From Chrysogorgia sp. JL179-B06 (taxonomy: Eukaryota; Cnidaria; Anthozoa; Scleralcyonacea; Chrysogorgiidae): 64,000 nt of DNA. Shown here one piece after another: positions 1-64,000 of this stretch. The position numbers were made by a program, and so were the translations under genes. Location of the stretch: contig JAYKKM010000416.1 of assembly GCA_035772405.1 (NCBI GenBank), positions 1,768,001-1,832,000 of the forward strand, read 5' to 3'. The first letter of the stretch is position 1; every line of letters begins with the position of its first letter. The notes below the pieces were generated by a model that worked only from the letters and a program-made list of their open reading frames with translations, made no database searches and was not told the origin of the DNA.

Positions 1-2230
1 TAGTAAAGGAGTAATAGTAAAGGAGGAATAATAAAGGAGGAATAATAAAGGAGTAATAATAAAGGAGTAATAATAAAGGAGTAATAATAAAGGAGTAATA
101 ATAAAGGAGTAATAATAAAGGAGTAATAATAAAGGAGTAATAATAAAGGAGTAATAGTAAAGGAGTAATAGCAAAGGAGTAATAGTAAAGGAGTAATAAT
201 AAAGGAGTAATAATAAAGGAGTAATAATAAAGGAGGAATAATAAAGAAGTAATAATAAAGGAGTAATAATAAAGGAGTAATAATAAAGGAGTAATAATAA
301 AGGAGTAATAATAAAGGAGTAATAATAAAGGAGTAATAATAAAGGAGTAATAATAAAGGAGTAATAGTAAAGGAGTAATTGTAAAGGAGTAATAGTAAAG
401 GAGTAATAATAAAGGAGTAATAATAAAGGACTAATAGTAAAGGAGGAATAATAAAGGAGTAATAATAAAGGAGGAATAATAAAGGAGTAATAATAAAGGA
501 GTAATAATAAAGGAGTAATAGTAAAGGAGGAATAATAAAGGAGTAATAATAAAGGAGTAATAATAAAGGAGGAATAATAAAGGAGTAATAATAAAGGAGT
601 AATAATAAAGGAGTAATAGTAAAGGAGGAATAATAAAGGAGTAATAATAAAGGAGTAATAATAAAGGAGTAATAATAAAGGAGTAATAATAAAGGAGGAA
701 TAGTAAAGGAGGAATAGTAAAGGAGGAATAGTAAAGGAGTAATAGTAAAGGAGTAATAGCAAAGGAGTAATAATAAAGGAGTAATAGCAAAGGAGTAATA
801 GCAAAGGAGTAATAGCAAAGGAGTGATAGTAAAGGAGTGATAGTAAAGGAGTGATAATAAAGGAGTAATAATAAAGGAGTAATAATAAAGCAGTAATAGT
901 AAAGGAGTAATAATAAAGGAGTAATAGTAAAGGAGGAATAATAAAGGAGTAATAATAAAGGAGGAATAATAAAGGAGGAATAATAAAGGAGTAATAATAA
1001 AGGAGTAATAATAAAGGAGGAATAGTAAAGGAGGAATAGTAAAGGAGGAATAGTAAAGGAGTAATAGTAAAGGAGTAATAGCAAAGGAGTAATAATAAAG
1101 GAGTAATAGCAAAGGAGTAATAGCAAAGGAGTAATAGTAAAGGAGTGATAGTAAAGGAGTGATAGTAAAGGAGTGATAATAAAGGAGTAATAATAAAGGA
1201 GTAATAATAAAGGAGTAATAGTAAAGGAGTAATAATAAAGGAGTAATAGTAAAGGAGTAATAGTAAAGGAGTAATAGTAAAGGAGGAATAGTAAAGGAGG
1301 AATAGTAAAGGAGTAATAGTAAAGGAGGAATAGTAAAGGAGGAATAATAAAGGAGTAATAATAAAGGAGTAATAATAAAGGAGTAATAGTAAAGGAGTAA
1401 TAGCAAAGGAGTAATAATAAAGGAGTAATAATAAAGGAGTAATAGTAAAGGAGTAATAGCAAAGGAGTAATAATAAAGGAGTAATAGCAAAGGAGTAATA
1501 GTAAAGGAGTAATAGTAAAGGAGTAATAGTAAAGGAGTAATAGTAAAGGAGTAATAGTAAAGGAGTAATAGTAAAGGAGTAATAGTAAAGGAGTAATAGT
1601 AAAGGAGTAATAGTAAAGGAGTAATAGTAAAGGAGTAATAATTGCAAAGGAGTAATAGTAAAGGAGTAATAGTAAAGGACTAATAGTAAAGGAGTAATAA
1701 TAAAGGAGTAATAATAAAGGAGTAATAGTAAAGGAGTAATAGTAAAGGAGTAATAGCAAAGGAGTAATAGCAAAGGAGTAATAATAAAGGAGTAATAGCA
1801 AAGGAGTAATAGTAAAGGAGTAATAATAAAGGAGTAATAATAAAGGAGTAATAATAAAGGAGTAATAATAAAGGAGTAATAATAAAGGAGTAATAATAAA
1901 GGAGTAATAATAAAGGAGTAATAGTAAAGGAGTAATAGTAAAGGGTAATAGTAAAGGAGTAATAATAAAGGAGTAATAATAAAGGAGTAATAATAAAGGA
2001 GTAATAATAAAGGAGTAATAGCAAAGGAGTAATAATAAAGGAGTAATAATAAAGGAGTAATAATAATGGAGTAATAATAAAGGAGTAATAATAAAGGAGT
2101 AATAATAAAGGAGTAATAATAAAGGAGTAATAATAAAGGAGTAATAGTAAAGGAGTAATAGTAAATGAGTAATAGTAAAGGAGTAATAGCAAAGGAGTAA
2201 TAGTAAAGGAGTAATAATAAAGGAGTAACA

Positions 2231-5200
2231 GCTAGCAAAGGAAGAACGGAAAAGGATAAATAGAAAAGGAGTGGTAGTAAAGGAGGAATAGAAAAGAGTG
2301 ATAACAAAAGAGTAACAGAAAAGGAGTAATAACAAAGGAGTAATAGTAAAGGAATAATAGCAAATGAGTAATAATAAAGGAGTTATAATAGTAAATGAGT
2401 AATAGTAAAGGAGTTGTAATAAAGGAGTTATAATAGTAAAGTAATAGTAAAGGAGTAACCGTGAAGGAGTAATAGAAAAGGCGGAAGAGTAAATGAGTAA
2501 TAGTGAAGGAGTAATAGTGAAGGAGTAATATAAAAGAAGTAATAGTAAAGGAGTGATAGCAAATAATTGATAGCAAAGGAATGATAGTAATGAAGGAATA
2601 GAAAAGGAGTAAAAGCAATGGAGTAATAGAGTAATAGAAAAGAAATAATATCAAAGCAGTAATAATAAAGGAATTATAATAATAAAGGAGTGATAATAAA
2701 GGAGTAATAATAAAGGAGTAATAGTAAAGGAGTAATAGTAAAGGAGTAATAGCAAAGGAGTAATAATAAAGGAGTAATTGCAAAGGAGTAACAATAAAGG
2801 AGTAATAATAAAGGAGTAATAATAAAGGAGTAATAGTAAAGGAGTAATAGCAAAGGAGTAATAGCAAAGGAGTAATAGCAAAGGAGTAATAATAAAGGAG
2901 TAATAGTAAAGGAGGAATAATAATGGAGTAATAATAAAGGAGTAATAATAAAGGAGTAATAGTAAAGGAGTAATAGTAAAGGAGGAATAGTAAAGGAGTA
3001 ATAATAAAGGAGTAATAGTAAAGGAGTAATAATAAAGGAGTAATAGTAAAGGAGTAATAGTAAAGGAGTAATAGCAAAGGAGTAATAGTAAAGGAGTAAT
3101 AGCAAAGGAGTAATAATAAAGGAGTAATAGCAAAGGAGTAATAGCAAAGGAGTAATAGCAAAGGAGTAATAGCAAAGGAGTGATAGTAAAGGAGTAATAG
3201 TAAAGGAGTAATAATAAAGGAGTAATAATAAAGGAGTAATAATAAAGGAGTAATAGTAAAGGAGTAATAGTAAAGGAGTAATAGTAAAGGAGTAATAGTA
3301 AAGGAGTAATAGTAAAGGAGTAATAGCAAAGGAGTAATAGTAAAGGAGTAATAATAAAGGAGTAATAATAAAGGAGTAATAGCAAAGGAGTAATGGTAAA
3401 GGAGTAATAAAGGAGTAACAGTAAAGGAGTAATAGTAAAGGAGTAATAGTAAAGGAGTAATAGTAAAGGAGTAATAATAAAGGAGTAATAGTAAAGGAGT
3501 AATAATAAAGGAGTAATAGTAAAGGAGTGATAGTAAAGGAGTAATAGTAAAGGAGTGATAGTAAAGGAGTAATAGCAAAGGAGTAATTGTAAAGGAGTAA
3601 TAATAAAGGAGTAATAGTAAAGGAGTAATAGTAAAGGAGTAATAGTAAAGGAGTAATAATAAAGGAGTAATAGCAAAGGAGTAATAGTAAAGGAGTAATA
3701 GTAAAGAAGTAATAGTAAAGGAGTAATAGTAAAGGCGTAATAATAAAGGCGTAATAGCAAAGGAGTAATAGCAAAGGAGTAATAATAAAGGAGTAATAGC
3801 AAAGGAGTAATAGTAAAGGAGTAATAATAAAGGAGTAATAGCAAAGGAGTAATAGTAAAGGAGTAATAGTAAAGGAGTAATAGTAAAGGAGGAATAGTAA
3901 AGGAGGAATAATAAAGGAGTAATAATAAAGGAGTAATAATAAAGGAGTAATAGCAAAAGGAGGAATAATAAAGGAGTAACAGCAAAGGAGTAATAGCAAA
4001 GGAGTAATAGTAAAGGAGTAATAATAAAGGAGTAATAATAAAGGAGTAATAGCAAAGGAGGAATAATAAAGGAGTAATAGCAAAGGAGTAATAGTAAAGG
4101 AGTAATAGTAAAGGAGTAATAGTAAAGGAGTAATAGTAAAGGAGTAATAGCAAAGGAGTAATAATAAAGGAGTAATAGTAAAGGAGTAATAGTAAAGGAG
4201 TAATAGCAAAGGAGTAATAATAAAGGAGTAATAATAAAGGAGTAATAGCAAAGGGGTAATAGCAAAGGAGTAATAGCAAAGGAGTAATAGTAAAGGAGTA
4301 ATAGTAAAGGAGTAATAATAAAGGAGTAATAATAAAGGAGTAATAGTAAAGGAGTAATAGTAAAGGAGTAATAATAAAGGAGTAATAGTAAAGGAGTAAT
4401 AATAAAGGAGTAATAGTAAAGGAGTAATAGTAAAGGAGTAATAGTAAAGGAGTAATAATAAAGGAGTAATAATAAAGGAGTAATAATAAAGGAGTAATAA
4501 TAAAGGAGTAATAATAAAGGAGTAATAGTAAAGGAGTAATAGTAAATGAGTAATAGTAAAGGAGTAATAGCAAAGGAGTAATAGTAAAGGAGTAATAATA
4601 AAGGAGTAACAGCTAGCAAAGGAAGAACGGAAAAGGATAAATAGAAAAGGAGTGGTAGTAAAGGAGGAATAGAAAAGAGTGATAACAAAAGAGTAACAGA
4701 AAAGGAGTAATAACAAAGGAGTAATAGTAAAGGAATAATAGCAAATGAGTAATAATAAAGGAGTTATAATAGTAAATGAGTAATAGTAAAGGAGTTGTAA
4801 TAAAGGAGTTATAATAGTAAAGTAATAGTAAAGGAGTAACCGTGAAGGAGTAATAGAAAAGGCGGAAGAGTAAATGAGTAATAGTGAAGGAGTAATAGTG
4901 AAGGAGTAATATAAAAGAAGTAATAGTAAAGGAGTGATAGCAAATAATTGATAGCAAAGGAATGATAGTAATGAAGGAATAGAAAAGGAGTAAAAGCAAT
5001 GGAGTAATAGAGTAATAGAAAAGAAATAATATCAAAGCAGTAATAATAAAGGAATTATAATAATAAAGGAGTGATAATAAAGGAGTAATAATAAAGGAGT
5101 AATAGTAAAGGAGTAATAGTAAAGGAGTAATAGCAAAGGAGTAATAATAAAGGAGTAATTGCAAAGGAGTAACAATAAAGGAGTAATAATAAAGGAGTAA

Positions 5201-6992
5201 TAATAAAGGAGTAATAGTAAAGGAGTAATAGCAAAGGAGTAATAGCAAAGGAGTAATAGCAAAGGAGTAATAATAAAGGAGTAATAGTAAAGGAGGAATA
5301 ATAAAGGAGTAATAATAAAGGAGAAATAATAAAGGAGTAATAGTAAAGGAGTAATAGTAAAGGAGGAATAGTAAAGGAGTAATAATAAAGGAGTAATAGT
5401 AAAGGAGTAATAATAAAGGAGTAATAATAAAGGAGTAATAGTAAAGGAGTAATAGCAAAGGAGTAATAGTAAAGGAGTAATAGCAAAGGAGTAATAATAA
5501 AGGAGTAATAGCAAAGGAGTAATAGCAAAGGAGTAATAGCAAAGGAGTAATAGCAAAGGAGTGATAGTAAAGGAGTAATAGTAAAGGAGTAATAATAAAG
5601 GAGTAATAATAAAGGAGTAATAATAAAGGAGTAATAATAAAGGAGTAATAATAAAGGAGTAATAGTAAAGGAGTAATAGTAAAGGAGTAATAGTAAAGGA
5701 GTAATAGTAATAGTAAAGGAGTAATAGTAAAGGAGTAATAGCAAAGGAGTAATAGTAAAGGAGTAATAATAAAGGAGTAATAATAAAGGAGTAATAGCAA
5801 AGGAGTAATGGTAAAGGAGTAATAAAGGAGTAACAGTAAAGGAGTAATAGTAAAGGAGTAATAGCAAAGGAGTAATAGTAAAGGAGTAATAATAAAGGAG
5901 TAATAGTAAAGGAGTAATAATAAAGGAGTAATAGTAAAGGAGTGATAGTAAAGGAGTAATAGTAAAGGAGTGATAGTAAAGGAGTAATAGCAAAGGAGTA
6001 ATTGTAAAGGAGTAATAATAAAGGAGTAATAGTAAAGGAGTAATAGTAAAGGAGTAATAGTAAAGGAGTAATAATAAAGGAGTAATAGCAAAGGAGTAAT
6101 AGTCAAGGAGTAATAGTAAAGAAGTAATAGTAAAGGAGTAATAGTAAAGGCGTAATAATAAAGGCGTAATAGCAAAGGAGTAATAGCAAAGGAGTAATAA
6201 TAAAGGAGTAATAGCAAAGGAGTAATAGTAAAGGAGTAATAATAAAGGAGTAATAGTAAAGGAGTAATAGTAAAGGAGTAATAGTAAAGGAGTAATAGTA
6301 AAGGAGGAATAGTAAAGGAGGAATAATAAAGGAGTAATAATAAAGGAGTAATAATAAAGGAGTAATAGCAAAAGGAGGAATAATAAAGGAGTAACAGCAA
6401 AGGAGTAATAGCAAAGGAGTAATAGTAAAGGAGTAATAATAAAGGAGTAATAATAAAGGAGTAATAGCAAAGGAGGAATAATAAAGGAGTAATAGCAAAG
6501 GAGTAATAGTAAAGGAGTAATAGTAAAGGAGTAATAGTAAAGGAGTAATAGTAAAGGAGTAATAGCAAAGGAGTAATAATAAAGGAGTAATAGTAAAGGA
6601 GTAATAGTAAAGGAGTAATAGCAAAGGAGTAATAATAAAGGAGTAATAATAAAGGAGTAATAGCAAAGGGTAATAGCAAAGGAGTAATAGCAAAGGAGTA
6701 ATAGTAAAGGAGTAATAGTAAAGGAGTAATAATAAAGGAGTAATAGGAGTAAAGGAGTAATAGTAAAGGAGTAATAGTAAAGGAGTAATAGTAAAGGAGT
6801 AATAATAAAGGAGTAATAGTAAAGGAGTAATAGTAAAGGAGTAATAGTAAAGGAGTAATAATAAAGGAGTAATAGTAAAGGAGTAATAGTAAAGGAGTAA
6901 TAATAAATGAGTAATAGTAAAGGAGTAATAATAAAGGAGTAATAGTAAAGGAGTAATAGTAAAGGAGTAATAATAAAGGAGTAATAATAAAG
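2231..6992. repeat. Higher-order duplication inside the minisatellite, 2381-bp period
   Basis: The odd patch starting GCTAGCAAAGGAAGAACGG occurs at 2231 and again at 4612. The several hundred bases of irregular sequence after it are nearly identical in the two copies. This indicates block duplication of about 2.38 kb on top of the 15-bp unit. Confidence 0.85.
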
Positions 6993-7147
6993 GAGTAATA
7001 ATAAAGGAGTAATAGTAAAGGAGGAATAGTAAAGGAGGAATAATAAAGGAGGAATAATAAAGGAGTAATAGTAAAGGAGGAATAATAAAGGAGTAGTAAT
7101 AAAGGAGTAATAGTTAAGGAGTAATAGTAAAGGAGTAATAGTAAAGG

Positions 7148-8514
7148 AGTAATAAAGAGTAATAATTATTAATTATGTGTAATAATTATTCATTACTATC
7201 ATTATCTATCGTAAAGGAGTAATAGTAAAGGAGTAATAGCAAAGGAGTAATAGTAAAGGAGTAATAGTAAAGGAGTAATAGTAAAGGAGTAATTGTAAAG
7301 GAGTAATAATAAAGGAGTAATAGTAAAGGAGTAATAGTAAAGGAGTAATAGTAAAGGAGTAATAATAAAGGAGTAATAGCAAAGGAGTAATAGTCAAGGA
7401 GTAATAGTAAAGAAGTAATAGTAAAGGAGTAATAGTAAAGGCGTAATAATAAAGGCGTAATAGCAAAGGAGTAATAGCAAAGGAGTAATAATAAAGGAGT
7501 AATAGCAAAGGAGTAATAGTAAAGGAGTAATAATAAAGGAGTAATAGCAAAGGAGTAATAGTAAAGGAGTAATAGTAAAGGAGTAATAGTAAAGGAGGAA
7601 TAGTAAAGGAGGAATAATAAAGGAGTAATAATAAAGGAGTAATAATAAAGGAGTAATAGCAAAAGGAGGAATAATAAAGGAGTAACAGCAAAGGAGTAAT
7701 AGCAAAGGAGTAATAGTAAAGGAGTAATAATAAAGGAGTAATAATAAAGGAGTAATAGCAAAGGAGGAATAATAAAGGAGTAATAGCAAAGGAGTAATAG
7801 TAAAGGAGTAATAGTAAAGGAGTAATAGTAAAGGAGTAATAGTAAAGGAGTAATAGCAAAGGAGTAATAATAAAGGAGTAATAGTAAAGGAGTAATAGTA
7901 AAGGAGTAATAGCAAAGGAGTAATAATAAAGGAGTAATAATAAAGGAGTAATAGCAAAGGGGTAATAGCAAAGGAGTAATAGCAAAGGAGTAATAGTAAA
8001 GGAGTAATAGTAAAGGAGTAATAATAAAGGAGTAATAATAAAGGAGTAATAGTAAAGGAGTAATAGTAAAGGAGTAATAATAAAGGAGTAATAGTAAAGG
8101 AGTAATAATAAAGGAGTAATAGTAAAGGAGTAATAGTAAAGGAGTAATAGTAAAGGAGTAATAATAAAGGAGTAATAGTAAAGGAGTAATAGTAAAGGAG
8201 TAATAATAAATGAGTAATAGTAAAGGAGTAATAATAAAGGAGTAATAGTAAAGGAGTAATAGTAAAGGAGTAATAATAAAGGAGTAATAATAAAGGAGTA
8301 ATAATAAAGGAGTAATAGTAAAGGAGGAATAGTAAAGGAGGAATAATAAAGGAGGAATAATAAAGGAGTAATAGTAAAGGAGGAATAATAAAGGAGTAGT
8401 AATAAAGGAGTAATAGTTAAGGAGTAATAGTAAAGGAGTAATAGTAAAGGAGTAATAAAGAGTAATAATTATTAATTATGTGTAATAATTATTCATTACT
8501 ATCATTATCTATCG
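7148..8514. repeat. Second higher-order duplication, 1303-bp period
   Basis: A non-repeat island of about 60 bp, containing AATAATTATTAATTATGTG and ending in ATTATCTATCG, lies at 7148-7211 and again at 8451-8514, exactly 1303 bp apart. The minisatellite between and around the islands is also duplicated. This is a separate event from the 2381-bp duplication. Confidence 0.85.
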
Positions 8515-8770
8515 TAAAGGAGTAATAGTAAAGGAGTAATAGCAAAGGAGTAATAGTAAAGGAGTAATAGTAAAGGAGTAATAGTAAAGGAGTAATAGTA
8601 AAGGAGTAATAGTAAATAGTATAATAGCAAAGGAGTGATAGTAAAGGAGTAATAGTAAAGGAGGAATGGTAAAGGAGGAATAATAAAGGAGGAATAGTAA
8701 AGGAGTAACAGTAAAGAAGTTATAGTAAAGGAGTGATAGTAAATAGTATAATAGCAAAGGAGTAGTTAAC

Positions 8771-9540
8771 AAAGGAGTAATAGTAAGGGAGTAATATCAA
8801 ATGAGTACCAACGAAGTTTTGACATTTACCATCGAATCATAAACAAGAATAATGCCGCAATAAGAACAAGCACTGCACTGTGTCCATCGCAACGATACGA
8901 TTTCTAGTATCCTGATGCATGTTACTTAGTGCAGTTACTCGTGAAAATAATAGCGCATTTGTTCACGAATGCTTCTAATTATACTTTATACTCGTGATTA
9001 AATAACATGCATCAGGATAAGAAATCAGTAAAAGGGCGAAATGTACTTATAGTACGTATTCCATATAAGGAACAGCAAGTACACTTCCCTGACGAGCAAA
9101 TACGTTGCCCTGACGATTAAATACATTTCCCTAGTTACTAAGTATTTCATATAAGGAACAGCAAATACACTTCCCTGACGAAGAAATGCGTTGCCCTGAC
9201 GATTAAATATATTTCCCTAGTTACCAGGGACCTCTCGTACTGACCCTAAACCCCAAATGACCCTAAACCCCAAATAACCCTAATCCTAACTCTAAACCGT
9301 AATCCCTAAACCCCAAAGGTTACAATAAACCCCTAAACCTAAACCCGTAAGCAAAAACGCAACTTTTTTTTAGTCTCGACTGAATGCGAAAAACGGAGAA
9401 ATAAAGATGTGTTTGCAAACAAAAACGTATTAGTGCATTGTATAGCTAGCTATACAGCATGTACTGCAGCAAGTTACAAAATCCATTGCACATCCATATT
9501 TCACTTTTAAGCTGTATAATCTTTCTCTCCCTTCTTATAG
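8771..9540. repeat. Non-coding flank with an 86-bp tandem pair and telomere-like words
   Basis: Sequence around 8771-9050 is unremarkable. From about 9057 to 9229 there are two copies, 86 bp apart, of a unit containing CATATAAGGAACAGCAA and TTGCCCTGACGATTAAATA. From 9240 to 9350 there are degenerate CCCTAAACCCCAAA and CCTAACC words. A related segment occurs inverted at about 49550-49710, so this is a dispersed repeat and not a telomere. Confidence 0.7.
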
Positions 9541-11255
9541 ATGTTTGTATTTCTGTTCCTGTTATTCGTTCGTGGTTCTCGCCAGCACAGTAAGTGTAAA
9601 CAATTGCAATTTACATTCAGTTAATTTTCGCCGAAACTTATTTAGTCTATTCGTCTAATTAAAAACAGCATAGATTATGAAATCAAAATTTCTGTGAAGA
9701 TATAACTCGTCTCATAGTAATTGAGAGCGAATAACTTAATAGTTTTAGCAGAAACTATAAGACCCGTTTCAGACTACGCTCCACTCGTGTGCCGAACCTA
9801 ACTGATGAATTAATTTGGTACGGCAGATTAATTGGGAGCAGTGTTGCCAACCTTGGGATTTTATCTCAAGATCTTGGGATTTTTTAAAGGAGTTGGGATA
9901 TTTTTGGGATTTTTTCTCAGGGATTCGACCTTGGGATTTTTTTTGGAATTTTTCCAGAGCAACAGTTCCGATTTTGAAAAGCTCATTTCAATTTCACTAC
10001 CCTTAAAGGCGTGTGAATTTGTACTTATGTTTAATTAAATAAATAAATTTTCTATTTGAAAGTGCTTGTCTCTCGGTTATTTGAGTCGGCGAGAGTACTT
10101 AAACGGCGATAGAGACCTAGGAACTAGTCAGGAAGTGAAGCTGTGAACCTCTGGTGAACCTTGGAATTTTGTGGTAAAAAATAGGGAATCTTGGCATATT
10201 TTCAGACCTTTAGTGGGATTTTTACGAAACTTGACTTGGCAACACTGATTTGGAGGGCAGCAAAATTAAGTTCGGTAGAGCCTGTCGCACTATGCGACGT
10301 TGGAGCGGCATCATGCACACGGCGCTCTACTCTCGTGTGCCTATAAGCAAGTCAAAGAGTACATTTTTGATCGAAATAAATGAAAACCTCAGTGGCAACA
10401 CTTTACTTCCAATATGGAAGCACTAGTTTATATTTATAATAATATTCAATGGCAATAAAAAGCCAAAAAAGTAGCTTAAAGTGTTGCACACGTCTTCTTC
10501 TAGCCGAAAGCGATGATTAACATCCTGCGTCTTAGTATTAGCTGGAAATATTCCTGTCAATAGAACTAAATATTTCCTGTGCGAACCTGAACCTTTTCCA
10601 TCCGGCCCAGACTCTTCTATTATTAGTAAATTTCCGTGATGTGGACTTCGCTGTTTCAATCAATGCCGCTCCACAGTCGCTCCAATATCGAGCGCATGAG
10701 TGGAGCGGCGTCTGAATTGGAGGTCTAATATTTCGAGCGAAGGCCCTTCGTCACATCGCCTATGCGTAGCACACTGCAACGTCTACTTAGACTTTGATGT
10801 ATTCCTTTCTTTCGTTTAGATGTCCACCTGGAAGAAACAATACACAAGACATACAGTATTTTGCATGTGAACGATAAAGAACTTTTAGATAACCTAAAAG
10901 CTTATGATTTCGTTAATCCACGCGAAATAACTTCTCTGGATTTACAGGTGTTTACTGATAATTAATTAAAATAATACGTGTGAAAATATTATTCAAATTT
11001 TCTATAATGTTTTCTATTCAGGATGGAAAGGTTAAGAAGAGTATATCCTTTCCTTATAACAGCAAGACAATTATCTTAGATCTTGTTCCAAACAGGTATG
11101 ACGAGTTTTGGCGAGTTTTTATAATACCATATTAGTTTACTTATTACCATGTTATACACCTGATTATTATATTTGCCGCCTTTTGCAGGCATTTGTTATC
11201 GCCAAGATACAAGGAAAGATATTTTCGACCAGATGGAACGGCTGTATTGAGAAAG
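9541..11255 (+). CDS. ADAM/reprolysin-like metalloprotease, 5' exons (signal peptide and prodomain), partial
   Basis: Four exons join with consistent phases: 9541-9589, 10820-10947, 11022-11095 and 11189-11255, each bounded by GT donors and AG acceptors. Exon 1 encodes MFVFLFLLFVRGSRQH, a hydrophobic signal peptide. The joined reading (about 106 residues) has prodomain-like features: YDFVNPREITSL, then a hydrophobic strand ending LVPNRHLLSPRY, then YFRPDGTAV. This is the pattern of the M12B propeptide of ADAM and ADAMTS proteases, which are secreted or membrane zinc proteases. Intron 1 carries a TIR element with a MITE nested in it. I find no protease domain, HExxH motif or stop codon downstream. 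The gene is therefore either broken by the repeats from 11.5 kb onward or continues across very large introns. The exon structure is read directly; the family is inferred from the prodomain only. Confidence 0.6.
9767..10730. mobile_element. TIR element in intron 1 of the ADAM-like gene
   Basis: The left end reads TTTCAGACTACGCTCCACTC (9768-9787). The right end, read on the minus strand from about 10720 to 10690, has TTCAGACGCCGCTCCACTC, an imperfect inverted repeat. Further inward, TTGGAGCGGCAT (about 10301) and ATGCCGCTCCA (about 10663) are also inverted. A 78-codon minus-strand reading frame (10423-10659) inside it is unrecognised. The superfamily is not certain; the word GTGCCGAACCTAA near the left end recurs elsewhere in the window. 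Confidence 0.5.
9839..10247. mobile_element. hAT-like MITE, 409 bp
   Basis: It starts CAGTGTTGCCAA and ends TTGGCAACACTG, a perfect 12-bp TIR. The flanks ATTGGGAG (9831-9838) and ATTTGGAG (10248-10255) form an 8-bp target duplication with one mismatch, the hAT signature length. The interior is a degenerate TTGGGATTTTTT repeat. The two short plus-strand reading frames here are low-complexity by-products. It sits inside the larger TIR element. Confidence 0.75.
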
Positions 11256-11534
11256 GTACTATATTGAAATAACTCAAAATTAATTAGCTTTTGTTTCAGA
11301 GTTTACGCATGTATACACAGGTTAAAGGTGCGGACAAAGTATATTCTTGAAGTCATGCACCCGACCTTTTAATCCACGTGAACGGCTATTCGTCCGATAT
11401 TGACACAACGCATGCGCAATCGGTATATGACGAGCCTTCAAAACTGCAGATCTCTAGTCGCAAAAACAGCGATATAGTATAATATTTATATATACGTTTA
11501 TATAAATATATAGGTTCGAAGAATTTATGGTGAA

Positions 11535-11737
11535 AAATACAACTTAGAGGCCTTCCGGCTGGAATCGAATCCCCGCGACCCTGCGATGCTAGTGCAGTGC
11601 TCTGATCACTGAGCTATATAACGGAAGCCGTTGCCGAGAGCCTAGTCACGAATTCTGTATATATATAGGTGGTAATGCCGGGATAAGATTCTGAGTATAT
11701 TACAAGTAATATTTGGCATTTCACTCGATTAAATTAC
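11535..11737 (-). mobile_element. tRNA-derived SINE with 23-bp flanking duplication
   Basis: The sequence from AGGTTCGAAG to ATGGTGAA (23 bp) occurs at 11512-11534 and 11738-11760, bracketing the insertion. On the minus strand, 11631 to 11558 reads like a tRNA: a D-arm TAGCTCAGTGATCAGAGC, an anticodon-arm-like stem with CTAGCAT in the loop, and a T-arm containing ATTCGATTCC. The B box has one departure from GGTTCGANTCC. The flanking duplication fits LINE-type target-primed insertion. Confidence 0.65.
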
Positions 11738-12515
11738 AGGTTCGAAGAATTTATGGTGAAGGAAAATTTCGAGTGTTGGAATATATACATTTTAAGACCA
11801 AACCGGGACCAGATGCGAAAAAAATTGACAATTATTGACAAGCACTTCCCCAGCAACCATAAATTTCATAAGATTTTAAGATTTTTCAGCTACAGCTGTA
11901 TGCCAAATATGTCGAGCGTCATAACATCGCATAACCGAAAAATACTTAACAACCACTGTAAAGTCAAGAAGGATTGCCGGTCTACCGAGCCCACATCACA
12001 ACTCAGACACTAACGGAACAAATTACATTGGATTGACAGAACATATACCTTCAAGGACCGACTCTACAAACATCGAAATTCATTCCGCTACCAAAACAAA
12101 ATCAACTCAACAGAACTCTCAAAACATGTTTGGAACTAACGAGAAAAAAACGCTTCAAACCCTGAAATAAAGTGGTCAATTTTAGACACGCCTGCCTTCC
12201 GCACGCCTGCCTTCCGAAACGGATCAACACGATGTGAACTTTGCCTAGCCGAAAAGTATCATATCATTTTCCAAAAATACAGACTTCTAAACAAACGAAA
12301 CGAACTTCTATCAAGCTGCCGCCACATAAACAAATACCTATACGTAACTTCAAAGAAACACCGCCCGACAATTAGCGCTTTTGATCCATGCCGCGCGAAT
12401 TGTATATAATTCAGTGAATACGTTGATGTTAGTTAGTCGTCTGATGATTGCCTCAGGCATGAAACACAGTGTTACGGCATCTGTAAAAGTTTAGATTTTA
12501 CATATACTTTAACAC
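11738..12515 (+). pseudogene. Retroelement 3' remnant with GIY-YIG-type C-terminal region (Penelope-like), decayed
   Basis: The longest open piece (11753-12013) contains IDKHFPSNHKFHKIL and SYSCMPNMSSVITSHN. Later frames give fragments like WSILDTPAFR, CELCLAEKYHI and NELLSSCRHINKYL. In my knowledge this order matches the region after the reverse transcriptase in GIY-YIG-containing retroelements common in invertebrates. The frame changes several times and there are internal stops, so it is inactive. The element class is inferred from these word matches only. Confidence 0.55.
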
Positions 12516-12518
12516 TAG

Positions 12519-12810
12519 CTAAGCACCAATCCAAAAATTCTCGCATTCTCTGAGACTGTCATGCCTCTGATCAATCAACATAAATTTTAATGCCGAATGA
12601 TCAACGCCATGACAGTCCAAAAAGTGATTAACATTACTGCAAGTTCTACGTTTAAGCTTTATGTGCGATTTGTAAGTTGCATGTCGACTCTTAAAATTGA
12701 CAGTAGAACCTATCCCCTGCAAACCACAAGCCACACATTCTGCGAGATATACCACATTAGCCGAACTACATGAAAGGGATTTCCTGATCTTGTAAATATA
12801 TATATATATA
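12519..12810 (-). pseudogene. GIY-YIG endonuclease fragment of a second retroelement
   Basis: On the minus strand the frame reads through ANVVYLAECVACGLQGIGST, the GIY-YIG-like core (VYL spaced before GIGST), then FKSRHATYKSHIK and a C-terminal LRECENFWIGA. It ends at a stop at 12519. The N-terminal part dissolves into a TA-rich tract near 12800-12830. It converges tail to tail with the plus-strand remnant that ends at about 12515. Likely the 3' end of a Penelope-like element; 5' truncated. Confidence 0.55.
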
Positions 12811-12848
12811 TAACATATATATGTTATATTATATAACAGCGATATCAA

Positions 12849-13207
12849 GGTATATGCTGTCGATTGTCATTCTGGTAAATAGTTTGCATTGATATCTTTA
12901 AGCATATTGATATCTGTAAGAGCTGGATAGATCGGCATCTATTGTTCTAAAATTGAATCTAGAAGTAGCTCACGACTACCATATTGGATAAATAATAGAA
13001 TACGTGAGAAGTGTAGGGAAAATCACGAGCTGCCCATGGCCCGATGTGAGTGCTTTCCCAAATTATTGAGTGCTTTTATTACTTCACAGGTTTCAATTAC
13101 GTTATAGAATCCAGGTCATGCGTACTTTATTATTTTTATAAAATAATTCAGAAACAAAATCGGCAACCTGACCAATCACAGCGTGCGTAGAGTAAATTAT
13201 TTTATAA
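12849..13207. other. Non-coding spacer
   Basis: AT-rich sequence with no reading frame, RNA gene or repeat that I recognise. Confidence 0.6.
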
Positions 13208-13354
13208 TTACTCGGGCTACCAGTGGTAGCCGAGTCTAGGTATCAGCTCTGTTTATTATTTTTATTATTTTGTCGTCGTCGCGAAATGGCAATTATTGCA
13301 TCATCCCGATCAACCTCGTACCCAGGCTTTTGACCTGCGAAATCATGCGCCATT

Positions 13355-15706
13355 GTGATTTACTCATTTTATCACCTTTCTTCGAATCAGTTATCACAAT
13401 TAATTGATGAAGCTACCCGGGTAACTATGACAACCTCTAGCCTAATTGATCATATAACTACTAATACACCAGAAAAAGTTATCAATACTGGATTAAGCGA
13501 CCATAGTTTAGTATTTGCCCTAAGAAAAATTTCTGTTATTAAAAAACAAGAAAACAAAGTCGAAATTAGAAATATGAAAAGATTTGATAATCAAAAATTT
13601 GTTGATGATTTGAGCAGACAACACTGGGAGTATGTATACTTTTTCGCTGAAGATCCTAATGCTATGTGGGAAATCTGGAAGCAATTATTCTTAGAGGTCT
13701 TAGATAAACATGCACCAATTCAACACAAAAAGATTAGAACAAAAAAAGTTCCTTGGATTACCAGTATTATAAAGGATCTTATGAACACAAGGGACAGATT
13801 AAAAAGAAAAGCCATTATCACAAACCTAGAGATAGACTGGTTAAATTATAAAACAACAAGAAACAAAGTTAATATTCAGCTAAAAAATGCCAAAAAAGAT
13901 TATTACTCCACTAAAATTGCTGGTCAAAAACACAACCCTAAAGAGGCGTGGAAAACTATAAACAATATATTAGGTAGACAAAGCAAACCAACAGTAGTAA
14001 ATGAGTTAAAATTAGATGAAAATAGCTTGACAAATACCAAAGATATTGCAGAGGGCTTTAATGATTATTTTTCAAATATTGGCCTTGATCTAGCTAGCAA
14101 AATTGATTCGTCAAATTTCAACTTTGAAACGTATATTGAAAATGCTAAATCAGAATTCGCTGCATTCCAGCCAGTCACTGTCAAGGAGGTCTACCATCTC
14201 TTACTTTGTCTCTCTAGCAATAAAGCTACTGGAGTTGATAAGATTTCTTGTAAAATTATTAAAATAGCTGCACCTACCATTTCAGATTCATTGACATACA
14301 TATTCAATCAGGCTATTACTCTATCCCTTTTCCCTGATGAATGGAAAACAGCTAGAGTAATACCTCTTTATAAAAATGGCCAACGAAACGTGCCTGGAAA
14401 TTACAGACCAATTTCAGTTCTGCCAGCCATCAGCAAAATTATGGAACGAATTCTATATGATCAACTATATAATTATTTAACAAAATTTGGACATCTAAGC
14501 GATTGTCAATTTGGTTTTAGAAAATTTCACTCTACAGTCACAGCATTACTGGACTGTACAAATGAGTGGTATATGAATTTAGACCGGAAAAAGTTCAACC
14601 TAGTAGTCTTAATTGACTTAAAGAAAGCATTTGATACTGTTGATCATCAAATTCTATTGAGAAAACTGGAGTTGTATGGAGTAAAAGGGCAAGCTCTATC
14701 TTTTCTCAAATCTTATCTCTCGAATAGAAGGCAGAAATGCCAAATTCAAGGCTCTGTTTCATCAGAGAAATTGATCAAATGTGGTGTACCACAAGGCTCT
14801 ATTTTAGGGCCACTATTTTTCCTATTATATATTAATGATTTGCCTCAATGTCTATATAAAACAAAACCTCGGATGTTTGCTGACGACACTAACCTGACCG
14901 CTTCTGGAGACTCTATTACTGACCTTGAAGCTGCAGTGAATTCTGATTTAGAAAATCTTAGAAAATGGTTAATCGCCAATAAACTTAGCTTAAATGTAGC
15001 TAAGACAGAGTTTATGTTAATTGGTTCTAAACAAATGTTTAGAAGTATTTCAAATTTGAAACTAAATGTTAAAATTGAGAACGAATCAGTTAAACAAGTT
15101 TATGAATCCAAAACTCTTGGAGTGACAATTGACCAGCATTTATCTTGGAGTAGTAACACTGAGAATGTTTGCAAGAAAATAACATCCGGTATATCGGCTC
15201 TTAGACGACTGAAAGAATTTGCTGATAAGCAAACCATTCTTTCTGTGTATAATGCTATTGTTCGGCCATACTTCGATTACTGCTGTGAAGTGTGGGATGT
15301 GTTTGGCGAAACACAATCAAAAAGACTCCAAAAACTCCAAAATCGAGCTGCGCGAATTATTATGAATATGAACAATGACACAGATCATTCTGTTGCTCTG
15401 CAAGCATTGGGCTGGAAGCCACTTAAAACAGAAAGAAAGAAAGGGAAAGCAAAAATAATGTACAAATTATTAAATAAAATGGGTCCTAAGTCACTCACTA
15501 ATCTTTTCACATATAAAGGTGAGAAAACAAATTATCACCTTCGGGACATTTCAAGTAGCCTTTGTTTACCACAACCGCGTACTAATAATATGAAAAAAAG
15601 TTTCATGTATGACGGAGCACACCTTTGGAATTCTATTCCAAAAGAAATTAGAGAGAGCAAATCCCTTTCTGCCTTTCGAAAGAAAATCGCTGTTCACATT
15701 GATTGA
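13355..15706 (+). CDS. LINE ORF2 C-terminal part: endonuclease tail and reverse transcriptase
   Basis: An uninterrupted frame of 783 codons. The first codons are target DNA; LINE coding starts near 13386. Visible in order: the end of an apurinic-type endonuclease (SLIDHITTN, then LSDHSLV), fingers with GNYRPISVLPAISKIMER, motif A LIDLKKAFDTVDH with its catalytic Asp, motif B CGVPQGSILGPLFF, motif C MFADDTN with both Asp residues (FADD), and a C-terminal region with WDVFGETQSKRLQKLQNRAAR. The reverse transcriptase would copy its own RNA at a nicked target. The RT motifs look intact, but with the endonuclease missing the copy should be unable to move by itself. The clade assignment (CR1/L2 rather than Jockey) is inferred from motif B and the 3' end. 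Confidence 0.88.
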   Translation: MIYSFYHLSSNQLSQLIDEATRVTMTTSSLIDHITTNTPEKVINTGLSDHSLVFALRKISVIKKQENKVEIRNMKRFDNQKFVDDLSRQHWEYVYFFAEDPNAMWEIWKQLFLEVLDKHAPIQHKKIRTKKVPWITSIIKDLMNTRDRLKRKAIITNLEIDWLNYKTTRNKVNIQLKNAKKDYYSTKIAGQKHNPKEAWKTINNILGRQSKPTVVNELKLDENSLTNTKDIAEGFNDYFSNIGLDLASKIDSSNFNFETYIENAKSEFAAFQPVTVKEVYHLLLCLSSNKATGVDKISCKIIKIAAPTISDSLTYIFNQAITLSLFPDEWKTARVIPLYKNGQRNVPGNYRPISVLPAISKIMERILYDQLYNYLTKFGHLSDCQFGFRKFHSTVTALLDCTNEWYMNLDRKKFNLVVLIDLKKAFDTVDHQILLRKLELYGVKGQALSFLKSYLSNRRQKCQIQGSVSSEKLIKCGVPQGSILGPLFFLLYINDLPQCLYKTKPRMFADDTNLTASGDSITDLEAAVNSDLENLRKWLIANKLSLNVAKTEFMLIGSKQMFRSISNLKLNVKIENESVKQVYESKTLGVTIDQHLSWSSNTENVCKKITSGISALRRLKEFADKQTILSVYNAIVRPYFDYCCEVWDVFGETQSKRLQKLQNRAARIIMNMNNDTDHSVALQALGWKPLKTERKKGKAKIMYKLLNKMGPKSLTNLFTYKGEKTNYHLRDISSSLCLPQPRTNNMKKSFMYDGAHLWNSIPKEIRESKSLSAFRKKIAVHID

Positions 15707-15926
15707 TTGATTGATTGATTGATAGTAAATGCAACTTGAAGTACTGTACCTGTGAATATAGATTACTGTATACTAGTTAATAACTTAGATTTTATCTAAT
15801 ACATATAATTTTGTAAATAGCTTTTAAAATTTTTTATCTGTATATTTTTGCACACGCCCCCCATGGAAATCAGCTTCGGTTGATGGGGTCAGCGTGTATA
15901 AATAAAGTTTTCTATCTATCTATCTA
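13386..15926 (+). mobile_element. 5'-truncated CR1/L2-like LINE
   Basis: Copy B lacks this segment between its CCTTTCCTCGA and TTCTTCACTG, which fixes the boundaries within a few bases. The 3' UTR has a short stem-loop (CCCCATGG to TTGATGGGG region, 15857-15890), a polyadenylation-like AATAAA, and a (TATC)n tail before the target resumes. No target duplication is evident, as is common for this clade. The 5' truncation removes all but the last part of the endonuclease. Confidence 0.85.
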
Positions 15927-17442
15927 TTCTTCACTGAAAATCTTTGATGTGGCTGGCAAGTATCTTGATCTTATATACGCTCACAATCCCGATCGCTTTC
16001 GAAACGGGTTGGTCTGCGATTTCGAGAACCTGTACTCGATCAAATTATCTGTTACCATGCATACGCTTTTTGTCTACTAAAAGTTGAGAATTTAATATGA
16101 GACTCAACATATGAAATTGCTGTATGGAAATATGTTAACTGACAACTGTTCTGAGGTAACTGTAATATTTTTTATAAGCTTTGTTGCCTGTATTGTTCAT
16201 TGTTATGTCATACAAAATAAAGTCGATGCTACATTTTATTGTTTCATATGATATATACCAAGTACTAAGTAGCAATGTTGCCATTGAATAACCCTGTTTC
16301 ACTTGATATTTTTACCTGTAAGCTTAAAATGGGGCTCCAACATGTTCTGGGTTATGAGTAAGTTTGTATCGATTGTTCATATTATTATACACGAATGCTT
16401 ACAAATGAACACATGCAGTATATAAATCTCTGACACCCATACCAACTATAAAATAGTTTGTTATTGTGTGCTGGTTTACCAGTGACGGGTCTGTTCAGCC
16501 ATGTACTTTCCATTGTCCCTCAACCCCACAAATACACACCTTTCAAACTGATTTTTGGCATTCATGATTACCAAAACAGCAATTGTCCTGATATTTAACA
16601 TGAGGCAGGCTAGCCCACTTGCCAGACTGACTCACAAGCACACCATTTGCAAACTGTTACTTGGTCTGTACAGCCAGATACGTACCTTTCGAACTGAATT
16701 TTGGCCTTGACTACATGCATGGAAAGCTAGTCACTAGTATGTATAAATATAATGCCTCTCAAATAATAAATATGCTAAAATTATGAATATGTTTACTGGC
16801 TCAAAATGTTATATAACTTCAAAGAAATAAAGATTTTGAATTACATTTCTTTAAACTGTTTTATAATAGCTTATGACACCTTGCTACCGCCAACTAAATG
16901 GTTTGATTTACTGCTATGCCTTATACACTGAGAAAAAGGTTAACTGATGTAATGCTTGCTCAAACTGAACCTGTTTGCCGGACTGACCAGATGAATTGTT
17001 ATTACTGAGCACAGGCCGGCTCGTTTGCCAGGATGACCCTGTTTGCTAGAACTGAATTAGGTCAGCAAACAGGATGGCTCATTTGGCAGGGCAGACTTCT
17101 CAGTAAGCATGCAGCTTGGATACTGAGCGAACTCACCTTCATATAATCAAAGCCATTGGCCAACACTATGTTATGGGTTTGCAATGATGGAAAATGTAAC
17201 CACCCCCGCACTGACAGCTGTATCAATATCATTGACAATTTATAAGCATTTTAGTTACGTTATTATTTTTGTCTTTGTAAACCTATGTATGTATGTATCC
17301 TACAGTATATACCAATATTGGTGTTTGTTATGGATTAAAGATTATTACATGTAACATTGTACCTACAACTATAGAATTTGTGTATATTGAATTAAAATCG
17401 CTGAATTTGCCTGCCATGTCTTTCAACAGTAGCCCGAGTTAA

Positions 17443-18220
17443 CGCCTAGCGGGCGTCTTGTTGATATATGGATCCGAGTTATCGAAGGTTTATGCGCACT
17501 TTAGCATACAATTATAAACATGGTCTCTCCGAGATGGCCGCCGCGACATGTTTTGGTTTGCTAAAGTACAGTCGTGAATCAGTTGTCGAAGGTTTTCGCG
17601 TACTAATTTACCCCACAAACTACGGCTCTGTGACAGAAACTACTGTATTTCCTCTATTAAGCCCCTCCCTCTATTAAGCCCCCTTCTAATAACCCCTCCT
17701 CTCAACATGACATGACGTTGAGCTAATAACGTTGAACTAGATAGTAAAATAATTGTTAACAAAATACTTTACTTTTACTATCATTCCTTTGGTAAATCTT
17801 GTTTTTTGTCACAATATCTAAGTTCTGTCTATTTATCCTAAGTAACCTAACGGCAGTCGGTTTTAGGTTTTTTCTTACTTTGACTTGGAAAATTAAATAA
17901 GCCCCCTCCACCAATGAAGCCCGCTCCATTCAATAATACCGATCCATGAAACCAATCAATTCCATTTCCAAAGTACGTTAAAATCCGTCACCTATCCAAG
18001 ATATTCAATATGTTTTTTCTTCCCTTGGCAACACTAATATACAAGGCCAAACGTCAAACTGCCCTCTTGAAAACACTCAAAGTGGTGGGCCGATAACGAA
18101 CTAGTTGGGACGCAAATACGTTTGCAGCCCTGCTTATTATTGATCTTATAATGAACTGCATCTTTAACCAAATTAATGGTGCATTTCATAATTTTTCCTT
18201 GTATATTGTATTGGTGATAA
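17443..18220. other. Spacer between repeat copies A and B
   Basis: No gene is recognised. CTATTAAGCCCC-type words repeat near 17650-17700 and 17890-17940, and TTGGCAACACT at 18028 resembles the hAT MITE terminus. The 69-codon frame at 17468-17677 has no recognisable features. Confidence 0.55.
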
Positions 18221-19512
18221 TTACTCGGGCTACTGTGGTAGCCGAGTCTAGGTTTCGGCTCTGTTTATTATTTTTTTTATTATTACTCGGGCCTCCCCCG
18301 AAATGTCGCGAAATGGCAATTCTTGCATCATCCCACTTGGGTCTGGGTACGAGATCGATCTGAACCACTGCATATATTTATGCGCCATTGTCATATTTTT
18401 AATATTCATCTGGTTACCTTTCCTCGAGTGTTCTTCACTGAAAATATTTGATGTGGCTGGCAGTATCTTGCATGATCTCACGATGCTTACAATCGCACAC
18501 GCCGATCGCCGAAGACCTACGGCTACACTAAAAGATAGGTCTCTGTCTGCGATCTCGATATAAACCGTACACTGAAAATGCCGTACCTGTACGCTGATGT
18601 TACTCGATTAAACCTATGTTTAACAAATTAATATGAAACTCAACGTATGAATGCTGTGTGAAAATATGTTAACTGTTCTGAGGTAACTGTGATATGTTTT
18701 ATAAGCTTTGTTGCCTGCATTGTTTATTGTTTATAAAACTCAACATATGAATGCTGTGTGAAAATATGTTAACTGTTCTGAGGTAACTGTAATATGTTTT
18801 ATAAGCTTTGTTGCCTGCATTGTTTATTGTTTATATGTCTATATACAAAATAAAGTCGATGCTAATCAACAGTTTATTGTTTCATACACAATATATAAAC
18901 CTTCGACATTATAATTATTTAGAGATTTTAGAGCAACCTTTTTTGAATTCTATAATTGCTTCTCGAATAAACCTGTTTCACTTGATATGTGTAAGCTTAA
19001 ATGGGCCTCCAAAATGTGCTGGTTATCAATAAGTCTGTATCGATCAACTCTCTGACACCCATACCAACTATCAAGATCAAAGAGTAAAGAGTTTGTTATT
19101 TGCTGGTTTACCAATGACAACCTGTTGCCATGTACTTTCCATTGTTACAACAGTTACTTGGTCTGCACAGACAGATACAAACTTTTCATACTGATTTTTG
19201 GCTAGTTTCATGATTACTATAGCTGTATATGAAGGCAAGCTGTACATGCAGGAGGCAAGCTCGCTCTCTAATCGAGATAGTAATAATAGTCCTGATATTA
19301 CAGTACATGAGGCAGGCTAGCCCACATGCCAGACTTGCTAACAAGCACACCATTTGCCAACTGTTACTTGGTCTGTACAGCCAGATACATTTTTGATATT
19401 ACATGAAGCGAGCTGGCCCAAGGCTCAAAATGTTGACTTCACAAAGAAATAAAGATTTTGAATTATATTTCTTTAAGCTGTTTTGCTTATGATGTCTTGC
19501 TACTGACAGCTA

Positions 19513-19543
19513 CACTGTAAATGAAAAAGGGCTGAAACGACCC
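19513..19543 (+). repeat. Left TIR of the giant element
   Basis: 31 bp beginning CACTGTAAATGAAAAAGGG and ending GAAACGACCC. It differs from the right TIR only at position 20 (C here, T on the right when read inward). Confidence 0.92.
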
Positions 19544-21240
19544 AAAAAAGGGGGCCGAAACGGTGACCCCAGAATAGATCTTTTTTGGGGGTCAAAATGG
19601 CACCTATATGAAGATGGCCCCTAAGGGGTGATTTGGCCCCTCCAGGGTATGGGCCGTTTCAGCTTTAGGTAGGGGCTGTTTTAGAAGAAGCAGGGGCTGT
19701 TTCAACTTTTGACCAGGGCCATTTCAGAAAATCGTGGGGCCATTTTGGAAAATCAAGGGGTCGATTTGGCTCCTATTCGGAGGCATTCTGGCTCCAAAAA
19801 AGTGCCGATTCAGCTTGTAGAGCGGAGCTATTTTGGTTCCAACAATAGAGAGCAGTTTCAGCCCCCAATGAAGGGCTGTTCTGGAAGAAGCAGGGGCTGT
19901 TTCAACTTTTGACCAGGGCCATTTCAGAAAATCGTGGGGACATTTTGGAAAATCAAGGAGTCAATTTGGCTCCTATTCGGAGGCATTCTGGCTCCAAAAA
20001 AGTGCCGATTCAGCTTGTGGAGCGGAGCTATTTTGGTTCCAACAATAGAGAGCAGTTTCAGCCCCCAATGAAGGGCTGTTCTGGAAGAAGCAGGGGCTGT
20101 TTCAACTTTTGACCAGGGCCATTTCAGAAAATCGTGGGGCCATTTTGGAAAATCAAGGAGTCAATTTGGCTCCTATTCGGTGGCTTTATAGCCCCCAAAA
20201 AGTGTCGATTCAGCTTGCGGAGCGGAGCTATTTTGGCTCCAACAATAGAGAGCAGTTTCAGCCCCCAATGAAGGGCTGTTCGGGAAGAAGCAGGGGCTGT
20301 TTCAACTTCTGAGAAGGGCCATTTCAGAAAATCGCGGGGCCATTTTGGAAAATCAAGGAGTCAATTTGGCTCCTATTCGGTGGCTTTATAGCCCCAAAAA
20401 AGTGTCGATTCAGCTTGCGGAGCGGAGCTATTTTGGCTCCAACAATAGAGAGCAGTTTCAGCCCCCAATGAAGGGCTGTTCTGGAAGAATTAGGGGCTGT
20501 TTCAACTTTTGACCAGGGCCATTTCAGAAAATCGTGGGGCCATTTTGGAAAATCAAGGAGTCAATTTGGCTCCTATTCGGTGGCTTTATAGCCCCCAAAA
20601 AGTGTCGATTCAGCTTGCGGAGCGGAGCTATTTTGGCTCCAACAATAGAGAGCAGTTTCAGCCCCCAATGAAGGGCTGTTCTGGAAGAAGCAGGGGCTGT
20701 TTCAACTTCTGAGAAGGGCCATTTCAGAAAATCGCGGGGCCATTTTGGAAAATCAAGGAGTCAATTTGGCTCCTATTCGGTGGCTTTATAGCCCCAAAAA
20801 AGTGTCGATTCAGCTTGCGGAGCGGAGCTATTTTGGCTCCAACAATAGAGAGCAGTTTCAGCCCCCAATGAAGGGCTGTTCTGGAAGAATTAGGGGCTGT
20901 TTCAACTTTTGACCAGGGCCATTTCAGAAAATCGTGGGGCCATTTTGGAAAATCAAGGAGTCAATTTGGCTCCTATTCGGTGGCTTTATAGCCCCCAAAA
21001 AGTGTCGATTCAGCTTGCGGAGCGGAGCTATTTTGGCTCCAACAATAGAGAGCAGTTTCAGCCCCCAATGAAGGGCTGTTCTGGAAGAAGCAGGGGCTGT
21101 TTCAACTTCTGACAAGGGCCATTTCAGAAAATCGTGGGCCCATTTTGGAAAATCAAGGAGTCAATTTTGCTCCTATTCGGTGGCATTATGGCCCAAAAAA
21201 AGTGTCGATTCAGCTTGCGGAGCCGAGCTATTTTGGCTCT
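19544..21240. repeat. Left subterminal array with a 200-bp tandem unit
   Basis: 19544-19690 holds single degenerate words such as GGGGCCGAAACGG and GGGGCTGTTTTAG. From about 19690 a unit of exactly 200 bp repeats seven to eight times (anchor GACCAGGGCCATTTCAG or its variant at 19909, 20109, 20309, 20509, 20709, 20909, 21109). Alternate copies match better than neighbours (20309 with 20709, 20509 with 20909), giving a 400-bp higher-order unit. Each unit is itself made of related words of the type GGGCTGTTTTGG. The recurrent 67-codon frames here are by-products of the repeat. Confidence 0.92.
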
Positions 21241-22329
21241 ATATTTTAGTCATTATACGGACCCAAAACAAGCCAATATACAGCAGATTAAAAGTTAGCA
21301 AAATTTTTGAACCGTTTGGACCAGTATGGGGCTTGGACCTGCAACCAGATTCGAACAAAAGATTAAAATACAGCAACTGTACAATATTTAGAATGAATAA
21401 CAATTGTAATTAAACAGAAAATATTATCATTTTCATTTGCAAAGTTAACAAAAGAAATAATATACGGAACCATAACTAGCAATATTAATAACCTAAAGGC
21501 ATTGTCTAATATCACATTGATTACTGTACTTGCTGTAACCTATTTTGCGAAAAACTTGCGTAAGAGTTCGACTGTCTGAACAAATAAAATTTTTCAATTC
21601 ATTGATAACAATAACCAAAAAATAATAGCCAAAATATAAACATGGTTCTCATGAAATACTTATGAAAATGCATTGAAAAATTGCAACCCTTTTGCTTAGT
21701 GTTGCAAAGAACTACAGTTTCCAAAAAGGATAACACACCCTTGGCGTTACCATAATATATATTAAAACATAGAAACTTGTCAACAAGGAAAGAACAGCCT
21801 CAAAACACCATTTGTTTGTTATTATACTCCAATGCAGTTCCAAGGACCACAATATCAGGTTGTTCCAAGTTTGACACAACAAGTTTCACTTTTTCATGCT
21901 CCTAAAAATAACCAATCAGATAAAAAATTAATCTATTGCCTTTCAATATTTTTCGACCTACAGTTCTAGTACAAACTTAATAAAATCTTGAATAATTCTC
22001 TATGAAGAAAAAATTCCAACTTTCTTCATGACGAGAAATGAAAGACATTTAGGGGGCGGGACGGAGGAAGGTGTTGGGCAATGGGCACTATACTATTACC
22101 CAGACTACCAACAATACATTTTCACGGTTATTTTCAGGAATAGAATTGTCCAGTAATTTAACATACAGTAGTTTAATTCATTGGATTTCTGACTCTGCAC
22201 TCCCCATCCAATCAATAATTTATTTTTTATGGAAATGAGAAATAAATTGGTTTCCATCACCTGTTTGCTTGTTTAATATACTGCATAACAGTATAACACT
22301 GTTTTATATATAATACTGCTGTTGTGAAT
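21241..22329. other. AT-rich non-coding stretch in the giant element
   Basis: No gene, RNA or tandem repeat is recognised. Short frames (for example 21180-21413) run on from the repeat and lack any motif. Confidence 0.6.
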
Positions 22330-22430
22330 GTGGGAGAACTTGGAGTAGACAGACGATACATGGACGATCGTCAAGCTCGTATCCTCAGAAAAATTATGTC
22401 CCAGACAGGAATCGAACCTGTAATATAACA
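22330..22430 (-). mobile_element. 5'-truncated tRNA-derived SINE fragment
   Basis: On the minus strand it reads AGGTTCGATTCCTGTCTGGG (a T-arm with an exact B box), then a body with TTTTTCTGAGG. The A box and the 5' tRNA half are missing. The TTTTTCTGAG body word resembles that of the SINE at 60929-61020, suggesting the same family. Confidence 0.5.
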
Positions 22431-23479
22431 CTGTTTGTTAAGTGTTAAGTTATTTATTAAAATTATTCATATATTTAAAAATACCGCCATTGTCGCGTAG
22501 TTTTCAAAGCCGAGTGTTTATTACAGTTTAAGAGACTGGTAGCTAAACAAATGGCAGACAATATATCGAACCACGATACATGCAAATATACCGTCTAGTA
22601 TGCAATGAATTGCACTCGAAATTATGCGCAGATTCCGGAAAAAGGACTAATAATACAAGATTCGACACTGATAAAACGCAGAGATCACAAATACACGCAA
22701 AAAATCATATATACAACCGAAGGAACTGTCTCTTCGGCAACTCGAATCAGATTGAAACCAGCTTGTAAACTGACTAAAATGGATGTATTTGAATGGCCAT
22801 GGGAAGCAAGGTCAGTGGTAATTATGATTTCTCCATATTTGTTCTTGTTGAGCATTTGGTCAAAATTCGTTCGCGATAAACGCATAGTTCAGAACGTAAA
22901 AACAGGTTTGCCAATGACATTTGAGTGACTGATACTTCACTTTGCTTGTATCAGATTGAAATGATAGGTTTCTCAAATATCTAGAGACATATTAAGACAT
23001 TTCTTTATTCTCCCTATGTAATTACTATTCGGGTGAGAATTGTGTTGTATACAGTACATTCCCAACGCGCGTGTGTGGCCTTCATTTCTCGCCATGCAAA
23101 CAAATTCCCAGAATAACACTGATGTCACTAGTAGCAGAGCTAGCCATATTGCAGTATTTGCAATACAATACAACAAATAGCACAATTATGTTAGACTGTT
23201 AGTTATACAGTGACGCTTAAGAGTTTTGTAACATGCACCTGGCTTTGTGCGTGTAGTCTCAGTGTACATGCAGAGAAACTACTGTACACTCACATGTTGT
23301 GTAAGACAATTCTGATATATAGCAAAATTATAAGTTGTGTAGTTGTGTACTGCCGAGGTTTTAATGCATGTACTGTATGTGTGTATTGTATGCACTGTAT
23401 GTATGTAGAGTATGTGTATATGTGTGTATGTATGTCGAAATGTCAGTAGTGCATTCCTGCAGTTTACAAGTTTACAACC

Positions 23480-23551
<72 letters not shown>

Positions 23552-24112
23552 TGTATATATATTTATTTCAAAGAAACAAAACACACATTTTTTAATTAAC
23601 AAAACTATACAGTACAGATACATACCATGATTGGCAGTTTGAATTTTTCTATCCAGTTAGTCTTAGCCTTGAATAATTATAAAGAGCATGGTTGTGATAT
23701 ACTGTATGTTCAATTTTACAATCTACAATCTACAGTGTACAGTGCAGTGGTAAATATACATGTGTTCCAACACTAATCAAACATACAAACCAGTACTGCA
23801 AGCCTGCCTTTGGCATCAGCAAATAATTTGTCTGTTTGCAACTTGCAAATCATGATACATACCGTAGATGTGTGAAACTAGCATTAATGTCACTAAATAC
23901 CTCAACTTATTTTTGGGGCGTTGATCCAAACACTGAATTAATACACAAACAGGACACTTTCTTGAGGTGTTCCAGTACTGGTAATTTTGAAACCTAATTC
24001 AGCAGTATGCCAAAGCTATAAACATCTGTTGCAGCACATAGATACAACCCGTCATATAATGTACAGGGTTAATGACAATGTGTTGATAGTTACCTTTGTA
24101 AAGTTTCTTTTA
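22431..24112. other. Non-coding stretch with TG- and TA-rich microsatellite sequence
   Basis: Contains GT/TGTATG-rich sequence at about 23340-23450 and a pure (TA)n run at 23487-23550. Small frames at 22580-22928 and 22973-23185 show no domain I know. Nothing else is recognised. Confidence 0.55.
23487..23550. repeat. (TA)n microsatellite
   Basis: About 32 uninterrupted TA dinucleotides. Confidence 0.97.
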
Positions 24113-24766
24113 TTACTTGGAATTTTCTTTACTACACAATTTCTTATATAATTTGCCTAATTTAAAATTTAAATATACTATTTTAAGTTCTAATTGCATA
24201 GCAGAACCGTGGATAACCATAATATTATCTGACTTAACGTCACAATGGAGAATACCCATTGTGTGTAAATAAAAACATCCATCACAACACTTGCCCAGGC
24301 TATCCAACTAATTATTTTGCACAAGAGAAATAGGAGCAATACCTTTCAACAATGAAAATACTGTTCAGCATTTTGAATCAGTCAGACGACAAAATTCCAT
24401 AATAAGTAATTTGGGATTAATATCAAGGCAAACACAAAGGGAGAACATCTGTTGGAAACTCGAGTCAAAATAGACATCAACATGAATTACACTATATCAC
24501 CTTCCCCGACCAGTAATAATATTATTATCAGGTGGGGTCTGCACACAGGCTACAACAAGTACAGATTCACCAGAAACATGTAACCTCGTAAGCTTACAAG
24601 CTCCAAAACAACCCTTTCCTAGAATGATTCCCTTTTCTTTATCATTCAAAACTAAATTTAGCTGATCTCTTCTTAGTATAGCTTTTACATTTCTTAACTT
24701 TTCACATTTTAAGAATTGTAGTTCTGCACTGCATTTTTTCTCTGGTCCTCTTCCTTGGCTTATCAT
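24113..24766 (-). pseudogene. Protein kinase domain, decayed
   Basis: Three parts of a kinase domain appear in order on the minus strand. 24766-24497 has the glycine-rich loop ILGKGCFGACK. The intervening stretch (about 24430-24380) reads DINPKLLIMEFCRLTD in another frame, the hinge region. 24307-24113 has the catalytic loop YLHTMGILHCDVKSDNIMV with its Asp, Lys and Asn. The Mg-binding DFG is replaced by LNF, and the expected VAIK-type lysine after the glycine loop is not visible. A frame change or an unrecognised intron separates the parts. Probably a captured host kinase that has decayed inside the giant element; the kinase subfamily is not resolved. Confidence 0.7.
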
Positions 24767-26760
24767 TTTCAGATCTCAAATAAACTACAAATGACTTCAG
24801 GCTATTAATTGCCTTTTTCATCTCTCTTCTATGTTTGGAAAAATATCAGTCATCATATTTCTAATCTGTACAGTTCTGTTCCTACACAACATCTTCGCAC
24901 CCACACATCGTGTTTAGGACAGAGTTCCAGAACATGAAAATGTTCTGCTCACAACCCTGCAGGTTCCCAAAGAGTGTGCAGCCCATGTATATCATAGTAC
25001 AGACCGTAGAAATGTGATTAAATAATATATTTCTAAATCAAACATATAACATTGATAGATTTTTTATATACAAGTGTAAAGCTAATTAAGAAACATTATT
25101 TTGCTTCAAGGGCAGCATAACCAGAGAATTGTATATGTTGTGCAGTTCTACAAACTCTTGAAACCTAAAAGTGATCTCACACTCTGGGGAAAAAGGGCCG
25201 CCAAATTATAAGAATGATTGAATTTCTATCCAATAAGCTGAAATAAACCACCAATGTGAATGTCCATAATATTTGCCAGTTCAGGCATTCAGAAACTGTC
25301 CGTCTGTTTATTTATTAATCCTAAGCTTCCTATAACTTGTTGAATAATTTTCTCGATAGAACTGTCAAAGATTCAATGATAAAAGATCTTTAAATCGTAG
25401 GCATTAGACAAAATTGCAATAATTAAGTCTTAACTAGCTTAAATAATAAATAGGAGAAGATTAAACATACACATCAAAATTACTATAAAGGTTTAAATAT
25501 ATTGGAATGTAAAATATGGCAATTTTAAGACTTACATGCACAGATGAAGCCACGTTGGCGACAGCCAATACACCTACTCGGGAGAACTAGCTTGGTTGGG
25601 AGAACTATCGGCAGACGATGGCGATTGTCATACGCCTGGGCCTCGGCTAGAAGTGTTTGGTACATGTACACCATAACACCATCATCTTCATTCTCGCCGT
25701 CACTCGCACACGCACACTACAAATATAACAAACAGAGAAGCTGGAATTTAATACTACAAGGCTCGTATTCGTTTTGTAGCTTATATACGCAACAATTTGA
25801 ATAAGCTTAGACCAGTGATCAGGTCGACACGGAGATCAGCCATGTTGAAAATTCTTCCACAGCGGACAATCCAACTACGAGGCGTTTCTTGAACGTATTT
25901 CCTGAGAAAAGTAACGTCTTTAGTATCGAACGCGAGTTTAGCGTTAGATTTTATCCAATTTTCCTTCTTCGAATCCCAACGGTCACTTGTAGAATAGGCG
26001 CCAAATTCGCAAATAGTTTCTACGCATGCTCGGAACCTCTGAATGAATATATCGCGGGCGCATACATTCTCGTTCCCAGAGCCCGGGTCGTCTGCGCCGG
26101 GAATAGAACATTATTTTGTTAGTCTAGTATGATAGAAATTGTTAAAAAGTTACAATGTATAAAATTTGCGAAATCGAAAATTTTAACGTGAATTCTTACC
26201 TTCTCTTTAATTACGTCGCTAAGAAATCCCTTGAATTTCTGGCGAAATTTGAATGAAGGAAAAAAGTGTCATTTCTGCGTCAACTTCGTACAAGGCTGTC
26301 ATGTCCTCGCAATTTAATTCCTCACTTTCTACATATACAAATATAAAAAATCACATTTATTACACGATATTGATCAAAAAGATAGAACTGCAATGTATAG
26401 TGTCATTGCAATAAAAGTATATAACATCGCGAAACTTACCGATACGTTCCACGACCTTCTGGGAAATCATGGGACAGCAACCAATCTTTTACTTCTGAAC
26501 ATAAAAATGTTGTCTGGAAGCATCCATATTGATGTAGCACGATGTAGCTGGTTAAGTCTAACTCGCAAAACGGTTCAAATGTATGATGTATCTACTAACC
26601 AGAATGGCCCATATTTATACTATTGTCTTACTGGCCATACATGACACTTGAAATTCGATAGATGATATTCTCGACCAATAAAAACAATCGAGAAGATAAT
26701 ATCAATGCTTTCACGCGCGTCGCTTTAAAACGCGCGAGCCGATTACACAGAGAGAACTAT
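24767..26760. other. Internal non-coding stretch of the giant element
   Basis: No gene or RNA is recognised. Short frames at 25544-25804, 25889-26122 and 26393-26644 have no visible motif. A small inverted pair (GATGATATTCTCGA and TCGAGAAGATAATATC) lies near 26661-26704. Confidence 0.55.
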
Positions 26761-27005
26761 TTGGAAGGAGAGTCGATTTGAGACACGGTTGAGTCGACTT
26801 GAAACGCGCGAGTCGATTTGACACGCCCTAGTCGAGTCGATTTAACACACACGGGTCGATTTGACACGCGAGAGTCGATTTGACACACGTTAGTCGATTT
26901 GACAATTGACATGAGTCGATTTGAAAATCGGGGGTCGATATGACACGCGGGCGTCGATTTGAAGTACGGGAGCTAAATTGGCACGAGGGAGTCGATTTGA
27001 CAGAG
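26761..27005. repeat. Degenerate GTCGATTTGACA array
   Basis: About a dozen words of the form GAGTCGATTTGACACG, spaced 16-25 bp, with variable 4-8 bp linkers. The same word returns at 36105-36160 near the right end of the element. Confidence 0.85.
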
Positions 27006-30000
27006 GTATGTCCAGTATAGCCATCGGATAGCAGATGGTAACGCACGGTAGCAGGTAGTAACAGATGGTAGCAGATGGAAGCAGATGGTAGCAGACGGTA
27101 ACAGACGGTAACAGATTGTAACAGATGGTAGGGGACTTAGAATAGACGGAGAGTAGGACGGTTGCTACCGATGGTACCGATGGTGCAGATGGTAACAGAC
27201 GGTAACAGACGGTAGTAGGTAGTAACAGATCGTAGCAGATTGTAGCAGACGGTAACAGACGGTAACAGATTGTAACAGATGATAGGGGACTTAGAATAGA
27301 TGGAGAGTAGGACGGATGCTACCGATGGTACCGATGGTGCAGATGGTAACAGACGGTAACAGACGGTAGCGGGTAGTAACAGATCGTAGCAGATGGTAGC
27401 AGACGGTAACAGACGGTAGCAGGTAGCAACAGATCGTAGCAGATTGTAGCAGACGGTAACAGACGGTAACAGATTGTAACAGATGGTAGGGGACTTAGAA
27501 TAGATAGAGAGTAGGACGGATGCTACCGATGGTACCGATGGTGCAGATGGTAACAGACGGTAACAGACGGTAGCGGGTAGTAACAGATCGTAGCAGATGG
27601 TAGCAGACGGTAACAGACGGTAACAGATCGTAACAGATGGTAGGGGACTTACAATAGATGGAGAGTAGGACGGATGCTACCGATGGTACCGATGGTACCG
27701 ATGGTGCAGATGGTAACAGACGGTAGCAGGTAGTAACAGATCGTAGCAGATGGTAGCAAACGGTAACAGACGGTAACAGATTGTAACAGATGGTAGGGGA
27801 CTTAGAATAGATGGAGAGTAGGACGGATACTACCGATGGTGCAGATGGTAACAGACGGTAACAGACGGTAACAGACGGTAGCAGGTAGTAACAGATCGTA
27901 GCAGATGGTAGCAGACGGTAACAGACGGTAACAGATTGTAACAGATGGTAGGGGACTTAGAATAGATGGAGAGTAGGACGGATGCTACCGATGGTACAGA
28001 TGGTAACAGACGGTAACAGACGGTAACAGACGGTAGCAGGTAGTAACAGATCGTAGCAGATGGTAGCAGTCGGTAACAGACGGTAACAGATTGTAACAGA
28101 TGGTAGGGGACTTAGAGTAGATGGAGAGTAGGATGGATGCTACCGATGGTACAGATGGTACCGATGGTGCAGATGGTAACAGATGGTAACAGACGGTAGC
28201 AGGTAGTAACAGATCGTAGCAGATGGTAGCAGACGGTAACAGACGGTAACAGATTGTAACAGATGGTAGGGGACTTAGAATAGATGGAGAGTAGGACGGA
28301 TGCTACCGATGGTACCGATGGTGCAGATGGTAACAGACGGTAACAGACGGTAGCAGGTAGTAACAGATCGTAGCAGATGGTAGCAGACGGTAACAGACGG
28401 TAACAGATTGTAACAGATGGTAGGGGACTTCGAATAGATGGAGAGTAGGACGGATGCTACCGATGGTGCAGATGGTAACAGACGGTAACAGACGGTAACA
28501 GACGGTAGCGGGTAGTAACAGATCGTAGCAGATGGTAGCAGACGGTAACAGACGGTAACAGATTGTAACAGATGGTAGGGGACTTAGAATAGATGGAGAG
28601 TAGGACGGATGCTACCGATGGTACAGATGGTAACAGACGGTAACAGACGGTAACAGACGGTAACAGACGGTAGCAGGTAGTAACAGATCGTAGCAGATGG
28701 TAGCAGTCGGTAACAGACGGTAACAGATTGTAACAGATGGTAGGGGACTTAGAGTAGATGGAGAGTAGGATGGATGCTACCGATGGTACAGATGGTACCG
28801 ATGGTGCAGATGGTAACAGATGGTAACAGACGGTAGCAGGTAGTAACAGATCGTAGCAGATGGTAGCAGACGGTAACAGACGGTAACAGATTGTAACAGA
28901 TGGTAGGGGACTTAGAATAGATGGAGAGTAGGACGGATGCTACCGATGGTACCGATGGTGCAGATGGTAACAGACGGTAACAGACGGTAGCAGGTAGTAA
29001 CAGATCGTAGCAGATGGTAGCAGACGGTAACAGACGGTAACAGATTGTAACAGATGGTAGGGGACTTCGAATAGATGGAGAGTAGGACGGATGCTACCGA
29101 TGGTGCAGATGGTAACAGACGGTAACAGACGGTAACAGACGGTAGCGGGTAGTAACAGATCGTAGCAGATGGTAGCAGACGGTAACAGACGGTAACAGAT
29201 TGTAACAGATGGTAGGGGACTTAGAATAGATGGAGAGTAGGACGGATGCTACCGATGGTACAGATGGTAACAGACGGTAACAGACGGTAACAGACGGTAG
29301 CAGGTAGTAACAGATCGTAGCAGATGGTAGCAGTCGGTAACAGACGGTAACAGATTGTAACAGATGGTAGGGGACTTAGAGTAGATGGAGAGTAGGATGG
29401 ATGCTACCGATGGTACAGATGGTACCGATGGTGCAGATGGTAACAGATGGTAACAGACGGTAGCAGGTAGTAACAGATCGTAGCAGATGGTAGCAGACGG
29501 TAACAGACGGTAACAGATTGTAACAGATGGTAGGGGACTTAGAATAGATGGAGAGTAGGACGGATGCTACCGATGGTACCGATGGTGCAGATGGTAACAG
29601 ACGGTAACAGACGGTAGCAGGTAGTAACAGATCGTAGCAGATGGTAGCAGACGGTAACAGACGGTAACAGATTGTAACAGATGGTAGGGGACTTCGAATA
29701 GATGGAGAGTAGGACGGATGCTACCGATGGTACCGATGGTGCAGATGGTAACAGACGGTAACTTACGGTAGCGGGTAGTAACAGATCGTAGCAGATGGTA
29801 GCAGACGGTAACAGACGGTAACAGATTGTAACAGATGGTAGGGGACTTAGAATAGATGGAGAGTAGGATGGATGCAACCGATGGTGCAGATGGTAACAGA
29901 CGGTAACAGACGGTAGCAGGTAGTAACAGATCGTAGCAGATGGTAGCAGTCGGTAACAGACGGTAACAGATTGTAACAGATGGTAGGGGACTTAGAGTAG

Positions 30001-30890
30001 ATGGAGAGTAGGATGGATGCTACCGATGGTACAGATGGTACCGATGGTGCAGATGGTAACAGATGGTAACAGACGGTAGCAGGTAGTAACAGATCGTAGC
30101 AGATGGTAGCAGACGGTAACAGACGGTAACAGATTGTAACAGATGGTAGGGGACATAGAATAGATGGAGAGTAGGACGGATGCTACCGATGGTGCAGATG
30201 GTAACAGACGGTAACAAACGGTAACAGACGGTAACAGACGGTAGCGGGTAGTAACAGATCGTAGCAGATGGTAGCAGTCGGTAACAGACGGTAACAGATT
30301 GTAACAGATGGTAGTGGACTTAGAATAAATGGAGAGTAGGATGGATGCTACCGATGGTACCGATGGTACCGATGGTGCAGATGGTAACAGACGGTAACAG
30401 ACGGTAGCAGGTAGCAACAGATCGTAGCAGATGGTAGCAGTCGGTAACAGACGGTAACAGATTGTAACAGATGGTAGGGGACTTAGAATAGATGGAGAGT
30501 AGGACGGATGCTACCGATGGTACCGATTGTGCAGATGGTAACCGACGGTAACAGACGGTAGCGGGTAGTAACAGATCGTAGCAGATGGTAGCAGATGGTA
30601 ACAGACGGTAGCAGGTAGTAACAAATCGTAGCAGATGGTAGCAGACGGTAACAGACGGTAACAGATTGTAACAGATGGTAGGGGACTTAGAATAGATGGA
30701 GAGTAGGACGGATGCTACCGATGATACCGATGGTGCAGATGGTAACAGACGGTAGCAGGTAGTAACAAATCGTAGCAGATCGTAGCAGACGGTAACAGAC
30801 GGTAACAGATTGTAACAGATGGTAGGGGACTTGGAATAGATGGAGAGTATCACCGATGGTGCAGATGGTGCAGATGGTACAGATGGAGGG
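27006..30890. repeat. GGTAACAGAC minisatellite with about 150-bp higher-order unit
   Basis: A 10-bp core (CGGTAACAGA, with AGCAGATGGT and ACCGATGGTG variants) is organised into units marked by GGGGACTTAGAATAGATGGA. The marker recurs at 27131, 27285, 27489, 27643, 27796 and 27951, mostly 153-155 bp apart with one interval of 204, and on to about 30830. Some groups of units are duplicated as larger blocks. The minus-strand Leu/Ser/Tyr/Pro-rich frames are by-products. Confidence 0.95.
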
Positions 30891-31525
30891 TTCGGTAATA
30901 AAGTACTGGGAAGGAGTGATGGCATTGCGTCGTTTTATCGTCGGAGAGTGCTAGGTGGCTTTTCCTGTAGTATGAGTTGTTGGGTTTAGTGTTTTTAAAA
31001 GTTGATGTGTTTCGCCGTTTTGTATGTGACTTCATTTTTGGGGAAGATGTTGCAGAAAGTGCGATTGATTCTGTTTTGAGACAGGTATCAGTCGCTCGTT
31101 GTTTGCCGTTTGATTCGTGAATTTCAAAGTTTCCTTCAAGACGCACAGTTTCATGGCAAGATCCTTATATTCCATATATTCTATGAGTAGAGGAACAGAT
31201 ATTGCGCTAGAAACGAACGCTCACTGCTGTAAATCATTGCCATTGTATTGGACAAGGCCATCGTAATCGAAGCCGTTGAGAATATTATAGAACACGCTGA
31301 CAGACGACGGCACGAAGAGTGCGGTTCACAATATTCGACAAACTCTTGAGTCAGACATCACTATACAAATTGATTTAAACGACTTTTGTAAACAGCTTAT
31401 TATGTCGTAAGAAGATAACCAAACAACAAGAAAACGTAATAAATTGAGGTAGTTAGAAGGTTAGAGGCCAGTTTCACAAATCAAAACAATAACACAAGCT
31501 CGCAAAGCATTAGCTGGACACTCTT
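30891..31525. other. Unique sequence after the minisatellite
   Basis: A minus-strand frame (30850-31146) has a non-repetitive N-terminal half beginning MRLEGNFEIHESNGKQ, of unknown nature. No splice structure is obvious. Nothing else is recognised. Confidence 0.4.
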
Positions 31526-33445
31526 ATATGGAAACAGGTGCGATCGTTAAAGTTTCTTAACACAAACAATTTCTGCACATCACTACTATTTATTATTAAT
31601 ATGTCTCTTCATTTTCTACCAACATTTCTCGCCTTTATTTACATCCATTTACGACCAAACTGGGGAGAAAATAAAAATATCACACCACATTCCTTTCTGG
31701 CACCCCACTTCGTCACACCCCAATATCCTGTAATAAGCTGCAGCGATCGCGGCAAAACAAACATAGTCAGCGGTATTGATAGCTGGCTATATGGACGAAG
31801 GAAACAAAGACAAGTGTCTTTTACTATCGCAAGCACAGCTTTTCATTGCAGTTGATGTTATTAGTAAGGCTTATTTGAAACGTCGAATTTATCATGTGTC
31901 GAATGTAATGTGTATTAGGTTCGACAAATTGGACGTCGGTTTCAAACATAGAATTTATGATTTTGTCGAACGTAATGGGCCTCCCGTAAAAATAAGTCGT
32001 TCGGATTGCATTTTAAAAGTACTGAACTTAAATATCGTCCCAGTTTATTTTGACGAGCCGTATTACATTTGACACATGATAAATTGGACGTTTGAAAACG
32101 TCGCACTTTGGTCGTTATATCCGTCCGAAGGGGTGGAACTTAATATTTCGTTCGACCGCAATTACGAACTTATCATGTGGATAATGCGATGTATTTGATT
32201 GGACACATGACGAATTCGACGTTTGAAACAGCTGTAACTGCGCCAAGGATATAAGTGAAAATAAGTGTGTTAAGTTAGTAAGCATTAGATCAATTATGTT
32301 GAAAGACATTTGTAATTGTGAAGTAAGAAAACTAAGAGATAGATTAGTATTGATAGATTGGAATATAGCGTATTTTTATTTTGGTTAAATATGGGCGATA
32401 GGGCGGACGGGAAAGGAAGTGTGGTGATAAAAAGTTATTGGGAGGATGTAGACTTGTAAGAAAATGCATGGAGAAAGTAAAAATATTTTTAATGAAAGTA
32501 AGTTTCGTTGAGTGGACGAGCAAGATAATGAGAATAGTTATATGAAAATAGTTATTAGTGGAGTATTAATATTTAAGGGGAGAGATTTATATGTAAATAG
32601 TTATTAGTGTGAATGTGTTACTTAGCGGAAGTGAGGAAACGTTTGTTTTGATTAAAGAATTGTTTTGACTTAAGAATTAGATGATGTGATGATGGCGAGC
32701 AATATTTATAACAACACGTGTTTTGGATTGTTGTGAACGTTTTTGTGTAAGTTAAATATGGTATGACGTTAATAATTTTTGGAAGGGTTTTTGTTAGAAG
32801 GTCAGAGAATGACGGATTAATTATAGAAGGATGTGACAGATTAAGGTGAATATTTATAAGCTAATTACTATTACAGGATATTGGGGTGTGATGAAGTGGG
32901 GAGAAAAGAAAGGAATGTGTTGTGATATTTTTATTTTCTCCCCAGTTTGGTCGTAAATTGATGTAAATAAAGGCGAGAAATTTTGGGAGAAAATGAAGAG
33001 ACATGTTAATAACAAATAGTAGTGATGTGCATAAATTGTTTGTGTTAAGAAACTTTAACGATCGTACCTGTTTCCATATAATCGCTGCGATTGCGGCAAA
33101 ACAAACATAGTCAGCCGTATTGATAGCGGGCTTTGTCGTGTCACAGCTAATCAAAGCTATGGCTATGGACGAAGTAAACAAAGACAACTGTCTTTTACTA
33201 TCGTAAGCACAGCTTTTCATTGTAATTGATGTTATCATTAAGGTCTATTTGAAACGTCGAATTTATCATGTGTCGAATATAATGTGTATTAGGTTCGACA
33301 CATTGGACGTCGGTTTCAAACATAGAATTTATCATTTTGTGGAAAGTAATGGACCTCCCGTAAAAAGAAGTCGTTTGGATTGCATTTTAAAAGTAGTGAA
33401 CTTAGATCTCGTCCCAGTGTTTCATAGGTGGAACTTATCATGTGC
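31526..33445. repeat. Two-copy duplication with one module inverted
   Basis: Module 1 lies at 31526-31745 (+) and again at 32868-33082 in inverted orientation (landmark CGACCAAACTGGGGAGAAAA). Module 2 lies at 31749-32060 and 33085-33425 in direct orientation (landmark TTGAAACGTCGAATTTATC). 32081-32865 between them is AT-rich and unrecognised. Module 2 carries the dispersed word with CGAA, TTATCATGTG and CGAA. Confidence 0.8.
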
Positions 33446-33604
33446 ATAATGCGATGTATTTGATTGGACACATTATCGTTTTGGGGTTCGGCAGATATTT
33501 CGAATGAGCGTTCGCTGTGATGGACAGGATCGCTGAGCGTGTGGTTTTCATATGATAGCTACGATCGTCGATTTTAAAATTGAGCGATCGCAACGATGTC
33601 AAGA

Positions 33605-35780
33605 GTTTGTTTGGGCATAGTTTTGGGTTAAGAAACATTTATATGTGGTATGAATGAATTGTTGCGTAGGATATTTGTTACAAGGTTATTTGAGAACGTA
33701 AGATATTTTTTGCAAGTTTTGTTAAGAACGAGATAATACATAAGAGACAAATTATGTATGGTCATTAAAGCTATGGAGTATCGATAGCGATGGTGTAGCG
33801 AAACATATTTGTTTGAAGTTTTTAAGAACGAGGTAATACATAACAGACAAAGTATACATGTGACAATTGAAGTCATCGTAATAAATAGTAGTGATACATG
33901 TCAAGAGTTTGTTTGGGTTAAGAAACATTTATATGTGTTATGAATGAATTGTAGCGTAGGATATTTGTTACAAGGTTATTTGAGAACGTAAGATATTTGT
34001 TGCAAGATTTTTAAGAACGAGGTAATACATAACAGACAAAGTATGCATGTGACAATTGAAGTCATCGCGGTAATAAATAGTAGTGATACATGTCAAGAGT
34101 TTGTTTGGGTTAAGAAACATTTATATGTGTTATGAATGAATTGTAGCGTAGGATATTTGTCACAAGGTTATTTGAGAACGTAAGATATTTGTCGCATGTT
34201 TTTTTAAGAACGAGATAATACATAACAGATAAATTATGCATGATCATTAAAGCTATCGGTGGCGATGGTGTAACGTAACATATGTGTTTGAAGTTTTTTA
34301 AGAACGAGGTAATACATAACACACAAACTATATATAGCTGAATTGTAATACATAACAGACAAAGTATATACATGTGACAATTGAAGTCATCGTAATAAAT
34401 AGTAGTGATATATGTCAAGAGTTTGTTTGGGTTAAGAAACATTTATATGTGTTATGAATGAATTGTAGCGTAGGATATTTGTTACAAGGTTACGTTATTT
34501 GAGAACGTAAGATATTTGTTGCAAGATTTTTAAGAACGAGGTAATACATAACAGACAAAGTATGCATGTGACAATTGAAGTCATCGTAAGAGTTTGTTTG
34601 GGTTAAGAAACATTTATATGTGTTATGAATGAATTGTAGCGTAGGATATTTGACACATGGTTATTTAAGAACGTAAGATATTTGTTGCAAGTTTTTTAAG
34701 AACGAGGTAATACATAAGTCATAACAGATAAAGTATGGATGTGACAATTGAAGTCATCGCGGTAATAAATAGTAGTGATACATGTCAAGAGTTTGTTTGG
34801 GTTAAGAAACATTTATATGTGTTATGAATGAATTGTAGCGTAGGATATTTGTCACAAGGTTATTTGAGAACGTAAGATATTTGTTGCAAGTTTTTTTAAG
34901 AACGAGATAATACATAACAGATAAATTATGCATGATCATTAAAGCTATCGGTGGCGATGGTGTAACGTAACATATGTGTTTGAAGTTTTTTAAGAACGAG
35001 GTAATACATAACACACAAACTATATAGCTGAATTGTAATACATAACAGACAAAGTATATACATGTGACAATTGAAGTCATCGTAATAAATAGTAGTGATA
35101 CATGTCAAGAGTTTGTTTGGGTTAAGAAACATTTATATGTGTTATGAATGAATTGTAGCGTAGGATATTTGTTACAAGGTTACGTTATTTGAGAACGTAA
35201 GATATTTGTTGCAAGATTTTTAAGAACGAGGTAATACATAACAGACAAAGTATGCATGTGACAATTGAAGTCATCGTAAGAGTTTGTTTGGGTTAAGAAA
35301 CATTTATATGTGTTATGAATGAATTGCATGTAGCGTAGGATATTTGATACATGGTTATTTAAGAACGTAAGATATTTGTTGCAAGTTTTTTTTAAGAACG
35401 AGGTAATACATAACAGATAAAGTATGGATGTGACAATTGAAGTCATCGCGGTAATAAATAGTAGTGATACATGTCAAGAGTTTGTTTGGGTTAAGAAACA
35501 TTTATATGTGTTATGAATGAATTGTAGCGTAGGATATTTGTTACATGGTTATTTAAGAACGTAAGATATTTGTTACAAGTTTTTTTAAGAACGAGATAAT
35601 ACATAACAGATAAATTATGCATGATCATTAAAGCTATCGGTGGTGATGGTGTAACGTAACATATGTGTTTGAAGTTTTTTAAGAACGAGGTAATACATAA
35701 CACACAAACTATATGGCTGAATTATTTGGGTTTAGAAACACTTGTGTGTGGTATGAATGAATTGTAGCGTAGGGACAGAT
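33605..35780. repeat. AT-rich tandem array with about 690-bp higher-order period
   Basis: The phrase TTAAGAAACATTTATATGTG recurs at about 33629, 33920, 34109, 34431, 34610, 34802, 35122, 35297 and 35491. Between repeats lie GAACGAGGTAATACATAACA and GTGACAATTGAAGTCATCG. The blocks starting at about 34107 and 34799 are near-identical. Minus-strand frames of 60-110 codons are by-products. Confidence 0.9.
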
Positions 35781-35799
35781 AAAGTATCCACTATTATTG

Positions 35800-36095
35800 A
35801 AGCGATCGGAGCCATCGGTAGCATCGGTGCCATCGGTAGGAAAGTTGGCAGATGTGTAGGAGCATCAGTTTACAATCGGTCGCGATCGGTAGGCATCTGA
35901 TGCAGATGCATGCCGATGGTTAGTACGCTTAGGAAGGGATCAGTTTACAATCGGTTGCGATCGGTAACCATCTGATGCAGATGCATACCGATGGTTAGTA
36001 CACTTAGGATAGGAAGGGAAGGGATCAGTTTACAATCGGTCGCGATCGGTAACCATCTGATGCAGATGCATACCGATGGTTATATTGGACATGTA
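35800..36095. repeat. Three-copy tandem with CATCTGATGCAGATG palindromes
   Basis: Three units of about 80-95 bp share CAGTTTACAATCGGT, GCGATCGG and CATCTGATGCAGATGCAT. The words are strongly self-complementary. Confidence 0.88.
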
Positions 36096-36472
36096 TGATT
36101 TGACAACGGAGTCGATTTGCCACCGGGAGTCGATTTGACAAATGGGTCGATTTGACATGTGTAAGGGCCGATTCGGAAAAAGAGAGCCAAAATGAATTAA
36201 TTGGGGGCTGATATGGACATCATAAGTAGCGCTGCAAGTGGAGCCGTAATAGCCCCAGGAATGAGAGTCGTTTTGATCTGTGGGGCTGAATTGGAAAACA
36301 GTGGGGCTGAATTGAAAAATGGCAGGGCTGTTTTGGAAACGGGTAGGGCCAAATTGGCTTTTTAGTGTACCTAAAATGGCCCTGTTAGTGTCGATCTAGC
36401 TCTCGAATTCCAAAATGGCTTTCACGTAGGGCCAAAACAGCTTCGGCTCCAACAGGGCTAAAACGAAATTTG
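36096..36472. repeat. Right subterminal array of the giant element
   Basis: 36105-36160 has GAGTCGATTTG words like those at 26761-27005. 36165-36472 has GGGGCTGAATTGGAAAA, AGGGCTGTTTTGGAAAC and GGGCCAAATTGGC words like those of the left subterminal array. The two ends are therefore built of the same vocabulary. Confidence 0.82.
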
Positions 36473-36503
36473 GGGTCGTTTCAACCCTTTTTCATTTACA
36501 GTG
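36473..36503 (-). repeat. Right TIR of the giant element
   Basis: Inverted partner of 19513-19543, ending CCCTTTTTCATTTACAGTG just before the TA at 36504-36505. Confidence 0.92.
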
Positions 36504-36524
36504 TAAATGGTTTGATTTAAATGC

Positions 36525-36689
36525 ACTTGTCACTGGAAACCCCAGGTAAGTATGAGAGATTAGACTTATCAAGAAACAAATCTAAGAAAATGCCCCACCT
36601 ACAGTATAGGGGAAAATAACATCCTAAACCCCACCTACAAGTCACCTTCGGGGTTTCCTTGGGTGCCGTAGGGGTTTCCAGTGACAAGT
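36525..36689. mobile_element. 165-bp MITE in repeat copy B
   Basis: Ends ACTTGTCACTGGAAACCCC (36525-36543) and its exact inverted complement (36671-36689), a 19-bp TIR. Copy A lacks it at the matching site near 16926. The superfamily is not clear. Confidence 0.75.
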
Positions 36690-36716
36690 ACTGAGAACAA
36701 TATAACTGATTTAATC

Positions 36717-36768
36717 CCCTCGCCCGGCGCGAAGCGCCGGCCGAAGGCCGAAGGCCTGAGGGCGAGGG
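36717..36768. repeat. GC-rich multi-hairpin with GAA loops
   Basis: An outer 9-bp stem CCCTCGCCC (36717-36725) with GGGCGAGGG (36760-36768) encloses GGCGC-GAA-GCGCC (36726-36738) and GGCC-GAA-GGCC-GAA-GGCC (36739-36756). It is strongly GC-rich within AT-rich surroundings. Confidence 0.85.
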
Positions 36769-36859
36769 TGCTAATATCGACCGGCGTTTAGTCCCTTATC
36801 ACGGGGGTGGGGGGGGGGGGGAACGCTTGGGTCTACAGTGATGGGTTTTAATTAATTAA
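36769..36859. other. G-rich run
   Basis: A run of five G, one T and about thirteen G lies at 36803-36821. It could form a G-quadruplex or be a replication or assembly weak point. Confidence 0.7.
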
Positions 36860-37260
36860 TTATTGCTTATTAACTCTTTCCCTACGGCTGAAAAACATCA
36901 AAAATTGAACGACCACGTTGTTCTATTGATATCTCTTGAAATAACCATAACTGTTGCGAAAGCTATACATTTTCTGGAAGCCCAATAAACCGGCTTTTAC
37001 TTGTTCTTTTAAATTTCCCGAACAAAACACATTATGTAATCAATTAGCATTAATTATCATAAATCAGGTTGAAACATTTACATTTTTCCAGAAAAGGCCA
37101 TCTTGCACGCCCGCATAGCATCTTGAAAACTCAAAAGGCCACCAATCGCAGAGTTGTTTATGAAATAAAATCAAACTTGGCGTGTGCGTGGATTTCATGT
37201 TCCTGGCGCTTGTCGAATTTCAATTTTTAATCTTGCGTTACCGTGTGCCGTGTTTTTCGA
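36860..37260 (+). repeat. Dispersed repeat copy 1 (second copy near 47.8-48.0 kb)
   Basis: Shared with 47790-47990 in the same order: GCTGAAAAA, AAATTGAAC, GTTGTTCTATT or TTGTTCTATT, AGAAAAGGCCATCTTGCACGC, ATCGCAGAGTTGTTTATGAA and ATCAAACTTGGCGTG. Its end GTGTGCCGTGTTTTTCGATT is also found near 50500. No coding is seen. Confidence 0.75.
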
Positions 37261-37423
37261 TTGACGACTTTGCGGGTCATCAACGACTCATTTTAACTGC
37301 GCCCGTAATGAAAGAGTTAATGCACAATGGTATTATTTTTGGATCTATATACCTTATAATTTCCTCGTTCTCAAAAAGATCGCGCATTACATATAAACAA
37401 AGGTTTATCTCTGTGATATCGCT

Positions 37424-38430
37424 ATTGAATGAAACAATATTATATGTTGTTGCCTCGTTCTATTTCAAAACTACGCAACATATCGCTATTGAATGAAACA
37501 ATATTATATGTTGTTGCCTCGTTCTATTTCAAAACTAGTACGCAACATATCGCTATTGAATGAAACAATATTATATGTTGTTGCCTCGTTCTATTTCAAA
37601 ACTACGCAACATATCGCTATTGAATGAAACAATATTATATGTTGTTGCCTCGTTCTATTTCAAAACTACGCAACATATCGCTATTGAATGAAACAATATT
37701 ATATGTTGTTCATGCCTCCGCGTTCTATTTCAAAACTACGCAACATATCGCTATTGAATGAAACAATATTATATGTAGTTGCCTCGTTCTATTTCAAAAC
37801 TACGCAACATATCGCTATTGAATGAAACAATATTATATGTTGTTGCCTTGTTCTATTTCAAAACTAGTACGCAACATATCGCTATTGAATGAAACAATAT
37901 TATATGTTGTTGCCTCGTTCTATTTCAAAACTACGCAACATATCGCTATTGAATGAAACAATATTATATGTTGTTGCCACTTGCCTCGTTCTATTTCAAA
38001 ACTACGCAACATATCGCTATTGAATGAAACAATATTATATGTTGTTGCCTCGTTCTATTTCAAAACTACGCAACATATCGCTATTGAATGAAACAATATT
38101 ATATGTTGTTGCCTCGTTCTATTTCAAAACTAGTGCGCAACATATCGCTATATTGAATGAAACAATATTATATGTTGTTGCATGCCTCGTTCTATTTCAA
38201 AACTACGCAACATATCGCTATTGAATGAAACAATATTATATGTTGTTGCCTCGTTCTATTTCAAAACTACGCAACATATCGCTATTGAATGAAACAATAT
38301 TATATGTTGTTGCCTCTTCTATTTCAAAACTACGCAACATATCGCTATTGAAGGAAACAATATTATATGTTGTTGCCTCGTTCTATTTCAAAACTACGCA
38401 ACATATTACATATCGCTATTCAATGAAACA
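37424..38430 (+). repeat. 64-bp tandem array, about 15 copies
   Basis: Unit of 64 bp with CGCTATTGAATGAAACAATA, TGTTGTTGCCTCGTTC and CAAAACTACGCAACAT. Copies are nearly identical, so the expansion is recent. Small insertions fall at the same two places: before GCCTCG and inside ACTACGC. Small plus-strand frames (37182-37496, 38024-38566) are by-products. Confidence 0.95.
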
Positions 38431-39414
38431 ATATTTATATGTTTTTGTCGTGCGGTCGTTCAATTTTATAAGCCATTATTTCTGTCAATACTTTATATTT
38501 TGGTTGCGTCGTCCTCAAAAAGACCATATACAACATTATATATATAAAAATAACGCATTACATTGAGACAAATTTATCACGCATTATTTTTCGTGTCTAC
38601 AGTTTATACGGATACGGTTAGCGGTAAGGTATAGGGTTACGTTAGGCATCGCTCTCGAAAATAACCCTCACTATAATTATATATATATACACAAATTTAT
38701 AACGTATTATTCTTGTGTCTACACTTCATGTGATTGCGTAGTTATATAACAGGCCACGCAGTCGCAGTGCATTAAGGAACTTGCGAAGTTTCCATCAACA
38801 TTACACACAGATATTGTTACTTTTAAGTTTAGTTCTAAAATAACAACAAGAACAATATGTTTATCTTATATCAATGCTCAATAGTCACTCAAGTAACTCA
38901 ATGAATACATAATGTTGTCATAGGTTTCATAGTGTTGTCAACAGTGTTTTTCAAAAATGCTCAATAGTCACTCAAGTAACTCAATGAATCAATAATGTTG
39001 TCATCTCATAGTGTTGTCAATGTCTTTCAAAAACGGCGAAATCTAGCGTACTGCGTATACGCTCTTCATTTCCCCCTATTCATAATCCATCTTCAACAAC
39101 AACGCTTGCTTCCAAACAGGTTTCTTTTCTAAGACATTTGTAGGTATCGCGTTTTAATTGTGGCAACATTTCATTGATTGCGTCGCTATAAAAAGACCAT
39201 GCATTAATTATAGTCATGCATGACCATGTTTATAACGCATTACTCTCATACTTCCTTCATTGTTAAGGAACTTGCGAAGTCCCTCTTATCTTTAGACAAA
39301 AATATTTCAATATTTTATTGCGTTCGACGAAGGAGAACGCATTCTAATCTTGCATGTTATGGGTTACTGTGCTTTACCCAAGATAAAATCTTTACCCATT
39401 TTGAATAAATTACC
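38431..39414. other. Non-coding stretch upstream of the BEL element
   Basis: An 83-bp tandem pair starting TGCTCAATAGTCACTCAAG lies at 38875 and 38958. The word AAGGAACTTGCGAAGT occurs at about 38775 and 39266. A 5' LTR could lie here, but I cannot identify one because there is no 3' partner. Confidence 0.55.
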
Positions 39415-39613
39415 GTGACTCGTGAGGGAGTGAGTGATGTTCAATGGCGGTTTGTAAATAAAGTAAATATAAAGGATACACGCGTAGTTTGGTATAGTGA
39501 CTCGGCTTTACGGAATACACCTAAAATAATTCACATCGTTTTCGACCGGCAGGATACTAACAGTGAAAAAGCTCGAACAAGAGGAAAAGACCTGCAAGTA
39601 AATATTTAGCTAA

Positions 39614-40627
39614 CGTCGGCAAGATGACCGATACTTCGACGCCTTCGACCGCAAGGCGAAAAGTGAGCTCGAAACCAAACTGATTCAACTACAAATATCG
39701 AGAGAGAGAACCAAAGATATCATCGCTAGTGGGATCAAAAGTCGGATAGAACGACATAGAGAAACGTTATACAAGCTGAGTATAGCGGCTGCAGAAGCGG
39801 CGAAACGTACAGAAGAAGAGAAAAGTATAGCCACTAGTGATAACCTAGACGAAGTTGCAAACTGGTCCGTCGAGAAAGAAGACAAAATAGCTGAAGTAGA
39901 CGAGGATATCAACGACCTTTCATCATGGCTGTCCAAGGCCGAGCAAGATGAAATCGAAACATCTAGAAAAGGGCAATCACAATTCCAGAAGGAGTTGCTC
40001 GAGCAAAAGCTACTTTACAAGGAACTAGAGGAGAAACAAACATTGAATTCACAAAAGAGTAACGTCGCCAAGCTACCTAAGCTCACCATAACAAAGTTTA
40101 ATGGCAGTTATCTCGATTGGAGACGCTTTTGGGAGCAATTCAACGTGGAAATCAACAAATCAGGTATGGCCGAAATTACGAAATGTTCTTACTTGAAGGA
40201 ATTCGTTGAGCCACACGTACGAAAAGGCATTGATGGGTTGCCTTTCACACCAGAAGGTTATGCCAAAGCTAAAACCATTCTCCAAGATCGTTATGGGAGG
40301 GAGAGTGAGATCATAAAGGCATACGTTAGTGACATAGTCAACTTGCCAAACATAGACGGTGCGAACTCGGTGGAAGTCAACAAGTTTTGTGAGCGTTTGC
40401 TGTATGATGTGCAGTCACTAGAGAGCATGGGGAAGCTGAGCCAGGTGAACGGAAATGTGGCTTTAACTATCGACAAGCTTTCTGGGATCCGAGGAGATTT
40501 AGTGCGAAATGACGACAACTGGCAAGACTGGACTTTTATACAAATCTGTGATGCACTTCGTTCGTGGATACGGAGAAACCCCCCGGGAAAATCAAGCGAC
40601 CGGAAGAAAGACCCCAGGATAGATTCT
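39614..40627 (+). pseudogene. BEL/Pao gag-like region
   Basis: The frame is open from 39614 to a TGA at 40628. An ATG at 39624 lies in another frame, so a frameshift separates the likely start from the body. The N-terminal third is a charged coiled coil (FDRKAKSELETK region). The central domain is LPKLTITKFNGSYLDWRRFW to YGRESEIIKAYV, the conserved domain found ahead of BEL/Pao zinc knuckles. Gag would form the particle that packages the RNA. The stop at 40628 interrupts what should continue into the knuckles. Confidence 0.8.
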
Positions 40628-40630
40628 TGA

Positions 40631-41133
40631 CACAAGAGTTTCCAAACAGGGCTGCGAGATGCCAAACCACGATCCTGCGTTTATTGCGACAAAACGACAC
40701 ACAAGGCGAGTGAATGTGAGAAGGTTACTACACCCAACGAGCGGAAGAAGATCTTATCGGAGAAGAAACTTTGTTTCAACTGCGTGGGCGGGAAACATCG
40801 GGCCTCAAATTGCCTAAGTAAATCGTCATGCCAAGTATGCTCGAAACGCCACCATACATCCATCTGCGACGAGAAGAAATCGAAGAGAGAAAGGTTAATG
40901 TCATCCAGAGGTGGAGAAAGAGTTATTCATCCTGTTGCGGTGGAATGAAGTGTCGAGCACTGGTAGACACTGGCGCCTCAAGTTGTTACGCATCAGCACA
41001 ACTGGTGGATAAACTGAAGATCAAACCACATGAAGTCAAGTACAAGAAAGTGGAAATGCTAATGGCTGCTGCAACATCAAGAATGGAAACCTACAGGACG
41101 ACCATCGCCTCAACATCTAGTGACTACGAGTAG
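40631..41133 (+). pseudogene. BEL/Pao zinc knuckles and aspartic protease, frameshifted
   Basis: In the gag frame after the stop, three cysteine clusters follow: CVYCDKTTHKASEC, CFNCVGGKHRASNC and CQVCSKRHHTSIC (about 40676-40860). The frame closes near 40945. The protease continues in another frame with ALVDTGASSCYAS at about 40960, the DTGA active site of a retropepsin. A TAG at 41131 ends that piece. The order knuckles-protease fits BEL/Pao; the breaks make it inactive. Confidence 0.82.
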
Positions 41134-42517
41134 GAAGTAGATTTCGTCAAAGTGGAGAAGACGACACTTTTGGAAGTAGAAAATCCTAAATACGAACAGC
41201 TCATTGGAACATACCCGCATTTGTCTGGAGTGAAGATGGACGATACGGACACCAAATCGGAACTACCTATTCATGCAATCCTTGGAGCGGGGGTGTATGC
41301 GAAGATCAAAACTGACTCGCGACCCAAAGTTGGCGAGCAAGGTGAACCCGTGGCAGAAAGAACGAAGTTGGGGTGGATAATCCTTTCCCCCGGAGAAGTG
41401 GTGGATACCGCAACCATGCTGATGACACAGACCAGTCAAGTGGATTACGAACAGTTATGCCGACTGGATGTGCTAGGGCTGGCTGACAAACCACAAAACG
41501 ACCAAAGTGAAGTTTACTCCGAGTTCAAGGAACGACTACATCGTGATTCATCTGGGTGGTATGAAACAGGCCTCCCATGGAAAGGAGGACACCCACCGAT
41601 TGCAACAAACAAGTTGCAGGGAAGTCTGCGAAGGCTTGAAAATCTACAACGTAAATTAAAGCGCCAGGAAATTGAAGAAGAGTATGGAAAGATCATCGAA
41701 GAACAGAAAGAAGAAAGAGTGGTCGAAGCAGCCGATGGGGAAGCTCAAGGTGTTGAATACTACATTCCACATAAACCAGTGCTACGTGAAGATGCTGAGA
41801 CAACGAAGATCCGGATAGTGTACGACGCCAGTGCGAAAGCTAACCCAGAAACAGCATCGCTGAATGACTGTTTGAACACTGGACCACTTATCCAAAAACA
41901 AAATGTGGAACGTGTTAGTGAGAGCTCGTGCCCATCCCGTAGCAGTTCATGGAGATTTGAAAAAGGCATTTCTTCAGGTACGCATCAAGAAGCAAGATCG
42001 AGACGCTTTGCGATTTCATTGGAAAAAGAAGGGGGAGACTCAGGTAGAAACCCTAAGATTTACCCGAGCGTTATTCGGCCTTGTGTCATCACCTTTTCTC
42101 TTGGGAGGAGTGCTCGAATGCCATCTCACTAGCTGGGAAACCCGAAAGCCAAAGGTCGTTGCTGAGATCCGAAAATCCTTGTATGTTGATGACCTGGTAA
42201 GCGGTGGAGCGACGGTTGAGGAGGCCAAAGAGCTAAAGGAACAATCAACAGAAATCTTTGAAGACGCAAGCTTCACCCTGCACAAATGGCATTCGAACGC
42301 TATAGTTCTGGAAAATCCTGCGTGCATCCCATCAGAAGGAGAAGAAACATACGCCAAGAAACAACTCGGTCAGCCGAAAGGGGAAGAGTCAAGTATTCTT
42401 GGACTGGGGTGGAACAAGATACGCGACGAACTTAGTGTATCCTTTCCTGAAGAGAAGGCCGAGAAGACGAAGAGAGGTGTGCTTCGAAAATTGGCCACTA
42501 TATACGACCCACTTTAA
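41134..42517 (+). pseudogene. BEL/Pao reverse transcriptase, frameshifted
   Basis: The first part runs in one frame to about 41900 and holds AILGAGVYAKI, RTKLGWIILSPG, WYETGLPWKGGHP and IRIVYDASAKA. A one-base shift near 41895-41903 moves to the next frame, which carries HGDLKKAFLQVRI (motif A), FTRALFGLVSSPFLLG (motif B) and SLYVDDLVSGG (motif C, YVDD with both catalytic Asp). A TAA at 42515 ends it. The active-site residues survive although the frame does not. Confidence 0.85.
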
Positions 42518-43090
42518 TTGGTTTTGCCTCCCCTTCGACGTTACAAGGGAAACTGCTGTACCGATCCATATGTGAAGAGAAGCTTGCGTGGGACCAAGAG
42601 TTGCCCTCCAACCTAAAGCGCGAATTGAAGACATGGGAAGACAACCTACCTGCGAAAGTCAATGTTCCTAGATCGCTAGCAACACAGAAAATTCCTATCC
42701 AAGAAATCAGACTGCATGGTTTCGGAGACGCCAGTTTGAAAGGTGTTGGTGCAGCTGTATTTGCTGTGGTCGTACAAGATGGAGATGTCACCCAACGACT
42801 GGTAGCGGCACGGGTCAGGTTACCGAAGCGTGGACTAACAATCCCACGACTAGAGTTGGTGTCGGCGCACATGTACATGAATCTACTCGTAAATGTTTGC
42901 GACTCATTGGAAGGGTTCCCGATTACTGGTCTACATGGATGGATAGACAGCACAGTTGCCCTACACTGGATAAATGGAGGAGGAAGCTACAAGCAGTTCG
43001 TCGAGAACAGGGTTCGGAAGATAAGTGATCATCCCGAGGTTACATGGAGGCACGTCCCCACCGAGATGAACCTACAAGGCCATACACTAA
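42518..43090 (+). pseudogene. BEL/Pao RNase H-like region, truncated
   Basis: From about 42601 the frame reads RLHGFGDASLKGVGAAVFAV, then LTIPRLELVSAHMY and GWIDSTVALHWI, matching the RNase H-like part of BEL/Pao polyproteins. It reaches HVPTEMN, where the family normally continues to the integrase, but instead becomes tandem-repeat translation. Confidence 0.78.
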
Positions 43091-43470
43091 GACCCCTTAG
43101 ATCAGTCTACCATCTGCTACCACCTGACACAGGTGGTAAGCAGCTGCTTGCACCTGATACTACCTGACACAGGTGGTAAGCAGCTGCTACCACCTGCTAC
43201 CAATTGCACCACTTACAAGGCCATACATTAAGACCCCTTAGACCAATCTACCAACTACTACCACCTGACACAGGTGGTAAGCAGCTGCTAGCACCTGCTA
43301 CTACCTGGCACAGGTGGTAAGCAGCTGCTAGCACCTGCTACCAATTGCACCATTTACACCACTTACAAGGCCATATACTAAGACCCCTTAGACCATTCTA
43401 CCAAGTGCTACCTGCACCTGACACAGGTGGTAAGCAGCTGCTAGCACCTGCTACAATCTGACACAGGTGG
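43077..43470. repeat. 141-150-bp tandem units rich in E-boxes and small hairpins
   Basis: AAGGCCATACACTAAGACCC-type starts lie at 43077, 43218 and 43368. Each unit holds one or more CCACCTG-ACA-CAGGTGG hairpins (7-bp stem, 3-nt loop) followed by GCAGCTGC; CAATTG also occurs. All are CANNTG E-boxes. It replaces the expected integrase sequence of the BEL element. Confidence 0.85.
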
Positions 43471-43630
43471 TAGGCATCAAATAGTCAGTAATAACAAACC
43501 ACCTGTAACAACTGGAAACCAATCTAAAGCAGTTGCTATCCAATGCCTATGCTGGACATATCTCGCACGATAAACATTCAACTAATGAGGTATTATTAGA
43601 GGTATTATCAAAAAAAATACCTAAACTAAA
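43471..43630. other. Short spacer or 5' leader of the LINE
   Basis: Unique sequence ahead of the LINE start codon; nothing recognised. Confidence 0.5.
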
Positions 43631-46600
43631 ATGGCGTCCAGTCGACTGTTTAGAGCAGCGCGTCATATCTTACTTATCCTCGTTATACAACTGTGTCTCT
43701 TCAACCTAAAGATTCCTCGAAGTTTAATAACGTACCGAAGAAATGGCTGTGAGTATTTTCAAGCTTCTCACAATGTTTCCCAGCCTAAAATCTACTGCTC
43801 AGTTCCATCGAAACATTACACCAAATCGCCAACTCACGCTGTTTGCCGTCTTGTCCAGAAGTCACTATTGGCTGTTATCCTCGTCCGTCTATCTAACGAT
43901 GTGGAAATTAATCCTGGCCCTGAATCTAATTTTCCACGATTACGTGGTTTGAAAGTTGGCCATCTAAATATACGAAGTATTGCTGGAAAGACGCCGTACA
44001 GCTCCTTCTTAAGGAAAAGCCGTTTGATATTCTCACATTCTCAGAGACTTGGTTGAATTCGAACATTGCTGATAATGAAATTAATATTTCTGGCTATGAA
44101 TTCGTCAGAAACGATAGAGTTGGAAAATCTGGTGGAGGTACTCTGGCGTTCGTACGAGACGGTATTCCTTACACTAACAGAATTGATTTGTTAAATGGTA
44201 ATATCGAATCGAACTTAATCGAAATCGTTCGCCCGAAATGCAAAAGGCTCTTTGTATTTACTGTGTATAGGGCTCCTGATTTTTCTCTAGACAGCTTTAT
44301 CGATGATCTAAACAACACTCTTTCGGCGATTCCATCAGAAGCTGAAGTATTGTTGCTTGGAGATTTCAATGTGAACTTTTTGGCGAAGAAAACTGATCAC
44401 TCTTATGCATCGAAACAAAAGCTTATTAGAATTGCAAATACGCATAACCTTGATCAGCTAATTGTGCATCCCACAAGAATAACCGAAGAATCATCTACAA
44501 CAGTTGATTTATTGTTCGCAAATAACATCCATCGTATAGTGGACTCGGGAGTTTTGCATGTCCATTTGAGTGATCATTCACTCATTTATTGTATTGTTAA
44601 AGCAGGCGTCCCTAGAGCCCCAGGCAAGACCATTGAATATCGGTCATACAAACATTATTCGAAGGAATTATTCTTAAGTGACCTGAAAGAAGCCCATTGG
44701 GATTTGATTAATGAAGAAGATGACGTCAATGTTGCTGTTGAGAAGTGGAACGAAATGTTCACTGAAATCGCTGACCAGCATGCGCCGATTAAGAAATCTC
44801 GGGTAAAGGCAATTCAAACACCATGGTTAACTTCGGATTTAAGTAACGCCATGCAGGAACGTGATTATTATCACCGAAAGGCTATTAAGACCAACTCGCC
44901 TTATCAATGGAAGATGTATAAGAAAATGAAGACATATGTTAATAAGTCTGTCAAAAAATGTAAAGCTGACTATTACCAAGATCTAATTAATAAGAACAAA
45001 GGAAATCCAGGTGAACTGTGGAAATCGTTAAATCAAATTACCTCTCGAAAATCAACTTCCCCGCCATCCTGTATTGAAGTTAATGGTGTTTCTCATACTG
45101 ACCCGAAATCTATTGTTGAAATCCTTAATGATCATTTCTCAAATATTGGAACTAAATTAGCCGCTAAGTTGAACATTGTTAGTTTTCTGTTATGTCCAAG
45201 ATCTTCGTCTAATCAAGCAACAAATGTTAAGAACGAGTTCACTTTCCAGGATGTCGACGAGAGCTTTATTAACAGTCAACTGAAACAACTAAAGACGAAT
45301 AAAGCTATCGGCCTTGATGGAATTAGTGCCAGAATGCTTAAAGACTCTGCCACTGTTTTGGCACCTGTTCTTACTATGCTATTTAACCGCTCACTAAATT
45401 CTTCCATTTTCCCTGCCATCTGGAAATCGGGAAAAGTAATAGCCCTGTTTAAATCGGACAATCGATGTGACCCTAACAACTATAGACCAATTACCATATT
45501 ACCAACAGTCAGCAAAATACTCGAAAGGGTGGTCCATACACAAGTTTACAACTACCTAAACGAGAACAAGATATTAACACCAAGGCAGTTTGGCTTTAGA
45601 CCTAAGCTTTCAACAGAGATTGCCCTTGCTCACTTTACTGATACCATCTTGGGAAATATGGATAAAGGCTTGGTAACAGGTGCTGTCTATCTTGATCTTG
45701 CAAAGCCATTGGATACTGTTGATCATGACTGCCTTTATCAAAAACTTATTACTGTTGGTCTCTCGAATGAATGTGTAAATTGGTTTAAATCATACTTGTC
45801 TAACAGAAGCCAGGTCACTGCTCTGTCCAGCTGTATTTCATCTTTAAAGCCAGTCCCTGTTGGTGTTCCCCAAGGAAGTGTTCTTGGTCCACTTCTCTTT
45901 CTAATTTTTGTGAATGATCTTCCACTCTACACCAATAACTGCGAAATATCACTCTACGCTGATGACACAATTATATATTGCTCTTCTAATTGTGCGGATG
46001 ATCTTCAAGATAAATTGAACTCTGACCTACAAAGACTGTGTCAGTGGTTTAATTTTAATCGCTTGTCCTTGAATACATCCAAATGTAAATTTGTTCTTTA
46101 CGGTAGCTCTCGTAAACTTAACAAGTTTCATAATGTATCTTTTTCAATCAATGGTTCCACTCTGGAGAGGAAAGAGTCCTTTAAATATCTTGGAGTTAGC
46201 ATCAACCAAAATATGTCATGGGCAGATACATAAATGTTCTAAGTAAGAAAATTAATCAACGGCTGGGTCTTATCAAGAGAGTTAAATACATGCTTCCATT
46301 ACATGCCAGACTCACATTATATAACAGTTTGATCCTCCCCTTATTTGACTATGGGGACATCGTTTGGGGAGACAAAAATAATACGGTTTTAATGGAGCAT
46401 TTACAAGTTCTCCAAAATAATGCAGCTCGACTTATGCTAGACCTTCCCCGTTTTCAATCGTCTGCATCGCAAGCTCTTAATAATCTTAACTGGAAGCCAT
46501 TAACTTTTCGCCGGCGTTACCACCGTTGCGTTGCAATTTTTAAGTGTCTGAACAATATGGTCAACTTTGATTTTAATCTAAAGAAAAATAAGGACATTCA

Positions 46601-46772
46601 CGACCATGACACACGGCGGCGTGACAATCTCCATCTTCCCTTTGCTCGTACCAATTGGGGCAAGCAGAGATTCGTTTTTAGTTCACTTGTTGACTGGAAC
46701 TCATTAGAATCTGATGTTAAATCGATTAAAAATTTTAACATTTTTAAATCGAAACTGAAAACCTGTTTTTAG
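43631..46772 (+). pseudogene. LINE ORF: 2A-like leader, endonuclease, reverse transcriptase (two frameshifts)
   Basis: Starts at ATG 43631 with a good context (AAAATGG). Residues 1-30 are hydrophobic and basic. Residues 90-97 are DVEINPGP (43898-43921), the canonical 2A ribosome-skipping motif, after LLAVILVRLSN. The endonuclease begins LKVGHLNIRSI. A one-base loss near 43988 moves to the frame with FDILTFSETWL, LLLGDFNVNFL and LSDHSLI, which are catalytic endonuclease motifs. The reverse transcriptase has NNYRPITILPTVSKILER, motif A YLDLAKPLDTVDH, motif B GVPQGSVLGPLLF and motif C LYADDTI. Motif A normally reads KAFD; here it is KPLD, so activity is doubtful even apart from the frameshifts. 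The second shift is near 46205, after MSWAD. The C-terminal part ends at 46772. Confidence 0.88.
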
Positions 46773-46915
46773 AACTTCTATATCTCTAGTCTTCACTTAA
46801 TTGTATATGTATATTTATCTACATATAAGTATGTTATTTATAATTGTTCATAATTTATGCAGGACCTCCCTGAAAATCACCTCGGTGAGTTGGAGCTTTC
46901 CTGATTAAATAATGT
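43631..46915 (+). mobile_element. CR1-like LINE, nearly full length, with 2A-like motif
   Basis: Carries an N-terminal leader, an apurinic-type endonuclease and a reverse transcriptase in order. The 3' end has a conserved-looking stem-loop region (about 46862-46900) and a GAAGAAGAAGAG tail. Two single-base frameshifts separate three open pieces. Confidence 0.88.
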
Positions 46916-46922
46916 TTAGAAG

Positions 46923-47405
46923 AAGAAGAGAAGTTGGGTCAAACAACACTGTTAAACCAAAGGTTCCATAAAATTATCTGCACTGTTTTTAAATCAATAC
47001 ACGCCAACACTGCACCAAATTGTATAAATGATTTACTAAATCTAAGAAAGTCGAAATACAACCTAATTAGAGGAAAAGACATATTAAGTATCTCTATAGC
47101 TAATTCGACAACTTATGGTCTGAAATCGTGGAGATATGTTGCTGCAAAATTATTGAATGCGCTGCCGAGCACTCTAAGAACAATCACAAGTTTTAACGAA
47201 TTTAAAAATTGTGCTAAAAAAATTGATCTGTCATCTTTAATTTTGTAAAAATAATTGTTAATTTTGTAAAATAATTTTTAATGTTAACTAATTTTATTGT
47301 TAATTTTAACATGTATGTATATATTTTTAGTTTATTTCTGTGGCCTACCTGGAAATTAGCTTACGTTTTAACTAAGTGTAGTGACCACGTTAAATAAAAG
47401 TTATT
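46923..47405 (+). pseudogene. 3' fragment of another LINE
   Basis: The frame 46934-47248 reads like the C-terminus of a CR1/L2-type ORF2: VFKSIHANTAPNCINDLLNL, then YGLKSWRYVAAKLLNALPST and FNEFKNCAKK. The 3' UTR has GGCCTACCTGGAAATTAGC and GTTAAATAAAAG. The 5' part is missing. It lies directly after the tail of the preceding LINE. Confidence 0.75.
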
Positions 47406-48269
47406 ATTGCTATCCATCCCTCAATTATGAAAATTGTCATGCGTGAGTCCACACGCGTGGGAAAATATACATGTCGAGTTTTGGGAGGAAACTCTCACGA
47501 ATTTTTTTCGGTCCCAATGCCCAGAGTTGCTTGCGGAGGAGGCAAGCTGAATTCACAAAACAACGGCCTTGTCAGTTTCATTGTTTATACAAAAGCCCAA
47601 ATTATTAATTCAAGAGAGACCAGTGTCTGGTGAGTAATTTTCTAGTTTATAATGATTTTAAAAAGGTCTTGAAAGGTCTAGAAACGTCTAGAAATAGTTT
47701 ACAAAGGTCTTGAAACATCTAGAGATATATTGGAAGGTCTAAAACGCTGGTACAAGAAATTACTACAAGAAATATTTTCAGCAAAATGTTTATTAATTCC
47801 AACTTTAAATACCTTCCTGACGGGCTGAAAAATATCCAAAATTGAACCACCTCTTTGTTCTATTAATAACTTCCTGCATTTTTCTAGAAAAGGCCATCTT
47901 GCACGCATGTAACCCATCGCAGAGTTGTTTATGAAATCAAATCAAACTTGGCGTGCGAGTGTATCTGGCTCTTGTCGAGTGGCCTGGTTCAAACGTCGAA
48001 CTTATCATGTGCCGAACCTAATAGTGTGAGGCAACAAAAACAGAAGAGTTGTTCTTATTCGGAGCATGTTTGAGAATGGTCAAATCTGTCTTCCCCATTT
48101 ATATAGCCAGTTCCAGTTACTGCTTCTTGCAACAACACTCCACTTTTCAAGTTGTTCGACGTCCCGCTCAACTCACTTTCGTTGCAATAGTACATCCCTG
48201 CGCACCTCCTTCGACTTCCTCGTCGTCTTCGAACACAGAACATCGTTTACAAAGGCAGTATTCTACGGT
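47406..48269. repeat. Non-coding stretch with dispersed repeat copy 2
   Basis: 47790-47990 matches 36860-37180 (landmark AGAAAAGGCCATCTTGCACG). 47988-48027 contains CGTCGAACTTATCATGTGCC followed by GAACCTAAT, a word also found near 50.46 kb and, in variant form, at 31.88 and 33.25 kb. 47533 has AGTTGCTTGCGGAGGAGGC, resembling the end of the MITE at 63607. No gene is recognised. Confidence 0.6.
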
Positions 48270-48422
48270 GGCCCATAAGGGACATCTAACGCTCAGGTCT
48301 TTCATTTAAAACGCCCAGGTTTTTTCAAACGCTCACGTTTTTATTTTCAATCGCTCAGGTTTTTATTTCCAAACATCCAATCCTCAGGTTTTTATTTTTA
48401 AACGCCCAGGTTATTTTTAAAC
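48270..48422. repeat. Degenerate CGCTCAGGTTTTTATTTT array
   Basis: About seven copies of an 18-25-bp word (ACGCTCAGG or ACGCCCAGG followed by a T-rich run), ending just before the next TIR element. Confidence 0.75.
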
Positions 48423-48741
48423 GGGTCTTTGTAAAGAACGGAAACCGAAACGACCGAAACCGAATGGAAATCGCCGAAACCGGAAATGATCGCTAAAACC
48501 TCGCTAAAAACTGATAAAATAACTCGCTAAAAACCGCCAAAATGCTTATTTCCCGCCGAATGTTTACAACATGGAGACGGTGGTCGTTTATAGCGACGAA
48601 GAAGATTGTGATGTTGAGGTAATTTCCCTCTTTTGTATTAATGTATGCATGCTAGTACATAAATACACAAATTATTGCTACGCTGTGACCTTTAGGAGAT
48701 GAGATCCGATACATTTCGGTTTCCGTTCTTTACAGCGACCC
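48423..48741. mobile_element. 319-bp TIR element carrying an exon-like segment
   Basis: GTAAAGAACGGAAACCGAAA (48431-48450) is perfectly inverted at 48714-48733; the repeat extends to 28 bp with two mismatches (48423-48450 and 48714-48741). Inside, ATG at 48571 opens METVVVYSDEEDCDVE, and codon 16 is followed at 48619 by a splice-donor-like GTAATT. This looks like a first coding exon retained from a longer parent element or captured from a gene. No acceptor or second exon is seen. Confidence 0.7.
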
Positions 48742-48855
48742 TTTAATAGCAAGCTACATTGCAATTACTGAATTGCGTAACTTTTACAAATGTCAATAAT
48801 AAAGAATCACTTCTTCTGACTATGATACGAATCCAAAATCGGGTGTGACTATTCA
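48742..48855. other. Short spacer between TIR elements
   Basis: Nothing recognised. Confidence 0.5.
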
Positions 48856-49271
48856 GCGGAACTTGCGGAACCTAAAAGAAATGTATTTCTTATACTGCCA
48901 TTTGCCATTGCAAGCGACCGTTGGGCGAGCGATTTTTTGCGCAGATATATCCGCTGACCTGTAATGAATGAATGAATAAACTTTATTTTAGCATTTTATT
49001 TTTGTAATGTGTGCAGTAGTGTGAGTATTTAAGACGGGGCGAGACGAAGAACAACATTATTTTATGCTGATATTATAAATGGTAACTATTTTAAACATGC
49101 TTTCAAAGGACATACATTCCACCTCTTCGGAAGACAAAAATCTTGACAAGATCTTGAAATGTTGGATCTTGAAAAAGATTCCCACAGATCTTGACAAGAT
49201 TCCCACAGATCTTGAAAAAGATTCCCACAGATCTTGACAAGATTACAGTGCTACGCATAGCGGACCTTTTG

Positions 49272-49471
49272 TTTCATGTTTGTTTACGTTTCAAAGTTGG
49301 ACGTTTCACGAAAACGTTGAAGGTTTAAAAACAAATCAATCAACTTGCGGCGTTCGAACTGACGCCGCAAGTTATTTATTTGTTTTTACCGTAAACGTTT
49401 CAACGTTTTCGTGTGAAACGTCCAACTTTCTAGCGCAGGCTACCAACTTTCAAACGTAAACAAACATGAAA
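49272..49471. repeat. 200-bp imperfect palindrome
   Basis: TTTCATGTTTGTTTACGTTT (49272-49291) is inverted at 49452-49471. An inner pair ACGTTTCACGAAAACGTTGAA and its complement (about 49402-49425) and a centre with CAACTTGCGGCGTT and GACGCCGCAAGTT complete the foldback. A short duplication interrupts the right arm. Confidence 0.8.
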
Positions 49472-49515
49472 AAAATCGCTCGGCTAACGGTAGCTTGCAA
49501 ATGCAAATGGCAGTA

Positions 49516-49890
49516 GCTAGACGGGGGTTAGGGTGAGAAAACTCGTTAAGCGGGGGGTTAGGATCTTTGTTGTTTTGGGGTCGGTTACAATCCAATAATT
49601 TACAGCTTATAAACTAGGAGGCTGATACGAGGGCAATGTATTTGCTCATCAGGGCAACGTATATGCTCTTCATATGGAACTTCCCACCTTCCATATATGG
49701 AATACGTACGGTAAGTCCCTACTAGCCTGTGTACAGCCTGAATATACACCTGTAATACACAGGTGTATATTCAGGCTGTACACAGGTCTTTATTTTTGGT
49801 TAGGTTAGGGTTTGCTGGCTACTATCATCCGACCGAAAGTGACACTGACAGCTCAACTAGTTAAATTATTCAATAAAAATGTTTATAAAC
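49516..49890. mobile_element. 375-bp insertion with telomere-like words and a perfect hairpin
   Basis: Flanked by TA on both sides within a broken inverted-repeat arm, so its limits are defined. It contains GGGGGTTAGG words, CTTTGTTGTTTTGGGGTCGG, and a segment inverted relative to 9050-9350. At 49726-49753 and 49759-49786 there are perfect 28-bp inverted arms around a 5-nt loop (AATAC). Its ends are not obviously inverted. Confidence 0.65.
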
Positions 49891-49970
49891 TATAAGAAAT
49901 ACTTTTCTTATAGGTTCCGCAAGTTCCGCAAAACCGCGTCGCGCTATAAATGTCGTACTTAATTGATTAA

Positions 49971-50376
49971 GTTCGACCACAGGGAGCCGTAACGTCTATT
50001 AGTGAAGAGAGTTTAACAGTAAACCGGGTTTATTTGGTATTTTTTACACAATAATTGTATTAAATCGCTATTAAAATGTTCTTACTTGTTAATTTTGTCG
50101 ACAATCAGGACAAATTACAGGCGCTCGCGCGCGCGCGATTGTCAAATAGTAGGCAACGGCCTCCTTACGGGCCTCCCGAATTGATGTAAACACTGACTCA
50201 TTGCCTTTCTGGTCTGGTTGCCTCTAATCTGTCCTGATTGTCGACAAAATCAACATACAAGTAAGAACATTTTAATAGCGATTTAATACAATTATTGTGT
50301 AAAAAATACCAAATAAACCCGATTTACTGTTAAACTCGCTTCACTTATTGACGTTACGGCTCCCTGTGGTTCGACT
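49971..50376. mobile_element. 406-bp foldback element with about 142-bp arms
   Basis: Arms 49971-50112 and 50230-50376 are inverted with few differences, from CACAGGGAGCCGTAACGTC at the outside to TTTTGTCGACAATCAGGACA at the inside. The spacer contains a (CG)n-like GCGCGCGCGCG run near 50134. The high arm identity suggests youth. Confidence 0.85.
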
Positions 50377-50531
50377 GCGGCAGTCCAAATAACTGGGTCG
50401 AACTTAATTAAAACCGCCGAACTTAATTGATTAAGTTCGACTGCGGCAGTCCAACTTAACTTTAATTAGGTTTGGCACATGATAAGTTCGACGTTTACCG
50501 TGTGCCGTGTTTTTCGATTCACGATTTCGTC

Positions 50532-50668
50532 AGGTAATTTGCAGAATGCAGGTTGCAGAACGCAGGGTTAGGATCTTTGTTGTTTTGGGGTTGCTTACAA
50601 TCTAATAACTTATTGGGTACAACATTTATTGGTTACAAGTTCAACATGCTGCATTCTGCAAATCACTC
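50532..50668. mobile_element. Small TIR element, about 137 bp
   Basis: AATTTGCAGAATGCAGG at the left is inverted as GCTGCATTCTGCAAATCAC at the right. Inside lies GGGTTAGGATCTTTGTTG, the dispersed word seen in four other places in the window. Confidence 0.65.
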
Positions 50669-50790
50669 CCGCCGCGACTTTGATGACTGCGCCAGGCAGG
50701 AAAGATTTAATCCGCGCGCAACAAATTAAAACACTGTATTGTCTGTATAGCTCGGCGCAACAAAACAAGCATTATTATGCCCATATTATG

Positions 50791-50852
50791 CCAATAACCG
50801 ATCACAGGACCGCACCAATCAGATATCTCGTTCCCATAGCTGCGTATAAAAC
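50791..50852 (+). promoter_or_regulatory. Putative core promoter of the decarboxylase gene
   Basis: CCAAT at 50791-50795 and 50815-50819, then TATAAAAC at 50845-50852, about 95 bp before the start codon at 50946. The spacing suits a TATA promoter with transcription starting near 50875. This is pattern-based only. Confidence 0.45.
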
Positions 50853-50945
50853 TACTTTATTAACTGTGATAAAACCAAACGACAAGAGAAGGCACAGCCA
50901 CACCTTGTTATATCGACGGCGAGGTGACTGTTCTGAAATATCATC

Positions 50946-53900
50946 ATGAGCTCCAAACCTTGTCGTGTTGGTCAATGGCTTCCTTCCGACAGGAAAATTA
51001 TCGACAAATGGTTAGCCGACTTAATCGAAGAAGTGAAAGTTAAATCCAAAGATAAGTTAGATTCAATTATGGCTCTTCATCCATCAGCTGAAGATGAAAA
51101 CGAGGCCATGGGTGGACTTCAACTTCCAGTTTCTGACGCTGAAGCAAAAGAGCTTGATCTCCATAAACCCGTTCAAAACTTAATGAACGCTATTCTCTCC
51201 GACCCTGAGATCAACATGTTCTTCCATCAAATGTTCTGGCAACAGTGTAAAGATACTTCAGAAAAAAAGTTTAAAGATACTTCAGATACTTCAGAAGATA
51301 CAAAAATTTTGCACTGGCCAATGATGATCATAATAATCGACCACATTATGACAATGGCGCCGAGGTTCAGCAAAAGTGGTTTAGTTGGCTTCCCCATCAA
51401 TGTGATCTTGAACTGGCCGATGGCTACGACTGCAGGATTTGCTGCTTTCCTGAACAACAAAGTCAACAGGTAATAACAAAGAATTTAAAATGCGTATTAT
51501 AACTAGAAATACATATATGCAGGAGCGGATACAGCGGGAGTGACTGGGGTTACTAGTCACCCCCTTCTCTGTCCATCACCGATAGGCGATACATTATAAT
51601 TGATAGGATTCGATTCGGAAACTGGTTGTATTTCAATATCAGGAGCAGAGGTTATTTCTACATTCTTCCATTTTCTGATTTATTGTTTTGAATCTATATC
51701 TTGCCTTCACTCATGGGCCTTGTTAATAGTGTATGATTTTGGCTTAGCCTTATCTCATGCAAACATCGCTGAAAATGTGATTCTAGATCTTGAAAATATC
51801 AAAATGTTCTGGATCTAGATTGTTGCGGTTCGCCCCACGAACGTACACCACTTGACCACAAGTAACAAGTGTTGCTTGACTTACAATTATAGTTACCATA
51901 TACCACTGTAAGCATGCAAGGCTTGTCAAAATGCCTCATTCCGTTTTGAGCATCTTAAAGAGTGAGTGTCATGGTTACGACTAATTGATTGCAGTGCATC
52001 GCATCGTTAGAACTATAATTTGCATGTTCATGAACTCTAGATTTATTTGGAAATGTTGAAATTGGAGTCCGATCCTGACTTCGGGGCGTTATGAAGTTAA
52101 TGTTCAAGACGATTTGAACAGTTGCGGTTCGCTTGTTTGTGAACCACTGCGGGCGGCGCGCAACGCCGTTTCTGACGAACAGCTGGCCCGGATGGCTTTA
52201 GTTCCTGAATCTTTGAAAATTCAAATGAACAAAACATCAGAAGAAACAAAATATATTTATTTATTAGTCACTCATCAAACACTTCCATTCGCAAACTTAT
52301 TCGCGCTGTTTCAGCAGCATAACCCGGCCTTCCACGCTTCGGAGGCGAAGCGCTCGTAGCAGCTTCTATGTATCGAAAAGATTACTATAGTAAATGATCA
52401 ATTTTACGAAAAATATCACAATAATTGATCACTCAGGTATATTTACTTCTTAGAAAACTTGAAAATGGACAATTTATAAGAAGGATTGATCAAATATCGA
52501 CGGATTCGTTTGTGAACTGAAATAGGCGTCCCATAAAATGGCCGCCAAGAAGAAAACAAGCGTGCGAAGCACTACCCTAACACTCACTCTTTAAGGCCCG
52601 TTCACACGGGCGATTTTTGCTGCGATTTGATTGCGATTTTAGCTGCGTGTGAACAGCCGGCGATTTCGCTGCGATTTGATATTTTGAAATCGCAGCAAAT
52701 CGCCGTGGTTTCGAGTTTGCTCGAATTTCGCTGCGATTTCGCTGCGATCTTATGTGAAAAAGCACCAAAATACGCTAGAGCATATTTTGTTTTGCTCTTG
52801 CCTTATGCTTGGCTTATGCTTCTTATGACTATGATTATGTCCATCTTTATGTCGTAGGCTTGACTTCATTCCTTTGTTTTACCTTTTTTCTTGTCCTTAT
52901 GATTATGATTATGCTTTGGGGCTTTATAGTCTAGTGGTGACATATTTGAGCATCATACAACCTCGCCCTTTCCAGGATTCGCTATTGCCATTGCTATATG
53001 CTGGCTTGTAGAACAATCAATGAACCAATGACTGTCTTCGGAAAACTCCGAGTGGTTTGACTTCAACGAACGGTTTCGTATTTCAAGTGCGGTAATTCCT
53101 CAGTAATTCTTTCCGAAATGAAAATTTGCTGAAACTTCCCAGTTTTAAAGTTATTGACATACTTATATTAAAACAAAAAACAAAAGTTGGGGTCACGGAC
53201 CTTGTTGAGAAGATATGGCATATCGCAGAACACCTCTTACTCAGTAAAAAAGATATATTTTTATTTTTCGCAACTAGTAATTTTATACAAGAAAACATGG
53301 TATTTTAGGGAAAAAGAAACAGCGAACAGGGTTTATTATGATAAAGAAAGGTCGTTTCCCATATTCTTTGACATGTTATTTGAAGAAATTTGAAAGAATA
53401 TTGTAAGTTGTAGAAATGATTTTTCTGTTATAACACGTAAAAGTTGTAGAAGAAACCTACATGTACTGGGAGCCCTAGCTAGACTTGTGTAACCGTTCTC
53501 GGAAAACCGTTGCACAGAATGCGAAATCTTACTTCAGTGGCGCATTATGAAATTCTGCTTGATTTATTATGACTTCCTTGCCTTCATATCACTCAAGATT
53601 TTCAAACTAAAAACCGTTTGAACGACGTCTTTGTCGGTACAATTGAGTCAATGTTAGTTTTTTTTATATTTAACAGTCTATCTATAGACAGGTTTCGCAA
53701 GCAGTTTCTCATAATTCCGTCGTGCATATCGTGCATGCCGCCGAGATTATGTTTTAATTTCCGCTTATTTCGTTGTTTATCGATTTGTTTACCCACTTGG
53801 TCAAAAGGATTTTTGTAATGTCGGTTTGTGTGTCAAACGGTACGGAAATAGCAGATTAATTAAAGTACATAAGCAGGTTTTTATGAAGGGTACGCACGTT

Positions 53901-56900
53901 TACGTAATATAATAGGCACGAATGTTATTAAATTCCAAATCTGTTTTCAGAATTGAAAATGGTTAAATATTGACCGAGATAAACGTTCAAAATAATATAC
54001 GACGAAGCGGCCGCTGATTGCCGATTAATTCCGTATATGCTTACACCACCGTATACTTTACACTCTTCTAACACTCTTTTTTATAGTTATGGTTTTTATA
54101 GCCCTTATGGTTGCTACATGTGTCCTGCATAGCTAATATGTAATATTGTACCGAACTCGTGGGGTACATCAAACTCACAGTCACAATTTGATTAAATATA
54201 ACTAGTCTTATTAATATACGGTTAACAATCTCACGTTCACTTCGATTCTTGTCTCACTTCGCAGTCTCACTTCTCTGTCTGTATTATATTCCTACCATAG
54301 TCCCCAAAGACCTCCTATCATGTTTCATAATATCAATTTAAATTAACTGAGGGGCGTGGCGTTACGAAGTTCAGGTCACAACTCCCCTAAAAATTAAATG
54401 TTTCTAATTTTTATTAAATGTACTTAACACAACAATCCTTGTTGTTTCCTCAACTGTTTTCTTCTAAAACTTGGAGTCTGATCCTTTCTTCTGCAACTTT
54501 TGCTGCATTTCGTTTTTCTTTTGCTGGTTTCCTCTATTCGGTCTTTTCTTGCGGTTCCTCTTCGGTTTCGTTTGGTTGTAGACTCTTTATCTCCAGTGTG
54601 CATATCAGTTGTATCGGTCGTTCGATTTGGTTTCCGTGATGCAATAGTTTAACCCCTCTTATAACTCCGTCCTTGCCTCTGATATGTTTCAGCACCTTTG
54701 CTTTTCTCCATTCTCCTCGGTTCTTTCCATCGCCGATAACGAGGACTATTTCTCCAATCTCTCGTGGTAACTGAGGCTTTACTTTGTTGAAACGATGGAC
54801 TTCCAGAAGACCGTGTATATATTCATGTTGCCAACGAGACCATACATGTTCTCTGGCGGTTTTCAGTCTTCGGTGTAGTTTAATCAGCTCGTCGTCTTCT
54901 GTCTCGGTGTCTTCAATGGTGTAGGCGTCTTGACCCCACATAATTACATTGGGTGTGAGGACTTGTTGTTCTCCATCTTCTTCAACATAGGTTAGGGGCC
55001 GATTATTTAGGTACCTCTCTATATCCATAATAACTATTGTTAGTTGTTCAAAGTTGAGGTGAGTTCTTCCGAGCGTTTTGTAGAGTGTCTTCTTTATGTC
55101 TTTTATCAACCTTTCATACATGCCTCCCCACCATGGAGATTTAGAAAGGTTGAATTGCCATTGAAGCTCTTGTTTGGCAAGGTAATCTTGCAGCTTCTCG
55201 CTTTTCTTGATTTTCTTGATCCAGGTGGCAGTTGCTTGGAAAACTCCGGCGTTGTCAGAAATTAGTCGTCTTGGTCTGGTCTTTCGAGTGATGAAAGCAT
55301 TCAATTTCCCTTGGAACTCTTCTGCCGTTTGTGTCTTAGCATTAGAAGACGCGCCCGGAGAAAGTGTGTAATTTATGCTCGCAAAGTGTCACGGGATGAA
55401 AAATTCTCTGATGAGAAAGTCTCTTTGAAACCAGGGATTGTTTTCATGATTCTACAACACAAAAATAATAATACGATTAATCGATTAAACGACAGGGTTA
55501 ACGACAGTCTTTAAACACATAACTTTTAACTTAAGCTTATACGCAAATACACAACATTATGAGGGCTTCAATAATTGGAATGTTTACATCAATGAAACTC
55601 GTTTAAGACGTTGAATCATGCAACATAAATGAGAACTATAACTATAAGCATATATTTCATACTAACATCAGTACACTCGCTTGAAAATATCTTCGGTCTT
55701 CATGCCACAACTCTGTAAATGTCTATAAAACGCTCCATTTTACGAAATACAGGACCGAAATCCAAGAATAGTTCGCCTGAATACAAAACTTGAATATATC
55801 CTTGAATTGGGAAGTTTAGCGGACGTTTCTCTACCAGCCTTCTCCATCTCCAACTTCTTCTGCGTCAATCTCAGCTCTGCCGCCATCTTTTCTTCCCACA
55901 TCTCTCTTTCTTCTTTGTGTATTTCTAGTCGAAGAAATCTCTCTTTCGCTTGACTTTCTCGCAAATTCCATCTTTCTGTCTCGTCGCTTACCTCTTGTCG
56001 TTTCATCTTTATTTCTTTGCATAGTTTATCTATTTCGCTTAACAAATGAGCGTGCTTCGATTTTACGTCCTTTTTCCACTGCCTTACAGTTCTGGGTGTA
56101 TTTCCTTGATCAATCTTTAACTCTTCCATACGTGAAATTAGATCCTTTAAATTTCCGTTGATCTTAGCGACTCGCTTTTCGATAGCTTCCATTTCTTCAT
56201 AGTCTCGGGATTCGATCAGTTCATCAGTTTCCTCTAGGTAGTATTTGAGCTTTGTGATTTCCTTGTCAATATCATTTTCCAAACGACGCTCGGCCTCTGT
56301 TGTTGTTGTTGTTGCTGTCTCGTCTAGCTGGATAACTCTTCCACTCAGCGACATATCAGCGGTTTCGCATAAAAAGTTCTTGAAAACAAAATCAGATACT
56401 CCAGGAGGAGAAAATTGCTTGCCAAGATGGATAGATTTAAAAAAAATGTAAATTGCTGTATAACTACAAATTTAGTACGATAACTGGAACTATAAAGGAT
56501 CGTTGATGATGTTTAGACTTACATATGATAACCCAGCCGTCCCTCACGTTGAAAGCCACAACTTAAATACTGGACTTGTTAAGGCATTGTAAGCAGTAAA
56601 TTATTGGATTGTAACCGACCCCAAAGCAACAAAGATCCTAACGCTAAACTCGCCTAACGAGTTTTGTAATCCTAACCTGCAGCCTAAGGAGTTTTAAGAC
56701 ACGACCCAACTGATCCACCACGCTCTTCTCCCATAATTGGAGTCCTTAATAGTAAATAGGCGGGAAAGTAGGGTTAGAAAACTCGTTAGCAGGGGGGTTA
56801 GGGTTAGGATCTTTGTTGTTTTGGGGTCGGTTACAATCCAATAATTTACTGCTTACAATGTCAAGTAATTTGTGGCTTATAACGTGAGGGGACTATGGTG

Positions 56901-57299
56901 GGAATATAATACAGACTGCGAAGTGAGACAAGAATCGAAGTGAACATGAGATTGTGAACCGTATATTAATAAAGACTACTTATATTTAATCAAATTGTGA
57001 CTGTGAGTTTGATGTGACCAAGGATCAACCAGTGAAAGTTTTCACTGTTATTGCGAGCGAAGATGACAGAAAGCGGAGAGCTAGACGGGGTATAAGCGAT
57101 ATATCAGCGGTTTCACATAAAAATGTTCATCAGATACTCCAACAGGACAGCCGTCCCCCAAGACCTCCTATCATGTTTCATAATATCAATTTAAATTAAC
57201 TGAGGGGCGTGGCGTTACGAAGTTCAGGTCAATATTTCTCAATTTTGTTGTTTATATGTATCTTTATAGTACGTAATAATAATACTGAAGAAATAGTAC

Positions 57300-57335
<36 letters not shown>

Positions 57336-58278
57336 TATTTATTTAAACTGTGAAGACCCGTTCAGCTATAATAGCTGGTCTTACCCAGGTGAACTAGTGC
57401 TAATAAAATGTTTTTGTTGTAGGCTATTCAAAAATATTCTTAATTACTGGGGGAAGTTTCTGTGCAGTCCAGCTTCTTGCTATGTTTTGAATGATGATAA
57501 AGAAACGGGTTGGTTTGGTGAAGATGCAATGGAGGCAATGCCAGACTTCGCGAATGAGTTTGAATGCGATCCTGAGGCAAAGTTTTACGGTTATACATCA
57601 TGGGACGACTTTTTTACCAGAAAGTTTCGCCTTGGAATTCGTCCAGTAGCATCTGAAGACGATGATTCCATTGTCGCGAATGCATGCGAGGCTGCGCCGT
57701 ACAAGCTATCTACCCACGTAAGAAAGAGGGACTACTTTTGGATAAAGAGTCAACAATACTCATTGGATTTCATTCTAAACGGAAATAAGTTATCCGAGCA
57801 ATTCTTTGGTGGAACCGTCTACCAAGCATTTCTCAGTGCCACCAGTTATCATCGATGGCACAGTCCTGTGTCTGGTACTATTCGCGAAACAGAGCTTGTG
57901 GATGGTTCGTATTACTCGCAGACCTATAACATCAAGGACGACCCTGCATCGCCCAACAAGTCGCAAGGATACCTGGCCCAGGTTGCTGCCCGAGGGATTG
58001 TTTACATTGATGCGTACAATCCTGATATTGGCTTGATGTGTTTCGTATCAATCGGCATGTCAGAAGTGTCTTCCAATGATATCACTGTTAAAACGGGGGA
58101 TACAGTGAAGAAAGGGGACCAGCTTGGTATGTTTCATTTTGGTGGTTCCACGCATTGTCTGATATTCCGACCTGAAGTGAATATCGAGTTTGATTTGCGA
58201 AAGCAAAAACCAGGTCTGGATACAGATAATATTAAAGTTCGATCTAAAATTGCGACCGTATTTCCCGCAAAGAAGTGA
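50946..58278 (+). CDS. Phosphatidylserine-decarboxylase-family enzyme (PsiD-like), two exons
   Basis: Exons 50946-51469 and 57423-58278; donor GTAATA at 51470 and acceptor TTGTTGTAG ending at 57422. The intron is phase 2, and AG joined to G restores an Arg codon. The product is 459 residues. ATG 50946 is the first Met after an in-frame TGA at 50934. Exon 1 encodes the N-terminal domain with [24 protein letters not shown] and [15 protein letters not shown]. Exon 2 encodes the catalytic domain with [22 protein letters not shown] (His318 and His321) and HFGGSTHCL. The GGST motif at 415-418 is the self-cleavage site where Ser417 would become the pyruvoyl group. The PxDG aspartate region of classical enzymes reads NACEA here, as I recall for fungal tryptophan decarboxylase PsiD. 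The reaction is decarboxylation; the substrate (amino acid or phosphatidylserine) is not settled. No membrane segment is evident. Confidence 0.85.
51470..51953. other. Intron 1 of the decarboxylase gene, 5' part
   Basis: No gene or element is recognised. The 72-codon frame at 51600-51818 has no known motif. Confidence 0.6.
51954..52595. mobile_element. 642-bp TIR element in the decarboxylase intron
   Basis: CTTAAAGAGTGAGTGT (51954-51969) is perfectly inverted at 52580-52595. An internal 81-codon frame (52114-52359) is unrecognised. No clear target duplication. Confidence 0.6.
52596..52770. repeat. TGCGATTT-rich degenerate repeat, MITE-like
   Basis: Starts GCCCGTTCACACGGGCGATT and continues with many GCTGCGATTT words in both orientations. 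GTTCACACGGGCGATTT termini are familiar from PIF/Harbinger-type MITEs, but I cannot fix the second end. Confidence 0.45.
52771..54146. other. Intron sequence without recognised features
   Basis: AT-rich. Short frames on both strands around 53083-53393 and 53602-53818 have no motif. Nothing supported. Confidence 0.55.
54147..54378 (-). repeat. 3' LTR of the intronic BEL element
   Basis: On the minus strand it runs from TGACCTGAACTTCGTAACGC to CGAGTTCGGTACA. Its first 75-80 bp match the outer end at 57155-57231, and its middle and 3' parts match 56886-57012 in inverted orientation. Confidence 0.8.
54534..55304 (-). pseudogene. BEL/Pao integrase, C-terminal part
   Basis: On the minus strand the frame begins in the integrase core with [18 protein letters not shown] (a core catalytic Asp follows SDN usage), then [19 protein letters not shown], which includes the core Glu region, and [13 protein letters not shown]. 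The C-terminal domain has [20 protein letters not shown] and [16 protein letters not shown]. This is the typical BEL/Pao end of pol. The N-terminal integrase part and everything upstream in pol are missing; coding similarity fades after about 55320. Confidence 0.82.
55320..55739. other. Deletion junction between gag and integrase remnants
   Basis: No pol sequence is recognised here. An undeleted BEL element would have several kilobases in this place. Confidence 0.5.
55740..56354 (-). pseudogene. BEL/Pao gag, N-terminal part
   Basis: Minus-strand frame starting [15 protein letters not shown] with a Thr run, followed by about 150 residues of charged coiled coil ([20 protein letters not shown] and [16 protein letters not shown] regions). 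The element order (gag before integrase on the minus strand) and coiled-coil N-terminus match the other BEL gag in this window. It ends before the conserved central domain, so it is truncated. Confidence 0.65.
56585..56860. mobile_element. 276-bp foldback element nested in the BEL leader
   Basis: CATTGTAAGCAGTAAATTAT (56585) is inverted at 56841-56860, and the arms continue with TTGGATTGTAACCGACCCC and its complement, then AACAAAGATCCTAAC and its complement. It carries the dispersed GGGTTAGGATCTTTGTTG word in both orientations. Confidence 0.8.
56886..57150 (+). repeat. Inverted LTR/leader segment of the intronic BEL element
   Basis: On the plus strand it reads GGGGACTATGGTGGGAATAT to GTGAGTTTGATGT, which is LTR sequence in the opposite orientation to the rest of the element, followed by leader sequence and a stretch matching 56346-56405. 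The 5' LTR is thus cut at about 57151 and continues inverted. Confidence 0.7.
57232..57422. repeat. 3' end of the intron, with (AAT)n microsatellite
   Basis: TAATAATAAT runs at about 57292-57333. The region ends with the T-rich acceptor TTTTTGTTGTAG at 57422. No other feature. Confidence 0.7.
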
Positions 58279-58654
58279 GGATTTTTAAGAATATTAAACT
58301 GTGATTTCATACCTAATTTTTACTTATACCTTAATGCCAGTTTTTTTTTTCTCCTAACACATGTTCAGTTAGTATAGACTATAGTTACTGGAATAAATTG
58401 AATTTCATAGACACTTGAGGGAGTTGACACGCTGAATGAACAGCTATTATTTTTACTTAATGGACATTTCAGGGAAGATCAAGGGTTTCAAAGAAATGTA
58501 AACGCATGTCGACGTTTTTATATAATTATGTAACCTTTTTATATATTTTTGTAACACGAGCATGTTCAATAATTGATAGCATGTTTTTAAAATGAAACAT
58601 TGAATAAAATATGTTTTATTTACCTATTACCCTGTTGTTTGGTGCGTGCGACGC
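58279..58654 (+). terminator. 3' UTR with polyadenylation signals
   Basis: AATAAA at 58392-58397 and again at 58603-58608, the latter followed by a T-rich ATGTTTTATTT. Either could end the decarboxylase transcript. Confidence 0.55.
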
Positions 58655-59597
58655 AGTGGCGGCGCTGCAATTTTCCGTTTCGTAAACGGTCGTTGCCACC
58701 ATTTCACTGCGTTAACGCGTGACACCACGCGTTTGAAAATTTCAAGGAACGCCACGCGTGCCGTCAAACAAAAACTGGGACTTGTGGTCTCAGTGGTTGA
58801 TATGCGGTTAAGCTAATGGTTGATATGCGGTTAAATGCAGGAACTGCTCCGACCCAAACGACAACCGCTGTTTACATATTTATCTATATCTAAATAGACC
58901 AACGAATACACGGGGAAACCTATCGCCGCTTGTATTTAATAAATAAAGAAAGAATGGTTGTCTTAAACTCATCTGTTATAAATATTTGTGCACGATTTAT
59001 ATTACCGGGAGATAGAAGACATGAATTCAACATACGATCGAGAATCAGAAATATATTCTATTCCGTACTTACACATGCATGAGTGCTGAATAAACTTTTA
59101 CTTTCAAAAAGGTTTGAAGAACACTAAACAGTCACTAACCACTAACACTAAACACTATCCTTAAAACACCAAACGCTAACCTTAAAACTAACCCTGCTTT
59201 AGAACGGAATAGCTTTGAGCATACATTCTTGTTGTTTGCATGTGCCGTGGCATTAAAATATATTTCTGATTCTGATCTCGATCGTGTTGAATTCATACGT
59301 CTTTAACTCTCCCGGTAATATAAATCGTGCGAAAATATTTATAACATGAGTTCAACTGTTCAAGACATAACCATTCTTTCTTTATTTATTAAATACAATC
59401 GATAGGTTTCCGTGTATTAATTTTCCATGTATTAACCGCCATTGTTGGTGTATGAAAATCAGTGATGAAAATGCGGTTTGCGTATCGTGTTTCAGAAGGA
59501 CAGGATGTGACGCGTTTAATAACGCCAGTGAAATGGTGGCATCGACCGTAGCTGGTGGCAACGACCGTTTACGAAACGGAAAATTGCGGCGGCGCTA
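58655..59597. mobile_element. 943-bp palindromic foldback element
   Basis: The outer arm GGCGGCGCTGCAATTTTCCG is inverted at 59576-59597 region (CGGAAAATTGCGGCGGCGC). AAACGGTCGTTGCCACC, the AAATAAAGAAAGAATGGTTG region and ATTTATATTACCGGGAGA also have inverted partners in the right half, so most of the element folds back. The centre is near 59060-59250. No coding. Confidence 0.8.
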
Positions 59598-60733
59598 GGG
59601 GAAGGGCAAGGGGGGCAACCCATAACTGGAACGATAACTCGACATGAGTCCTTTTTTAGTTGACCGTGTGATAAAGACATAAATTTGATGAAATATAGGT
59701 TGTAAAAAACAACATTATGGCAACAAAATAAAATAATATCACACTATTTCAAGTTTAGATTTATTGCTAGTCAACACTGTATGTAATTTCAATGGTGAAA
59801 TAGCCAGTAAAAGCAAGAAATACAGGAAAGATTAACCCACAAAGAAATGTAAATAATGCAAGGCGGTCACAACTTATTTTTTGATCAAGAATAATTTGGG
59901 AAAAAACATCGAGATTCACATTGACACATTTTCAAACTGAAAGACATTTTAGAGGAACAATAACAGAAGAGCACTGTCAAATATCTGTTGCGAAAAACGC
60001 AGAGAAAACGTGTTTTTAATTTACATAAACTGAGGTAGTTACTGGAGGTACTGAGTTATTTTTCGTACGTGTCGTCAAATATTGGATTTAGCAGTAACAC
60101 ACACAAAAAGTAACCTTAAATTGTGTTTTGATATTTATCTTAATAAATATTGTCATAAAAGTCTTCAAAAGTTCAAAAGACAGCAAAGAAAATCAAGAGA
60201 AACCTGTATTTTTTCAAATTTTATTTGTTAAGCCACATCCATCGCTAGAAATTCTTGAAAAGAAAGCTCAACCAACGTATTGCATTTTGCCCTTTTAAAA
60301 AGCAACTGGGAAACAGCCTAGCTCCAAAAAAGTTGAAAATTTTCCGTTCAGCCATCCTACCGTTCCTACGATTATTTCCTGGCCACTGCCGTTTCGTGCA
60401 CTACACGCAAATCAACATGCGTGTTTTATACCTACAACGTCGCCGAGTGGTCGTTTCGTACAATGGGCCTGGGAACGAGGTTGGCAAGGGGGCACAACCG
60501 CTGGAATGTGTAGACATATTTATTATTTTTAATACGTTGTAACACAGATAACAAAAAATAAAGTAAAAATAACTGGTGGAAACCTAGCGAAAATGAAGCA
60601 AACTGAATAACAGAATAAGTATAAAGAAATCGAAAGCGCTTACAACCAAGCTCTGGGGAGGGCGGACTCCCGGGAAGGCGGAAAATTGGCTAAGACTTTC
60701 CCAAAGTCCTTCCCGGGTTAGCCTGCGTGCAGA
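59598..60733. other. Non-coding stretch
   Basis: AT-rich. The 95-codon frame at 60255-60542 has a compact basic N-terminus but no motif I recognise. CGGACTCCCGGGAAGG and CCTTCCCGGGTTAG (60661-60720) form a short inverted pair. Confidence 0.5.
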
Positions 60734-60790
60734 CTCCACCTGATAATGAAATTTAATATCAGTTATATTAAATTTCATTATTAGGTGGAG
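60734..60790. repeat. 26-bp-arm hairpin
   Basis: CTCCACCTGATAATGAAATT (60734) pairs with the complement ending at 60790, with one mismatch and a 5-nt loop (CAGTT). Confidence 0.85.
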
Positions 60791-60928
60791 GCCTAGGATC
60801 GTGTTGACTCGCTAGGCGGGGTTTAGGGAAAACTCGCAGACTGCTGAATTAGCAGTACGTATGTCGCACGTACGAACTAGTACGTACGTAACGCATAGAC
60901 TTGGTTCTTCCATCTGAGTTCTGGTAGC

Positions 60929-61020
60929 TCAATGGTTAGAGCGTCTAACCGGAGATCACGAAGGTTGCGGGTTCGATTCCCGTCTGGGGCTCAGAAACAT
61001 TTTCTGAGTTTTCGTTAAAA
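60929..61020 (+). mobile_element. tRNA-derived SINE head or tRNA pseudogene
   Basis: An A-box-like TAGCTCAATGG and an exact B box GGTTCGATTCC are present. The acceptor stem is wobble-rich (GTTCTGG with CTGGGGC), the D-arm GCTC/GAGC is good, and the T-arm GCGGG/CCCGT is good. The anticodon arm does not pair well (TCTAA with TCACG) and position 33 is C, so it is not a working tRNA. The TTTTCTGAG just downstream resembles the body of the SINE fragment at 22330-22430. Confidence 0.6.
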
Positions 61021-61863
61021 GCTTGAGTAGCAAACAATTTATCATATTAAATAACCTATACAAAAAGGTACTATACAAAAAAGAGATATATCATCTTCTG
61101 CTTTTGAAAATATCGCTCATTCCTTCGCTTCTCTCACTCGTGAGAGATATTACCAACATTTGAAGATACAATTCGTATCTCAATCTATAGAAATATATCT
61201 CTTATATCTCTAGAGAATTTGAGAAATATATTTATTATAAGAGATATATCTCTAATAAAGTAAATAAAATATAAAGAAAGATAATGAGGAATGCTTGTTT
61301 ATTTCCCAAGAACACAAGAACACAAGATTGTTTTTTTCACGGATACGTTAGAGGCCATGAAGACGATTCAATTCTTGGTATCAGCACGTGCGATGGATAT
61401 CAGTAAGTATAGATATTCCAACATTTTAAACCCATTTTTCACTTCACCATTTCGTTAGCGAAAGTGAGCTCTCCGCATTCGCAGGACTTTAAAAACAAAG
61501 AAAATTTTCCACTAGAAATGGCCATTACATACGTCATAGCAATTGACGTAACAGGCGGAAACCGTAATTTGTAAATAAATACCAAAGCCCAGGAAATAAC
61601 TTTCATGGGCTCGGCGTTTTAATCGAACTTATTACTATACATTTTTTTAAATAACTCAGAAACAATCACTTTGATAATTACGATATATAACGATTTTTAT
61701 TTAATGCAAATTTTTATTAGTAACCGAGGTCATTCCGGTCTCCGTAGGCTGATCGAGACCGGTAAGCTCACCAATCACAGGCTGAGGTATAGAAGGGAAG
61801 AGTGGGTTTGAGTTTGAAAATTCCAAGGCTTTATCTAATAGTAATAGTTCAAATTTAGATTTT
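61021..61863. other. Non-coding stretch
   Basis: AT-rich with repeated AGATATAT words (61083-61250). A short inverted pair around CCGGTCTCCGTAGG and GATCGAGACCGG lies near 61735-61763. No gene. Confidence 0.55.
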
Positions 61864-63108
61864 GCTACGGAACCCCATAAGTGACATCGAAATCCACACC
61901 ACTTTTTTATGGCGTACCATTTCCGCCAAAAATCGAACTTCCCATTTTATACACAACTTTTCATTAGACATACAATTTTTTGCATTTGACACACAACTAT
62001 TCAAATCTCACACTATACATTTCCTATTTGACTTACAACTTTGTCAATTTTATATACAATTATGTTTACAACACAACTTTTCATATTCGACATTCAAGTT
62101 CTCCTTCGACATCCAACCGCAATCCAGTAAAAAATGTATCGATCGCAGGCTCGCTTGCGAGGTTTGGGCGCTTTCTCGATATATGAACAAACCGAAATTC
62201 AAATAATCGCTAATCCTAATGCTAACCCTAATCCTAACCCAAATCCTAACCCTAAAACTGACTTGGGTTGATGTTATAATAATTTTACATTTCGGTTGCT
62301 ATTTAGGTTTAGAAAACTCGTTAGGCGGGGGGTTAGGGTTAGGATCTTTGTAGTTTTGGGGTTGGTTATTATTATCCAACTCGTTAGGCAAATTGTTGTT
62401 TCGTTTAGCAAACCTGTTTAAGTACAAGAAACCTCAAAAATAACCCTAATACTGATAATACTAATATACGCGAGCCTGCGATCGATACATTTTTTACTGG
62501 ATTGCGGTTGGATGTCGAAGGAGAACTTGAATGTGGAATATGAAAAGTTGTGTTGTAAATATAGACACATAGTTGTATATAAAATTGACAAAGTCGTAAG
62601 TCAAATAGGAAATGTATAGTGTGAGATTTGAAAAGTTGTGTGTCAAATGCAAAAAATTGTATGTCAAATGAAAAGTTGTGTATAAAATGGGAAGTTCGAT
62701 TTTTGGCGGAAATGGTACGCCATACTTTTTCGATGCAGATATGGAATCCACTCCATTCTGACTTTTTTGTCGAGTTTTTGAGCATTATTAGCATATTACG
62801 TATGTTAATATAATTATATTATATTACATAATCTATTTTTACGGCTGTTTATTTTATTATAATGCTACAAGTTTTATTGTGCAAGGTGGATTTTTTTCCA
62901 CCATATATTTCCACCATCGGGAGCAATAATTTGGGAAGATATTGTAAATTGAAGATATTATGAATTGACAAAAAACCTGACAAAAAAAGTTGACAAAAAT
63001 TCGACAAAAAAGTCGGAATACAAAAAAGTACAGCGGATTTCCATATCAGCATCGAAAAAGTGGAGTGAATTTCAATGTCGCCTATGGGGCTCCGTATCTG
63101 GCGGAAGT
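61864..63108. mobile_element. Nested foldback element of about 1.25 kb
   Basis: TACGGAACCCCATAAGTGAC at 61866 is inverted near 63108-63085 (TACGGAGCCCCATAGGCGAC on the minus strand). A second, inner pair of about 270 bp (61915-62160 and 62470-62715) is inverted with high similarity. The arms consist of degenerate TTTGACACACAACTTTTCA-type words. The spacer 62205-62390 has CCTAACCCTAATCC words and the dispersed GGGTTAGGATCTTTG word. The matching frames on opposite strands are by-products. Confidence 0.75.
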
Positions 63109-63170
63109 TAAAATCAGATAATGAAATTGGGTAATCAGTGGAACGATAAGGATTTATTTTGTTTTTCTTT

Positions 63171-63238
63171 TAGCCTAAAAACCAGCCGTCCATCTCATTC
63201 GTTCCACTCAAAACCATGGACGGCTGGTTTTCAGGCTA
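63171..63238. repeat. 68-bp hairpin element
   Basis: TAGCCT, then AACCAGCCGTCCAT, is inverted as ATGGACGGCTGGTT followed by AGGCTA, around a loop of about 22 nt. Confidence 0.8.
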
Positions 63239-63606
63239 TTTTTCTTTCATCATTTTTGAAAATTTCTTTTATATTGTTACAGTGGATATTTCAGGATTAA
63301 CGACAACACCTACTTCATTCAACCGTTATTTACGAAGGACCACAAGGTGTGATGCAAAGCCGTTTAATTTTATATTCCAGAACGGGACACCTTATTGTGC
63401 TATAAAATGTTTTTCTGCGTATGTGTTGCTGCGAACACTATTATTATTTTATTGATCATAACTAATCTTGGCGTGGTGTAGAAATGGAGTATTGCGGCCC
63501 ACCTGAGCTACAGTTGCTGTGTATTATTATTAAATTAACAGTAATTATTTATTATTATTATACGTTTAAATTCTGGTCCGCAGTAATTGGCTATGCTGTT
63601 GCGGTC

Positions 63607-63829
63607 TAGCCTCCTCCGCAGGCAACTCTGTGGCTTTTTTCCCGAGTCAAACAGGTTCCAAGGCTTGCGAGCAATGTTTTGTATGGGATTGCAGGGAAGT
63701 ATAGGGATTGCGCAGGGATTGGTCGACGAAGAGGCGCATTTCTCTGCCTCGGCTAAAAATAGCCAAAACAGATTTGGAAGCTATTTGACTCGGGAAAAAG
63801 AAGCCACAGAGTTGCCTGCGGAGGAGGCT
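63607..63829. mobile_element. Mutator-like MITE, about 223 bp
   Basis: AGCCTCCTCCGCAGGCAACT at the left is inverted at the right; the TIR is about 44 bp, to CCCGAGTCAAA, with a one-base length difference. TGTTGCGGTC occurs directly at 63597-63606 and 63830-63839, a 10-bp target duplication, as in Mutator-type elements. The two overlapping short frames are by-products. Confidence 0.75.
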
Positions 63830-63928
63830 TGTTGCGGTCACCCTACCATTGTTTTATTACTATATAATGTAATCTATGTTAGGGTTTTTTTTGGTGTTTT
63901 GTTTTACACAATGGTGAAGCTAATAAAA

Positions 63929-64000
63929 TAAAATAAAATAAAATAAAATAAAATAAAATAAAATAAAATAAAATAAAATAATAAAATAAAATAAAATAAA
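63929..64000. repeat. (AAAAT)n microsatellite
   Basis: AAAATAAAAT units with one slip run to the end of the window. Confidence 0.95.

What the first reader, a model, noticed from the sequence alone, without database searches (positions are those of the whole stretch)
19511..36505. A 17-kb TIR element with TA duplication and a preserved empty site in the same window
Seen: 31-bp TIRs (30 of 31 matching) at 19513 and 36503, TA on both sides, and a paralogous copy at 16895-16896 with one TA and the same flank AATGGTTTGATTTA. Known: CACTR ends, 2-3-bp duplications and subterminal repeats are features of CACTA/Mirage/Chapaev transposons. Inferred: a giant, mostly satellite-filled, non-autonomous member of that group. 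An element this large with so little coding, mobilised by 31-bp ends, would be unusual.
Basis: partly seen in the sequence, partly recalled or inferred. Interest (0 to 1): 0.92.

Follow-up and report, generated by a model that had tools for sequence, protein, structure and literature searches.

The report
Seven-kb transposon enlarged by nested element
What looks like one 17-kb giant jumping element is a 7.9-kb transposon carrying the remains of a kinase-like gene, with a second, satellite-filled 9.1-kb element inserted inside it; each was likely moved by enzymes encoded elsewhere in the genome.

Summary
In detail: 31-bp inverted ends (30/31), TA on both sides, and a paralogous empty site in the window. 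The inference of a giant, intrinsically satellite-filled element is not. The window copy is a composite. (1) The outer element (19513-27002 plus 36098-36503, about 7.9 kb) belongs to a family with 354 end matches in the 781-Mb host genome. Seven other copies were read end to end: 5.4-11.0 kb. All eight copies have exact 2-bp target duplications (five TA, one each CA, TG, AG). (2) The 9.1-kb satellite block (27003-36097) is a second mobile element with imperfect inverted ends and an 8-bp duplication (ATTTGACA). Its site is uninterrupted in 6 of 7 sister copies, and its right end matches at 39 other scored places. No transposase was recognised in the outer element. It carries decayed exons of a coiled-coil/protein-kinase gene, found inward of 82 of 95 listed right-type ends. 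The genome has 150 scored Transposase_21 (En/Spm) matches, likely including the mobilising enzyme, but none was tied to these ends. This is an ordinary kind of object in an interesting form: a high-copy, kinase-carrying, CACTA-like family, likely in a marine invertebrate, enlarged here by nesting.

The parts
19511..19512 (.). left copy of the 2-bp target duplication (TA) of the outer element
19513..19543 (+). left TIR of the outer element (C variant), CACTGTAAATGAAAAAGGGCTGAAACGACCC
   Evidence: matches genome-wide
19673..21239 (+). left subterminal 200-bp tandem repeat (7.8 copies) rich in GGGCYRWWTY motifs; repeat number varies between copies
   Evidence: TRF; length variation; motif counts
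24212..24247 (-). kinase catalytic-loop remnant (HCDIKSDNIMV in sister copy C375)
   Evidence: position; Pkinase E 3.3e-6 on the sister-copy 46-aa piece, below the curated cut-off
24500..24775 (-). kinase N-lobe exon remnant (ILGKGCFGACKLTRLHVSGES)
   Evidence: 150 scored genome matches (147 distinct places); 44% to kinase P0121; no Pfam match above cut-off on its own
25784..26110 (-). further exon-like remnant on the same strand
   Evidence: no Pfam match
26294..26326 (-). N-terminal exon-like remnant (SEELNGEDMTALYEVDAEMRHFFPSF.. in L041)
   Evidence: (position); no Pfam match
26770..26963 (+). right subterminal GTCGATTTG repeats, next to the insertion point of the nested element
26995..27002 (.). 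left copy of the 8-bp target duplication ATTTGACA of the nested element
27003..36097 (.). nested 9.1-kb satellite-filled element; ends GAGGTATGTCCAGTATAGCCATCGG / (rc) CATACATGTCCAATATAACCATCGG, ATGTCC.. core 18/20
27031..30886 (+). roughly 10-bp CAGATGGTAA repeats in 144-204-bp higher-order units, inside the nested element
31524..33081 (.). inverted repeat (175-bp arms, 95%) inside the nested element; inverted pairs also in sister copies C149 and C310
36098..36105 (.). right copy of the 8-bp target duplication ATTTGACA
36473..36503 (-). right TIR of the outer element (T variant)
36504..36505 (.). right copy of the 2-bp target duplication (TA)
16895..16910 (+). paralogous empty site (one TA + AATGGTTTGATTTA)
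36525..36689 (.). separate small inverted-repeat insert in the right flank of the outer element

Best explanation
It is a 7.9-kb DNA transposon with CACTG ends and a 2-bp target duplication, into which a second, 9.1-kb satellite-filled element with an 8-bp target duplication has inserted; both lack a recognised transposase and were likely mobilised in trans, the outer one probably by one of the genome's En/Spm (CACTA) transposases. Shown: the outer family exists as many copies, seven of which were read at 5.4-11 kb with exact 2-bp duplications; the inner block has its own ends, an 8-bp duplication and an uninterrupted site in sister copies; its right end is dispersed and nearly identical between loci. 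Shown by similarity: the minus strand of the outer element, reading inward from its right end, holds degenerate pieces of a coiled-coil plus protein-kinase gene that recur across the family. Inferred: cut-and-paste by a transposase that binds the 31-bp TIR and the directional subterminal repeats; capture or inheritance of the kinase gene before amplification; nesting after the outer element had landed; growth of the inner block by tandem duplication.
For: Outer family: 354 end matches against 0 in the control. All 7 fetched copies are complete, 5,358-10,965 bp, and their 2-bp flanks match exactly in 8 of 8 including the window: TA x5, CA, TG, AG; the C329 copy sits in a TA run and is uninformative. 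Among 156 pooled ends, 34 adjacent convergent pairs lie under 45 kb against 6 in other orientations, and 24 of the 34 are 5.9-8.0 kb. Flanking dinucleotides of 65 exact T ends with A or T at -3: TA 55, TG 6, CA 4. Identity of 7 copies, the window included, to C437: 89.2-97.0%, window 96.6%. Nesting: 8-bp ATTTGACA on both sides; site uninterrupted in 6 of 7 sister copies, three exactly and three with 3-5 edits; right end in 40 scored places of 182 candidates, the window included, 98-100% identical except one at 94%; 8 of 8 loci inspected, the window included, stop at the same base; C310 copy has both ends and 8-bp duplication GATAATAT. Subterminal motif GGGCYRWWTY: 11-39 forward against 2 reverse per copy, nearly all near the ends. 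Kinase remnant: Pkinase E 3.3e-6; P0121, a named kinase, E 1.4e-27, 44% over 181 aa; P0122 matches coiled coil plus N-lobe in the same order; 82 of 95 listed T ends carry the exon inward on the same strand within 10 kb. Mobilising enzyme candidate: Transposase_21, 150 scored matches of 215 candidates, 149 over the cut-off, many in 680-919-aa frames.
Against: No Transposase_21 match is tied to these ends. Of the 67 matches compared with 130 listed ends, only C442 lies within 20 kb of one, on the outer side. Of all 150 compared with the 150 kinase-exon matches, three lie within 20 kb: C442 and C455 on the right-end side, 8.4 and 11.2 kb off, and C508, 11.8 kb on the left-end side, unread. The listing of ends is partial: one search printed 100 of 354 places; the left-type list was asked again and never answered. 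The published plant CACTA duplication is 3 bp (PMC10741241), here 2 bp. For the nested element, only 2 of 3 copies with both ends visible show matching 8-bp flanks (window, C310); C511 does not. Four of the first five bases of its two ends differ. Its left-end census did not complete. Kinase scores are below Pfam's curated cut-off, and the query joined pieces of several copies. Seventeen of 35 listed left-type ends show no kinase exon.
Confidence: 0.88

Rival explanations
1. One giant satellite-filled CACTA-like element: the satellite arose inside the element and moves with it.
For: Both TIRs and TA duplications are intact at 17 kb. A satellite-carrying CACTA-like element of 16.5 kb is published (PMC8978399 section 10).
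Against: None of 7 other copies has an alignment over 150 bp to the block. It has its own ends and 8-bp duplication and is absent from the same site in 6 of 7 copies. Its right end occurs at many loci with unrelated flanks.
Confidence: 0.05
2. The satellite block grew in place by tandem duplication or a repair event in the GTCGATTTG repeats rather than by transposition.
For: The junction lies in a subterminal repeat array, inner-block lengths vary between loci (9,095, 7,139 and 6,344 bp), and the C511 copy has no matching 8-bp flanks.
Against: The same right terminus matches at 39 other scored places, nearly all at 98-100% identity, and stops at one base before unrelated flanks in the loci inspected; inverted ends and 8-bp duplications in two copies.
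Confidence: 0.06
3. Truly giant (19-38 kb) members exist, including an autonomous one, and the 7-kb copies are their deletion derivatives.
For: Seven convergent end pairs 19.1-38.5 kb apart; one Transposase_21 frame of 884 aa lies 11.8 kb on the left-end side of a kinase exon on C508, where no end is listed.
Against: In the T/T pairs C50, C165 and C269 each T end has its own kinase exon inward, as expected of two separate elements. No Transposase_21 match of the 150 lies inside any of the seven pairs. C6, C295, C221 and C61 pairs and the C508 place were not read.
Confidence: 0.15

Closest known systems
CACTA / En/Spm transposons, including animal 'TRC' elements such as SmTRC1 (PMC1636069, passages seen)
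   Same: CAC..GTG ends and subterminal repeats as in CACTA elements generally; 2-bp duplication and internal tandem repeats as in SmTRC1; Transposase_21 genes present in the same genome
   Different: CACTG instead of the CCC core of SmTRC1; no transposase recognised in the copies tested; carries kinase-gene remnants; plant CACTA duplications are 3 bp (PMC10741241)
Jozin CACTA-like element of Chenopodium quinoa (PMC8978399, section 10 read whole, other passages seen)
   Same: 16.5-kb CACTA-like element containing a 5.55-kb satellite array, so satellite cargo in CACTA is not new
   Different: Jozin encodes Transposase_21 and its array is shared between copies; here the array belongs to a different nested element with its own ends
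Tgmt*, 20.5-kb soybean CACTA (PMC2613891, passages seen)
   Same: large CACTA with asymmetric subterminal repeats
   Different: Tgmt* contains a 14.6-kb gene; 3-bp duplication
Pack-TIRs of animals (PMC8277862, abstract and passages seen)
   Same: TIR element with gene-derived sequence inside
   Different: the passages seen name only a few multicopy cases among 370; here the gene remnant is at 147 distinct places, and no host parent gene has been found, so capture is not shown
8-bp-duplication superfamilies (hAT, MULE, P, Merlin recalled; Zisupton per PMC12730594 passages)
   Same: nested element has an 8-bp target duplication in two copies
   Different: its ends (GAGGTATGTCC / CATACATGTCC) were not matched to any of them; no transposase search was run for it; superfamily unassigned

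Membership tests
CACTA/En-Spm (outer element) | CACTA/CACTG termini | tested here: met
   8 of 8 copies begin CACTG and end CAGTG
CACTA/En-Spm (outer element) | short target duplication of variable sequence: 2-5 bp for the wider CMCT group (PMC12730594), 2 bp in SmTRC1 (PMC1636069) | tested here: met
   8 of 8 exact 2-bp (TA x5, CA, TG, AG); C329 uninformative (TA run)
plant-type CACTA | 3-bp target duplication (PMC10741241) | tested here: not met
   the third base does not match in the CA, TG and AG copies
CACTA/En-Spm (outer element) | subterminal repeats | tested here: met
   directional GGGCYRWWTY and GTCGATTTG motifs concentrated at the ends; GTCGATTTG absent in C429
CACTA/En-Spm (outer element) | Transposase_21 DDE transposase encoded by an autonomous copy with the same ends | tested here: inconclusive
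   150 scored matches in the genome, none inward within 20 kb of a listed end (67 of 150 compared); one unread candidate on C508; none in the window (10 ORFs)
Mirage / ESTA / Tc1-mariner | target duplication always TA | tested here: not met
   CA, TG and AG duplications in C55, C301 and C429. That Mirage is TA-specific is recalled; TA for ESTA is from PMC12730594 and for Tc1/mariner from PMC10741241
Pack-TIR (gene capture) | captured sequence with an identifiable host parent gene outside TIR elements | tested here: inconclusive
   the kinase-exon search scored 150 of 216 candidates; the strong matches look like family copies and no parent was identified
hAT / MULE / other 8-bp superfamily (nested element) | superfamily-typical ends and transposase | not tested
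   no transposase-family search was run for the inner family; 8-bp duplications in 2 of 3 testable copies

The most novel reading that the evidence does not exclude
An animal En/Spm-like transposon family that carries its own accessory protein-kinase gene, transcribed inward from one end, amplified to well over a hundred copies; some copies (9 of 150 matches with stop-free frames of 105-138 aa over this exon) may still encode it, which would make the kinase a transposon gene rather than a captured passenger.
Probability: 0.15. Interest if true: 0.65.

Novelty: new member of a known kind. Interest (0 to 1): 0.38.

Why it matters
It shows how an apparent giant transposon can be a nest of two unrelated elements, each with clean, testable boundaries, and warns against reading size alone as evidence for giant mobile elements. 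The outer family adds a high-copy CACTA-like element with a kinase-gene cargo, likely in a marine invertebrate, in a setting where the gene-carrying TIR elements reported in animals include only a few multicopy cases in the passages seen. The nested satellite-filled family, nearly identical between loci and varying in length, is a good natural case for following how transposition may seed new satellite arrays.

Tried and rejected
Giant satellite-filled element: rejected. TA-specific superfamilies: rejected on CA, TG and AG duplications. 28-35-kb T/T pairs as giants: rejected as the default because each end has its own kinase exon and, in C269, its own right-end sequence. SAM domain: the N-terminal exon pair looked SAM-like to me but matched 0 Pfam families, so dropped. 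Coding constraint on the kinase piece: pN/pS 1.23 over 7 copies with a gapless match; two of nine rows (C429, C269R) had no gapless match and were left out. It therefore behaves as a passenger. Pfam on 10 ORFs of the window element: no match above cut-off. The end-proximity script for Transposase_21 held 67 of the 150 listed hits: I chose the leading ones and those on end-bearing contigs, leaving out C98 (over 1 Mb away); C290, 33.8 kb inside a C end, is beyond the 20-kb limit used. A later check compared all 150 hits with all 150 kinase-exon matches. Host: a decarboxylase ORF in the window is closest to unnamed ENA proteins; the named relatives nearest the top are stony corals, a crinoid and octocorals, so only 'likely a marine invertebrate' can be said.
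Full report
Observation. The 31-bp inverted ends, the TA on each side and the paralogous empty site are all present and far beyond chance. The right flank seems to stop matching after 15 bp only because a small inverted-repeat insert (arms 36525-36543 and 36671-36689) sits there. Beyond it the paralogous match resumes, with alignment score 33 against a maximum of 24 in 200 shuffles.

The family. The host genome (781 Mb, 522 contigs, unnamed eukaryote) contains 174 + 180 matches to the 31-bp end with up to 3 mismatches, against 0 + 0 for the reversed pattern. Seven other copies, chosen from the best left-end matches (7 of 39 other scored places; 364 candidates), were read. All seven have both ends, 5,358 to 10,965 bp apart, and identical 2-bp flanks (TA, CA, TG, TA, TA, AG, TA; the C329 copy lies in a TA run). 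A third base does not match in the CA, TG and AG copies, so the duplication is 2 bp. In 65 exact right-type ends preceded by A or T at -3, the flank is TA 55, TG 6, CA 4. In a partial pool of 156 ends, 34 neighbouring pairs are convergent within 45 kb and 6 neighbouring pairs are not. Of the 34, 24 are 5.9-8.0 kb apart, and 7 are wider than the window copy.

Why the window copy is 17 kb. Element positions 1-7490 and 16586-16991 align to the family; the 9.1 kb between show no alignment over 150 bp. In C437 the site reads uninterrupted. In the window ATTTGACA stands on both sides of the insert. Six of 7 sister copies have the uninterrupted site: C375, C437 and C361 exactly, C329, C55 and C301 with 3-5 edits; C429 lacks that stretch. 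The insert's two ends share ATGTCCARTATARCCATCGG (18/20), but four of the first five bases differ. Its right end was found in 40 scored places of 182 candidates, the window included. All are 98-100% identical except one at 94%, and their matches end at query base 97-101 of 101. Eight of eight loci inspected, one being the window, stop at the same base and continue into different flanks. Over 687-1491 aligned columns, 21 of 28 locus pairs are 96.9-99.9% identical; the other 7 all involve L035 (73.8-98.4%), whose inner content differs. Four more copies were fetched. A complete copy in C310 (7,139 bp) has GATAATAT on both sides. A copy in C511 (6,344 bp) has both ends but no matching flanks. In C149 and C80 no left end was found in the 10 kb read; C149 contains a second right end, so the family likely also nests in itself. 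The block is therefore best read as a second mobile element, likely recently active, whose length varies. Its superfamily is not assigned.

What the outer element carries. No transposase was recognised: 10 ORFs of the window copy have no Pfam match above cut-off, and none of the 150 scored Transposase_21 matches of the genome lies in the window's contig. On the minus strand, reading inward from the right end, are exon-like pieces. They include a coiled coil and a protein kinase: N-lobe ILGKGCFG.., a catalytic loop HCDIKSDNIMV and later kinase-like pieces. Pfam Pkinase gives 3.3e-6 on the 46-aa catalytic piece, below the curated cut-off. The joined pieces give two matches at E <= 0.001 among 1,185 candidates: P0121, carrying Pfam kinase domains and named a serine/threonine kinase (E 1.4e-27, 44% over 181 aa), and P0122 (E 6e-17), which has the same coiled-coil/N-lobe order. 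The N-lobe exon has 150 scored genome matches of 216 candidates, at 147 distinct places. It lies inward on the same strand within 10 kb of 82 of 95 listed right-type ends, 68 of them at 2-3 kb, and inward on the opposite strand of 18 of 35 listed left-type ends; the window's own right end is among the 13 misses because of the nested block. Seventeen of the 35 left-type ends have no such match, so a sub-class without the gene may exist. Substitutions in the best piece look neutral (pN/pS 1.23, 7 copies). The gene thus looks like a passenger in the copies read. Nine of the 150 matches have stop-free frames of 105-138 aa and were not read further. Whether it was captured from the host or belonged to the transposon is open.

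Wide pairs. Seven end pairs 19-38 kb apart exist. Three are T/T. For C269 both ends were read: they are alike over 1.6 kb, each matches the family's right end, and each has its own kinase exon further in. C50 and C165 likewise have one exon per end. These are most simply two separate elements. C6, C295, C221 and C61 (left-right types) remain unread.

How it likely works. The outer family has the cis anatomy of CACTA/En-Spm elements: CACTG ends, a 2-bp duplication and directional subterminal motifs (11-39 forward against 2 reverse per copy). The genome has 150 scored Transposase_21 matches, 149 over the cut-off, many in frames of 680-919 aa. Trans-mobilisation by one of them is the most likely mechanism, but no such gene was tied to these ends. 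Of 67 compared with listed ends, only C442 is within 20 kb, on the outer side. Of all 150 compared with the kinase exons, three lie within 20 kb. C442 and C455 are on the right-end side, farther out than the usual end. C508 (884-aa frame) is 11.8 kb on the left-end side; it is an unread candidate. I therefore call the family CACTA-like and do not claim membership by transposase.

Comparison with print. CACTA elements above 10 kb, some above 20 kb, CACTG termini and 3-bp duplications are given as standard for plants (PMC10741241, passages). En/Spm families of 16-20 kb occur in a red alga (PMC6431247, passage). A 16.5-kb CACTA-like element with a 5.55-kb satellite array is described in quinoa (PMC8978399 section 10). 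SmTRC1 has 2-bp direct repeats in 7 of 14 copies (PMC1636069, passages). The wider CMCT group shows CA..TG ends in most cases and 2-5-bp duplications (PMC12730594, passages). Animal Pack-TIRs number 370 in 100 genomes, with only a few multicopy cases in the passages seen (PMC8277862, abstract and passages). The listings of searches showed no paper on this family. They could not target it by name or host, the library is partial, and Repbase was not available, so this is weak evidence that it is undescribed.

Noticed in passing
window 1-8807: 14-bp satellite TAGTAAAGGAGTAA (about 628 copies) with extreme strand asymmetry (GC skew +0.93, AT skew +0.46 in the first 2 kb).
   Followed up: no
window 36525-36689: Small insert with 19-bp inverted arms ACTTGTCACTGGAAACCCC in the right flank of the outer element; leaving it out restores the paralogous alignment.
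   Followed up: partly
G000 C269:392638, C442:459052, C410:1241118, C475:12660143, C394:1059339, C451:241475, C61:2671382, C452:1781470, C309:1608900: Kinase exon matches with stop-free frames of 105-138 aa, unlike most copies, which share one TAA. Possibly a less decayed sub-family.
   Followed up: no
G000 C508:264580 and C508:276420: A Transposase_21 match in an 884-aa stop-free frame lies 11.8 kb on the left-end side of a kinase exon; no end is listed on this contig. Unread candidate for an autonomous or neighbouring element.
   Followed up: no
17 of 35 listed left-type (C) ends, e.g. C49:925521, C93:267310, C145:908899: Left-type ends without a scored kinase-exon match inward within 10 kb; may be a sub-class without the gene, or below the scoring limit.
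   Followed up: no
L037 (C149): A nested-family copy contains a second right end inside its satellite, suggesting self-nesting.
   Followed up: partly
window 57334-58278: Phosphatidylserine decarboxylase family ORF, 81% to unnamed ENA proteins, 76-77% to stony corals (Montipora, Porites) and a crinoid.
   Followed up: partly
window 13334-15706, 43930-46772, 39614-43167, 54534-56471: Long retroelement ORFs: two LINE-type reverse transcriptases and BEL/Pao-like fragments (types judged by eye).
   Followed up: no
window 37416-38447: 64-bp tandem array (about 15 copies) just downstream of the element.
   Followed up: no
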